Shown here: positions 1 to 51,727 of the stretch, piece after piece
Layout: each line of letters opens with the position of its first letter
How positions within the stretch are numbered: the first letter of the stretch is position 1
NCBI GenBank assembly: GCA_002753465.1
Contig: PEAF01000008.1
Location: forward strand, 1-51,727
DNA: 51,727 bases
Reading direction: 5' to 3'
Source of the DNA: Candidatus Omnitrophota bacterium
GTDB lineage: Bacteria; Omnitrophota; Gorgyraeia; Zapsychrales; Fredricksoniimonadaceae
Notes under the pieces: model-generated
Seen by the model: only the letters and a program-made list of their open reading frames with translations
The model's database searches: none
Told to the model about the DNA's origin: nothing
Position numbers and translations under genes: made by a program

Positions 1-1390
1 TGGTCAATGCTTTGAGCTTACGCGGTGCGAAGGCACGGACAAAGCTGTCCACGCACGAAGAACTGGTCAGCATGACCGCGTCGATCTTGCGCCCCTCAAA
101 TAACCTCCGTATGCGGCCGTAGTTGACGATAAGCGGCACAGACCTATAAAGGTCAAGCGTGTCAAGATCAAGCCTGGCTGAACGCAATTTCTGCTCCAGC
201 ACGGGACGGCTGCCCAGCGCATGGACCAGCAGGATCCTCTGTGATCTCTTGCCGACAGCACGGATCACTTCATCCGCCAAAGCTTCCTGCACGAACTCCG
301 CCGGAACCAAGCTGACAGGAAGGCCTAGATCCTTAAGATACGACGCTGTTTTCTGTCCGATCGCGGCGATCTTTTTACCCTGCAAGCGCTCCGGGCTGAT
401 CCTGGCGCGATGCATCTGCTTCATAAAAATATCCACGCCATTGGCGCTGGTGAAAATAAGCCAGCTATAAAGGTCAAGCGCCTCTAGCCGGGCCTTGATC
501 TCAGCCGTCTTGCCCGAAGGGACGACTTTAATGAGCGGCACGGAAATAACTGTCGCCCCATGCGTTTTAAGCAGGTCAACCAGAGCAGAGGCCTGATGTG
601 CAGGGCGCGTAACAAGGATGCGCTTGCCCTTAAGGGCCGGCTCGGGTTTAAACCAATCGAGTTTCTCACGCAAAGCCACCACTCGCCCTATGACAATGAT
701 CGCCGGCGCCTTTATGCCGGCGTCTTTAACCCTGCCAACGATATCCGCCAGCGTACCGGTAACGACCTTCTGATCACGGCAGGTGCCATTACTGATAACA
801 GCCACAGGCATGGTACGCCTTTTACGGTCGGCGGTAACTTCCCTGACGATCTTTTCCAAATTGGCAAAACCCATGAGGATCACCAGCGTGGCATGGTCAT
901 CGACCTGTTTCTTCCAGTCGATGGTGGCGCGGCCCTTTTCAGGCGCCTCATGACCCGTCACAATATTAAGCCTGGATGAAATATTGCGGTACGTCACCGG
1001 GATCCCGGCGTACGCCGGCACGGCATAAGAGGAACTCACACCCGGTACGATCTCAAAAGGAACGCCCGCCTCGGCCAATTCCAGCGCCTCTTCCGCACCA
1101 CGTCCGAAAAGCAGCGGATCCCCACCTTTTAAGCGCACAACGATATTGCCCTTCTTCGCCGTCTGGACCAGCAACCGATTGATCTCCTTCTGGAACAAAA
1201 TGTGATTTTGCGGATACTTGCCGGCAAAGATGCGCCTGGCGCTTTTGGGGGCAAATGACAATAATTCAGGATTGACCAGATGATCATAAACGACCACGTT
1301 AGCCACATGCAGGCAGTGCACCGCTTTTAATGTGATGAGTCCGACGTCGCCGGGGCCTGCGCCCACAAGAAACACCTTGCCGTTTTTCAT
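1..1390 (-). CDS. Uroporphyrinogen-III C-methyltransferase / uroporphyrinogen-III synthase fusion (3' end outside the window)
   Basis: Manual minus-strand translation from ATG at 1390: MKNGKVFLVGAGPGDVGLITLKAVHCL...VRLKGGDPLLFGRGAEEALELAEAG... (SUMT motifs), then ...KGKRILVTRPAHQASALVDLLKTHGA... (HemD). Open to window position 1. Confidence 0.93.
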   Translation of the reverse strand, partial: MKNGKVFLVGAGPGDVGLITLKAVHCLHVANVVVYDHLVNPELLSFAPKSARRIFAGKYPQNHILFQKEINRLLVQTAKKGNIVVRLKGGDPLLFGRGAEEALELAEAGVPFEIVPGVSSSYAVPAYAGIPVTYRNISSRLNIVTGHEAPEKGRATIDWKKQVDDHATLVILMGFANLEKIVREVTADRKRRTMPVAVISNGTCRDQKVVTGTLADIVGRVKDAGIKAPAIIVIGRVVALREKLDWFKPEPALKGKRILVTRPAHQASALVDLLKTHGATVISVPLIKVVPSGKTAEIKARLEALDLYSWLIFTSANGVDIFMKQMHRARISPERLQGKKIAAIGQKTASYLKDLGLPVSLVPAEFVQEALADEVIRAVGKRSQRILLVHALGSRPVLEQKLRSARLDLDTLDLYRSVPLIVNYGRIRRLFEGRKIDAVMLTSSSCVDSFVRAFAPRKLKALT

Positions 1391-1403
1391 ATCGCTCCCG
1401 TCA

Positions 1404-2330
1404 TTACAACACCTTTAACGCGGCACGGATCCATCCGCCCGGTGCGTCCAACATTTCCAGGGCCAGCTTCTCTCCCAACGCTTCAGCGTCATGCGAAAGC
1501 CCCTTAAGCGAACGCTGAACCTTATCCTTACCGTCGGGACTAACCACCTGCGCCGTCAACATTAACGCCTCACCCGTGACTTCCGCCAAAGCGCCGACGG
1601 GAAGGCTGCACCCGCCGCCCAACCCCTTTAAAAAAGACCTCTCCGCCGTGACCGCACAACGTGTCGGGGCATGATCGATCGTCTGAACCACAAGCTTGAG
1701 CTTCGGATCATTCCGGCGGATCTCAATCGCCAAAGCGCCCTGGCACGGGGCCGGCAAAAGAATATCCAGCGGTAAATATTCCGTGATCAGACCGCCCTGC
1801 GCCAAGCGCAATACACCCGCAGCGGCAATGACGATCGCATCAACCTCGCCGGAAAGAAGCTTCCTGATCCGCGTGTCGATATTCCCGCGCAAAGGGACGA
1901 CCTCAATATCCTGTCTGGCCGCAAGGATCTGGGCACGCCGGCGGATACTGCTGGTCCCGATACGGGCACCCGCCTTAAGGTCATAAAATCTAATATGGCC
2001 GCGTGATAAAAGCGCATCCTGCGGATTTTCCCGGGCGCAAACGGCCCCCAGCTCAAGTCCGGGGCGCATGGTACAGGGCATATCCTTAAGGCTGTGTACG
2101 GCCATATCTATGTCGGCGTTTAAAAGCGCCTCTTCGATCTCTTTAACAAAAATGCCCTGGTGCTCCGGTAGCGTACTGCGCTCGGGCACACGGTCACCTG
2201 CCGTTGAGATGGGTTTGACTATAAATTCATATTCAGGAAAGGTCTGTTTCAAGGCAGCGATCACACCGTTGGTCTGTGTCAGGGCCAATGCGCTTTTCCG
2301 CGTCCCAACCGTAATGATGCCGTTTTTCAT
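1404..2330 (-). CDS. hemC: Hydroxymethylbilane synthase (porphobilinogen deaminase)
   Basis: VGTRKSALALTQ, HSLKDMPC, GTSSIRRRAQ, PLRGNIDTR and GGGCSLPVGA motifs. Confidence 0.97.
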   Translation of the reverse strand: MKNGIITVGTRKSALALTQTNGVIAALKQTFPEYEFIVKPISTAGDRVPERSTLPEHQGIFVKEIEEALLNADIDMAVHSLKDMPCTMRPGLELGAVCARENPQDALLSRGHIRFYDLKAGARIGTSSIRRRAQILAARQDIEVVPLRGNIDTRIRKLLSGEVDAIVIAAAGVLRLAQGGLITEYLPLDILLPAPCQGALAIEIRRNDPKLKLVVQTIDHAPTRCAVTAERSFLKGLGGGCSLPVGALAEVTGEALMLTAQVVSPDGKDKVQRSLKGLSHDAEALGEKLALEMLDAPGGWIRAALKVL

Positions 2331-2923
2331 AAGAGCCCCGCAAACGGCCGGGCCTTCATGATCTTCTGATAGGCCGCCTTGCGCGCTGATGCTGTTTTAC
2401 AGCAACGCTGTACATCCTTGCGGGCCGCTCCCAGCGCCCGGGCCAGATCGCCGTGAGCCGGCTTCAGGCATTTTTCACATTTTTTCCTCAATGCTTTTGC
2501 CAGAAGCGGGCTCTGCCCGCCCGTCGATACCGCCATGGCCAGCGGCCCCCGCCGGATAACGGCCGGCACAATAAAATTACACAGCGCCGGCACATCCACA
2601 ACATTGACCAGGATATTCCTAGCCGCGGCATCACGGGCCACGGCCTTATTAGCGTCGACGTCATTTGTCGCCGCTACGACTAGAAAGGCACCTTTAAGGT
2701 GCGCCTTTTGATAGGATTGATCAAGGCGGCGAACTTTACCTGACCGTATAAGCGCGGCCATTTTATCTTTAACCTGCGGACTGACCACGGTGACCGCCGC
2801 CCCGCAAGCCAAGAGCGAACGCGCCTTGCGCCAGGCCACATCTCCGCCACCGATGACCACACAGGCCTTATGCTGCAAATCGAGATTGACCGGATAATAA
2901 AGCTTACTCTTCATGCGCCGCAA
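2327..2923 (-). CDS. Precorrin-2 dehydrogenase / sirohydrochlorin ferrochelatase (Met8/CysG N-terminal family)
   Basis: YPVNLDLQHKACVVIGGGDVAWRKARSLLACGAAVTVVSP...NDVDANKAVARDA...NVVDVPALCNFIVPAVIRRGPLAMAVSTGGQSPLLAKALR; ATGA overlap with hemC. Confidence 0.93.
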   Translation of the reverse strand: MRRMKSKLYYPVNLDLQHKACVVIGGGDVAWRKARSLLACGAAVTVVSPQVKDKMAALIRSGKVRRLDQSYQKAHLKGAFLVVAATNDVDANKAVARDAAARNILVNVVDVPALCNFIVPAVIRRGPLAMAVSTGGQSPLLAKALRKKCEKCLKPAHGDLARALGAARKDVQRCCKTASARKAAYQKIMKARPFAGLL

Positions 2924-3025
2924 CCTTCTTTCCCATCAAAAACCTTCATCCGGCCAACGCTTTTACGGATAGGCACGCCATCTCCGGTACCCGTTCCCGG
3001 GATCGGATTTGACGGCAAAGGCTGT

Positions 3026-3421
3026 TTATTTCTTACCCGCCAATTTCATTTTGATCTTACCGAGCAACTGATCCGCGTCGATCGGCTTCAGGATATAATC
3101 ATCACACCCTAAATTAAAGGCCCGCATGAACGGCTGATCGAAGGCCGTGACCATGATGATCGGAACGCCCTGACCCAGTTCAACGTCAGTGTCGGCTTCA
3201 AATTTACGCACCATTTCCAAAAAAGCCAGGCCGTCGACTTCAGGCATGGCAATGTCCAAAAGGATCAGGTCAAATGGATGCTTGCCGGCCAAGGCCTTTT
3301 TATAATGCTCAAAAGCTTCGCGCCCGTTACCCGCCACCACGCAATCCGCCACTTCAGCTACGACCTCGACGAGGAGCTCCCGGTTCGCTGCATTATCATC
3401 TACGACCATGATCTTCCACAT
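3026..3421 (-). CDS. Stand-alone CheY-like response regulator
   Basis: MWKIMVVDDNAANREL...DLILLDIAMPEVDG...VTAF...DDYILKPI; receiver domain only. Confidence 0.93.
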   Translation of the reverse strand: MWKIMVVDDNAANRELLVEVVAEVADCVVAGNGREAFEHYKKALAGKHPFDLILLDIAMPEVDGLAFLEMVRKFEADTDVELGQGVPIIMVTAFDQPFMRAFNLGCDDYILKPIDADQLLGKIKMKLAGKK

Positions 3422-3447
3422 AAAACTCTCCTTGTAACGTATATTAC

Positions 3448-3849
3448 CTAAGCCTTATTTTTTCCCGCGAGCTTCATTTTGATCTTCTGGATCAATTGGT
3501 CTGAAGCAACGGGCTTTAACATATAATCATCACACCCCAGATCGAACGCTTTCTTGAACGGCTCTTCAAAGGCAGTAACAATGATGATCGGCAAACCTTC
3601 CCCCGGCACGACACCCGCAGATGCCTCGATCGCGCGCACAAGGCTCAAAACGGTCAATCCGTCCACTTCCGGCATTTCAATGTCCAAAAGCATCATGTCA
3701 TACGGCTTATTGTCGATGACTGAATCCTTATAGATCTCAAACGCCTCACGTCCGTTGATGGCAATATCACACACCGCATATTCGCGTAAAAGTTCGATCA
3801 AAAACTCTCTATTGGCCGCATTATCATCAACAACCAGGATCTTCCACAT
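3448..3849 (-). CDS. Stand-alone CheY-like response regulator, tandem paralogue of 3026-3421
   Basis: MWKILVVDDNAANREF...DMMLLDIEMPEVDG...VTAFEEPFKKAFDLGCDDYMLKPV; closely similar to its neighbour. Confidence 0.93.
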   Translation of the reverse strand: MWKILVVDDNAANREFLIELLREYAVCDIAINGREAFEIYKDSVIDNKPYDMMLLDIEMPEVDGLTVLSLVRAIEASAGVVPGEGLPIIIVTAFEEPFKKAFDLGCDDYMLKPVASDQLIQKIKMKLAGKNKA

Positions 3850-3861
3850 ATCCGTATCTCT

Positions 3862-4215
3862 CTATAACACGCTTTTTAACTGATCGAATTTTGCCTGGAA
3901 CTCGGCCACGAGAGGCGCGATGGTCGCAACCGCATCTTTTCGCCGGGCGCGTACGTCAACTTCTGCCATAAGATCTGATAAAGTCTTGACGCGCAAATTA
4001 GCAAAAACGCCCTTGATCTCATGGGCTATTTTAGCAGCGCTGTCATGATCATTGCTCTTTAACGCACCGTCCAACTGCGGCAGCGACGCTGATGTTGTCA
4101 TCACGGATATATTGAGGATCCTTTCATACACCGATTCCTTCAGCTTCAGTTCACCGGCTATGTCCGTAACATCGATATCCAAATATTCTTTAAGCTTCAC
4201 TGTATCCATCGCCAT
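3862..4215 (-). CDS. Histidine phosphotransfer (Hpt) protein
   Basis: Small helical protein with Hpt signature 'SAAKIAHEIKGVFANLRVKTLSDLMAEVD'. Confidence 0.85.
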   Translation of the reverse strand: MAMDTVKLKEYLDIDVTDIAGELKLKESVYERILNISVMTTSASLPQLDGALKSNDHDSAAKIAHEIKGVFANLRVKTLSDLMAEVDVRARRKDAVATIAPLVAEFQAKFDQLKSVL

Positions 4216-4229
4216 GCCCCGCTCCCTTG

Positions 4230-7200
4230 TTATACCGTCAACCCGCGCTTTTTATACTTGATCAATTTGGCCTTAAGAATATCAAAATTAACCGGCTTGG
4301 ACAGATAATCCGTCATCCCGGCCTGAAAACAATGCGCCGCATCGCCTTTCATCGCCCCGGCTGTGAGCGCGATGATAACGAAATCCTTGTCTATTTCCTG
4401 ATGGATGATCCTGGTGGCCGTAATACCATCCATCACCGGCATCTGCACGTCCATCAGGCAAAGGTCGTAGACCCGACCCTCCCGTAAAAGTTCAAGCGCC
4501 TCAAATCCATTGGACGCATAATCCACCGCGCAGCCCAGTGTTTCAAAATACGCTTTCATGAGTTCCTGATTGGGCAGGCTGTCTTCCGCCAGCAGGATCT
4601 TCATGCCCTTAAGGTCTTCGTCCTGCTGTTTTTCAATGACAGGGGCTTTCTTATCCGGCAGCGCTTCCGCTGTTACATGCAGCGTAACCGTAAAGGTGAA
4701 CTCGCTGCCCTTGCCGGGCTGAGAAGATACCCAGATGCGCCCATCCATCATATTAACTAACTGCTGGCAGATGGCAAGCCCCAAGCCCGTACCGCCAAAC
4801 TGCTTGGTCGTCGACATATCTTCCTGCACGAACGGCATGAAGATATCGTCAAGTTTCTCCGCCGCGATCCCGATACCCGTATCCTTGATCGTGAAATACA
4901 GCTCGACCTTATCCTTTTGATCGGCGTGCTCGATCCGGGATACGGACAGAACGATCTCTCCCTTGGGTGTGAACTTAACCGCATTACCCAGTAAATTCGT
5001 CAGGATCTGGCGCAGGCGCAGCGCATCACCGCTGACACGCCGCGGCACAAGTTCATTGAGAACGGATTTAAACTCAACCGGCTTACTGTTGACCAAAGAC
5101 CGCCCCATCGACAGCGTGTCGTCGATCAGCGCATAAAGGTCAAACTCGGCATTTTCCAGGACCATCTTCCCTGAAGAGATCTTGGAAATATCCAGGATGT
5201 CATTGATGATGGTCAAAAGGATCTTGCCGCCGGACATGATCTGCACCAGATAAGCCTTCTGCTTGTCTGAGATCTCGGTGCGGTTGAGCAGTTCGCTAAA
5301 ACCCAGAATAGCGTTCATAGGCGTGCGGATCTCATGGCTCATATTGGCAATAAAATCGCTTTTGGCGCGGTTGGCGGCATCCGCCAATTCTTTGGCCTCG
5401 ATCATGCCGGCTTCCATGCGCTTGCGGTGCGTAATATCCGAAAGGACAAAAAGGGCGTGCCTGACCCTGTTGATGTAAATAGGCGTAGCATTGATCTCGA
5501 ACCAGACTTTATGCAATTCCCCGGAGGCATTGCGCAAGGTCTGTTCAACCTCAAGGTTAAGTAAGCTTTCCCCGGTCGCTAAAACCTGCTTAGCCGCACT
5601 GAAGATCGGACACTCGACGCACGCAATATCACTGCCGCATCCGCCGGGCGCCGCTTCAGCGTGAACGCATCCCAGGATATTCCCCGGGCGGTCACCCAGG
5701 ATCTCATCAATGCTTTTATGCACCATGTCAGCCACGACGGAATTGACCCTGACCACATTGATCTGCGCGTCTACGAGTAAAAGGCCTACATGTGAAGCAT
5801 CAAAAATAGTCTGCAGTTTATCGCGTTCTTCATCCAGTTCGACCGACAAGGCGAAATATTTGCGCTCATTCTCCTGGACCGCCTGCTTGGATTCCTGTTC
5901 ACGCCGGTAAATGATAAGAAAAACCAAGGTCATGGTCACCAGAAAAAGCGTTATGCTGACCGGAAAAAGTCTTTGCCTGTAAAGATTGACCTTCCATTCA
6001 TCGGCATCCATCGAGAACTCAAAGACACCGGAGAGCCTGTTTGAATATAATCCCTGGACGGGGACGAACATAGACACAAACCCGCTGGATTTACTGTACA
6101 GCGGCTCTTGCACGGCTATCTCGCTATTATTAAAAACCGCGATCAGATCCTTACGCTGGGAGGAATAAATACCATGCGGATCAGTTTTCTCAAGGGCTTT
6201 GCGCGTTTCATCCCGGTCAACATCCAGGAGCAGCGTGATCTTGCCCTGACGCATGCCCCAAAGATGAACATCATCCATGCGCTCTTCTGTCAGGAACATG
6301 GCATCGATCAACTCCTTGATACGCACATAGCTGAACGTATCGCGATCTTCGGGCACACCGGCCAATCTGTCCAGACGACGGTGGTCAATGCCGCTGGCCA
6401 TGGTCTTGACAACCGCCAGAATGTCCTCGCTTTCTTCTATTTTCTTATAATGCGTAACAAGGGTTGTGAAGCCCCAACCCACCAGGATCAAAGTGCAGAA
6501 AATAACCGCCAGATAATCCGTAGAATAAAATACGCGATTACTGTCACTGGTCAAAGGGAAAAGTTTCTTACGTTCGCGAAAATAGTACCGCGACAGCAAA
6601 ATGGCCAGTATAACGGCCAGGGCCATACGCAGCGCTTGAATCGGGACTTGCGCCCAATTAAGAAAGACATCCTGGTTAAATACCGATGCCGGCCAAAAGC
6701 CAGCTTTCGGCGTCGCTAACTGCGTGCAAACATACCCGGCGAGAAGGCAGCAAAACACGGCAAAGAATTGCCGCTCAAGCGGATCTTTCCGGCCGATCCG
6801 CCAGATGAACCATGTGCTTAAAAGACCACCAAGCACACCGAATACATACCTGGCCAGCACATTGACGCCGCTGGCACCATTCAAATATAAACCGCCGCCA
6901 ACCACCAAAAGCAGTAACGGCGCATAAACCCACAGACCAGCCGCACGCGGATAACGCTTGGCCATTTCAACGCGCACCAGCTCTACAAAACACACGAATG
7001 AAAGGGTAAGGAAAATAACGCGAATATCCTTAAACAGCAAACTGCTGGGAAAGGATATCGCCACCATATCCATCCACTCGGTCATGCCATGCAAAACACC
7101 GAACAGAGCGATCCATTTCCAGAACCCCTGACGGGACTTCATACGCCACACAAAAAAGGCCATCGCCGCCAGAAAGATAAACCCCAGGCCGTAAACAAAG

Positions 7201-7238
7201 AAAACAAAGTCCATCTGACTTAAAAAGAATTCACGCAC
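4230..7238 (-). CDS. Membrane hybrid sensor histidine kinase (multi-TM N-terminus, extracytoplasmic sensor, Cys-rich PAS, HisKA, HATPase_c, REC)
   Basis: FIANMSHEIRTPMNAILGFSELL (H-box), LTNLLGNAVKFTPKG (N-box), FGGTGLGLAICQQLV (G2), ILLAEDSLPNQELMK...LCLMDVQMPVMDG (REC); several hydrophobic segments at the N-terminus. Confidence 0.96.
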   Translation of the reverse strand: MREFFLSQMDFVFFVYGLGFIFLAAMAFFVWRMKSRQGFWKWIALFGVLHGMTEWMDMVAISFPSSLLFKDIRVIFLTLSFVCFVELVRVEMAKRYPRAAGLWVYAPLLLLVVGGGLYLNGASGVNVLARYVFGVLGGLLSTWFIWRIGRKDPLERQFFAVFCCLLAGYVCTQLATPKAGFWPASVFNQDVFLNWAQVPIQALRMALAVILAILLSRYYFRERKKLFPLTSDSNRVFYSTDYLAVIFCTLILVGWGFTTLVTHYKKIEESEDILAVVKTMASGIDHRRLDRLAGVPEDRDTFSYVRIKELIDAMFLTEERMDDVHLWGMRQGKITLLLDVDRDETRKALEKTDPHGIYSSQRKDLIAVFNNSEIAVQEPLYSKSSGFVSMFVPVQGLYSNRLSGVFEFSMDADEWKVNLYRQRLFPVSITLFLVTMTLVFLIIYRREQESKQAVQENERKYFALSVELDEERDKLQTIFDASHVGLLLVDAQINVVRVNSVVADMVHKSIDEILGDRPGNILGCVHAEAAPGGCGSDIACVECPIFSAAKQVLATGESLLNLEVEQTLRNASGELHKVWFEINATPIYINRVRHALFVLSDITHRKRMEAGMIEAKELADAANRAKSDFIANMSHEIRTPMNAILGFSELLNRTEISDKQKAYLVQIMSGGKILLTIINDILDISKISSGKMVLENAEFDLYALIDDTLSMGRSLVNSKPVEFKSVLNELVPRRVSGDALRLRQILTNLLGNAVKFTPKGEIVLSVSRIEHADQKDKVELYFTIKDTGIGIAAEKLDDIFMPFVQEDMSTTKQFGGTGLGLAICQQLVNMMDGRIWVSSQPGKGSEFTFTVTLHVTAEALPDKKAPVIEKQQDEDLKGMKILLAEDSLPNQELMKAYFETLGCAVDYASNGFEALELLREGRVYDLCLMDVQMPVMDGITATRIIHQEIDKDFVIIALTAGAMKGDAAHCFQAGMTDYLSKPVNFDILKAKLIKYKKRGLTV

Positions 7239-7436
7239 GAATACTCCCTTGGGACAGGATATTCAACAAAATAATACTTAAATACTATATTAAATTAGTT
7301 AATATGCCTAGTAATTAGTCTTTATTTAACTAAAAAGCGGCTTTTTATTCAAGGTAGGAGAGGTCTGTTCAAACGGGAAGATTTGATAGTTTAAAAACAA
7401 AGTCTTGCTGTCTATATAACCTGCATGATCGTATCA

Positions 7437-7892
7437 TCAACGCAGGGTTAAAGTTTTCTGCGCACCGTCCTTACCCGCCACAGTGACCCCCTCAGCGCTC
7501 ATTGATCTGACCACACCCAAAGGAATTTCATCGCCGGTTTTGACACGGCGCTCCCTACCGTCAATCTCAAGCACGGCTTCAGCGACAGCCCCGCTCATAA
7601 ATACATATTTAAGCGATACGACCGGAACAGCATTGACGCCACCCGAAGCAGCTGAGGGCACATTTGACCCCGGAGCCGATGGTGTCCCGAGTTCGGCCAT
7701 GGCTTTCTTCTTCTCCACCTCAAGCTTTAAACGCTCCACCTCCATTTGAAGCAGCTGCAAGTCGTTCTCCCTGGCGCGCTGAACATCAGCCTGGCTGCGC
7801 AGCGCATCAAGCCTTCCTGCCTCAGACTCCTGGGCTAACGCGTATGTTGAAAAGAAACAGGTTAAAAATAACACAACACTTATGATCTTCAT
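7437..7892 (-). CDS. PilP-like pilus biogenesis protein
   Basis: Signal peptide MKIISVVLFLTCFFSTYALAQ, coiled coil, then C-terminal 'VSLKYVFMSGAVAEAVLEIDGRERRVKTGDEIPLGVVRSMSAEGVTVAGKDGAQKTLTLR' resembling PilP; start set at the ATGA overlap with the upstream gene. Confidence 0.6.
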   Translation of the reverse strand: MKIISVVLFLTCFFSTYALAQESEAGRLDALRSQADVQRARENDLQLLQMEVERLKLEVEKKKAMAELGTPSAPGSNVPSAASGGVNAVPVVSLKYVFMSGAVAEAVLEIDGRERRVKTGDEIPLGVVRSMSAEGVTVAGKDGAQKTLTLR

Positions 7893-8386
7893 ACACCCAC
7901 CCCCATAACGATTAGGTCGATTACGACATTGCTTTTCTGATAAAGCACGCACTTGATAAGAACAGGCCTGGTGTGTTGAAAAGAATCAACAGCCTCCAGA
8001 AATGCCACCAGCGCGGCGTGCGAACGGAATCCCGAGAATACCGCTTGAACCTTTAGCTCCCTGAGGCCAGGCCATACCGCGTCATGCGCCGCCGATAATA
8101 CGTCCGGTGAACTGGCTCCGTCAACTTTTACGCTACACGATGATCGATGTACCCGCGCGAGCACCCCCAGATCATTAAATACATCCATATAAGCCTGCCC
8201 TAATGAAACCCCCTGAATTGAACTTAATCCTTCCAACGCCTCCAGTTCGCCTTGCTTACGCGCAATATCCCTCTTGATGACTCCGGCCTGGACCTCTCTG
8301 GACCGTACCGATGCCTCAAGGCGCATGCCGGCGATGATGATGACAGCGGCAAGGCTGAGCCCGGATAAAATGATAAATAACTTCAT
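7889..8386 (-). CDS. Small single-TM protein of the pilus module (PilO/GspM-like topology)
   Basis: N-terminal TM (MKLFIILSGLSLAAVIIIAGMRL), coiled coil, compact C-terminal domain; operon context. Confidence 0.4.
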   Translation of the reverse strand: MKLFIILSGLSLAAVIIIAGMRLEASVRSREVQAGVIKRDIARKQGELEALEGLSSIQGVSLGQAYMDVFNDLGVLARVHRSSCSVKVDGASSPDVLSAAHDAVWPGLRELKVQAVFSGFRSHAALVAFLEAVDSFQHTRPVLIKCVLYQKSNVVIDLIVMGVGV

Positions 8387-8402
8387 GACCCCTCCGATGC
8401 AT

Positions 8403-9443
8403 TCATTCCTGTGTGCTTATACGTAAACCCGGATGGTCCTGCTCCAGGACAGGTGCCGCCTGCGCCTTGCTCCACAGGCCGAGCCCTGCCCAAGGGGACA
8501 CCCGCCCGTCAACAAAGAAAATAACAGCTGAGCTACGCCATCGCCCGTCGTCACGGCGCTCAAAAGTGACAGATGCCGCCTGCATCCCTGACACAAGGCT
8601 CTTTAAAAGGTCATCCATACCAAGGGCAAGATCGATCGACGGAAAGCCACGCAAACGGTCTTGATACTTCATAACGGCCAAATGCATTAAACGCTCAGAA
8701 ACTTCATCCCTGCGGCGTACAAGCTCCTGAAGCTTTCTGTCCGTCTGATGGTCACGATGGCGTACATGAACGTAATAACCTGATCCCGCGGCAATGACCG
8801 CCAACGCTGCGGCCATAGCCCCGGCCAGGGCGATCGCCCGTTCACGGCGTTTACCGGCCGCCACTTCCTCCGGCGTCATTAAACACCGGGGGAATTTCAC
8901 CCGCCCTAATACCTGCATCGCGGGCAGGTATGTTTCAAAGAATACAGCGTTATCCTCCGGCAGTGCCTTTACCAGCAGCTCATTATTCGACAGGATGCGC
9001 CACGGCCTTGCCCCCTTATGCTCAGCCGCATTCTTCTGCGTACGGCGTATTTCATCCACGACCAGATCAACCTCGTTATGTGTGATCACGCGCGTCACCA
9101 GGACCTGTGTGCTGGAAATGACCGTTAATAAAAGGCGCCCGCCAAGATCATCCAGAACAACATATAAATGTTCGAAGTCCATCAGCCTGCGTTCCGTTAG
9201 AAATGTCCGCAGCGCCTGTGCATAAGGTACGAATGTCCTGATGCGTCCACGGCCGAAGATATTTTTGATCTCGCGCACGCGGGTAAATGATACAGCCCCT
9301 TCTTCTGCCGCCAGAAGAATGTACGCTTCCCGGTCAAGGGCCATATCCGATGCACGGAACTCATCCAGCGGCATCACCCCCTGGCCATCGGCATTCCAGA
9401 AATGAACCCTGTCATTTTCAAATAAATAGCGTCCCATAGTCAA
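8403..9443 (-). CDS. PilO-like type IVb pilus accessory protein
   Basis: Cytoplasmic N-terminal domain, central TM (AIALAGAMAAALAVIAAGSGYYV), C-terminal coiled coil; directly downstream of the secretin, as in R64-type pil order. Confidence 0.55.
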   Translation of the reverse strand: MTMGRYLFENDRVHFWNADGQGVMPLDEFRASDMALDREAYILLAAEEGAVSFTRVREIKNIFGRGRIRTFVPYAQALRTFLTERRLMDFEHLYVVLDDLGGRLLLTVISSTQVLVTRVITHNEVDLVVDEIRRTQKNAAEHKGARPWRILSNNELLVKALPEDNAVFFETYLPAMQVLGRVKFPRCLMTPEEVAAGKRRERAIALAGAMAAALAVIAAGSGYYVHVRHRDHQTDRKLQELVRRRDEVSERLMHLAVMKYQDRLRGFPSIDLALGMDDLLKSLVSGMQAASVTFERRDDGRWRSSAVIFFVDGRVSPWAGLGLWSKAQAAPVLEQDHPGLRISTQE

Positions 9444-11011
9444 CCCCGTGCCGGCGTCATAAAAATAACAAGTTCTGTGCGGCTATTGCGCCGCTCATCA
9501 TAAGAGAATACACGCCCTAAAACAGGGATCCTGGACAGGAACGGCACCCCCTGCCTTTGCGCCGCACCCTCGCGCGTTATAAGCCCGCCGATGGCAATAG
9601 TCTGGCCCGCCCTCACACGCACCTGCGTGCTGATCGTCTTAATAGACGTATCCGGCGCCTCAAGCTTATTGCCGCCGCCAAGCGTAATGGTACGGATGTT
9701 TTCAATGGTGCTGACGACCGGCGTCACGTTCAGGAAAACGTCATCGCCGGCGATGCTGCCGATGATCTGCAGCGTCACGCCGCCATGAACCTCATTCAGG
9801 GATGCTGATGTGATCGTCCCGCCGGACTGTGTGGTCTCCGTATTGGTGCTTTCCACATAAGCCCTCGTTTCACCGACTTGAATGCTGGCCACCGAGTTAT
9901 TGAGCATGGTCAATCTGGGCTGAGAGACCATATCCACACGGCCAAATGATCCCAGAGCTTTGATGACGGCCTTAACGCCGGAAGCACTGTCACCTGAGCC
10001 ATCTTTGTCCATGCGTGCTGTAAAGGTCATCATATTGCCGGCCGCCATATTCTCGGACGCAAAATTGGTCGTGAACCCCATGGCCTTCAAACTTCCGGCA
10101 GATCCTAACGCGCCCCAGTCAATGCCAAGCTTGTGCTCTTTGGAAAGCGTTACCTCAACGACTTTGACATCGACTTTTATCTGCTCGGTGGCACGCGCAT
10201 TCATTTCATCGACCAGGGTATTGATCTGATCCAATATCACCGGCGTATCTGTGACAACGAACAAACCCGCATTCCTGTTGAATGACATCACCCCGTCAGC
10301 GGAAATAAGCCCTTTGATATTCGCCTCGACGTCGTTCCAGTAAGACAATCCTTGAGACATATTCTCAACCTGAACCTTGGCTCCGACGCGCATGCGCCCC
10401 TCGCGCGCTGAAGCGCCTGAAGCTGTATTCACGGCCGAGGTATTGGAGCTTTCATTGCTCGTCGCCGTAGTGAATGCCTGCGCTACCGGCGGCAGGCTCA
10501 GCCTGAACGTCCGCGTATCTTTGGCCAGTATCATAAGCTCAGCGCCCAGCTTGAACCCGTAGCCCAAAGGATAAAGAAGGCTCCTTAATGCCTCTGTCGC
10601 AGGAACATCCTTAAGATCAAGCACAACATCCTGATCCTCAACGCCCGCGCCCATGACAACCCTTGACTGCAACGCTCCCGCAATATGCCCCACGGCCTCG
10701 CGTAATTTCAAATGACCGCTTAACGTTAAATGTACTTGCGCAGGGTCCTCCTTCTTAAGTGTTGCCGGCGTCGTGCCATGACGCACAGGGCTATCAACAG
10801 ACAACGCCGTTTTCCAAGCGCCGGGCTTGATGATGACCAGCTCATCATGCGAAGGATAATAAACGCCGCCTTCCACGCCCGCCGGCATGCGCACTTCCTG
10901 AACGACAGGCGCGGACCACTCCGGCGTATGGGCCTCCTGTGCCCACAACAATGAGCAAGAACTTAACATCAAACATATCCCCATTGCCAACACTCGCCTG
11001 AGCCAATGCAT
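9440..11011 (-). CDS. PilN-family (R64/type IVb) outer-membrane secretin
   Basis: Signal peptide with lipobox-like MLSSC, N-domains (VVDLKDVPATEALRSLLYPLGYGF-type), secretin core 'IKVDVKVVEVTLSKEHKLGIDWG ... VSQPRLTMLNNSVASIQVGE ... TISTQVRVRAGQTIAIGGLITRE...VPFLSRIPVLGRVFSYDERRNSRTELVIFMTP'. Confidence 0.88.
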   Translation of the reverse strand: MHWLRRVLAMGICLMLSSCSLLWAQEAHTPEWSAPVVQEVRMPAGVEGGVYYPSHDELVIIKPGAWKTALSVDSPVRHGTTPATLKKEDPAQVHLTLSGHLKLREAVGHIAGALQSRVVMGAGVEDQDVVLDLKDVPATEALRSLLYPLGYGFKLGAELMILAKDTRTFRLSLPPVAQAFTTATSNESSNTSAVNTASGASAREGRMRVGAKVQVENMSQGLSYWNDVEANIKGLISADGVMSFNRNAGLFVVTDTPVILDQINTLVDEMNARATEQIKVDVKVVEVTLSKEHKLGIDWGALGSAGSLKAMGFTTNFASENMAAGNMMTFTARMDKDGSGDSASGVKAVIKALGSFGRVDMVSQPRLTMLNNSVASIQVGETRAYVESTNTETTQSGGTITSASLNEVHGGVTLQIIGSIAGDDVFLNVTPVVSTIENIRTITLGGGNKLEAPDTSIKTISTQVRVRAGQTIAIGGLITREGAAQRQGVPFLSRIPVLGRVFSYDERRNSRTELVIFMTPARG

Positions 11012-11033
11012 ACTGCCTCCCTTTGTAGAATCG

Positions 11034-13481
11034 TTATCTTACCCCGTACGGATAATGCTTGGCGGCATGCTTCAAGGCCGTCACCAGGTCATAATTTTCG
11101 TCACGGCGAATATCGTCCAAATAGGCATTGTCCTTAGCCTCACTGGTCGCGGCCCAATAAAGGAAAGGGTCCGGCGTAAGGCGCGCCACACCTGTCGAAG
11201 ACGGTGTCATGACCAGCGCTTCGGCGTACTGGCCTTTGACCGTATTCACAGAACGTAAAAGATCCGCCACTTCATCAGAAAAGCAAAGTTCCTTCTTCAA
11301 TTGTTCGATCACGCTAGGCTCCTGTTTTAAAAAGATCTTGTTAGCCGTATTAGCCATGATCGCGGCCCCGCTTTTTTGCTGCAGAAGGTCCGCGACTTCC
11401 TGCGTGATCGCCACGACAGAACAGCGGCATTTACGAAATGTCTTGAACGCATTGGCGATGAAATCCGCCGTATTGGCCATCTTAAGCAATTGCCAGGCCT
11501 CGTCGATCAAGAGGAATTTCCTTTCGGCCTTCATCTTTTCAGATGAGACAAACTGTGTCACACAGAACATGATGTTCAAAAGTACGACTAATTGAAGCTC
11601 CGGATACGCACTAAGATCGGCCAATTCAAAAACGGTAAAGCGCCGGTCGATCACGAATTGATTGGGACCGTCAAAGAACTTCCCGTAAGGTCCTTGCCGG
11701 GTAAATGGCATCAGCTTTAGCGCTAAACGACGGGCATCTCCTCCTTCAAGCGACTTCACAATATCTGTCAGCGTCACTTCACGACCTGAAATGGATCTGT
11801 AAGCCTCTGACAAAGCGATCTGCAAAGATCCTTTTTCCTCACGTGTGACCCGGTCACGCTCATCGCCGCCGGAAGCCATCAGCGCGAGCACTTCCAGCAA
11901 AAAAGCGGCATTCTCATCGGTTAAATCCGCGGCAAAAGGATTCATGGTTAAAGGCGCCTTCAGGTCAAAATGAACATACTGCCCTTCCAGCAAAGCACAT
12001 GTTTTACGGTACGAATGCCCCTTATCCAGCACAAAGAAATGTGCGCCAAGACGGTAATTCTGATAAATAAAATCATTCGTCAGAAATGACTTACCGGCCC
12101 CTGATGCACCGATGATCATTCCGTGCGGATTGGTAGATGAATCAAAAAGATCGATGCCCACCGGCATACTGCGGCGGTTGGCGTAAAGAACGGCCGGTGT
12201 CATCGTCCCGCGCAAAGCACCATAGAAGGGCGTCATATCGGCAAAATTATCCGACAAAAGCCTTCTTTCCCTGCGGATGATATGTTCATAACGCTGATCA
12301 AAATTGAGCGGCATGCAGGTTAAAAAAAGCGATGGCGCGATGATCTCTTCTTTCAGGCCATCCGCTCCCGTAGCATGAAGCCGTACCATGAGCACGTCAC
12401 ACGCGCGTTCAAGGGCCCCCTCATCCTGATCCATCAAGATCACATGCATACGCATCTGAATGATCGCCTTGCCGCTCTTGAATGTCTGTGTGATCAACGC
12501 ACTTAACTCTTCCTTTTTTTGAACAGCCTCTTCACTGGTGTCCCCCATGGACGACGTGCGTTGGATAAAAGCAAAGGCCTTCTGGAACTTGATGCGCTCC
12601 AGCGCCTGCTGCTGATCAGGGACCGTAAAATTCAGCACTGTCAGCATGCCCGGATGTATATCCATAAAATCAGTGCTGAACATGCCCGGGAACGTAGCCT
12701 GCGGCAATTCTTTAAGGCTTACAACGCGTGTATGAAAATCTTCAAATATAAATCCCTTTCCCCTTGCCTCTGGCGCATTAAAAAGTACCTGTTCGCGTAT
12801 AAGGTCACGTCTTAAATGCGCAGAATTAATCTGCCGGCTGCGGTCCGGATTGAACCAGCGATAAAGAAACTGCAATAAGCCGTGATCATCCACTGCCTTG
12901 AAGACAACACCCAGTGACACAAACTGATTTTCGATCAAAGCGCATGTTCTCAGAAAATGCGCCCTGATCTCGGACCAGGCCTTCTGGAAATGCGCATGCT
13001 TATCATCCTTACCCGTAAAATACGCCCGCATCATTTCCGCCATACTCTCAACACCCCATTCTGGAAAATATCTTAACGTCAGGAAAATGCGGATGCGCTT
13101 AAATGCACGGCCCTCATCCCTGATACAGCTCATATGCCCGATCTTTCCGTCGATAACAGCGTCAACCAAAGGGTCAATGCCGTGACGTGAAAGTTCCTTA
13201 TAGCGACCCAACACCGGCATCACATCAGGATCGCTCCATGCCATGATCTGCGCATGCATGCCCGGCGGTATACGGCTGACGAATCCGGCCACCCCATGAG
13301 AGACAGCCTCAAGACGCACCGCTTCCATGGCTTCGGTTTCAAGCGGTTCAAGCTCCCAGATCCTCCCGACACTGCCATCCACATGCAGAAAAAGTCCGTC
13401 CAGGTACTCCCCATACGGCAAATGGTCGACCAAGGAAAGTCCTTCATCGAATATCTTTTCAATATGTGAGATGGTGATCAT
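11034..13481 (-). CDS. traC: TraC/VirB4-family T4SS ATPase
   Basis: Walker A 'GMIIGASGAGKSFLTNDFIYQNYRLGAHFFVLDKGHSYRKTC', 'MNPFA', Walker B 'KFLLIDEAWQLL'; start at MITISHIEK (ATGA overlap with the upstream gene). Confidence 0.92.
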   Translation of the reverse strand: MITISHIEKIFDEGLSLVDHLPYGEYLDGLFLHVDGSVGRIWELEPLETEAMEAVRLEAVSHGVAGFVSRIPPGMHAQIMAWSDPDVMPVLGRYKELSRHGIDPLVDAVIDGKIGHMSCIRDEGRAFKRIRIFLTLRYFPEWGVESMAEMMRAYFTGKDDKHAHFQKAWSEIRAHFLRTCALIENQFVSLGVVFKAVDDHGLLQFLYRWFNPDRSRQINSAHLRRDLIREQVLFNAPEARGKGFIFEDFHTRVVSLKELPQATFPGMFSTDFMDIHPGMLTVLNFTVPDQQQALERIKFQKAFAFIQRTSSMGDTSEEAVQKKEELSALITQTFKSGKAIIQMRMHVILMDQDEGALERACDVLMVRLHATGADGLKEEIIAPSLFLTCMPLNFDQRYEHIIRRERRLLSDNFADMTPFYGALRGTMTPAVLYANRRSMPVGIDLFDSSTNPHGMIIGASGAGKSFLTNDFIYQNYRLGAHFFVLDKGHSYRKTCALLEGQYVHFDLKAPLTMNPFAADLTDENAAFLLEVLALMASGGDERDRVTREEKGSLQIALSEAYRSISGREVTLTDIVKSLEGGDARRLALKLMPFTRQGPYGKFFDGPNQFVIDRRFTVFELADLSAYPELQLVVLLNIMFCVTQFVSSEKMKAERKFLLIDEAWQLLKMANTADFIANAFKTFRKCRCSVVAITQEVADLLQQKSGAAIMANTANKIFLKQEPSVIEQLKKELCFSDEVADLLRSVNTVKGQYAEALVMTPSSTGVARLTPDPFLYWAATSEAKDNAYLDDIRRDENYDLVTALKHAAKHYPYGVR

Positions 13482-13879
13482 AAAACTCCCTGATGCGGTA
13501 CGCCCGGTAGAATAACCGGGGTATCTCCTTGCGCCGAATCGTCTTCGATATACCAATGCGACGGCGTCACCACCACAAAGGTCCAATGTCCGGCGACCAT
13601 GATATCTTTATCCTGCATAGCAACATGGGCCGGGATCCAGACCTTAACGACCCGCGGAGGTTCATACACAGGCATATACGGCTTTTCAATACCCGTATCA
13701 GGGCCCAACGTCCATACTCCTGATGAAGCCGTAAAGCCGGCCTCTTTCGCCCGGCGATAAACTTCGGCAAAAGTGCGTACCTTGTTTTCATCCGGCCCGG
13801 AGGCGCGCGTCCCTTTTGTTACCGCGCAGCCGCTAGTCGATAAAACCAGCAGGATCAACATTGTTTTTCTTAAGCCCAT
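13478..13879 (-). CDS. TraV-like small outer-membrane lipoprotein
   Basis: Lipobox LVLSTSGC near the N-terminus; between traB and traC as in F-type loci. Confidence 0.6.
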   Translation of the reverse strand: MGLRKTMLILLVLSTSGCAVTKGTRASGPDENKVRTFAEVYRRAKEAGFTASSGVWTLGPDTGIEKPYMPVYEPPRVVKVWIPAHVAMQDKDIMVAGHWTFVVVTPSHWYIEDDSAQGDTPVILPGVPHQGVL

Positions 13880-14990
13880 GGATCACCACCCCTTCCAACA
13901 CGACCAGATAAACCCTGGCGCCCGCATCAACCTTGATGGCAGGGACCACCTTGTCCAACTGATCCTGATAATATTTCGACATTTGCCCTGCGCTTTGAGC
14001 CAAGCCCTGAAAAGCAGCATTCTTCGTCCGGCTGCCGGTAACATTGCGCGCCATATGCCCTGCCTCGGTCGTTACTGTCGTGGTTTGAGAATCCGAAAGT
14101 GCCTGTGATGCCCCACCCATAAAGCCCGTCATAAATGACATGGCTAATTGTCCGCCGGTGTTACGCACCACAATACCCTTGATACCCAACTGGCCGGCGT
14201 TATCCGTCAGATAGCCGATATTGCCTTTATGCTCAAAGGCCTCCCCTTCCGGCAACACGCACGAGAGCGTCGAGATCTGAACGAGAGCGCGCTCACTGTT
14301 AAGATCCCCGACGGCTTTACCGATAGCGAATGCCCCGCTGAGGGGGATCCGTGTTTCATTAGGACCATAAAACGCTTCATCCAAGCGGATCAACACGGGC
14401 AATGGATTAGAGCTTTCCGCCGGGGCATAAACACCTGTCAGTAACGTGGCGCTGACAAAGCTTCCGGCCGGCAAATATACAGCCCCCTCATCCGCCATTT
14501 GGAGTGGATTAATATTGATCACATCTAATTGATATTTTCTTATATCGGTCTGGCCGTAAATGCCTGCATCCACCGCCGATGGCAAAGCTTCTTTCATACG
14601 CCTGTCCACATCCTCAAGGCGCAGGCTTAACTGAGCCTGCAGTTGCATCACCTGTGATAATTTATCTGCCACCTCATCAAATCTGAGCATCAACGCCTGA
14701 TTCTTATCCTGCAGGCTGAAATACTGCACTTCAAGACGCTTCACATAGGCTTTCTGATCGATATCATCACTTAAGAAATACCCCGGTTGTGCTTGCTCAG
14801 CCTTGACAGGTACAGCGGTTTGCTCGGGTGTACTTTTCATCCCTGTTGTTTCAGGCCGTCCGCCGCTGCCGAGCAAGATCAACATCGTGGCACCCATGCC
14901 GGTGACTGCAGCCAGCAGCCAGCGACTCCTGCCATTCATGGCAACATATCTGCTTTTAAGCTTCTGAAGTAACACGGGTATATCCTTCAC
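13833..14990 (-). CDS. traB: TraB/VirB10-like T4SS core protein
   Basis: N-terminal TM, coiled coil, then 'VYLPAGSFVSATLLTGVYAPAESSNPLPVLIRLDEAFYGPNETRIPLSGAFAIGKAVGDLNSERALVQISTLSCV'. Confidence 0.88.
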   Translation of the reverse strand: MKDIPVLLQKLKSRYVAMNGRSRWLLAAVTGMGATMLILLGSGGRPETTGMKSTPEQTAVPVKAEQAQPGYFLSDDIDQKAYVKRLEVQYFSLQDKNQALMLRFDEVADKLSQVMQLQAQLSLRLEDVDRRMKEALPSAVDAGIYGQTDIRKYQLDVININPLQMADEGAVYLPAGSFVSATLLTGVYAPAESSNPLPVLIRLDEAFYGPNETRIPLSGAFAIGKAVGDLNSERALVQISTLSCVLPEGEAFEHKGNIGYLTDNAGQLGIKGIVVRNTGGQLAMSFMTGFMGGASQALSDSQTTTVTTEAGHMARNVTGSRTKNAAFQGLAQSAGQMSKYYQDQLDKVVPAIKVDAGARVYLVVLEGVVIHGLKKNNVDPAGFID

Positions 14991-15649
14991 CGGCGTACCG
15001 CCATATAAACCGTGGTTTCATCCGCCGGCGCCAGAAGATCCTTTTCTGCCGTCACCGCCAGTAAGCCCGGAAAGGTAATGCGCTCGACCGCAAACATGAG
15101 TGGCACAGTCTTTTTATTCCTGACAACAGCCACATACCCCCATAATGGAGGCGCCTCGTAGATCATCACGCTGCGCATCTGCCAGTTGTCGTTCTCAAAC
15201 AACACCTCATCCGACACCTTCTGCGTCGACCCGGCAGGTGTCCGGTGGCGAACAAGATCGCGGATCATCTCCATAACGGTATCCTTATGGTCTTGTCCCG
15301 ATGCAGGGCCGGCACAATCCGCGATAATGATCTTTTCATCAAGACCGCTGCTAAAAACATGACGGAGGCGGTGCGAAAGACCTCTTTTGTCGATCACGGT
15401 CAGATCCGCTGGAGCCGTCGTTAACGGTGTGACAAACAAATGCCCCGCCGTATGCTCGACTTTTACTGTCGAAGGATCCCCGGAGCGCACCAGATCAGCC
15501 ACGCCGTTTTCGACAACGATCTCGGTGAGTTTACCCACAGCCGATCTTATTTCCACGACAGCTTCGCCGCATACGCGTGTTGCAGCGAAACTTGAGGCAT
15601 CCGCGCCGATCAAAAAGAACAGCATCATAAACAGATTACCGATCTTCAT
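14987..15649 (-). CDS. traK: TraK/VirB9-like T4SS core protein
   Basis: Signal peptide; 'VKVEHTAGHLFVTPLTTAPADLTVIDKRGLSHRL'; position between traE and traB. Confidence 0.75.
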   Translation of the reverse strand: MKIGNLFMMLFFLIGADASSFAATRVCGEAVVEIRSAVGKLTEIVVENGVADLVRSGDPSTVKVEHTAGHLFVTPLTTAPADLTVIDKRGLSHRLRHVFSSGLDEKIIIADCAGPASGQDHKDTVMEMIRDLVRHRTPAGSTQKVSDEVLFENDNWQMRSVMIYEAPPLWGYVAVVRNKKTVPLMFAVERITFPGLLAVTAEKDLLAPADETTVYMAVRR

Positions 15650-16256
15650 GATCGCCCCTTTTTTTCAGGACATCCTCAATGACCAAACCATAGGGATTCT
15701 GAACAGTGACCGTCGCTCGAGACAAACGAACTTCAAAAATAACTTCCTCACGCGATAATTCTTCCTTACCGGCATACACCGCCCTCACGCCTGCCAACGT
15801 TACTTCAAAGCCGCGCGCCACATCCCTGACCTTCCCGGATGCTTTTAAATAAAATGAAGATGATGCCTGTGACCGCGCGATCCTGGCCAGTTCCTGATCC
15901 ATGCCGGCGCGCACCCTGGCGAGCAACCCCGGTGACATGAATTTCGATGTGCGCTCATAAACACCGGCAACCGTCTCGGGCGTATAATTAACCCAATCCA
16001 TCAACCAGCTTTCAGCAAAACTGAGCGCTGATGATGGCGGCACCTGATCAGGATACGCCACGCCTGCGGCCGCCACCGCCGGGATGTAATAGATAGCCTT
16101 AGGACGTACAGCCACCAACACTAACCCGACGGCCAAAATACCGCATACACCCCCCAGCAAATAAACAGTCATGCCCAACGACATGCTTTGGCGCTCAGCC
16201 ATGCCGTAACGCTCAAAATACACTGAACTGCGCGACCCTAACGGATGATCAGCCAT
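15636..16256 (-). CDS. traE: TraE/VirB8-like T4SS inner-membrane protein
   Basis: One N-terminal TM; 'SFAESWLMDWVNYTPETV' and C-terminal 'VRLSRATVTVQNPYGLVIEDV'; start at MADHPLGSR. Confidence 0.78.
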   Translation of the reverse strand: MADHPLGSRSSVYFERYGMAERQSMSLGMTVYLLGGVCGILAVGLVLVAVRPKAIYYIPAVAAAGVAYPDQVPPSSALSFAESWLMDWVNYTPETVAGVYERTSKFMSPGLLARVRAGMDQELARIARSQASSSFYLKASGKVRDVARGFEVTLAGVRAVYAGKEELSREEVIFEVRLSRATVTVQNPYGLVIEDVLKKRGDHEDR

Positions 16257-16560
16257 AGTGCCCTCCTCGGGGCGAATAATATCCTCCCGGAACACTAGGT
16301 GGCAATAACCCGGGTAAAGGGATCCCGACCTGATACAGCGCATGCAGCACATATCCCTGCGGCTTGCCACGCTTGAAATAAACCAGCGCAGGCCAGGCCA
16401 AAAAGATCAGCACAAGCGGGATTGCAGGTGATATCAAAATCGCGGGCACACCGAAGGCCAACATGAGCACCGCAATATCCTCCCCTTCAAGCCCTAAGAT
16501 CAAAAGGGGCTTATCAATGGTTTTAGAACAGGCTTTCACGGCATCAGCGTCCGAATACAT
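16249..16560 (-). CDS. traL: TraL-like T4SS membrane protein
   Basis: Small protein with two adjacent hydrophobic helices; overlaps traE; classic A-L-E-K-B order. Confidence 0.65.
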   Translation of the reverse strand: MYSDADAVKACSKTIDKPLLILGLEGEDIAVLMLAFGVPAILISPAIPLVLIFLAWPALVYFKRGKPQGYVLHALYQVGIPLPGLLPPSVPGGYYSPRGGHYG

Positions 16561-16834
16561 TCAAGATCTGCGGCAGAAATACCAGCGTCAATAAGGCGAT
16601 CACACATCCCACGGCAGACCCATAATCCTTATGGATGATCTTCCATATCCCGACGAGTAACAGGATGAGGGCGATGATCTTCGCCACTGGCCCCGTCATG
16701 ACCGTAACGATGAATTTAGAAAGATCTTCAAACTGCTGCTTTGTTTCTGTTTCCATGCCGGTTTCCTGCGCGGATGCCAACGTGGTAAAAATACATGCCT
16801 GCATTAAACCACCCCACCTGATCCATGCTTTCAT
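16544..16834 (-). CDS. TraA/TrbC/VirB2-like candidate pilin subunit
   Basis: Signal peptide 'GGLMQACIFTTLASAQ' then two hydrophobic helices 'VMTGPVAKIIALILLLVGIWKIIH' and 'AVGCVIALLTLVFLPQIL'. Confidence 0.6.
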   Translation of the reverse strand: MKAWIRWGGLMQACIFTTLASAQETGMETETKQQFEDLSKFIVTVMTGPVAKIIALILLLVGIWKIIHKDYGSAVGCVIALLTLVFLPQILNVFGR

Positions 16835-18060
16835 TGACTGCCTCCTCGTTGTATTTTATGCAATGTCAAAACAAGTCCAGCCGATATTGCCACCGCCGAT
16901 AAAATGCTCCCCGCCACAACCGTGATATTGATGTAATCTATTTGCCATAACAAAGACCCGTGCCATGACCGGCTCATCTCGAACCATGACCAGGAAAGCT
17001 TGTCCGTCACGGCCCAAGCCAATGTCCAGACCTTGACGGAGAATAAAACCCCCGCCCATATCCATAGAAGTTCCCCAAGCCGCCACAACAAAGCCAATGC
17101 CAAACAAAACGGGAATGCGGCAAGTATTAAGAAAATAGCGCAACCCTGAACAAACGGCATCGCCGCTAAAATACCCAGGGCCATTGTTGTTCCGTGATCG
17201 CGGACAGCGCCTTCATCCACAACCCCGGAACCATATGTCATGCGGGTATAAAGTCCCGGCCTTAAAGACATTTCATATGCCAATAGATCACGCACAATGG
17301 CGTCCTTATCGACTTTCCCTTCGTAGAACTTCTCGAACATACGTGTCATGATCCCGTCCTGATCAACCATCACATAAAGATCGTCACGCAACTGTGTCCA
17401 TGCCTGACGGCCTTCTTCTTTATAAAGACCTGAAAGCCCGGCATCTCCCGGCCAGGCGCCGTGAGGCTGTTCCTTAATATGCAAAGCCGGCCAGAAATGA
17501 TCCTGATAAAAATAGGCAGTCCTGGTTTGAAGCAGCGGATCCGTGATCCCCTGACTGAGAATATGGCTTGCCAGTAAAGATGTTTTAACCATTAAAAACG
17601 GGCTTGAAAGATATCCACGTCCATTACCGATACGGTCAAATACAGCCGTAGCCCCGCTTATCAAAGAATCCATCCATCGAACCGCCGCATCCAAAATAGG
17701 ATTGACCATAACCTGGTCATAGCCATTCTTCCTTAATATATCCGCAGCTTTGAGTGTTTGATAACCGGAGCGCTCCATAGCTGAAACAGCACTAGCCGAT
17801 CTTACGCTCGGCACCACCAGCAATAACCAAAGCACCAAGAACATAAAAACAAACTTCATCGCCGATTTAAAATTCCCTTCCTCTAAACCCGCACCAAGGC
17901 TCAAGATAAAGCCCAGCGTAAAAATGATCCTGCCGCCCCAGGTCTCTGAGAAAATAAAATGCGTTAACGCTTGCGCCTGATGCAAGCCCATCATTTCAAA
18001 TGCTGCGTCTATGGGTGTGATGCCACGGATCATCTTTGACCTTTTACTTGTGATCAACAC
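16831..18060 (-). CDS. Polytopic TraG-N/VirB6-like T4SS membrane protein
   Basis: Several TM segments at both ends with a large soluble loop; first gene of the T4SS operon. Confidence 0.55.
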   Translation of the reverse strand: MLITSKRSKMIRGITPIDAAFEMMGLHQAQALTHFIFSETWGGRIIFTLGFILSLGAGLEEGNFKSAMKFVFMFLVLWLLLVVPSVRSASAVSAMERSGYQTLKAADILRKNGYDQVMVNPILDAAVRWMDSLISGATAVFDRIGNGRGYLSSPFLMVKTSLLASHILSQGITDPLLQTRTAYFYQDHFWPALHIKEQPHGAWPGDAGLSGLYKEEGRQAWTQLRDDLYVMVDQDGIMTRMFEKFYEGKVDKDAIVRDLLAYEMSLRPGLYTRMTYGSGVVDEGAVRDHGTTMALGILAAMPFVQGCAIFLILAAFPFCLALALLWRLGELLWIWAGVLFSVKVWTLAWAVTDKLSWSWFEMSRSWHGSLLWQIDYINITVVAGSILSAVAISAGLVLTLHKIQRGGSQ

Positions 18061-18078
18061 TTATTTGACTATTAAACA

Positions 18079-18107
18079 AATATACATACCAACGTTTGAT
18101 AAAGCAA
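18079..18107 (-). promoter_or_regulatory. Candidate sigma70 promoter of the T4SS/pilus operon
   Basis: Minus strand TTGCTT - 17 bp - TATATT just upstream of the 18060 start. Confidence 0.45.
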
Positions 18108-18115
18108 GAACTATT

Positions 18116-18132
18116 TTTGATGATACATCAAA
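18116..18132. promoter_or_regulatory. Operator-like perfect palindrome upstream of the T4SS operon
   Basis: TTTGATG-ATA-CATCAAA; 7-bp arms immediately upstream of the candidate -35. Confidence 0.4.
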
Positions 18133-18140
18133 TTATGAGA

Positions 18141-18170
18141 TAAAGAAAAGCCCTCTCGTCTTGAAAGGGG
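18141..18170 (-). terminator. Rho-independent terminator after the 18201-18971 gene
   Basis: Minus strand GCCCCTTTCAAGACGAGAGGGC-TTTTCTTT. Confidence 0.6.
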
Positions 18171-18200
18171 CCTGCTTACGGTCTATTGTTTACATACACT

Positions 18201-18971
18201 TTACTTAAGACACATCTGCCTCAAGCGAGGCGAGAAAATACCATAACACAACTTGGGCTGACGCTCGATGCGTGCACGTTCAAATAGGACCGCATCCGCC
18301 TCAGCCTTCTTAAAAGCAAATTCAGGATTGCGTGCAAAAACGATCTGACACGCAAATAAACTTTGATACGGCTTTGATTCAGAAGGGTAGGCGTCAAGAT
18401 ACTTCTGGCATGCCTTCATATTAAAATGATAATAGCCTGATGCAATACCGATAAGTTCAGCCACTTGCTCATTTGTCATCCCCGGCTGACGCAACTTCCA
18501 CTCCCTAGTAATCGACTCAACATCTTTTGGGCCGCCGAATAAAATAGACTGACAAGCCTTATAACCAGCCACATCCTTCATACTTGAACATTTATGACTT
18601 TTTACCGCCAAACAAGGAAGCTCTTCACCATCACTGCTGATTTTATCGCATGCCCCCTCACCCACATACCTGGCATTCAATTTGCCCATAAAAGAACCCT
18701 TACATGCATCCGAATGACAATACTTGTCCGATTGCTTAGCCACAGCCAAATATACACTCAACTCCGTATCGATCATTTTCTTCATCGAGAGTTGTGGTTG
18801 GACCTTGCCAGACTGTTGCACCGGCCCCTTAGCCGGCACGCTTTCGGAAGGCTCCGCATGGATAGAGGGATCGGCAGACAGCGCTTCCGGCGAGATTTCT
18901 TGTGCAGCGCAGGCCCCGGCACCGCATAATAAAAACAGCGCGACTCCCCACACAAGAAACTTTACACGCAT
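18201..18971 (-). CDS. Predicted exported Cys-rich protein of unknown function
   Basis: Signal peptide MRVKFLVWGVALFLLCGAGACAAQ; about ten Cys in the mature part. Start moved to 18971 because the longer ORF overlaps pgi. Confidence 0.65.
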   Translation of the reverse strand: MRVKFLVWGVALFLLCGAGACAAQEISPEALSADPSIHAEPSESVPAKGPVQQSGKVQPQLSMKKMIDTELSVYLAVAKQSDKYCHSDACKGSFMGKLNARYVGEGACDKISSDGEELPCLAVKSHKCSSMKDVAGYKACQSILFGGPKDVESITREWKLRQPGMTNEQVAELIGIASGYYHFNMKACQKYLDAYPSESKPYQSLFACQIVFARNPEFAFKKAEADAVLFERARIERQPKLCYGIFSPRLRQMCLK

Positions 18972-18996
18972 CGCTTCTTCCTCTGACCCCAAAAGA

Positions 18997-20271
18997 TCAT
19001 TTTTTGCCCAGTAAAGCAAACATCTTCTTCTTATATGCCTCGACACCGGGCTGATCAAAAGGATTGACCCCCAGGATATATCCGGAAATACCGACGCCCT
19101 TCTCAAAGAAATAATAAAGCTGGCCGATATGAAAAGCATCGGCTTTATCAAGCGTGATCACAAGGTTCGGCACCCCGCCCTCATAGTGAGCTTCAGCCGT
19201 CGCCTTATAAGCCTGCTTGTTGACCCAGTCCAGGTCTTTGCCCGCGATGCAATTGAACTTGTCCGTATCCTCAGGATCTGTCGGGATCATGACTGCATCA
19301 GCCACCTTGTCGATCATAATGAACGTTTCAAAAATATTACGCATGCCGTCTTGCATCATCTGACCCATCGAATGAAGATCGGTCGAAAGGATGGTCGACG
19401 CCGGAAAAATACCCTTGCCGCCCTTGCCTTCGCTTTCGCCGTACAGTTGCTTCCACCACTCGGCTACATACTGAACATTAGGATAAAATGACGCCATCAT
19501 CTCAATGACCTTACCCTTACGGTAAAGCACATTGCGGATAGCGGCATATTGATAACAGATGTTCTGCTTCATATCCGTATTAGCGTACTCTTTTTCACCA
19601 GCCCTGAAGCCATCCACGAATGCCTTAATATCCACGCCAGCGAGGGCCAGCGGAACAAGCCCGACTGGTGTCAGCACAGAAAACCGCCCGCCCACATCAT
19701 CAGGAATGACATACGAACGATATCCGGCCTTATCAGCGATCTGGCGCAGCGCGCCTTTTTTCTCATCCGTCACACAAATGATGCGCTTTTTAAGCTCATC
19801 GCCGCTGTATTTCTTTTTCATGGCGCCGTCAATGATACGGAACGCCACCGCCGGTTCCGTCGTCGTCCCTGACTTTGAAATAACAACAACGGTCACATGC
19901 TTCTGTTCGATCAGCTTCACCAGCTTAACGATATCGGCGGTTGCCATATTATGCCCGGCATAATGCAACGGCAACTTAAGATCACCGCCTAAAAAATCCA
20001 GTGTCGAACGGATACCCAGATAAGAGCCGCCGATACCGATCGAAATAATGGCCTGCGAATGTGCCTGCACTTCTTTGGCGAGCGCTGTTAATTCAGATAC
20101 CAACGCATCCGGTGTGTTAGACGGGAGGTCGACCCATCCCAGGAAATCACTGCCCGCACCGGTCTTTTCATGAAGACCCTTATGCGCCTGAGTAACGGCA
20201 GAAGTCAATGCGCTCAATTCAACGTCGCTCACAAAATTCTTGAGATATTCTGTATTCAGTTTAATGCCCAT
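18997..20271 (-). CDS. pgi: Glucose-6-phosphate isomerase
   Basis: SIGIGGSYLGIRSTLDFL, VVISKSGTTTEPAVAFR, GGRFSVLTPVGL motifs. Confidence 0.96.
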   Translation of the reverse strand: MGIKLNTEYLKNFVSDVELSALTSAVTQAHKGLHEKTGAGSDFLGWVDLPSNTPDALVSELTALAKEVQAHSQAIISIGIGGSYLGIRSTLDFLGGDLKLPLHYAGHNMATADIVKLVKLIEQKHVTVVVISKSGTTTEPAVAFRIIDGAMKKKYSGDELKKRIICVTDEKKGALRQIADKAGYRSYVIPDDVGGRFSVLTPVGLVPLALAGVDIKAFVDGFRAGEKEYANTDMKQNICYQYAAIRNVLYRKGKVIEMMASFYPNVQYVAEWWKQLYGESEGKGGKGIFPASTILSTDLHSMGQMMQDGMRNIFETFIMIDKVADAVMIPTDPEDTDKFNCIAGKDLDWVNKQAYKATAEAHYEGGVPNLVITLDKADAFHIGQLYYFFEKGVGISGYILGVNPFDQPGVEAYKKKMFALLGKK

Positions 20272-20298
20272 GGGATTTCCTTGAACTCCTGTAATGTT

Positions 20299-20988
20299 TT
20301 ATTTGTTCACCGGAGTAGCTGGCCCGGTCCCCGGATCGCCCAGAGAACTTGTCACGGTCATAGCCGCTTTCTCAACCTTTGGTTCAGCCTTCTTTTCCTT
20401 GGGCTTCTTAGCGGGTTCAGGTGCTTTCTTGGTGGACAGATCTGTTACAGCTTCATATGTCTGCGTATTGTGCAGCGCCCCGTTACGGTAGGACTCCTGC
20501 AATTTCAAACTGCCATCCTCCCGGTATTCAAGCAATGTACCGTCAAGGACCGCATTCTTGTAATACATTTGCTTCTGGATAGCACCTGTCGCCGGATAAT
20601 ACGTCACGGCAGCACCGTCCAGAACCCCCTTGGAATAAGTTTCTTCTTTAGACAAAGTCCCGTCTTTATCATAGCTGCGGACAAGGCCTTCGAGCCCGCC
20701 ATCCCGATAAGTACCTGCCCACTTGAGGATGCCGGACTCATAGAATATTTTGGCCTCGCCATCACGCTTGTTCATGGAATAATTTGTCAGCGTCTTCATT
20801 TTCCCGTTCTCGAAGAACTCGGTAACAGCCCCATCCAACACCGCATTGCGGTAATTGGACTCTTTCTGAATGGCCCCGCCTGGATAATACGTACGAAATG
20901 CCCCGTCGGTAACAGGCGCCTTTTCCTTGGCCTGGACACCGCTCACCACGCCCAGCAACAAGCACATCAGTATCGCAACTGTCTTCAT
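20299..20988 (-). CDS. Exported MORN/YwqK-like repeat protein
   Basis: Signal peptide and repeated 'YY..G.I.K...Y.NGVLDG...EY..DG' units; Lys-rich tail. Confidence 0.8.
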   Translation of the reverse strand: MKTVAILMCLLLGVVSGVQAKEKAPVTDGAFRTYYPGGAIQKESNYRNAVLDGAVTEFFENGKMKTLTNYSMNKRDGEAKIFYESGILKWAGTYRDGGLEGLVRSYDKDGTLSKEETYSKGVLDGAAVTYYPATGAIQKQMYYKNAVLDGTLLEYREDGSLKLQESYRNGALHNTQTYEAVTDLSTKKAPEPAKKPKEKKAEPKVEKAAMTVTSSLGDPGTGPATPVNK

Positions 20989-21001
20989 GGTCTTTTCTCC
21001 G

Positions 21002-22084
21002 TTATAAAGCTTTATCGATCACCGCTCCGCCAATAACCAGATCGCCCTGATAAAAAACAACTGACTGTCCCGGCGTGACCGCCTTTTGCGGTTCATGAAA
21101 ATCAACCCGGCAACGATCGTCTGACACAAACGTCACTTCCCCTCTGATTTCGTTGTGATTATACCTTATCTTTAAGGCCGCTTCGATAGTTTCTTCAACA
21201 AAATTCGCCACAAGCATATTCAGGCCTGAAGCCTCCAGACCAGTGCTTAATAACTTTTCCTGCGGACCAAGATGAACAACATTGGCGTCCACATCAATAC
21301 GGTTAACATACACCGGGACCCCCAGCGCAATCCCCAGACCCTCACGCTGGCCGATCGTATAATGCGCAATGCCCTGATGACGCCCGACAACCTTGCCGTT
21401 TTGGTCAATATAATCTCCCGGACGGCATAGCTCAGGTGCGCGCGCGGCGATAAAATCCTGGTACTTACCCGCCGGGATAAAACAAATATCCTGACTGTCT
21501 TTCTTGGCCGCCACCGGTAAATTGAAGCGCCGGGCATGTTCACGCACCATGTCCTTGGTCATCCCACCTAAAGGAAATAAAAGACAAGCCAATTTCTCTC
21601 GAGGGGTCGCATACAAAAAATAGGATTGATCCTTGCGCAGGTCAGCGGCCTTATGCATCTCATAAAACCCTGTCGATGCATTAAATATATTCTTCACATA
21701 ATGCCCGGTGGCCAAATGCGTCGCGCCCAAACCTTGGGCATCATTTAAAAGGCGCTCGAACTTTAAGTGCTGATTGCAACGCACGCACGGATTAGGCGTA
21801 CGCCCTTGCGCATATTCCCGGATAAAATCCCGGATGACAAGATCTTCGAGAGCGTCCCCGTAATTAAGCACATGATGCTCAATGCCCAAAGCCTTACAGA
21901 CCCGGCGCGCATCCTCGATCGACTCGAGGCCGCAACAGCTAGGCCGATGTTCACCCGGGATGGGCGGCAACTCAAAGCACATTGTGACCCCGGTGATATC
22001 ATGACCCTGCTCTTTTAAAAGAGCAGCCGTGACCGACGAATCAACGCCTCCCGACATGGCGACCATGATTTTTTTCTTACTCAT
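21002..22084 (-). CDS. mnmA: tRNA-specific 2-thiouridylase MnmA
   Basis: KKIMVAMSGGVDSSVTAALLKEQGH, GRTPNPCVRCNQHLKF, ATGHYVK, DQSYFLYA, SQDICFIP motifs. Confidence 0.97.
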   Translation of the reverse strand: MSKKKIMVAMSGGVDSSVTAALLKEQGHDITGVTMCFELPPIPGEHRPSCCGLESIEDARRVCKALGIEHHVLNYGDALEDLVIRDFIREYAQGRTPNPCVRCNQHLKFERLLNDAQGLGATHLATGHYVKNIFNASTGFYEMHKAADLRKDQSYFLYATPREKLACLLFPLGGMTKDMVREHARRFNLPVAAKKDSQDICFIPAGKYQDFIAARAPELCRPGDYIDQNGKVVGRHQGIAHYTIGQREGLGIALGVPVYVNRIDVDANVVHLGPQEKLLSTGLEASGLNMLVANFVEETIEAALKIRYNHNEIRGEVTFVSDDRCRVDFHEPQKAVTPGQSVVFYQGDLVIGGAVIDKAL

Positions 22085-22099
22085 ATTTCGGATTCCAAA

Positions 22100-22270
22100 T
22101 GCTTTGCGTCCTTACGGCATCGGCATATTCCCATCGCCGAATGCTTGCCGGCCCCGGCGTGGCCGGCTGCGCTCGAAGCTCGTCCTCACTCTTTGGCCTT
22201 CGGCCAAATCCATGCCCGTTCGACCGAGCTACGTCGGCTCTGGGCATATGCCTTGCCTTAACGCAAAGCA
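22100..22270. repeat. Multi-branched palindromic element (structured RNA or dispersed palindromic repeat)
   Basis: Outer stem TGCTTTGCGT/ACGCAAAGCA (22100-22109 / 22261-22270); second stem GGCATATTCCCA/TGGGCATATGCC (22122-22133 / 22241-22252, 11 of 12); internal hairpins GCCGGCC/GGCCGGC (22147-22167) and TTTGGCC-TTC-GGCCAAA (22192-22208). Confidence 0.75.
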
Positions 22271-22285
22271 CTTGACCCAGTAATG

Positions 22286-22417
22286 GCCCTGGTTCAAGGC
22301 TGAAGGTATGCCGCAGCTGCGAGTTTGGAAACCAAGCTTTCAATAATTCCTTTTTTGAAAAAGCTGTTTCCACTGTCTGAGCAGCCAGGCATACCTGAAT
22401 GCCTAAAAAACCAGGGC
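22286..22417. ncRNA. Candidate long-hairpin RNA element (strand uncertain, likely minus)
   Basis: Co-linear helices: GCCCTGGTT/AACCAGGGC (9 bp), AGGC/GCCT, AGGTATGCC/GGCATACCT (9 bp), GCTGC/GCAGC, TGGAAAC/GTTTCCA, AGCTTT..TCAA/TTGAAAGCT. Confidence 0.5.
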
Positions 22418-22424
22418 TATAATA

Positions 22425-24482
22425 TCAGTACCCGCACGACAATCTTCGTTTTTCACCCAACACATCGGCAATAGACTTTTCCACCGCCGTCACCAGCATA
22501 TCCAGTTCTGGCGCACTCATCGATAAAGGCGGCATGAGGACGATCACATTCCCTAAGGGGCGCAGGATCACGCCATAGGCGCGCGCCCGTTCACACACCA
22601 TGGCCCCCACCCTCTCTTGCCACGCAAACGGTTTCTTGCTCGCTCGGTCCTCGACCAACTCTATGCCGACCATAAAACCGCGCTGGCGAATATCCCCGAC
22701 AAATAAATTGTCCTGCAAAGGTTCCAATCTCCTCTTCAAGAAAGCAATTTTGGGTTGCATCTTTTCCAGCACACGCTCTTTCTTAAAAAGATCAATGTTG
22801 GCCAAAGCCACCGCACATGCCAGCGGATTACCCGTATACGTATGCCCGTGGAAAAATGTTTTCATATCACGATAAGGAAAAAGGAAGCCGTCATAAATAC
22901 GCTGCGTCGTCAATGTGGCGGCCAGCGGCAAATACCCGCCCGTTATCCCCTTGGCCACGCACAGGAAATCCGGTGTCACATTCTCATGTTCACACGCGAA
23001 CATCTTCCCGGTCCGGCCAAAACCCGTTGCCACCTCATCGGCAATGAGCAATACATCATACTTGCGGCACAACTGCGCCAGCGCTTTTAAAATACCCTGC
23101 GGCCACATGATCATGCCTGCCGCACCCTGCACGATCGGCTCCAGCACCAACGATGCGATCTCATGATGGCGCTTCTTAAGCAATACCTCAAAACGGTCTA
23201 CCGCCTCGAAAGCATACGCCGGATATGTTTTACCATGCGGGGCACGGTATCCGTCGGGCATATCCAGCTGAATGGTCTTAAAGATCAACTTACGGTAAAC
23301 TTCATGGAAAAGACTGATGCCGCCGACACTCACACTGCCCAGCGTATCGCCATGGTAAGAGTTAGATAAATGGACGATCGATGATTTCTTCCTGCGGCCG
23401 GTATTCTGCCAATACTGGTAGGACATCTTCAGCGCTATCTCGACGGATGTTGAACCATTGTCCGAATAGAAGACCTTGGCCAGCCCCCTGGGTGCTATGC
23501 CGATAAGTTTCTCCGCCAGCTCAATGGCCGGCGTATTAGAAAGCCCCAGCATGGTTGAATGCGCCAGCTTGTCTGTCTGAGCTTTGAGCGCATCATCCAG
23601 CTCCCGCTTGGCATGGCCGTGAACGGTCACCCACAAACTGGAGGTGCCATCAAGATACTTTTGACCTGCGGCATCCATAAGATAACTGCCGCGCCCCCGG
23701 TCAATCACAAGGGGTTCTCCCGGAATATCAGCGACCCAATCTTTCATTTGTGTGAAAGGATGCCAGACATATTTCTTATCCAGCGCGATGAGGCGCCGGG
23801 TGTCTTCGCTGGGTCCGGCTAAAAGCACATCCATGTCGATCTGCCTGCGGCATGAACGCCTTACCGTCAGCGCATCTGTTCTCTTTAAGAACGGCACGGT
23901 CCCCAAAACCGGAACACCGCAAAGCTTTCTAACGGCATCAGGATTGGTCTTCTCGGCAAGCCCCTTGTGGGACCCTGTCGCATCCGCAAAAAGGATTCCC
24001 GCGATCCTTATTCCCTGACGGGAAGCCTCACGCACGGTCAGCAGCGTGTGGTTGATCGTACCCAGGCCAAGTCGTGCGACGATGATCAGCTCGGCATCAA
24101 GGTCCCGCACCAGATCAGCCATCAAATATTCCCCCTCAATCGGCACCAGCAACCCGCCCGCCCCCTCGACAAGCATGATCTCATGCCTGGCCGCAATATG
24201 ATCAAAAGCCCGACGGATCCCGTGCGGCGTTACGAGGACCCCGGCACGCTTAAGCGCAAGGTGCGGCGATAAAGGTTCCTTGGCAAAATACGGATTGATC
24301 TCACGTAGCGCATCTGTAAGCGCAAGCCCGGCCTTTAAGAATTCGGCATCACCCACACCGGACTGCACTGGCTTAAATACCCCAATATTATGACCGGCCT
24401 GCTGCAGCAAATGCCCCAATGCCAGCATGGCATAAGTCTTGCCAATGCCCGTATCGGTCCCCGTAATAAAAAATGTTCTCAT
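22425..24482 (-). CDS. bioDA: Fused dethiobiotin synthetase (BioD) - adenosylmethionine-8-amino-7-oxononanoate aminotransferase (BioA)
   Basis: N-terminal MRTFFITGTDTGIGKTYAMLAL...VEGAGGLLVPI (BioD); C-terminal KYVWHPFTQMKDW...DNGSTSVEIALKMSYQYW...LLIADEVATGFGRTGKMFACEH...GITGGYLPLAATL (BioA). Confidence 0.96.
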   Translation of the reverse strand: MRTFFITGTDTGIGKTYAMLALGHLLQQAGHNIGVFKPVQSGVGDAEFLKAGLALTDALREINPYFAKEPLSPHLALKRAGVLVTPHGIRRAFDHIAARHEIMLVEGAGGLLVPIEGEYLMADLVRDLDAELIIVARLGLGTINHTLLTVREASRQGIRIAGILFADATGSHKGLAEKTNPDAVRKLCGVPVLGTVPFLKRTDALTVRRSCRRQIDMDVLLAGPSEDTRRLIALDKKYVWHPFTQMKDWVADIPGEPLVIDRGRGSYLMDAAGQKYLDGTSSLWVTVHGHAKRELDDALKAQTDKLAHSTMLGLSNTPAIELAEKLIGIAPRGLAKVFYSDNGSTSVEIALKMSYQYWQNTGRRKKSSIVHLSNSYHGDTLGSVSVGGISLFHEVYRKLIFKTIQLDMPDGYRAPHGKTYPAYAFEAVDRFEVLLKKRHHEIASLVLEPIVQGAAGMIMWPQGILKALAQLCRKYDVLLIADEVATGFGRTGKMFACEHENVTPDFLCVAKGITGGYLPLAATLTTQRIYDGFLFPYRDMKTFFHGHTYTGNPLACAVALANIDLFKKERVLEKMQPKIAFLKRRLEPLQDNLFVGDIRQRGFMVGIELVEDRASKKPFAWQERVGAMVCERARAYGVILRPLGNVIVLMPPLSMSAPELDMLVTAVEKSIADVLGEKRRLSCGY

Positions 24483-25255
24483 ACTTTGGCCTCGATCCAA
24501 ATAACCTCAAAACTGGCACGCAAGCGCTCATTCTTCATAAAACGGGCACGGTACTCGTTCTCGGTCGCAGCCATAAGCCCCTTACCCCAGAAGAATCTGC
24601 TGGAAAGACTGTTGGCGCCGATACCTTTAAGCCAGACCAAAAGGGCCATCACGCTAGTGAACGTAACCTCGCGCTGCTCCACACCGATCTCTACTTCCGT
24701 TAAAGCAGCGGATGCGAGCGAGCGCAAGATCTCCTCCTTATCGGCGAGGCGCTTAATGGGCGGCAGCGGTTTCTTTAACGACACAGCCGCGCATTGAAGG
24801 CTTTCAAAGAATTCGCAAAGCGTCGCTCGCCCGAACATGGCAACCATCAAACGTCCACCCGGCTTTAAAACACGCCGGGCCTCGTTAAACGCAGCGTCCA
24901 GGTCATTAACCCACTGATAAGCTGATGACGACACCAGCAAATCAAAACTCTTTTTACGAAAAGGCAGCCTGCAGGCATCGGCCTGAAGCCATAAACAACC
25001 CTTGCCCTGCAGCTTTCCCAGACGGACCATCCCCCATGCCGCATCTAAGGAAACAACAGTTGCCCCTGACTGTCCCAGCGCTTTGGTTAAAACGCCGTCA
25101 CCTGCCCCCACATCCAGCACACGCGCGCCCTTGACCTTTTTAACACGCTCGGCCAAGGCCACGGCGATACCTTTCTGGACCTGCGCCATAACACCATAAC
25201 GCGGCGCCGCTTTCGAGAAACGCCGGCGAATGAGATTTTCCTTGGTCAATGGCAT
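24479..25255 (-). CDS. bioC: Malonyl-ACP O-methyltransferase
   Basis: SAM methyltransferase motif VLDVGAGDGVLTKALGQSGATVVSLD; SSSAYQWVNDLDAAFNEARRVLKPGG; biotin operon context. Confidence 0.9.
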   Translation of the reverse strand: MPLTKENLIRRRFSKAAPRYGVMAQVQKGIAVALAERVKKVKGARVLDVGAGDGVLTKALGQSGATVVSLDAAWGMVRLGKLQGKGCLWLQADACRLPFRKKSFDLLVSSSAYQWVNDLDAAFNEARRVLKPGGRLMVAMFGRATLCEFFESLQCAAVSLKKPLPPIKRLADKEEILRSLASAALTEVEIGVEQREVTFTSVMALLVWLKGIGANSLSSRFFWGKGLMAATENEYRARFMKNERLRASFEVIWIEAKV

Positions 25256-25992
25256 GTTTGAATAAACCCGTCTACCCGTGCATTGAATTCATCAGGTCTT
25301 GATAAAAATGGGAAATGCCCGCATTCTTTAACTTGATCCACGCGTAACATGGACGACATGCCTTCTAATGAAGATCTTACTGCCAGCGGACAAATAGGAT
25401 CAGCATCCCCCAGAACAACCTGGACAGGAACAGGCGTGCGTGCTAAAACCCTGCGCAGATCTTCTGTCGCCAGTATCTGCAAAAATGCGTGAAGCACTTC
25501 ATAGGACGGTACTGGCGTATGCTGATACATTTCTTTCACGCGTGCATGATCCGGCAATAAACGCTCCTGCCTTGTGAACAAAGAACGAAAGAACATCGTC
25601 ATCACGGCCTGACGGTCTCCTTTTAATTGAGCCGCAAGCTTATCGATCTTCTCCAGGCTAAGCCCTGCCGGAAAATCAGGGGTCGCTGTAAAGCGCGGCA
25701 TCGATCCTGCCAAGATAATATGGCTAAATAGATGCGGGTACTTTTCGATTGATTTAATCATCACCATCCCGCCGAAAGAACTGCCCAACCCCACCGCCTT
25801 TTCGTCAGAAGATAATTGCAGCTCAGCCATAACTTGGTCAGACATGGTCTCCAATGTTTCATCATGCCACGGCTTTCGGCCATGCCCAGGCAAGTCAACA
25901 GCAACGATGCGGCCCCTTCTTTCAAAATAAGCCCTCTGGCGCTGCCACCACTGGGAACTGGCCCCGAATCCATGGACCATCAGAAATACCAT
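25246..25992 (-). CDS. bioH: Alpha/beta hydrolase, probable pimeloyl-ACP methyl ester esterase
   Basis: MVFLMVHGFGASSQWWQRQ, nucleophile elbow GLGSSFGGMV, C-terminal Asp/His motifs; between bioF and bioC. BioH role inferred from context. Confidence 0.75.
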   Translation of the reverse strand: MVFLMVHGFGASSQWWQRQRAYFERRGRIVAVDLPGHGRKPWHDETLETMSDQVMAELQLSSDEKAVGLGSSFGGMVMIKSIEKYPHLFSHIILAGSMPRFTATPDFPAGLSLEKIDKLAAQLKGDRQAVMTMFFRSLFTRQERLLPDHARVKEMYQHTPVPSYEVLHAFLQILATEDLRRVLARTPVPVQVVLGDADPICPLAVRSSLEGMSSMLRVDQVKECGHFPFLSRPDEFNARVDGFIQTCH

Positions 25993-25993
25993 T

Positions 25994-27145
25994 TTAGACA
26001 ACACGCTTAAATGCCTCCACGCAACGGGCAATATCCTCGACAGTATGGGCGGCGGTGACCGTCACGCGCAGGCGTGCCGTATGGGCCGGTACCGTGGGCG
26101 GACGGATAGCGGCCACAAACATCCCCTGATCCAAAAGCCGCGCTGACATCGCGGCCGCCAAAGCTGCATCCTTGATCATCACCGGGATAACGGGCGTTAC
26201 GCTCTTAAGGGTATCAAACCCCAACGCACTCAGGCCTTCACGCATCAAAACAGCATTCGCCAGGACACGCTCGCGGCGCCAGGACTCCTCACGCATGATC
26301 CTAAGCGCACATAATGCTGCACCCGCTACCGCCGGAGGCAAGGCTGTTGTAAAAATAAAGCTGCGCGCCGTATTCAAAAGATATTCTTTAAGCTCCAAAG
26401 ACCCGGCGGCATATGCCCCGTAAGCGCCAGCCGCTTTAGAAAGCGTGCCCATTTGCACATGGACCTCATCGCCCAGCCCCTCGGCCTCAACCAAACCAGC
26501 GCCCGTCGGGCCCAGCACACCGAAGGCATGTGCCTCATCGACCATCAGCCAGGCGCCGTACTTTTTAGCGAGCGCAGCGATGTCTTTGAGCGGCGCCACG
26601 TCACCATCCATACTAAAGACGGTGTCCGTAATGATAAGCTTGCGGCCCGCCGGAGACGCCTTCTGCAACATACCTTCCAGGCTATTCATATCTTTGTGCG
26701 CATACCGGTGAAGTTTCGCGCGGCTCAGAACAATCCCATCGATAATAGAGGCGTGGTTAAGTTTGTCCGAGAATACGGCATCGCCACGTCCAACCAAGGC
26801 CGGGATGATCCCGGTATTGGCCATATACCCGGCGTTAAAGAACAAGGCCGCCGGCGTGTGTTTAACCAGGGCTAGTTCACGCTCAAGCGCCTCGTGCACA
26901 TCAAAGTTGCCGCACACAAGCCTGGCCGCACCCGCTCCAAAACCGCGCGCCCGCATCGTCTCCTCGGCGGCCACCCTCAGGCGCTCGTCGCCGGCAAGCC
27001 CCAGATAATCATTGGAACAGAAATTAATGACGCTGCGCCCGTTGACCGTAACCTCACGGCCTTGAGCCGTCACCACCATCTTTAACGAACGACGCAGCCC
27101 CTGGCGATCAAGCGCATCGATTCTCTGATTCAGGAAATCTTTCAT
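25994..27145 (-). CDS. bioF: 8-amino-7-oxononanoate synthase
   Basis: NFCSNDYLGLAGD, GFGAGAARLVCGN, DTVFSMDGDVAPL, MVDEAHAFGVLGPTGAG, GTLSKAAGAYGAY motifs. Confidence 0.96.
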   Translation of the reverse strand: MKDFLNQRIDALDRQGLRRSLKMVVTAQGREVTVNGRSVINFCSNDYLGLAGDERLRVAAEETMRARGFGAGAARLVCGNFDVHEALERELALVKHTPAALFFNAGYMANTGIIPALVGRGDAVFSDKLNHASIIDGIVLSRAKLHRYAHKDMNSLEGMLQKASPAGRKLIITDTVFSMDGDVAPLKDIAALAKKYGAWLMVDEAHAFGVLGPTGAGLVEAEGLGDEVHVQMGTLSKAAGAYGAYAAGSLELKEYLLNTARSFIFTTALPPAVAGAALCALRIMREESWRRERVLANAVLMREGLSALGFDTLKSVTPVIPVMIKDAALAAAMSARLLDQGMFVAAIRPPTVPAHTARLRVTVTAAHTVEDIARCVEAFKRVV

Positions 27146-28095
27146 AGAAAAATATCCCCCGCCACGCGTTTAATGCGCCGTCCGTCGGAAAGGCGCACCC
27201 ACAACCCGCCGTCATTCGCCAGATCCTCAGCCACACCCACGACCGATTCTCCGCGGTCCAGAAAACGGACCTTGCATCCCAGGGTTGCGGATCGTGCCTT
27301 CCAATCGGCGACAACCGCAAGCGGCCCCTGTTTTAAAAAAGCGGCATAACGTTTTTCCATCTGCCGCAGGATCGCCTGAAAAAGCCTCACGCGGTCACAG
27401 ACCCCGCCCGTTTCAACCCGCAATGAGGTCGCTTCGGGCAGTAACTGAGACGAAGTATTATTGACATTGACTCCCACGCCAATGACCACGAACTGCACCC
27501 GGTCGGTTTCAGCGCGCAATTCAGTCAGGATGCCGCAAAGTTTCTTTTTACCCGCCAGAATATCATTGGGCCACTTAATGCCCGTCTTGAGCTGAGGCGA
27601 AACAATTTCTATCGCTTCACTTAAGGCGATCGCTGACGCGAGCGTGATCATGGCCGCCTGAGATGGCGGCAGAAGAGGACGGATGATCAAAGAAAAATAA
27701 ATACCCTTGGACTTCGGCGATGACCAGCTGCGCCCCATGCGCCCGCGTCCCTTGGTTTGAGTTTCCGCGACAACAACCGTGCCCTCAGGGGCACCCTCAA
27801 GACCGAGGCGGAAGGCCTCATCCATGGTCGAGTGTATCGATTCAAAATGGTGTATCTGGCTGCCGAACTGGCGCGTTTCAAGTCCATATTGCACTTCGGA
27901 AGGTAAAAGCAGGTCGGGCGCAGACAAAAGCCTGTACCCGCGATGCGGGAACGCTTCGATCTCATATCCCACGTCACGCAACTGGTCCATGTATTTCCAG
28001 ATAGCGGCGCGACTGATATGCAGTGAACGGCTGATCTCCTCACCGGAAAGATAGCCTTCATGGTCTTTAAGAAAACGGACGATCCTGGTCAGCAT
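27142..28095 (-). CDS. birA: Bifunctional biotin-protein ligase / biotin operon repressor
   Basis: N-terminal HTH (GEEISRSLHISRAAIWKYMDQLR...IEAFPHRGYRL) and ligase motifs TQTKGRGRMGRSWSSP, KWPNDIL, GVGVNVN. Confidence 0.95.
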   Translation of the reverse strand: MLTRIVRFLKDHEGYLSGEEISRSLHISRAAIWKYMDQLRDVGYEIEAFPHRGYRLLSAPDLLLPSEVQYGLETRQFGSQIHHFESIHSTMDEAFRLGLEGAPEGTVVVAETQTKGRGRMGRSWSSPKSKGIYFSLIIRPLLPPSQAAMITLASAIALSEAIEIVSPQLKTGIKWPNDILAGKKKLCGILTELRAETDRVQFVVIGVGVNVNNTSSQLLPEATSLRVETGGVCDRVRLFQAILRQMEKRYAAFLKQGPLAVVADWKARSATLGCKVRFLDRGESVVGVAEDLANDGGLWVRLSDGRRIKRVAGDIFL

Positions 28096-28103
28096 AATGA
28101 AAC

Positions 28104-28132
28104 ATTTTACCGACCTGTGATGAGATTGTCAA
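28104..28132 (-). promoter_or_regulatory. sigma70 promoter of birA-bioFHC-DA
   Basis: Minus strand TTGACA (28127-28132) - 17 bp - TAAAAT (28104-28109). Confidence 0.8.
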
Positions 28133-28157
28133 CCGGATTAGAAAATGAGGTTTACGA
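28126..28157 (-). promoter_or_regulatory. BirA operator
   Basis: Minus strand TCGTAAACC-N14-GGTTGACAA, each half-site one mismatch from the established TTGTAAACC-N14/15-GGTTTACAA consensus; overlaps the -35. Confidence 0.85.
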
Positions 28158-28171
28158 TAGGAACTGCGGGA

Positions 28172-28203
28172 TAAAAAATGCAGGAACCCTTTCGAGTCCC
28201 TGC
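28172..28203 (-). terminator. Rho-independent terminator of tRNA-Leu
   Basis: Minus strand GCAGGGACTC-GAAA-GGGTTCCTGC-ATTTTTT; 10-bp stem with two G-U pairs and a T tract. Confidence 0.8.
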
Positions 28204-28216
28204 GTCAAATTAAAAA

Positions 28217-28299
28217 TGCTGGAGGTGGGAATCGAACCCACACGCCCGTTAGAACATCGGTTTTTGAGACCGACGCGTATACCATTCCGCCACTCCAGC
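28217..28299 (-). tRNA. tRNA-Leu (anticodon CAA)
   Basis: Acceptor GCTGGAG/CTCCAGC, anticodon arm TCGGT-CTCAAAA-ACCGA, extended variable arm, T-arm GTGGG-TTCGATT-CCCAC, discriminator A. Confidence 0.95.
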
Positions 28300-28333
28300 T
28301 TAAACATAACTAAATAATGCCGTGGGAAGGCTG

Positions 28334-28393
28334 GAGTGTCGGGCACCGTGCTTTTCCTAATAAAAATTATGGAAAGCACGGGTTCCGCCACTC
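28334..28393. repeat. Nested inverted repeat resembling a tRNA 5'-end foldback
   Basis: GAGTGTCGG-gca-CCGTGCTTTTCC-loop-GGAAAGCACGG-gtt-CCGCCACTC; outer arm matches the tRNA-Leu 5' region. Confidence 0.65.
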
Positions 28394-28478
28394 TACAACC
28401 TATCACCTATAAAAGAACATTCACCAAACAACCGATGGGTCCGCCACTCTGAAACTACACACGAAAAGAATCTTCACT

Positions 28479-28677
28479 TATATTTAGCGGGTGACGCGGA
28501 GGTAAATTACTTGCCCGTCTTGAACTGACGGCTTACCTAATTCCTTCAACGGCCTGCGCTTATCCAATGTCATTCGTTAGTTTTCATTCAAGGAAACCAC
28601 CATCAATCAGATGAAACCAGCAAGCCGTCTCAAAGACGGCAAGTGATTTACTGTAGCGGCAGGACCCGCTAAATATA
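28479..28677. mobile_element. MITE-like palindromic element (alternatively a structured RNA)
   Basis: Perfect 14-bp terminal IRs TATATTTAGCGGGT (28479-28492) / ACCCGCTAAATATA (28664-28677); inner IR GTAAATTACTTG / CAAGTGATTTAC; hairpin GCCGTC-TCAAA-GACGGC; possible TA target duplication. Confidence 0.55.
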
Positions 28678-28702
28678 CTTTAAAAGAACAGAAATATTAA
28701 AG

Positions 28703-28776
28703 TGGAGCAGATGGGGGTTGAACCCACGACCTCCTGCATGCCATGCAGGCGCTCTCCCAAACTGAGCTACTGCCCC
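28703..28776 (-). tRNA. tRNA-Ala (anticodon GGC)
   Basis: Acceptor GGGGCAG/CTGCTCC, anticodon arm CCTGC-ATGGCAT-GCAGG, T-arm GTGGG-TTCAACC-CCCAT, discriminator A. Confidence 0.95.
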
Positions 28777-28795
28777 AGAAAAAACACGTTTAAAA

Positions 28796-28984
28796 CTATG
28801 CCTTTGGCGCTTCCGCTGCCGCAGCTTCAGCCGCAGCATCCTTCTGCTTCTTCACAAAAGCCTGCCACGAAGCCTTGTTCAAAAAATACTTACCGTTACG
28901 GTAATAACGCTTGCGGCGCTTGATCGCTTTACCGCTCTGCGCACACTTGAATTTCCATTCATTTTCCGGCTTAACCTTACCCAT
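28796..28984 (-). CDS. Small highly basic protein of unknown function
   Basis: 62 aa, KFKCAQSGKAIKRRKRYYRNGKYFLNKASWQAFVKK plus Ala-rich tail; good ATG and compact placement before tRNA-Ala. Confidence 0.65.
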   Translation of the reverse strand: MGKVKPENEWKFKCAQSGKAIKRRKRYYRNGKYFLNKASWQAFVKKQKDAAAEAAAAEAPKA

Positions 28985-29146
28985 TGTGATTACCTCTTTT
29001 TTATTCTAAGATCCTCTCTTCAAGCCACATTAGCTGAAGATGGCATAAGAATAGATTGGTATTATAGTCAGCTACCTCATTCATGCAACAATAATTTTTT
29101 ACCTTAAAACTATGGCAAACGCCGCCCTATATGATATATTTAACTT

Positions 29147-29626
29147 ATGAAAAATCTACTCCTACCCCTCAGTCTGATTTTTGCCTTCAACATTGTGGCT
29201 TTGCCGGCTGGTGCCGCCGTCATCACGTTCAAAGACCTCTCCACCATTAATGGTGAAGTCGTAAGCATGGAGAATGGTGTTTATACCATCAACACACCCA
29301 ATGTAGGGCAAATCAAGGTTCCCAGCCAGAACATCTCTTCTATTTCCGGGGCTGTACAAAGCGCAAAGCCTGCTGATAATAATATCAAGTCATTACCTGA
29401 ATTCCAAACGATCCAGAATAAGATCGCCAGCAACCCGCAGGCCATGGCTGATATCCAGAAGCTTCTGGAAGACCCCGAGGTCATGGCCATCATGAGCGAC
29501 CCATCATTTATAACGGCCGTTCAATCAGGTAATATCAATACACTGCAAACTGATCCGCGCCTGAAGCGCCTTTCGGAGAATCCGAAGATCCAGGCCTTAA
29601 TGCACAGTATTGACGCTGGTAAATAA
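29147..29626 (+). CDS. Exported protein with STI1-like helical repeats
   Basis: Signal peptide MKNLLLPLSLIFAFNIVALPAGAA; 'INGEVVSMENGVYTINTPNVGQIKVPSQNISSI' beta domain; then 'NPQAMADIQKLLEDPEVMAIMSDPSFITAVQSGNINTLQTDPRLKRLSENPKIQALM'. Confidence 0.85.
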   Translation: MKNLLLPLSLIFAFNIVALPAGAAVITFKDLSTINGEVVSMENGVYTINTPNVGQIKVPSQNISSISGAVQSAKPADNNIKSLPEFQTIQNKIASNPQAMADIQKLLEDPEVMAIMSDPSFITAVQSGNINTLQTDPRLKRLSENPKIQALMHSIDAGK

Positions 29627-29674
29627 ACACCACTCCTGTCACACGCTTCTCCACGATCAGAACGATCAGAAAAA

Positions 29675-30700
29675 CTACAGGCTATTACGCAACTGCCCGC
29701 AAGCGGCGGCGATATCCTTGCCCCGCGGTGTGCGCCACGTAGTGATAAGACCCTTCTTTTCCAGGGTGTCTTTAAATCTTGATATCTCATCTCTGGACGG
29801 CGTTTGATAAGAAAACTCACCTACCGGGTTGTAGGCGATCAGATTGATCTTGCACAGCCACCCCTTTAAAAGGTGCTGAAGTTCCCGCGCCGCAAGATCA
29901 GTGCATGTTACATCCTTGATCAGGATATACTCAAACGTCACCTGCCGGTTGGTCTTTTGCGCATAGGCGCGGCATGCCGCCATCAGGTCCGCCAAAGGAT
30001 ATTTACGGTTCACCGGCATAAGCTCCTGGCGCTGCGCATCATTGGACGCGTGCAGTGATACGGAAAGTTCGATCTGCAGCCCCTCACCGGCCATACGCCG
30101 GATGCCGTCAACAATGCCGCACGTCGATATGGTGATGCGCCGGGCCGCGATCTGGAATGCCTCCGGGGCATTCAAAAGGCGTACGGCCTGCATCACATTG
30201 TCATAATTATCAAATGGTTCGCCGACGCCCATAAAAACAATATGCGTCACCTCTCCCTCATCGCCGCATTTTTTCATGGCCCACAAGACTTGGGCGATGA
30301 TCTCACCCGTCGATAAATTGCGTTTGAATCCGCCGATACCACTGGCGCAGAAACGACAGCCGTACTTACAGCCCGCCTGTGAAGAAATACACAAGGTCGC
30401 ACGTTTTTTAGTAGGGATAAAAACTGTTTCGATCAGCTGGCCGTCAAATAATCCGAAGAGGAATTTGCGCGTGCCGTCTTCAGAGACGCGTACATCTTTT
30501 TCTGTTAAAACAGGGAAAGGGATTTCAAGGGCAAGTTTTTCGCGCAACGCCTTGGGCAGGCTGGACATCTCGTCCCAGGAAAAAGCGAGTTTCTTATAGA
30601 TCCAATCAAAAACCTGACCGGCGCGGTAGGCCGGTTCACCGCACGCCTTGATCCTGGATTCAAGTTCGGCGCGCGCCAGACTGCAAACATCACCCGCCAT
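29675..30700 (-). CDS. rlmN: Dual-specificity RNA methyltransferase RlmN
   Basis: Radical SAM CxxxCxxC 'SSQAGCKYGCRFCASG', 'FMGVGEPFDNYDNV', 'RRITISTCGIVDGI', 'VSLHASND'; start placed at MAGDVCSL because the longer ORF runs into accA. Confidence 0.95.
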   Translation of the reverse strand: MAGDVCSLARAELESRIKACGEPAYRAGQVFDWIYKKLAFSWDEMSSLPKALREKLALEIPFPVLTEKDVRVSEDGTRKFLFGLFDGQLIETVFIPTKKRATLCISSQAGCKYGCRFCASGIGGFKRNLSTGEIIAQVLWAMKKCGDEGEVTHIVFMGVGEPFDNYDNVMQAVRLLNAPEAFQIAARRITISTCGIVDGIRRMAGEGLQIELSVSLHASNDAQRQELMPVNRKYPLADLMAACRAYAQKTNRQVTFEYILIKDVTCTDLAARELQHLLKGWLCKINLIAYNPVGEFSYQTPSRDEISRFKDTLEKKGLITTWRTPRGKDIAAACGQLRNSL

Positions 30701-30704
30701 AAGA

Positions 30705-31667
30705 TCAGGAAGCTTTCTGGCCGGCTTCGATGAACTGACCAACTTTGCGGAATTTTCCGTAACGGGCTTCAAGAAGATCATCATCGTTAAGCGCTTTAAG
30801 GCGCTTGATCTGCTTGAGGATGGCGGCTTTAAGCGTATCAGCCACTTGTGTGGGGTCATAATGCGCCCCGCCCAATGGCTCGGGGATGATCTCTTCAACA
30901 ATGCCAAATTTGATCAAATGCTCGCCGGTCAGCTTAAGCGCTTCAGCCGCCTCGGACGCCTTGGTCGCGCTGCGCCAAAGGATAGACGCGCAGCCTTCGG
31001 GCGAAATAACTGAATAATAGGCATTCTGCAAAATGATGACATGATCGGCAACGCCAACGCCCAGCGCGCCACCGCTGCCGCCTTCGCCAATGACCGTGGC
31101 GATAATAGGCGTCTTGATCTGCATCATATCGCGCAGATTTTCCGCGATCGCCTGCGCCTGGCCACGCTCTTCAGCCCCAATACCGGGGAAAGCGCCGGGC
31201 GTATCAATGAAGACTAGGACAGGGATGCCAAACCGCTCAGCGATACGCATAAGGCGCATGGCCTTACGGTATCCTTCAGGATGCGCGCAACCAAAGTTAC
31301 GCTTCACATTCTCTGTCGTATCACGGCCCTTCTGCTGGCCCAGGACCATGACATGCTCGTCATCGATCTTGGCCAGTCCGCCGACCATGGCCATATCATC
31401 GGCAAAAAGCCGGTCGCCGTGAAGTTCCATGAACTCCGTCGTCATCATATTAATATAATCGAGCGTATACGGACGCTTGGGATGGCGCGCGATCTGGATG
31501 CGCTGCCACGCCGTCAGGTTCTTGTAGACTTTTGATTTGATGGCCTCAAGCTTTTGCTCAAGCTTCTTGATCTCGGGATCGAACTCAACGTGCTTGTCGC
31601 TTAATTTCTGAAGCTCCGCGATCTTCTGCTGGATCTCTTTAATCGGCTTTTCGAATTCCAATGCCAT
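30705..31667 (-). CDS. accA: Acetyl-CoA carboxylase carboxyltransferase subunit alpha
   Basis: MALEFEKPIKEIQQKIAEL, RIQIARHPKRPYTLDYI, RNFGCAHPEGYRKAMRLM, IDTPGAFPGIGAEERGQ, GEGGSGGALGVGVAD. Confidence 0.97.
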   Translation of the reverse strand: MALEFEKPIKEIQQKIAELQKLSDKHVEFDPEIKKLEQKLEAIKSKVYKNLTAWQRIQIARHPKRPYTLDYINMMTTEFMELHGDRLFADDMAMVGGLAKIDDEHVMVLGQQKGRDTTENVKRNFGCAHPEGYRKAMRLMRIAERFGIPVLVFIDTPGAFPGIGAEERGQAQAIAENLRDMMQIKTPIIATVIGEGGSGGALGVGVADHVIILQNAYYSVISPEGCASILWRSATKASEAAEALKLTGEHLIKFGIVEEIIPEPLGGAHYDPTQVADTLKAAILKQIKRLKALNDDDLLEARYGKFRKVGQFIEAGQKAS

Positions 31668-31680
31668 GAGTACGGCTCCT

Positions 31681-32475
31681 TCAGTCAACGATCGTTACTT
31701 CTGTGCCCATCGGCACAATTTTAAAAAGCTCTTCCACTTCCGGATTACGCATGCGCACACATCCGGCGGTCACCTGCTGGCCGATCTTATCGGGGGCGAC
31801 GGTGCCATGAATACCGTAACTTTTCAGGTCAAAGCCCATCCAGCGGGAACCCAGCACATTATCAGGGCTTTCCGGCGGAATGGCCGCGCCGGCCTTATAC
31901 CACACAGGATCGACCAACTTGGTCACGATCTTGAACGTCCCCACCGGTGTTGAATTATTAGCCCCTGTGGAAACATTATAAACCTTCATGATCTCGGCAT
32001 CGCTCTTGAGGATGAGCACGTTCTGCGCTTTATTAACACTGATCGAGAACTTGCCGGTCCAGATGCGCAGTTTCTGGCCCACACGTACCACATCCGTGCT
32101 CAAGCCATTGGACGCCTTAACAAGGTCCATGGTCACGCCGTACTGCTTGCAGATCTTGCCCAGGGTATCGCCCACAGCCACTTCATGCATGACAGTTTGC
32201 GGCGTCTGAATATTGGAAAGGATAAGCTTCATATTGAGACTGTAAAGCGCCTGCTCGGCCTCATCAATGCCCTTGAAGTCAGGATGCTCGGATACGATCT
32301 GCTGATAAATAGCCTTGGCCTCCAGCATTTTACCTTCCGCTAAAAGCGCCTGCGCCTGCTTGAACATATCATCCGCCGGTGATGCCAGAAGTTTAAGCCC
32401 CTTGTCGCCTGCCTGACCGCAACCCGCAGCCAGCATCATGATGCCGGCTACCCAAAAAACGATGAATTTCTTCAC
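31681..32475 (-). CDS. Exported LysM-domain L,D-transpeptidase (YkuD) lipoprotein
   Basis: Lipobox LAAGC; LysM 'HEVAVGDTLGKICKQYGVTMDLVKASNGL'; YkuD 'GIHGTVAPDKIGQQVTAGCVRMRNPEVEEL'. Confidence 0.93.
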   Translation of the reverse strand: MKKFIVFWVAGIMMLAAGCGQAGDKGLKLLASPADDMFKQAQALLAEGKMLEAKAIYQQIVSEHPDFKGIDEAEQALYSLNMKLILSNIQTPQTVMHEVAVGDTLGKICKQYGVTMDLVKASNGLSTDVVRVGQKLRIWTGKFSISVNKAQNVLILKSDAEIMKVYNVSTGANNSTPVGTFKIVTKLVDPVWYKAGAAIPPESPDNVLGSRWMGFDLKSYGIHGTVAPDKIGQQVTAGCVRMRNPEVEELFKIVPMGTEVTIVD

Positions 32476-32487
32476 AACAGCCTCCGC

Positions 32488-32949
32488 CTAATAAAACAAA
32501 ACAGCTAAACTGAAACCCAGAACAGATCCCACAAATACCTGCACAGGTGTATGTCCTACGAATTCCTTAACGCGCTCAACGCCAACCTGCTTATTCCAAT
32601 ACATATCATCAAGTACCTTATTCATCACCTCAGCCTGTTGCCCGGACTGACGGCGTACGCCCTGCGCATCGAACATAGTCACCATGGCAAACACGGCCGC
32701 CAAAGCGAACATGCCGGAATCAAAGCCGTATTCAAGGCCGCAACTCGTCGCCAAGGCCGCCACACCTGCCGCATGGCTTGAGGGCATGCCACCCGTACCG
32801 ATAAACCAGCGGAAGTTAAACCTCTTGCCGCGCAAGATGTTAATGATCATCTTGATACCCTGGCCGATGATCCACACAGAGACCGTGATGATGAAAATCT
32901 TGTTTTGCATTAATTGCGCAAAAGCGCCTGCCAGATCAAAACTATACAT
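32488..32949 (-). CDS. Divergent PAP2-family (DUF212) membrane protein
   Basis: 'FIGTGGMPSSHAAGVAALATSCGLEYGFDSGMFALAAVFAMVTMFDAQGVRRQSGQQAEVMN'. Confidence 0.9.
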   Translation of the reverse strand: MYSFDLAGAFAQLMQNKIFIITVSVWIIGQGIKMIINILRGKRFNFRWFIGTGGMPSSHAAGVAALATSCGLEYGFDSGMFALAAVFAMVTMFDAQGVRRQSGQQAEVMNKVLDDMYWNKQVGVERVKEFVGHTPVQVFVGSVLGFSLAVLFY

Positions 32950-33026
32950 AGTTATCTATATTATGGGTTGAATTAGAACTTCATTATATTTAGGAAGTCG
33001 CAAAATGCAAGTAAAAGGAAAGTATC

Positions 33027-36000
33027 CTATAATTGCACAAAATCCATGGCTGAATTTATCTTTTGCTGACCTATAATGACCGGCACAAGGCCTTTAATAA
33101 TATCGGTAGCATTCATCGGCATATCCGCAGCTGTACCCGGCGCCTGATCCGCACCAAGCTTCTTACCGGTAAGGTCAAGATCGATACCACCAACCGCCGC
33201 ATTGTCAACCTGAGCCATCTTGATCAACTCTTCCCGTGTACCGCCATTGTTCAGGAAAAGCATCATCAACACGCCTTCAAGGTCCAGCCTTTCTTCATCC
33301 CCGTGCTTTTGAAGCATGGCGCGCACATCATATTTCTGGGACAAATTGGCCACAGCCTCATTCAAACTGCTGATCGTTTTCTCATCCAGAACGATCCAGG
33401 AATAATACACCCTTTGGAAGAAAGCCTTCAGCCCGTGTCCACCTGAATCGGAGCTGTTTTGATAACCCGCACGGTGCCACGCCTTGGAGCCAGGGAACAT
33501 TTTCTTATGCTTCAAAAGCCTTATCAGAAATCTCGACTCTTTGATCCAGTTCGTGTTAGGGTCTCTTAATGTAGACCCCGACCCTTCAGCGTAATAGCTG
33601 CCCACATCCTGCTGATACCAGCGCCAAACAGCATCACCCTTGGCCAGCGCTACCGCGCGCCCAGAAAGATCTTCGGCATTTTGCTCCAGCGTGATCCGAT
33701 AATTCCTGCCCTTATCCACCAACAGCTCAACCATGCCTTCCTGTGACCTGCTGAATGACAAATTATTCTTTAAAATATTATTGATATCCCTCTCGATCGC
33801 ATACGTCTTCCCGGGTTTCTTAACAGGATACGCATCTATCACGGTACTAACCTTATTCCCTATATAGTCATTGAAATCCTTAATGCTGAGCGAATGCCAT
33901 TCCGGCGCATATCCCCCCAAACTCTCCAAGCGCCCACCATTGGACATCTTAACCGTAAAGCTGGCGCCTGGCGCCCCCTGAAGAATATCCGCATCGCCCT
34001 TAACCCTGATCTCGAACGGATTGGAATTGGGCGCGAAAACAATGTTTTTCAGGAATGGGCCCGGCGCCCCGTTAAGATAAGCGCTCGACTGATAAAATAC
34101 CTGCGGCTTAGCCTGACGGACATAGGCCCAAAGCGCCGGATTTTCATATTCCCAGTTAACACGCTCACCGCCTTCAGGGAACGTGATCGTGAATTCCAAA
34201 GGCACATCCTTGGTCACCAGCGCAGGATAATTCAGATACGCCATCCCGGCCGTCGACAACTTCTTGTATTTCTCGACCAGACTGGCCATCTTCACTAAAA
34301 GCCCTTCAATGTCATCAACGCTTTTCACATCCAAAAATTGCGCATTCTTCGACCCATCCTCATAGGATTCTTTAAACAACATCGGACCAAAACCGTTGGC
34401 GATGGGTAAAAACACATCTTCCCGCGCGCCGTTAACAACAACATCCATGGCCGCCATTTTATCCATCAGCAATTTATGGATCGTGTTCGTCGCCACCTCA
34501 AGCTTGACCGCTTCTTTTTCTTTGACCGTATTGTTCTTGCTGATCCTTTTTAATAAAGCATGCGTTGCCGTCAAGGCCAGCGGCTCAGCGTCGGCAAACT
34601 TACGCGTGATGTCTTCTCTTAATTTATCAGAATCGAAATCAAGGTCAGGGATCACCATGTCAGTCAACTCGACCACCAACTCTTCCTGACGCGGCAAAAG
34701 GACCTTACCCACGTGGATGATCTCATCCTCATCCATGATATCTTCAGCAACGATCGCCAGCCGGTCGCCGGCAACAAAAACTTTGCCGCCAACCTCAAGC
34801 TTCCCTGAACCCTCCCGGACGACTTTAGCTATTTTATTCGCGGCCAGTGATACGGCGGGGATCAACCCTTCTGCGGCGATCCTGGCCAAATGCATATCAG
34901 AATCACCATAAGTCGTGATCATCCCGTTGACCTGACCGCTAACCAAAGCTTTTAAAAGGCCTGGCTGATTAAAATCATCCGAAACCAGAACAATACGGCC
35001 TTTCTTGAGCGGATCCTGATTCAAGGCCTTGACCTGATCAATATCAAACGCCAAAAATCCATCCACCGCGCCTGCTGATAATCCGATCGACTGCGCATCC
35101 AGCACATCAAAGGTAGCGCCAGACTTGATCTGACCTACCGAGCGCATCAATTTACCTTCCGGCAAGGGGACCACATTGCGGGCAATACGCCCGTCATCCG
35201 CCATCCGCATATAAACCAGTGTCTGCATGCTCGGCGGAATAAACTGCTTGTTGACCTGAACGATATAAAGCTGGCCCTTCTCGACAATGAACTCGATCTC
35301 GACCGGCCAACCGTGGTAAGCCTCAAGCCTTTCAGCTTTCTCTTTGAGCAAGGCATAAAGATTGCCTTCCTGCCGTCTGAGCCAGGAAAAATGTTTAGGC
35401 ACATTAGTCGCTTCCCAGTCCCCGTTACGGAGCTTCTCCGGTGCCATCTGGACGCCGTATGAACCTGACATTAAGAACTTCCCCGTCATAGGGCTTCTGG
35501 AACGCATCACACCACTGCCGCTTTCCGCACCAAGGTCGCCAAAGACCTCTTGCTGGACAACGATCGCCGGACCGGATGACATGGCAGCCTGCCTGTCAGG
35601 AAAAACACCTTCCGCAACAAGGATGTCCAGCACTTCGCGCGCTTCCTGGGTCTGCAAATATTCCTGCGCCTGAGGCGAATCCCAGATATCGTAGATCCTC
35701 ATGATGCTCTCAACAACTTCCTGCGGCGTCGTCACTTTTTTATCCGTAGGCAATACTCCGGGCATATTGATCGTACCCGCCGCCCTCACCGCCAAACTGC
35801 CTTTACCCTGCAAGACACCCTGTATCTTCGGGCTCTGCCAGAGCACGGCGACAACCTTATCCAAAGAGATCTTGCCGGCACGGTAATCTTTGTAAAGATC
35901 CGCAGAAAGGATCTCAAATGGCGGGATCCTGTCTTTAAGAACTTCATTGTTCTCCACCAGATGCCACCCCTTATTACCCATCTTCGGGCGATTATTCGCG

Positions 36001-37136
36001 TTGAGCACATCAACTAAATAATCTTCGGCTTTCTGAGCACCGTCCACGCGGCGCGTATTCACATCGATCACATTCAAGGCCCCGTCAAACAGCGGACTGA
36101 CGACCAGCGGCGTCGTATGGAATGCCTGCGCCATATTCGGCCCGAGGTCCAGACCACCTGAGAAGTATTTGCGCGGCAAAGCCGATCCCTGATCATCCGC
36201 CTCATCACGGATAAAATCGAACACGCCCTTTTTATACGCGTCGACATAGCGCGCGTACACCGCCTGCGCTAATGCCTTATCCTCGGTCGCCACACCCGGC
36301 GTTTTACCCTGATCGACATAAGACGCGGCCACAGCACCCTGATGAAAACGGCGCTTGTACCAGGCCGCCAGGATAAGCGAATGATAGATCTGACGCACGC
36401 GGGCAAAATGCGCGCCTGTATTGACTTCACGCTCCAGTTCCGGAATGACCACCTGACGGAAAACATCATTGATCAAGATGCGCTGCCCATTAGCCGCTTC
36501 GCCTGCGTTGATACCCTGAGACTTAAGCAACAGATAATCTTCCTCGACCATGACCTTAAGGGTGGCCTTGCTGATGACCGCCACATGATCTTTTTCCTGG
36601 ACCATAATATCGCCGGGAGTGATCCAGACCTTATTCATCACATCCAACGGGATATCATTGGTGCCGAATTCACGCTGGGCCCGCGCATACACGCGGTTCC
36701 AGAATTCTTTGCCCTGTACGCCATCCGGATAAAGCAAGGATGATGCCAGCTGTTTCAACAAATAATCCTGCGCTAAAAGATCCCGCCCCATCTCTGTGTC
36801 CGCGAGCACCAAGGGCACAATGCGGTCCTTCTCGATGGGCGAAAGGTTGACCCAGATATCTTTCTCGGGGACCGTGAGCGCTGTCAGGAAATAACGCAGG
36901 CTGCGATCCGTCTCTTCAGCCACGACCGGACCCTGGGCTTCCTCCATCAGGAATTGAAAATGATACGCATCTTTAAGATCAACACGCAATCCCTGAAACA
37001 AGGCAGGGCGCAGATCTGGGCTGGAACTGACCATGGCACCAGGCACAGGCAACCACCCCAGCTCAAAACTGTGCGCCGGCACAGATCCAAGCAAAAAGCA
37101 GAAAACCATGATTGAAGCAATGATCTTTTTTATCAT
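33027..37136 (-). CDS. Predicted exported giant protein: shared N-terminal domain + PPDK-like ATP-grasp/His swivelling domain + unique region + C-terminal GGIDL module
   Basis: Signal peptide MIKKIIASIMVFCFLLGSVPAHS; 'IWVNLSPIEKDRIVP...LLAQDYLLKQLASSLLYP...FWNRVYARAQREFGTNDIP'; PPDK-like 'AVRAAGTINMPGVLPT', 'QQEVFGDLGAESGSGVMRSRSPMTG', His motif 'GMITTYGDSDMHLARIAAEGLIPAV'; ends 'GGIDLDLTG...GLVPVIIGQQKI'. Confidence 0.85.
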   Translation of the reverse strand: MIKKIIASIMVFCFLLGSVPAHSFELGWLPVPGAMVSSSPDLRPALFQGLRVDLKDAYHFQFLMEEAQGPVVAEETDRSLRYFLTALTVPEKDIWVNLSPIEKDRIVPLVLADTEMGRDLLAQDYLLKQLASSLLYPDGVQGKEFWNRVYARAQREFGTNDIPLDVMNKVWITPGDIMVQEKDHVAVISKATLKVMVEEDYLLLKSQGINAGEAANGQRILINDVFRQVVIPELEREVNTGAHFARVRQIYHSLILAAWYKRRFHQGAVAASYVDQGKTPGVATEDKALAQAVYARYVDAYKKGVFDFIRDEADDQGSALPRKYFSGGLDLGPNMAQAFHTTPLVVSPLFDGALNVIDVNTRRVDGAQKAEDYLVDVLNANNRPKMGNKGWHLVENNEVLKDRIPPFEILSADLYKDYRAGKISLDKVVAVLWQSPKIQGVLQGKGSLAVRAAGTINMPGVLPTDKKVTTPQEVVESIMRIYDIWDSPQAQEYLQTQEAREVLDILVAEGVFPDRQAAMSSGPAIVVQQEVFGDLGAESGSGVMRSRSPMTGKFLMSGSYGVQMAPEKLRNGDWEATNVPKHFSWLRRQEGNLYALLKEKAERLEAYHGWPVEIEFIVEKGQLYIVQVNKQFIPPSMQTLVYMRMADDGRIARNVVPLPEGKLMRSVGQIKSGATFDVLDAQSIGLSAGAVDGFLAFDIDQVKALNQDPLKKGRIVLVSDDFNQPGLLKALVSGQVNGMITTYGDSDMHLARIAAEGLIPAVSLAANKIAKVVREGSGKLEVGGKVFVAGDRLAIVAEDIMDEDEIIHVGKVLLPRQEELVVELTDMVIPDLDFDSDKLREDITRKFADAEPLALTATHALLKRISKNNTVKEKEAVKLEVATNTIHKLLMDKMAAMDVVVNGAREDVFLPIANGFGPMLFKESYEDGSKNAQFLDVKSVDDIEGLLVKMASLVEKYKKLSTAGMAYLNYPALVTKDVPLEFTITFPEGGERVNWEYENPALWAYVRQAKPQVFYQSSAYLNGAPGPFLKNIVFAPNSNPFEIRVKGDADILQGAPGASFTVKMSNGGRLESLGGYAPEWHSLSIKDFNDYIGNKVSTVIDAYPVKKPGKTYAIERDINNILKNNLSFSRSQEGMVELLVDKGRNYRITLEQNAEDLSGRAVALAKGDAVWRWYQQDVGSYYAEGSGSTLRDPNTNWIKESRFLIRLLKHKKMFPGSKAWHRAGYQNSSDSGGHGLKAFFQRVYYSWIVLDEKTISSLNEAVANLSQKYDVRAMLQKHGDEERLDLEGVLMMLFLNNGGTREELIKMAQVDNAAVGGIDLDLTGKKLGADQAPGTAADMPMNATDIIKGLVPVIIGQQKINSAMDFVQL

Positions 37137-37232
37137 AGTTACCTTTATAACGTACAAATCCCTATATAAATATAAACTATTATTGTGCGTAAAGATAGGG
37201 TGGCAGGACAAATAGAAGAAAATGGTTTCTAA

Positions 37233-39935
37233 TCAAAAATTGGCTTCAACCCCTTCATTCTTTTCTAAAAGACCAAGAAATACAGGAATCGTAGTTGTTA
37301 TTGGGCTAATATCAATAATGACTGGAGTGAGGCCCAAGGCGTTTTGAAATTGTAATATTTTGGCTGGATCAAACTTAATCTGAACACCTTGACCGGAACG
37401 CTTAACTTCAACTGCTATTTTATCACGCGTAAGGTCAATGCCGCCCTTGATATTACCCATCGACTTATCAGACTGATCCGTAACCTGTTTCGTAAGAATA
37501 TCATGCAGAAAATGTTTCTCAAGGTTTGCCGTAAAAGCAAGCTTCTTATCATCTCCCTTCTCTAGTTGGATGAATTTCTCTGTGGCGGCTTGATTGAGCT
37601 CTTCCAGCCGCTGAACCGTATATTCCAGCTTAATACTCCCATCCTCGTTCAAATACGGCACTAGAAATGCTTTCCTGTAAGAGGGAATATCGATCCCATA
37701 ACTGGCGTCCTGCGCTATTCCAACCTCCTCCAAAACATTAGCATCAGCTTTAAATAAACGGTTCCTATCGCCATCTATAACCACAAAAGAACCTTCCTCA
37801 AGTTTTTCACCATTAAGAAGGACAATGCCCTGACCATCTCCAGTGAGACGCCACTCCAAAGCCTCCATATTGATCAATGAAGATATCCCTGCCAGGCGCG
37901 TCAAAACAGCCTCATGGGAAGAACTATTGCCATAATTCGTAATCAACCCGGACTGCGGATAATCAAATATCACCGAAAGAATTTCCTCCTGATTGGTTTT
38001 GTTCGCTACAAAAATAATCGGCTTTCCTTCACGCATCAGCTTACGGGCAATTTCTACATTCCAAACAAGGCGCCCCTGCATGGCGCCCGGCGTTGTGCTG
38101 CCAGCCTTAGCAAGGCCATCAGCCCTAATAGCATCTTTAACTTTATAAAGCTTTCTTGCCCCCAACTTCTGCTGCAATCTTTCCACTTGCGGAATGGCGC
38201 GGGCTTCCGTGATCTTGGCTTCGGCCAATAACTGCTGTAAATAATTTATTTCTGCCTGTGGCGCAAAGCTGATCTTACGCGTCTGAACAAAATATAACTT
38301 GCCGTCGTTAACCACGAACTCGACCTCTTGTGGACCAGCATCTTTCTCGAGTTTTTCGCCAGCCTCCAGCAGTTGACGGTAAATATCCGGTGCCGCTTGC
38401 GCAAGTGTGCTGATATCATTACCCTTTTCACCACCCGTCATCAATTCATCACCCGTGGCATTTTCCAGATAATTGCCAAAGAGCCCTGGCGCATTGGTAT
38501 TCGGATTGCGTGTCGAAAGAACGCCAGCCCCGTAAAATGGCAAGGAAGGAGCAGCTTGGCGTTGTTCTTCATATTTCCTGTCCGGAAATCCTCGATCACC
38601 GCGAATTGTCTTGTAACCAAGCTCTCTTTGCTGAATGATAATAGGAAGATCATAAACATCAGCCATCCCCTCCCGCTGACGATACGCCTTAGCTGCCGGC
38701 GAATCCCAGGCCTGGGCGACTTCACGGATCACATGGATCAAACCACTATTGCCTTCCGGGATTGTTTCAAGAACTCCAGGCATGGAACGTTTCGGGTTAC
38801 TCCTTACCATAAGCGGCAAGAATGGATCAGCCATAATATCTTTCAACTTGCTTCGTAATAATTTAATGTACCCTTCCTGCTCAAGATCAGAACCCGCAAG
38901 AATATCCTTAACAAGCTCTTCAGAAAGCACGATCCCCGGAGGATACGGCAACCCCAGGCGCTCAAATACTAAAAACCCTGCCTCTTTATTCCCCATCTGC
39001 GAAACATAAGATCCTTTCCCTAGAATCCTGACACCCAGATCCACCTTATCCTTAAGCTCCAATGAATGCAAAAGCACCCCGCCACCCTGCAAATAAAACT
39101 GAACAAAATCGCCTGAATCTTTTGGCACATAAATATAGGTGTTGTTATTACGTTCGGCATAATGCCGGCCAGGCTCTTCATTGACAACCGTTTGATTCTT
39201 CATGTAAACACCGGTGATCCCGAATTTATCTTGAAGAATATTGATAAGAGGATCATCTTGTATAACATCACCCGTGTCAGGTAATACCTTGCCGGCATTG
39301 AGGGATGCTTCCAGTGTTTCAATGCGCCCCTCGACTGTTCCTTCCGACTTAACAAATAATTTCCTCAAAGATCCATCCTCAGAAAATTCAGGCGTCGATC
39401 GATATTGCTTAGGATCCACAAATATTCGATAATAAAGATCGTACACGGACTTCAAATCCAGTTGCGCACTGACCTTCATAGCTGTGTTAATTATTTGAAG
39501 CAAACGATCATCGACAACAGGCTCAGAGATTCCAGCCTGTTTAAGTAAGCCAAGCAGATTATCTTGTGTCATTAAAGGGATCCCCATGTCTTCCAAGTTC
39601 TTCCCGGAGAATACATTCTGAAAGATCTCTTGAGGAAGACTAAAATAAAACAACAGGAACTCCCTGGCTTCATCTGGAACGATCAAGTCAATACCCATAT
39701 AATACAAATCATGCAGGTGTTCTGACTCTTGATTTGAAACTCGCTTCAACACGCGCTGATATGCGCCATTGATCCTAAATTCGTCTCTTAATATCTTAAG
39801 GAACGCACTCTCTTCACTTACGCGACTATCTAATTTTTTGTTAAACGCAAAGTCAAGTGCACCCCCAATCTGATACCTAGCTTCTATTTCTTCTCCTACA
39901 AATATATGTCCCTCCTTTCTTTTCTCTGCAATCAC
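37233..39935 (-). CDS. PPDK-like dikinase domain protein without signal peptide (apparent 3' half of a split gene; GTG start)
   Basis: 'GSYVSQMGNKEAGFLVFERLGLPYPPGIVLS', 'LMVRSNPKRSMPGVLETIPEG', 'AGVLSTRNPNTNAPGLFGNYLENATGDELMTG', 'EVEFVVNDGKLYFVQTRK', His motif 'GLITNYGNSSSHEAVLTRLAG'; C-terminal GGIDL module. Confidence 0.85.
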   Translation of the reverse strand: MIAEKRKEGHIFVGEEIEARYQIGGALDFAFNKKLDSRVSEESAFLKILRDEFRINGAYQRVLKRVSNQESEHLHDLYYMGIDLIVPDEAREFLLFYFSLPQEIFQNVFSGKNLEDMGIPLMTQDNLLGLLKQAGISEPVVDDRLLQIINTAMKVSAQLDLKSVYDLYYRIFVDPKQYRSTPEFSEDGSLRKLFVKSEGTVEGRIETLEASLNAGKVLPDTGDVIQDDPLINILQDKFGITGVYMKNQTVVNEEPGRHYAERNNNTYIYVPKDSGDFVQFYLQGGGVLLHSLELKDKVDLGVRILGKGSYVSQMGNKEAGFLVFERLGLPYPPGIVLSEELVKDILAGSDLEQEGYIKLLRSKLKDIMADPFLPLMVRSNPKRSMPGVLETIPEGNSGLIHVIREVAQAWDSPAAKAYRQREGMADVYDLPIIIQQRELGYKTIRGDRGFPDRKYEEQRQAAPSLPFYGAGVLSTRNPNTNAPGLFGNYLENATGDELMTGGEKGNDISTLAQAAPDIYRQLLEAGEKLEKDAGPQEVEFVVNDGKLYFVQTRKISFAPQAEINYLQQLLAEAKITEARAIPQVERLQQKLGARKLYKVKDAIRADGLAKAGSTTPGAMQGRLVWNVEIARKLMREGKPIIFVANKTNQEEILSVIFDYPQSGLITNYGNSSSHEAVLTRLAGISSLINMEALEWRLTGDGQGIVLLNGEKLEEGSFVVIDGDRNRLFKADANVLEEVGIAQDASYGIDIPSYRKAFLVPYLNEDGSIKLEYTVQRLEELNQAATEKFIQLEKGDDKKLAFTANLEKHFLHDILTKQVTDQSDKSMGNIKGGIDLTRDKIAVEVKRSGQGVQIKFDPAKILQFQNALGLTPVIIDISPITTTIPVFLGLLEKNEGVEANF

Positions 39936-40009
39936 AGTTTCATTGAATCAAGGGGTTTAGTATTTCAAATCTGGTCGAAATACTAAACCCCTTGATTCAA
40001 TGAAACTGT
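39934..40009. repeat. Perfect 33-bp inverted repeat with 10-nt loop
   Basis: ACAGTTTCATTGAATCAAGGGGTTTAGTATTTC (39934-39966) is the exact reverse complement of 39977-40009 (GAAATACTAAACCCCTTGATTCAATGAAACTGT). Confidence 0.98.
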
Positions 40010-42587
40010 AAAGACTCTGAAAGTTCGAATCCATTCTTAATTCATTTTCAATAGCACGGTTAACACCCCGATTAATGAACAATGGCTTCAAAACTTGCTC
40101 GACAACTTTTTCACCCAACAATAAATACATTTCAATAAAAGACGCATACCCCTCTGGCACAACCAAATAATCATCTCCCGCCACTTCATAGAAATGTCTG
40201 CCAGGGTAATCCTCGGCGTGGCGCTCTTGTTCCACATAACCACCGGCAATACCATACTTATCCTTAAGTTGACTCAGAAATGGATGCGCGTCAGTACGCT
40301 TCACGTAAGGGTCAAACTTGTCATCAGAAGTCTGATAACTTTCAAATTGCTTTCTATCACCAATATGAAAACGCCCCTCTTCATCACGAAGCTTCTTTTT
40401 CATTCTTGCTGCCCAAAATTCGGTATATGCATCAGCTAATGCTTTCTTATCATAATCTTTATTTAGCCGACTAAAAACCGAAGTAATCGCTTCCACCTTT
40501 TTCTTACTGTAATTTAATACTAAATTCTCAAGTACGAGTATCCTCGGATCCTCTTTCATGTCCGGTGTCAGTTCCTTATTATGAATTGTATTTAATCCAT
40601 TAACCGTAAGATACTGATTCACACGGCTGACTTCTTCACTTGGAACTTTAAATTCATAATATGTTCGATAAAGCGTATGATGCTCCCACCTGCCTGCAAC
40701 ATCTACCGTTTGCGAATGGACCGTGGGATGAAAACCTGCCAATTGTAATTTATCAATAATTGTAAGATCGGGTTCCCTGAGCCCATCTGAAGGGAGATTA
40801 TAGGTACGCTCGATTTCCTTCCCAAACTCTGAGCTTCTAACTTTCCATACCCGTTCACGGGATTCTGTTATGTACCTTTCAATGATAAATATAACCTTCT
40901 CTTCGATCGTCGCACTTTTTATGAGAGTAGAAAGTCTTTCAATCCTTTCAAACAACTGAGAATTCCGATAGTAATACGATTCATCATTAATAAATATGTA
41001 CAGCTCGGCTATTTCATCGATAGTAATGTTTGTGCTCTCAATTAAGAGATCAATAACAGCATAATCATAAAGATGATTGTAAAGATTGCGGCCTTTGAAA
41101 AGACCCAATTCAAGCTTAAACAAAACTAAAAGAGCATCCTTAATCCATGGCTTTTTTATTGCCTTTAAGATATCAAAAATATCCCTCCTGATATTAAATG
41201 GCTCCCTGAAATCAGTTGTTTGCTTCTTTAGAACATCTTCAAGCATAGGAATAGTCTTCACATCAAGGTCTTTTATTAAAACACTCTTTGCCAAGTTAAT
41301 ATCTTCACCCATTTCCTGGCGGACAACGACAGTAAGCGCTTGACTGATCCTTTCAATCTTTTCCGGAGCAACATTCTGTTCGTTCTCCGCGTCCATCGAG
41401 GCATCCACACTCACTAAATCAGCCTTAACAACCATCGCCCTATCAGAAATGCCTTCCGGCAACTGGGACCTGTCAGTAGTTCTTGATAGCACTTCTCTTG
41501 TCCTATACAAACCAGCCCCCCCGGAAAAATACTTCCGCGGCACGCTTTGCTTTGTGACTGGATCAATATCTTCCTTAATGTAGTTGTAAGCCCCCTTTTT
41601 GAACGCCTCAACATACTGCGCCCAGATCTTTTCCCTGGCGGCCTTATCAACAATATCAACACCGCCAACTTTCTGCTGATCAACATAGGCTTTGCCAAAA
41701 ATGGTATCTTTAATCTTGTCCTTGAACCAAATCGCCAGAATGAGTGAATGATAAACCTGCCGCAACTGCGCGAAATTCTTGCCGTCATTGACTTCTTTTT
41801 CAAGGATCGGGATCACAACCTCACGGATGATCTCTGATCCAAGATTATGGCTGTCCTGATCCTTTACCGTAACCACGGCGCTACCCTGGTTCTTTTCAAG
41901 AGCCAGATAATCCTCCTCCAAAAGAACCTTCAAACGACTCTCAACAACATAGGCAGAATCTTTATTCTCATAAATAACTGCCTTCGCCGGAACGATCCAA
42001 ACCTTATTAAAGGTATCCACAGGAATATTTGTTGTGCCGTAACGCCGTTCCGCCTCACTGTAAACCTTGGCCCAGAACTCCTTGCCGACTTTATCCTCGG
42101 GATAGATCACTGAGGCTGTGATCTGCTTCAACAAATAATCTTGTGCCAATAAGTCACGCCCCATCTCGGTTATCCCGAAAGCATCAGGAACAATACGGTC
42201 CTTCTCATAAGGCGAGAGATTAACCCACAGATCTTTCTCGGGCACCGTAAGCGATGCAAGGAAATATTTGATCAAGCGGGAGGATTCAGATGGCAGCGAC
42301 ATTGTATGTAACGCCTTTGCCCCATCACCCTTGTCCAGGATGAAATCAAGCCGGAAGGGATTATCCGGATAAACTTTAACACCCGTCAGAAGCGGCGGAA
42401 TAAAGGCAGGGCTCAAACTCACCCTTGAGCCCGGCAGAGCCAATTGAAACACTTCCTGCGCGTGGACATAAGAAAGCGGAACGATCCCGCTGTTCAGCAA
42501 GAATGCCACAAGGGCAAAAGCCGCAATGATCCTGCGCCAGGACAAATTGTTCATTTTATTCATATGTGTCATATTGAATCCCGACAA
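39957..42587 (-). CDS. Predicted exported protein with shared N-terminal domain, unknown core, no C-terminal module (apparent 5' half of a split gene)
   Basis: Signal-peptide region IIAAFALVAFLLNSGIVPLSYVHAQ; 'LWVNLSPYEKDRIVPDAFGITEMGRDLLAQDYLLKQITASVIYPEDKVGKEFW'; stop lies inside the 33-bp palindrome. Confidence 0.85.
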   Translation of the reverse strand: MSGFNMTHMNKMNNLSWRRIIAAFALVAFLLNSGIVPLSYVHAQEVFQLALPGSRVSLSPAFIPPLLTGVKVYPDNPFRLDFILDKGDGAKALHTMSLPSESSRLIKYFLASLTVPEKDLWVNLSPYEKDRIVPDAFGITEMGRDLLAQDYLLKQITASVIYPEDKVGKEFWAKVYSEAERRYGTTNIPVDTFNKVWIVPAKAVIYENKDSAYVVESRLKVLLEEDYLALEKNQGSAVVTVKDQDSHNLGSEIIREVVIPILEKEVNDGKNFAQLRQVYHSLILAIWFKDKIKDTIFGKAYVDQQKVGGVDIVDKAAREKIWAQYVEAFKKGAYNYIKEDIDPVTKQSVPRKYFSGGAGLYRTREVLSRTTDRSQLPEGISDRAMVVKADLVSVDASMDAENEQNVAPEKIERISQALTVVVRQEMGEDINLAKSVLIKDLDVKTIPMLEDVLKKQTTDFREPFNIRRDIFDILKAIKKPWIKDALLVLFKLELGLFKGRNLYNHLYDYAVIDLLIESTNITIDEIAELYIFINDESYYYRNSQLFERIERLSTLIKSATIEEKVIFIIERYITESRERVWKVRSSEFGKEIERTYNLPSDGLREPDLTIIDKLQLAGFHPTVHSQTVDVAGRWEHHTLYRTYYEFKVPSEEVSRVNQYLTVNGLNTIHNKELTPDMKEDPRILVLENLVLNYSKKKVEAITSVFSRLNKDYDKKALADAYTEFWAARMKKKLRDEEGRFHIGDRKQFESYQTSDDKFDPYVKRTDAHPFLSQLKDKYGIAGGYVEQERHAEDYPGRHFYEVAGDDYLVVPEGYASFIEMYLLLGEKVVEQVLKPLFINRGVNRAIENELRMDSNFQSLYSFIESRGLVFRPDLKY

Positions 42588-42652
42588 CCCAAGCCATGCT
42601 TTAAGTATAAAATATTATTACTCGCAATGCCATCTTGTCGTCGAATGAGCAC

Positions 42653-42688
42653 CAATAAAAAAGCCCCGGTCAACAGCACCGGGGCTTT
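42653..42688 (-). terminator. Rho-independent terminator downstream of the 42710-45976 gene
   Basis: Minus strand AAAGCCCCGGT-GCTGTTG-ACCGGGGCTTT-TTTATT; perfect 11-bp stem and T tract. Confidence 0.92.
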
Positions 42689-42709
42689 AAAGTTAAACGA
42701 TGAACGGCT

Positions 42710-45700
42710 TTATTTCGCCATAAACCCTGTCAGATCCGCAATGGGCGTGATCGACCGTATCATGGGCACTAAACCGTCATAATTGCCATTATTAAGCATG
42801 GCCGGGTCAAAGTTGAACTGGATCCCCCGCCCATCGGACTCAATGTCCATATTGACGTTATTAAGGTCGAAGTCGATACCACCGTCGATATCTGTCCTTA
42901 CATTGTTAACCTCATTCATCTGACTTGAATCATACGCCGCCAACAAATAACTGCCTTTAGTTTTTTCAAAAGTCATTGTTGGCTTTCCCGCGGGAATAGT
43001 ACCCTCAGAATCCTTTCTGATCTCTCCTGTCGATAACATTTCATATAACACAAATGTTCTATCTTTCTTATAATCATTCCCAACATCAAAAGAAGCTACA
43101 GTATCCTTTTGTGGTTCGAACGCAGTTCTCGTTTTGCTATCCATCACCAAAGTACTCAAATATGCCTCATCCATGATCTGCTCTGCAAATTTCCGGGGCA
43201 AAGTCTTGATGCCACTTAAAACACCATGCACAGTAGTAAAATATGCCTCCCTTTGATCAGGCATAACATTCTTATTAACACTAATGATCGATTGAATATC
43301 GGCATCAGACACACTAGAACCTCTTGTGATCACCGACATAACTATCTCTTTCAAAATAGGATCATCTTTGACTTTTTGCAATGCAGTACGAATATCTGTT
43401 GAAGATGTTGGAAAAGAAAACTCTTTCAACACCGTAACCGGAATGACCAGCGATGACAATCTTGATTCGAAAGGCAAGGCCTCTCGAGTGGCTCTGGGTA
43501 AAAACACAGCCTCAATATTACTCCTTTGCAAATCCTCGACTAATTTAGGATTATCAATACGGCCATTCTCCACAATGCCTTTCAAGACAGACTTAATGTT
43601 TACATCAGTCTCCTGATCAGCGATACGTCCAAGTGTTTGAAAGAACTTATTCACTGCAATCCCTTTACTCCCTGTATCCTGTCGAAGGGCTTTAAATTTC
43701 TCTCCACCCTCCAGAAATACATCTAACAAATTCTTGGAGATGGTCAGTCGAATGGTCGTATCGATCGGAACCCCCTGATCTTGCAACCCACTCAAATAAT
43801 CCCACAAGGCGTCAGGAGAACTCTTCAGTCGCGTAATCTCATCATCTGTCAACTTTTCATTCAATTCAGCAATCTTTGTAATTTCTTCTGGCTTTAATTT
43901 CTCGCCTAACAAATTACCATGATCTTGACCAACACCATATGCAGCGGTAGCCGCTTTCTGACTCTTCACAACTTTCCAGACCAAATAAGCCAATACATCA
44001 TCTTCACCAATATTCTGACTGTCTCTCCCAACTTCTGTGACATTTAACGCGGAAAGCACCTTCCCAGACCCGCTTTTTAAATATGAAAGGAAGTCTTTAG
44101 CGTTCTTAAATCGATAATGTTGTGTGGCTAACTGGATTAATTTTCTTCTATCAACCCCTTGAACACGTAAATCACTCTCGACCGCCCCAAGCCACGCGCC
44201 GGCAAAAGCATGAACTGATAAATGAGCAAAATGCTCCGGATCACTGGCAATAGGATAGAAAAAGTATGTATTTTTTTCTTCTCGCATACCAACAAAGTCC
44301 TGGACAGCTGTCATTTTATAAATATTCTCTGCCCAATGGGAGACCTGCTCATCGGGAAGAATACTCTGATCTTCAAAAGATTTCACAAATTGTTCTTGGC
44401 TTACTCCAAGAATCTTTGCTGAATCAAATCCTTCCTTTTGCATAGAGTCAAAAGCTACTTTTGCTTTCTCCAGATCATTTCCATCTGTTTCCGCCCAAAC
44501 GAATAAAGTCTTCTTAATGGCGTCTAAACGCTTAGTATCATTATTATATTTCTGATCCAAACGATTCCAGAAATCTTTAGCAACATAAACATTATCCCCA
44601 TCTTTTAATACCTCAAATGACGTACGGCCTAAAACTTCATGATATTTTATGCTCTGACTGTCTTTACTATTATACTGGCGATACTTTTCTCCAGAAACCG
44701 CCTTAAAATCATCTACTGGGATCCTTTCCAAATTTGCAACCCCCCTAAATGAAGAAGTGCTGCGAGAATTAACGTCCGTAGTAGCCGCATGATCCAATGT
44801 TAAACTTGTTTTAATATCTGCCAAGCGATCTCTGTAAGCCGTAACATCAACTTTATCGACTAACTGTGCATTCTCAACAACCTCAGCCTTTTGAGCCTTA
44901 TACCCACCCGAGAAATACTTGCGCGGAACAACTTCCTGGGTGTACTGATCCGTATCTTCCTTAATAAAGTTGTAGGCGCCCTTCTTGAAAGCCTCCACAT
45001 AACGCTCATAGATCTTCTGCTTGGCCTGAGGATCTTCGCCTTCATTGCCCAAGATCTTGTTCTGTCCGGCAAAGGTTTTTCCTAAAATGCTGTCCTTGAT
45101 CTTTCTCTCATACCACGCGGCCAGGACCAGTGCATAATGCACCTGACGCAATTGCGCAAAACTCTTGCCTTCGTTCACCTCACGCGTGATCTCAGGGATA
45201 AGGACCTCGCGGACGATATCGGACGCGAACTTGCTTACGTTATATTTATCGTTATCTGACATCTGTTCATTAGCGCCGCCGAAATTCGCCTTATTGTTCT
45301 CCAAGGAAACATAATCCTGTTCGAGCATGACCTTCATTTTGGCATCGACCAGATAAACATTATTGCCCTTCTCGAATACCTTGGCGCGATCCGGCATGAT
45401 CCATACCTTATTAAAGGTATCGATCGGGATCTGCGTGGTCCCGAATTCAGCCTGCGCCCTGGCATAAACACGGTCCCAGAAATCCTTGCCCAGAGTGCTA
45501 TCCGGGTGCATTAAAGACGCGGTCAACTGCTTCAGGATATAATCCTGCCCCAGTAGATCCTGACCCATCTCAGTTTTACCGAACTGTTCCGGGATAATAC
45601 GATTATTCTCATACGGCGAAAGGTTGACCCAAAGGTCTTTGGATGGAACAGTCAGGGCTGTCAAAAAATATTTGATCAGCTTCTTACCCTCATCCTGCAA

Positions 45701-45976
45701 CGATTGAGCGTTAAGGGCCGTATCGCCTTTATCAACAATGAAATCAAAGAGTAACGGATTGGCCGGATCGACCTTGAACCCGCGCAGGATAAGCGGCGCG
45801 AACGGCTGGCTGACCGCAAGCATGGTGCCGGGCACAGGCAACTGAGACACACTCTGAGCATACGACCTGATCGGCATGGCAACGCCCGAAAGAACAAACG
45901 CCATGGCCTGAACAAAAAGTACGCACTTGAATCCCGTGCTCTTGCGCAGTGTCTGTATACTCATATCGATCTCCAT
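42710..45976 (-). CDS. Predicted exported giant protein: shared N-terminal domain + unknown core + C-terminal GGIDF module
   Basis: Hydrophobic N-terminus ending 'IRSYAQSVSQLPVPGTMLAVSQPF'; 'LWVNLSPYENNRIIPEQFGKTEMGQDLLGQDYILKQLTASLMHP'; ends 'GGIDFDLNNVNMDIESDGRGIQFNFDPAMLNNGNYDGLVPMIRSITPIADLTGFMAK'. Confidence 0.9.
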   Translation of the reverse strand: MEIDMSIQTLRKSTGFKCVLFVQAMAFVLSGVAMPIRSYAQSVSQLPVPGTMLAVSQPFAPLILRGFKVDPANPLLFDFIVDKGDTALNAQSLQDEGKKLIKYFLTALTVPSKDLWVNLSPYENNRIIPEQFGKTEMGQDLLGQDYILKQLTASLMHPDSTLGKDFWDRVYARAQAEFGTTQIPIDTFNKVWIMPDRAKVFEKGNNVYLVDAKMKVMLEQDYVSLENNKANFGGANEQMSDNDKYNVSKFASDIVREVLIPEITREVNEGKSFAQLRQVHYALVLAAWYERKIKDSILGKTFAGQNKILGNEGEDPQAKQKIYERYVEAFKKGAYNFIKEDTDQYTQEVVPRKYFSGGYKAQKAEVVENAQLVDKVDVTAYRDRLADIKTSLTLDHAATTDVNSRSTSSFRGVANLERIPVDDFKAVSGEKYRQYNSKDSQSIKYHEVLGRTSFEVLKDGDNVYVAKDFWNRLDQKYNNDTKRLDAIKKTLFVWAETDGNDLEKAKVAFDSMQKEGFDSAKILGVSQEQFVKSFEDQSILPDEQVSHWAENIYKMTAVQDFVGMREEKNTYFFYPIASDPEHFAHLSVHAFAGAWLGAVESDLRVQGVDRRKLIQLATQHYRFKNAKDFLSYLKSGSGKVLSALNVTEVGRDSQNIGEDDVLAYLVWKVVKSQKAATAAYGVGQDHGNLLGEKLKPEEITKIAELNEKLTDDEITRLKSSPDALWDYLSGLQDQGVPIDTTIRLTISKNLLDVFLEGGEKFKALRQDTGSKGIAVNKFFQTLGRIADQETDVNIKSVLKGIVENGRIDNPKLVEDLQRSNIEAVFLPRATREALPFESRLSSLVIPVTVLKEFSFPTSSTDIRTALQKVKDDPILKEIVMSVITRGSSVSDADIQSIISVNKNVMPDQREAYFTTVHGVLSGIKTLPRKFAEQIMDEAYLSTLVMDSKTRTAFEPQKDTVASFDVGNDYKKDRTFVLYEMLSTGEIRKDSEGTIPAGKPTMTFEKTKGSYLLAAYDSSQMNEVNNVRTDIDGGIDFDLNNVNMDIESDGRGIQFNFDPAMLNNGNYDGLVPMIRSITPIADLTGFMAK

Positions 45977-46058
45977 CGTTTGTTTACTGGCAAATGGCCA
46001 ATAAGTTAAAATAAATGCTCAATATACCTCAAGCCGAACTAACTTTCAATACAATAAT

Positions 46059-46096
46059 TTGACATCCTTTGACATTTTATATTGACTTATCGTCAA
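46059..46096. promoter_or_regulatory. Cluster of TTGAC boxes upstream of the 42710-45976 gene
   Basis: TTGAC at 46059, 46069 and 46082, GTCAA at 46092; 10/13/10-bp spacing, last pair forms a palindrome. Confidence 0.4.
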
Positions 46097-46159
46097 ATAA
46101 CAAATCCACACCCAAACTTAATACTAAATATATCCGATAATAGAGTGAAAAACAAGCGG

Positions 46160-49100
46160 CTACGGGATTTTAGGCGTCGAAAGGCCTAGGGTCGACCATA
46201 GGCTATCGATCGGAAGGATCTTCACTATGATCCCCTCAACCCCCGCAAAATCCCCTTTTTCAAACGAAGCAACCATGGCCGGGTCAAGCGGCATGTCAAT
46301 TGGCCCGCTCTCACGCACAATATCCATCCCTAAATCCGTGGCGTTCAGGTCAATACCGCCAGGATCCAACATGGCCGCGTCAGATCTTGAACCGTCCTTA
46401 ACCGTCCCCGCGTCAAAATCATTCCAGTCCGCGGGAAGTTCCAACGCGAACTGAACAACTTTCCGGAAAATATCCTGCTGCCACGGACTGGCCATGGGCA
46501 ACTTACCACTACGCTGCTCGGTCAGATCCTGCAGGACCGTGGCATAGACCGTCTCAACATCCTTGCCCGTCATATGGTCCAGCCAGTCCGGTGCATCAAG
46601 GCAATGATCCTGCATGGCTTTCACCATAGAATAAAGGAAGTCATATTGATTCTCCTGCAAAGATGCGCGGTAAGCCGCCACCCACTGTAAAGCCGGCTTA
46701 GTCCCCACCTTATCTTTTGAAGTACGCTGACGCATAATGGCTTTAAAATCCAGCTGCAATCCAGCCAGCGCGTGCTCGGCAACGACCCCGGCCACACTTT
46801 CGATCATGCGATAATGCATCGGGATAGCAAATGCCCCGCCATTCTTGAACGTGCGCGCCATTTGTTTTTCTTTCGCATGGGCCCACGCGGCACCAAAGCC
46901 GCCTGTGCTCAATGAAAGCTCATGCCGGTCCTTGGGGAATAGCTTGACCTGGGCCACATAGAACGGCCGGAATACGGCTGGTATCCGGGCCAGATAATCT
47001 TCCTGCATATCGGAATTCCCCATGAACCTCAACTGGAAACCCTGCAAATCCTTAATGCCTGGCAGGTCTGGATACTGATCGATCAACGTCTTCATGAATC
47101 CTGCTGCACGCGACGCATTCTCCGTTGCGGTGATCGCATCAACAGCATCCAGCGCTTCTCCATCCAGCTTATAACTGAGCGACGCCACCCCCAGGACAAG
47201 CTCTGAACCATGGGAAGCGCCCTTGCCATAGCGCCGCGCCAGGGAGGGTGCGATATCAATGATCCCCATCTTCGCCAGTTCAGACTGCACCCGGAAGAAA
47301 TCACTGATCCACCGCTGGCCTTCGGCCTCTATCTCATCTGCCGGCGCTGACTTTTCTTTAGCATCGTTATAGCGGTCCTGCAGATCATTCAGGACACTTT
47401 CCATGAATTGCAACTGATTCATCAAAAGCACCTTTTTAAGCGCCACCTGCCTCAGCTCTCCCGCCGGCTTCACAGCCGGATCAAGATAGGGCATAACGAT
47501 GTTGTCCGGCGACAGATCGAAAATATGTCCGCCCGCGGTCAAACCCTGCGTGCGATTGAGGATATCCTGCAGATGAGCCTCCGCTTCGGGATCAAGATCC
47601 CCGAACCTGCCGCTGGGACTGAGCATGAACTTAAGCAAGAGGAATCGGCCCAGGGCTACGGTGCGCGAGCTACCCTCCCAATACATATTGCTGCCCTCAT
47701 CCAGATTGCCGATCTTCTCGCCTGGAAATGGTTTTGGCGTCGTGAACGGTTCCGGAGTTTGCGCGATCACCGTCTGCAACCAATCTTTAAAAGCCGTACT
47801 TTCCGCGGACTTCATGCCCTTGATGAGCTCATCCAGATCAAGCCCCTCGGATTTAAAAAACCTCTTATGCCGTACCGTTACCAAACCATAAATATAATTC
47901 CTGAGGATCTGCTCGGGCAGGGTCATGTTATTGATGTGAAAATGCGTCTGATGTTCAACACCCATGCCGCGGCGGCGTATCGCCTCGCGGTTCAGATTAT
48001 CAATGATCACGTCTTCTGAAAATTCACGCACGGTCAGGACTTCCGCATGCTGGGTATCCTTGCCCGAGTCCTTGCGGCCGCGTATCCACTCCCTTATCAT
48101 CGACCGAACATGCCGCACCGCTGCCGTAACATTCACATTAGCCGTAATATCAAACAGGTCAGAAAACAGGACGCCGATACCTTCACCGATAACAAGCTCA
48201 CGGTCGGACGGATCAGCTGAGGCGACAGGCGCCCAGGCTTCCAGCGCTTCAACTTTATTATCCTGCCTCAGCTCAACCGGCGCCGCACCCTCCATGGCCA
48301 GCATGAATTTACCTTCGCGCGTCATGATATCAAATCTGGAATCCTTGATGCGCACGGTAAACCCTGCGCCGGTCCGGGCGCGTTCAACGGAAACCGGCGT
48401 GCTGCCTAGAATAAGTTTCTGTGGGACAGCCCTTTTACTGATGGCCTGGCGCTCCAGAGTTTTAATCCTTTTACCGCGCTGGCCGTTTTTCTTATCCCGC
48501 TCGACCATAAATGATTCAATAACCGCTGAGGAACCCTGCCCGTCGATCACCATTTCCTGTTCACCGTCAAACAAAGTAACTTTCCCATCCTCATCCAGCC
48601 CGAATTCCAGCTGGCCCTTGCTGGTCTGGTCATAAATAGGTTTCATCGCTAATTCATTCCTGTCCAAAAGGCGCATGAACTCCTTATAGCGTTGCACGTC
48701 GAATTTCTCAAAGAAATTCTCCGTATCGACCGGGATCCGCTTTTCTTTCGGCCGCAGAAAATCATCGAACGAAAATGTCCTGACCTTCCAGGGAATGTTA
48801 TTTTGCACCAGCTCATCACGGATAAAATCCGCCACCGTCGTCTTGCCGCTGGCGAACTTGCCCGTATAGCCCATCTTGAACCTTTTTATCTTCCGATCCT
48901 CGGCCCGGGCAATGAACGGCGCAACCTGCTGATCAATGAAAACGCGTACGTTCATTTCATCCGAAAAATCACCGAAAAGTTCCGCCCGGAGGCCGTCATA
49001 AACCCGTTTAGAACGGGCGCCGATATCCACCGCAACAGCGTTCAGGCGATCGAGCAACTTCTGCTGGCGCATTTGCCGCAGGGTTTTCTGCTTGTTCAGA

Positions 49101-50374
49101 TAACTGCGCGCCCCGCCACCCTTGATGACATCGGAATAATATTTAATAGCCCGCATGTCCGTGATCTCAGCGATGGTCGGCAATTCCCCCGCCTTATCAT
49201 CCATGGCCCGGTCAGAGCTGATCGCACTGATCTTAGTCTGCACCATCGCCTGGTCACCTACCTTGAGCCCCGCCAGTTCCTGCGCAGTCACTGTTGGCAC
49301 AATAGCCATCACCCGGGATGGATCAAGAACCTCTCCGCCGGAGAAATACTTATGCGGCACACTCTGGCGACTGAGCGCATCTGTTTCATCCTTGATATAA
49401 TTAAACACGCCTTTTTTATACGCCTGAATATACTGATCATAGATCTTGTCTTTGGCCGCCGGATCATCTGCCAGCGCGCCGCTGATCTTGGCTTTATCGC
49501 TGTACGCCTGATTCAGCAGCGCATGCTTAAGTGCCTGCTTGTACCATGCGGCCAGGATCATGGCATGGTAGATCTGACGTAAGGGCGCAAAATTCTTCCC
49601 CTGATTAACCTCTTTTTCGATCTCGGGAAGGATGATCGTACGGATGATCTTTTTGACATCATCTTGAATGTCAGTCGAACGCGGTGAACCTTCCGCCCCC
49701 TGGGCTTTAGCATAACGTGCGGCCTGATAATCGCTTTCCAGCATGACTTTCAAATGCGCATCGACGACAAATGCTGTATTGTCACGTTCCAGCACCTTCG
49801 CCGTATCCGCCGTGATCCAGACCTTATTGAATGTATCGACGGGAATATCGACCGCGCTGAAACGCTGCTGCGCCTTGGCGTAGACCCTGTCCCAGAACGC
49901 CTTACCCAGGTCTTTCTCAGGGTAAATAAGCGAGGCCGTCAATTGCTTGAGCAGGTAATCCTGTGCCAGCATGTCACGGCCGATCTCCATTCTGCCCAAT
50001 GCTTCAGGCATCATCCGGTCCTGCTCATAAGGTGACAGGTTAACCCAGAAATCTTTTTCAGGAATGGTCAAAGCGGCTAGAAAATATTGGATTAATTTTC
50101 CGGATTCTGCACGCAGCAACGCGGCATGTTCACCCTCCACCTTAAACCCGGAATTCCCCGTATCCACAATGAAGTCCAATTGCAACGGATCTTCAGGATG
50201 GACTTTAAGCCCCTTGATCATGACGGGTGTGTAAGCTGAGCTGGAAAATACCAAGGTCCCGGGTGCCGGTAAATTCACTGTTTGGGCATAAGCTTGCGGC
50301 GGTATCACCGCAGAAAAAATAAGGCTGCAAATGATCCAGCATGAAACTGATCGGAAGATCAATTTTCTTATCAT
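46160..50374 (-). CDS. Predicted exported giant protein: shared N-terminal domain + P-loop kinase-like domain + unique region + C-terminal GGIDL module
   Basis: Signal peptide 'SCWIICSLIFSAVIPPQAYAQ'; 'FWVNLSPYEQDRMMPEALGRMEIGRDMLAQDYLLKQLTASLIYPEKDLGKAFWDRVYAKAQQRF'; Walker A 'MGYTGKFASGKTTVADFIRDEL'; ends 'GGIDLNATDLGMDIVRESGPIDMPLDPAMV...'. Confidence 0.9.
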   Translation of the reverse strand: MIRKLIFRSVSCWIICSLIFSAVIPPQAYAQTVNLPAPGTLVFSSSAYTPVMIKGLKVHPEDPLQLDFIVDTGNSGFKVEGEHAALLRAESGKLIQYFLAALTIPEKDFWVNLSPYEQDRMMPEALGRMEIGRDMLAQDYLLKQLTASLIYPEKDLGKAFWDRVYAKAQQRFSAVDIPVDTFNKVWITADTAKVLERDNTAFVVDAHLKVMLESDYQAARYAKAQGAEGSPRSTDIQDDVKKIIRTIILPEIEKEVNQGKNFAPLRQIYHAMILAAWYKQALKHALLNQAYSDKAKISGALADDPAAKDKIYDQYIQAYKKGVFNYIKDETDALSRQSVPHKYFSGGEVLDPSRVMAIVPTVTAQELAGLKVGDQAMVQTKISAISSDRAMDDKAGELPTIAEITDMRAIKYYSDVIKGGGARSYLNKQKTLRQMRQQKLLDRLNAVAVDIGARSKRVYDGLRAELFGDFSDEMNVRVFIDQQVAPFIARAEDRKIKRFKMGYTGKFASGKTTVADFIRDELVQNNIPWKVRTFSFDDFLRPKEKRIPVDTENFFEKFDVQRYKEFMRLLDRNELAMKPIYDQTSKGQLEFGLDEDGKVTLFDGEQEMVIDGQGSSAVIESFMVERDKKNGQRGKRIKTLERQAISKRAVPQKLILGSTPVSVERARTGAGFTVRIKDSRFDIMTREGKFMLAMEGAAPVELRQDNKVEALEAWAPVASADPSDRELVIGEGIGVLFSDLFDITANVNVTAAVRHVRSMIREWIRGRKDSGKDTQHAEVLTVREFSEDVIIDNLNREAIRRRGMGVEHQTHFHINNMTLPEQILRNYIYGLVTVRHKRFFKSEGLDLDELIKGMKSAESTAFKDWLQTVIAQTPEPFTTPKPFPGEKIGNLDEGSNMYWEGSSRTVALGRFLLLKFMLSPSGRFGDLDPEAEAHLQDILNRTQGLTAGGHIFDLSPDNIVMPYLDPAVKPAGELRQVALKKVLLMNQLQFMESVLNDLQDRYNDAKEKSAPADEIEAEGQRWISDFFRVQSELAKMGIIDIAPSLARRYGKGASHGSELVLGVASLSYKLDGEALDAVDAITATENASRAAGFMKTLIDQYPDLPGIKDLQGFQLRFMGNSDMQEDYLARIPAVFRPFYVAQVKLFPKDRHELSLSTGGFGAAWAHAKEKQMARTFKNGGAFAIPMHYRMIESVAGVVAEHALAGLQLDFKAIMRQRTSKDKVGTKPALQWVAAYRASLQENQYDFLYSMVKAMQDHCLDAPDWLDHMTGKDVETVYATVLQDLTEQRSGKLPMASPWQQDIFRKVVQFALELPADWNDFDAGTVKDGSRSDAAMLDPGGIDLNATDLGMDIVRESGPIDMPLDPAMVASFEKGDFAGVEGIIVKILPIDSLWSTLGLSTPKIP

Positions 50375-50518
50375 GGAACCTGGCTATCGCGCGATTGTTT
50401 AATAGAAATTATTGAAAATATAACATATTAACTAACTCAATGCCAAGGCGAATGAATAATTAATTTTACATTAAATATATTTTGTGATATAAACAAACTT
50501 CCGCTTTCCCTGTTACGC

Positions 50519-50537
50519 CCTCCTTAACATGAGGAGG
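50519..50537 (+). promoter_or_regulatory. Hairpin occluding the comM Shine-Dalgarno
   Basis: CCTCCT-taacatg-AGGAGG; the 3' arm is a perfect SD 7 nt before ATG 50545. Confidence 0.5.
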
Positions 50538-50544
50538 TTTTACA

Positions 50545-51727
50545 ATGCTGGCTCGGTCATTCACATTCGGTCTGTACGGATTAGACGCGTATCCTATTAC
50601 TATTGAAGTAGATGTGAGCAAAGGCCTTCCCGCTTTGACCATCGTGGGCTTGCCGGACAGCGCCATCCGGGAAAGCAAAGAACGCGTGCGTGCCGCGATC
50701 AAGAACTCAGGGTTCAGCTTTCCATCCGCGCGTATCACGATCAACCTGGCTCCTGCTGATACGCCCAAAGAAGGCCCGGCCTTTGACCTGCCCATCGCAC
50801 TGGGGCTTATGGCGGCCACCGAACAACTACCATCGGATCAACTCGCCCGCTTTGCCGCCCTGGGTGAACTTTCTCTGACAGGACATATCAAATCTGTTTC
50901 CGGCACTTTGCCGGCAGCCATAGCATCCGTTAAAAAATGCGATGAGGTGCTGAGCGGCCTCATTGTGCCCCATCACAATGCTGAAGAAGCTGCCCTCGCT
51001 CAAGAGGCGCGCGTCTTTCCCTTCAACACATTAACAGCTGTTGTTGAATTCCTGGCCTCTACCGAAAAACAGGAACATTTCAAATCAACTGCAACGCTCA
51101 AAGAATCGCCTTCCATGATAGATCAACCCGATTTTGCGGATGTTAAAGGGCAGACTTTAGCCAAGCGAGGATTGGAAGTTGCCTGCGCCGGCGGACACAA
51201 TGCCCTTTTCATCGGGCCTCCGGGAAGCGGGAAAACCATGCTGGCCCGGCGGCTACCCGGTATCCTGCCGCCATTAACGCCGGAAGAAGCGCTGGAAGTG
51301 ACCAAGATCTATTCGATCGCCAATCTGACCAAGAATACACCCCCGCTCACCCTTAGCCGCCCGTTCCGTACACCGCATCACACCGCCTCCACCATCTCAC
51401 TCGTCGGCGGAGGGTCAGACCCCAAGCCCGGCGAGGCCACCCTCGCCCATAACGGCATCCTTTTCCTGGATGAACTACCCGAGTTCAGCCGCAATGCCCT
51501 AGAAGCCCTGCGGCAACCCCTGGAGGATAAGCATGTGACCATTGCCCGTGCGCGCCGCACGGTCAGCTTTCCCACTAAGTTCACCCTTATTGCCGCAATG
51601 AACCCCTGTCCGTGCGGTCATTTGGGCGATCGCCAAAAACCATGCCGCTGTTCCAATGCCCAGATCCAGAACTACCGTGGCAAGGTATCGGGTCCCCTGC
51701 TTGACCGCATCGACATACACCTTGACG
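50545..51727 (+). CDS. comM: ComM/YifB-family Mg-chelatase-like AAA+ ATPase (3' end outside the window)
   Basis: Manual translation [57 protein letters not shown]...[26 protein letters not shown]...FRTPHHTAS...[24 protein letters not shown]. Confidence 0.96.

What the first reader, a model, noticed from the sequence alone, without database searches (positions are those of the whole stretch)
33027..50374. Tandem array of giant exported modular proteins sharing one N-terminal domain but carrying different cores
Four genes (33027-37136, 39957-42587, 42710-45976, 46160-50374) begin with a signal peptide and the same ~330-aa domain: [LI]PxPGxxVxxS..F.P.L..GL.V...F(K)V(N)LSPYEKDRI(V)P...(T)EMG.DLLAQDYLLKQL.ASL.YP...GK.FW.RVYA.AQ..FGT..IP.D..NKVWI...LKVMLE.DY...FA.LRQ(V)YHSLILAAWYK......PRKYFSGG. 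After PRKYFSGG the proteins diverge completely: PPDK-like, P-loop kinase-like, or unrecognised cores. This looks like a common export/anchoring platform with swappable payloads, which fits a diversifying effector, surface-enzyme or predation system. I know of no characterised function for the N-terminal domain.
Basis: partly seen in the sequence, partly recalled or inferred. Interest (0 to 1): 0.88.

Follow-up and report, generated by a model that had tools for sequence, protein, structure and literature searches.

The report
Exported proteins with bracketed, exchangeable payloads
An uncultured group of tiny bacteria (Omnitrophota) carries up to about 70 large exported proteins per genome that all begin and end with the same undescribed pieces but hold almost entirely different enzyme-like contents in the middle, which suggests a previously unknown delivery platform for a fast-changing repertoire of proteins used against or upon other cells.

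Summary
The shared ~310-aa N-domain follows a Sec signal peptide and has no match in Pfam, NCBIfam, the PDB or Foldseek. The host is an Omnitrophota MAG with about 37 copies. All 32 sampled genomes of its family carry 2-69 copies, as do 78/81 of its order, but the domain is confined to one class of the phylum.

Complete proteins end in a conserved tail that starts GGID (56/62 in other genomes). The payload is therefore bracketed by 'YFSGG' and 'GGID'. Paralogues in one MAG share DNA up to the SGG codons and again from the GGID codons, with nothing alignable between. Two of three window payloads tested (p4, p5) have no relative in 31 other family genomes; the third (p1) is patchy. Payloads look like intact cytosol-type enzymes (SNF2 ATPase, radical SAM, kinases, PPDK, GH13).

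The N-domain also occurs in Streptomyces megaplasmid proteins beside variable, toxin-like regions. Best reading: an exported platform carrying a rapidly renewed effector or surface-enzyme repertoire. Function and the outer-membrane step are inferred. Window ORFs 39957-42587 and 37233-39935 are probably one gene, split at a 33-bp perfect hairpin.

The parts
33027..37136 (-). p1: complete bracketed protein, PPDK-like payload
   Evidence: ORF; PPDK_N 5.5e-9; orthologues with same architecture in G028, G007, G027, full-length core match in G001
36153..37136 (-). p1 signal peptide and N-domain up to YFSGG
   Evidence: HMM iE 4.6e-131; A1
33030..33191 (-). p1 C-tail (GGIDLD...)
   Evidence: A2; own-genome C-tail search E 1.3e-10
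37233..39935 (-). p2: PPDK-like payload with C-tail, no N-domain; probable downstream half of p3
   Evidence: same frame as p3; PPDK_N 1.6e-8, PEP mobile domain 5e-5; C-tail 37236-37445
37236..37445 (-). p2 C-tail (GGIDLTRDKIAVEVKRSGQGVQIKF...)
   Evidence: E 1.0e-21
39934..40009 (-). 33-bp perfect inverted repeat (10-nt loop) that puts stops between p3 and p2; real hairpin or assembly artefact
   Evidence: sequence
39957..42587 (-). p3: N-domain plus unrecognised core, no C-tail; probable upstream half of the p3-p2 gene
   Evidence: no Pfam/NCBIfam hit
41517..42533 (-). p3 signal peptide and N-domain up to YFSGG (structure predicted from its mature part, 41499-42455)
   Evidence: AlphaFold pLDDT 80, pTM 0.75
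42710..45976 (-). p4: complete bracketed protein, payload of unknown type (42884-44902)
   Evidence: payload without relative in 31 other family genomes
44903..45925 (-). p4 signal peptide and N-domain up to YFSGG
42713..42883 (-). p4 C-tail (GGIDFDLNNVNMDIESDGRGIQFNF...)
   Evidence: E 2.7e-20
46160..50374 (-). p5: complete bracketed protein, payload with P-loop-kinase-like part (46361-49333)
   Evidence: payload without relative in 31 other family genomes
49334..50341 (-). p5 signal peptide and N-domain up to YFSGG
46163..46360 (-). p5 C-tail (GGIDLNATDLGMDIVRESGPIDMPL...)
   Evidence: E 1.1e-18

Best explanation
These are Sec-exported carrier proteins. A constant platform is made of an N-domain (novel fold) and a GGID tail, and it brackets an exchangeable payload. 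SHOWN by sequence: signal peptide with an AxA site; near-obligate pairing of N-domain and tail; payload boundaries at YFSGG and GGID down to the codon; extreme payload diversity and patchiness on a strongly conserved platform; payloads with intact catalytic motifs of enzymes that normally need ATP, SAM or nucleotides. INFERRED: after Sec export the N-domain and tail act together (as one structural unit or as a paired signal) to bring or hold the payload at or beyond the cell envelope, where it acts on or inside other cells. The proteins would then be a rapidly renewed effector or surface-enzyme repertoire of a host-dependent or predatory lifestyle. The double-glycine borders may be flexible hinges or cleavage sites that free the payload; this is speculative.
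For: N-domain found ~37 times in the own genome, 2-69 per genome in 32/32 family genomes, in 78/81 order genomes, and in 90/285 sampled phylum genomes, all in one class. Tail present in 25 of 27 complete own proteins and 56/62 in other MAGs; four of the six exceptions are followed by a tail-bearing ORF. Near-universal Sec signals. DNA homology between same-MAG paralogues L063/L056 (76%) ends at L063:7038, the SGG codons, and resumes at 9966, the GGID codons; L050/L093 shows the same pattern. N-domains 89% identical with unrelated cores. 120 cores fall into 91 clusters. p4 and p5 payloads absent from 31 family genomes. Payload types. SNF2 Walker A, DEVH and RxxRxGQ intact. Streptomyces relatives: same domain, E 1.2e-44, flanked by GGID and GGVD motifs, with signal peptide, C-terminal membrane or LAxTG-like anchor and variable N-terminal regions with deaminase-like (HxE..CxxC) or nuclease-like (D..ExK) motifs. 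A predatory member of the phylum, V. archaeovorus, shows open cytoplasmic contact with its prey (PMC13153191); host-dependence traits are common in the phylum (PMC10066038).
Against: No secretion machinery tied to the family was found: TraC-type T4SS is absent from most N-domain genomes, and no recurrent dedicated neighbour gene was seen. Location beyond the periplasm is not shown. Many payloads resemble metabolic or housekeeping enzymes rather than known effectors. The toxin-like motifs in Streptomyces were read by eye and are not supported by Pfam at E 0.5. The tail alone is not predicted to fold (pLDDT 62, pTM 0.24), and its contact with the N-domain is untested.
Confidence: 0.45

Rival explanations
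1. Periplasmic or envelope enzyme scaffold: the proteins stay in the cell envelope and do the cell's own extracytoplasmic chemistry (sugar, phosphate or polymer processing), for example on material taken from prey or the environment. The platform is a generic solubility or docking module.
For: Sec signals without known outer-membrane targeting; payloads include GH13 amylase, epimerase, glycosyltransferase-like, metallophosphatase-like and HD types; no secretion-system co-occurrence.
Against: Payloads needing ATP, SAM or nucleotides (SNF2, radical SAM, PPDK, kinases, NTP transferases) make little sense in the periplasm. Same-genus genomes lack the p4, p5 and full p1-type payloads, which is odd for own metabolism.
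Confidence: 0.22
2. Classical antibacterial polymorphic toxins with immunity partners, delivered by this platform.
For: Constant platform with variable payload, sharp junctions and tandem arrays; Streptomyces relatives with toxin-like motifs and a PrsW protease next door in one case.
Against: No small immunity-like ORFs between the window genes (gaps of 21-183 bp); payloads are mostly 400-2500 aa multidomain enzymes; no toxin family among the Pfam hits shown; the payload is internal, not C-terminal.
Confidence: 0.12
3. Selfish or non-adaptive expansion: the platform ends are homogenised by recombination and pick up arbitrary genes; the payloads are largely decaying.
For: Very diverse payloads; some split ORFs (window p3/p2; L071 and L088 with a single in-frame stop); in-frame palindromic insertions in the N-domain.
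Against: Catalytic motifs intact in most payloads inspected; very long open frames, up to 4897 aa; p1 type kept full-length across genera at 35-43% identity.
Confidence: 0.1
4. Effectors of the F-type T4SS-like cluster at 8.4-16.4 kb of the same window.
For: Secretin, TraC/VirB4 and TrbI/VirB10 homologues in the window; TraC in 9 of 11 sampled genomes of family f1; modest enrichment overall (14/90 vs 11/195, p=0.011).
Against: G001 has 60 N-domain copies and no TraC hit; most N-domain genomes lack it; a Sec signal is not typical of T4SS effectors. The enrichment follows family f1.
Confidence: 0.06

Closest known systems
Polymorphic toxin systems (Zhang et al. 2012, PMC3482391)
   Same: Constant trafficking module joined to highly variable payloads by recombination with sharp junctions; export signal; species-private payload repertoire; the Streptomyces relatives look toxin-like.
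   Different: Payload is internal and bracketed at both ends, large and enzyme-like; no immunity genes seen; the N-domain hit no Pfam or NCBIfam model; up to ~70 copies per genome.
Giant ORFs of Omnitrophota (PMC10066038; Ca. Velamenicoccus archaeovorus)
   Same: Same phylum; very long exported or surface-type proteins linked to host interaction.
   Different: Those ORFs are over 20 kb and described as poorly conserved with few domains; no shared N-domain or GGID tail was found in the passages read.
T9SS cargo with C-terminal domain
   Same: Signal peptide at the front and a conserved non-membrane tail at the extreme C-terminus on unrelated enzymes.
   Different: Tail is about 60 aa, starts GGID, is not predicted as a stable beta-sandwich, matches no NCBIfam sorting-tail model, and comes with a large extra N-domain.
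Pyruvate phosphate dikinase (payload of p1 and p2 only)
   Same: ATP-grasp and swivelling His-domain homology; the His in the mobile-domain region is kept by eye.
   Different: Weak similarity (p2 143-148 bits, p1 55 bits, against cut-offs of 456-843), no PEP-utilising TIM barrel detected, exported.

Membership tests
Polymorphic toxin systems | Constant export/trafficking module with variable payload | tested here: met
Polymorphic toxin systems | Payload is a recognisable toxin domain, usually C-terminal | tested here: not met
   Pfam scans of about 100 cores gave enzyme families, mostly none, and no toxin family among those shown; payload internal. Only motif-level toxin likeness in Streptomyces relatives
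Polymorphic toxin systems | Adjacent immunity gene | tested here: not met
   Window genes 21-183 bp apart with no small ORF between; no recurrent flank family of that kind
Polymorphic toxin systems | Kills or inhibits competing cells | not testable with these tools
   needs expression and competition assays
T9SS cargo | Conserved CTD matching the Por secretion tail model | tested here: not met
   No NCBIfam sorting-tail model hits at E<=1
T9SS cargo | T9SS genes present in the genome | not tested
PEP-CTERM / GlyGly-CTERM / LPxTG sorting | C-terminal membrane helix and basic end | tested here: not met
   Tail sequences in A2 and A5 lack both. Streptomyces relatives do carry a membrane helix with a basic end, with LAxTG in three
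Type IV secretion effectors | Co-occurrence with a T4SS | tested here: not met
   Most N-domain genomes lack TraC; G001 with 60 copies has none
Any known domain family for the N-domain | Match to Pfam, NCBIfam, PDB sequence or PDB fold | tested here: not met
   Foldseek best E 0.13 (PDB) and 0.079 (BFVD)
Pyruvate phosphate dikinase (p1, p2 payload) | Full equivalog score and PEP-utilising barrel | tested here: not met
   143-148 bits in p2 and 55 bits in p1 against cut-offs of 456 and 843; only PPDK_N and mobile domain found

The most novel reading that the evidence does not exclude
A previously unknown payload-delivery system. A two-part platform (N-domain plus GGID tail) accepts almost any enzyme between its double-glycine borders and delivers dozens of different cytosol-type enzymes (nucleic-acid ATPases, radical SAM enzymes, kinases, metabolic enzymes) into host or prey cells. 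A related toxin-carrying form exists in Streptomyces.
Probability: 0.25. Interest if true: 0.95.

Novelty: new variant of a known kind. Interest (0 to 1): 0.8.

Why it matters
Omnitrophota are abundant, ultra-small and thought to be host-dependent, yet how they act on other cells is unknown and their large proteins have resisted annotation. A diagnostic pair of modules lets one pull the whole candidate interaction repertoire out of any such genome, ask which payloads are under selection, and test delivery directly. It also defines a domain with no known fold that links uncultured bacteria to tractable Streptomyces.

Tried and rejected
Coreless ancestor in which YFSGG runs straight into GGIDL: phylum-wide pattern search found only N-domain/payload starts. 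T4SS as universal partner: rejected. Dedicated neighbour gene: recurrent flanking families were generic (sensor kinases, ABC transporters). Known fold for the N-domain: none. Independent fold for the tail: low-confidence model. Tail similarity to TsaD in the PDB: E 0.29, noise. N-domain in phages: none in the phage collection; five IMG/VR contigs carry it, origin not settled. A significant match of the tail profile to the Streptomyces GGID segment: not obtained (E 0.04-0.4), so that homology is only suggestive.
Full report
WHAT IS THERE. Profile searches confirm one shared N-terminal region of about 340 residues including the signal peptide. Invariant or nearly invariant features include WVNLSP.E, LL..D..LK, P....G..FW, KVW, P..E.EVN.G..F..LRQ and YFSGG. 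There is no conserved His or Cys, so no obvious catalytic site. The domain hits nothing in Pfam, NCBIfam or PDB sequences. An AlphaFold model from 88 sequences (pLDDT 80, pTM 0.75) is alpha/beta with long helices and has no relative in the PDB or BFVD (best E 0.13 and 0.079).

THE MISSED SECOND CONSTANT PART. p1, p4, p5 and the unlisted ORF p2 end in a tail of about 45-65 residues beginning GGID. In the own genome 25 of 27 complete N-domain proteins have it. In 80 loci from other Omnitrophota MAGs, 56 of 62 complete proteins have it; four of the six exceptions are followed by an ORF that carries it. Tail counts per genome track N-domain counts (33/36, 37/45, 42/60, 56/60, 5/6). Divergent families of the class show shorter or different ends that keep the motif: '...GGIDLRNMRINLR' as the last residues in the single-contig genome G151, and 'GGIDFRALPMTIQ...' about 100 residues before the end in families f15, f29, f30. 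GGID therefore marks the downstream border of the payload across much of the class.

SPLIT GENE IN THE WINDOW. p3 has the N-domain without a tail; p2 has the tail without an N-domain. They are in one frame, separated by TAA and TGA inside a 33-bp perfect inverted repeat with a 10-nt loop (39934-40009). The only other perfect repeat of at least 22 bp per arm in 282 kb of this genome lies just after an N-domain gene, in L023. p3 and p2 are most likely one gene interrupted by a real hairpin insertion or an assembly fold-back.

SCALE AND RANGE. About 37 N-domain places in a 2.18-Mb, 64%-complete assembly, about 6.7% of its bases. All 32 family genomes are positive with 2-69 copies, 78/81 in the order, 90/285 over the phylum with every positive inside one GTDB class. 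The named relatives are nearly all labelled Omnitrophota MAGs. Outside the phylum, six Streptomyces megaplasmids carry the domain.

PAYLOADS. Own genome: CofD + MobA-like nucleotidyltransferase + HAD, SNF2 ATPase, NAD epimerase, GH13, HEAT, weak glycosyltransferase, metallophosphatase, HD, alpha/beta hydrolase, PPDK-like and P-loop kinase, and a majority with no Pfam hit. In 65 payloads from other MAGs: radical SAM (5), HATPase_c (4), protein kinase, His phosphatase, B12-binding, ATP-grasp, methyltransferase, glutamate and alanine dehydrogenase, transketolase, GGDEF, TPR. Motifs look intact where checked (SNF2 Walker A, DEVH, RxxRxGQ; HAD DxDDT; nucleotidyltransferase GGxxTRLG; His in the PPDK mobile domain), except that the epimerase lacks a clear YxxxK. 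These are enzymes of a nucleotide-rich compartment placed behind a Sec signal peptide.

EXCHANGE OF PAYLOADS. 120 payloads form 91 clusters although the platforms are alike. Homologous payloads are 21-54% identical, mostly near 30%, while their N-domains are 55-89%. In MAG JABDGZ, N-domains 89% identical carry payloads of 977 and 753 aa without detectable similarity. Their DNA aligns at 76% from the 5' end to the SGG codons, not at all through the payload, and again from the GGID codons. The payloads of p4 and p5 have no tblastn match (E<=1e-6) in any of 31 other family genomes, including two same-genus genomes that are 94-96% complete with low contamination. The p1 payload is patchy: full-length at 35-43% in four genomes of other genera, not detected in same-genus G003, G004 and G006. 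In its orthologues the N-domain tracks the payload (62-65% against a median of 44%), so whole-gene inheritance and loss also contribute.

EXPORT. 119 of 120 N-termini have a hydrophobic core, 113 an AxA-type site, none a lipobox, two an RRxF (regular-expression test, not a trained predictor). Sec export and signal peptidase I cleavage are well supported. The step after the inner membrane is unknown. A T4SS-like cluster in the same window (secretin, TraC, TrbI) is not a general partner.

STREPTOMYCES RELATIVES. Proteins of about 760-816 aa: signal peptide, a variable region, GG(I/V)DF, the N-domain (E 1.2e-44 to 2.7e-25 in four scanned), GGVD(L/F), then a membrane helix with a basic end, in three cases with LAxTG. 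The domains align end to end, and YFSGG falls on the Streptomyces xxGGVD. The variable region differs: HxE...CxxC (deaminase-like by eye) in L184, D..ExK (nuclease-like by eye) in L185-L187, unknown in L188. Pfam sees none of these in the three scanned. Here too the payload ends at a GGID motif, but the platform follows it instead of enclosing it.

READING. The anatomy (export signal, constant brackets, codon-sharp payload borders, fast payload turnover) is well shown. The function is inferred: a platform for a diversifying set of proteins that meet other cells. Support is indirect: the host-dependent and predatory traits of the phylum (PMC10066038), the open cytoplasmic contact reported for V. 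archaeovorus (PMC13153191), and the toxin-like relatives. Whether V. archaeovorus itself has the family was not tested.

Noticed in passing
window 8403-16370, - strand: T4SS/conjugation-like cluster: secretin PF00263 (9440-11011), TraC/VirB4 (11034-13586), TrbI/VirB10 (13833-14990) and small ORFs. TraC is found in 25/285 phylum genomes, 9 of 11 in this family.
   Followed up: partly
L011:4742-4801, L013:5018-5061 and 15202-15249, L015:4046-4102, L025:3687-3739; L018:15145-15208, L014:601-660, L017:4207-4262: Two families of short palindromic DNA elements inserted in frame at two different places of the N-domain, encoding 'RTSDGSHVGDGPHAIP' and 'VGVGEDLVSSPKRADIKSAPT'. All 9 places found in the fetched own loci are inside N-domain genes; reminiscent of Rickettsia palindromic elements (from memory).
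   Followed up: partly
window 39934-40009: 33-bp perfect inverted repeat with stops splitting p3/p2; a similar perfect hairpin lies at L023:5834-5888 just after an N-domain gene.
   Followed up: partly
L179-L183 (IMG/VR contigs): N-domain (37-59% identity) on five contigs filed as viral; either Omnitrophota viruses or misfiled host DNA.
   Followed up: no
L152, L154, L155, L156, L158: Families f15, f29, f30 have a second type of conserved C-terminus: GGIDFRxLPxTIQ followed by a ~90-aa helical-looking region (IPSxxRxKEY..., LEEE), in place of the f1 tail.
   Followed up: partly
L071 (stop after residue 760 of the frame), L088 (after residue 837): N-domain ORF and tail ORF separated by a single in-frame stop (TAA, TAG), as in window p3/p2: pseudogene, sequencing error or read-through not decided.
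   Followed up: partly
L188:2034-3518: A PrsW-family intramembrane protease gene directly upstream of a Streptomyces N-domain protein; PrsW is linked to polymorphic toxin release in PMC3482391.
   Followed up: no
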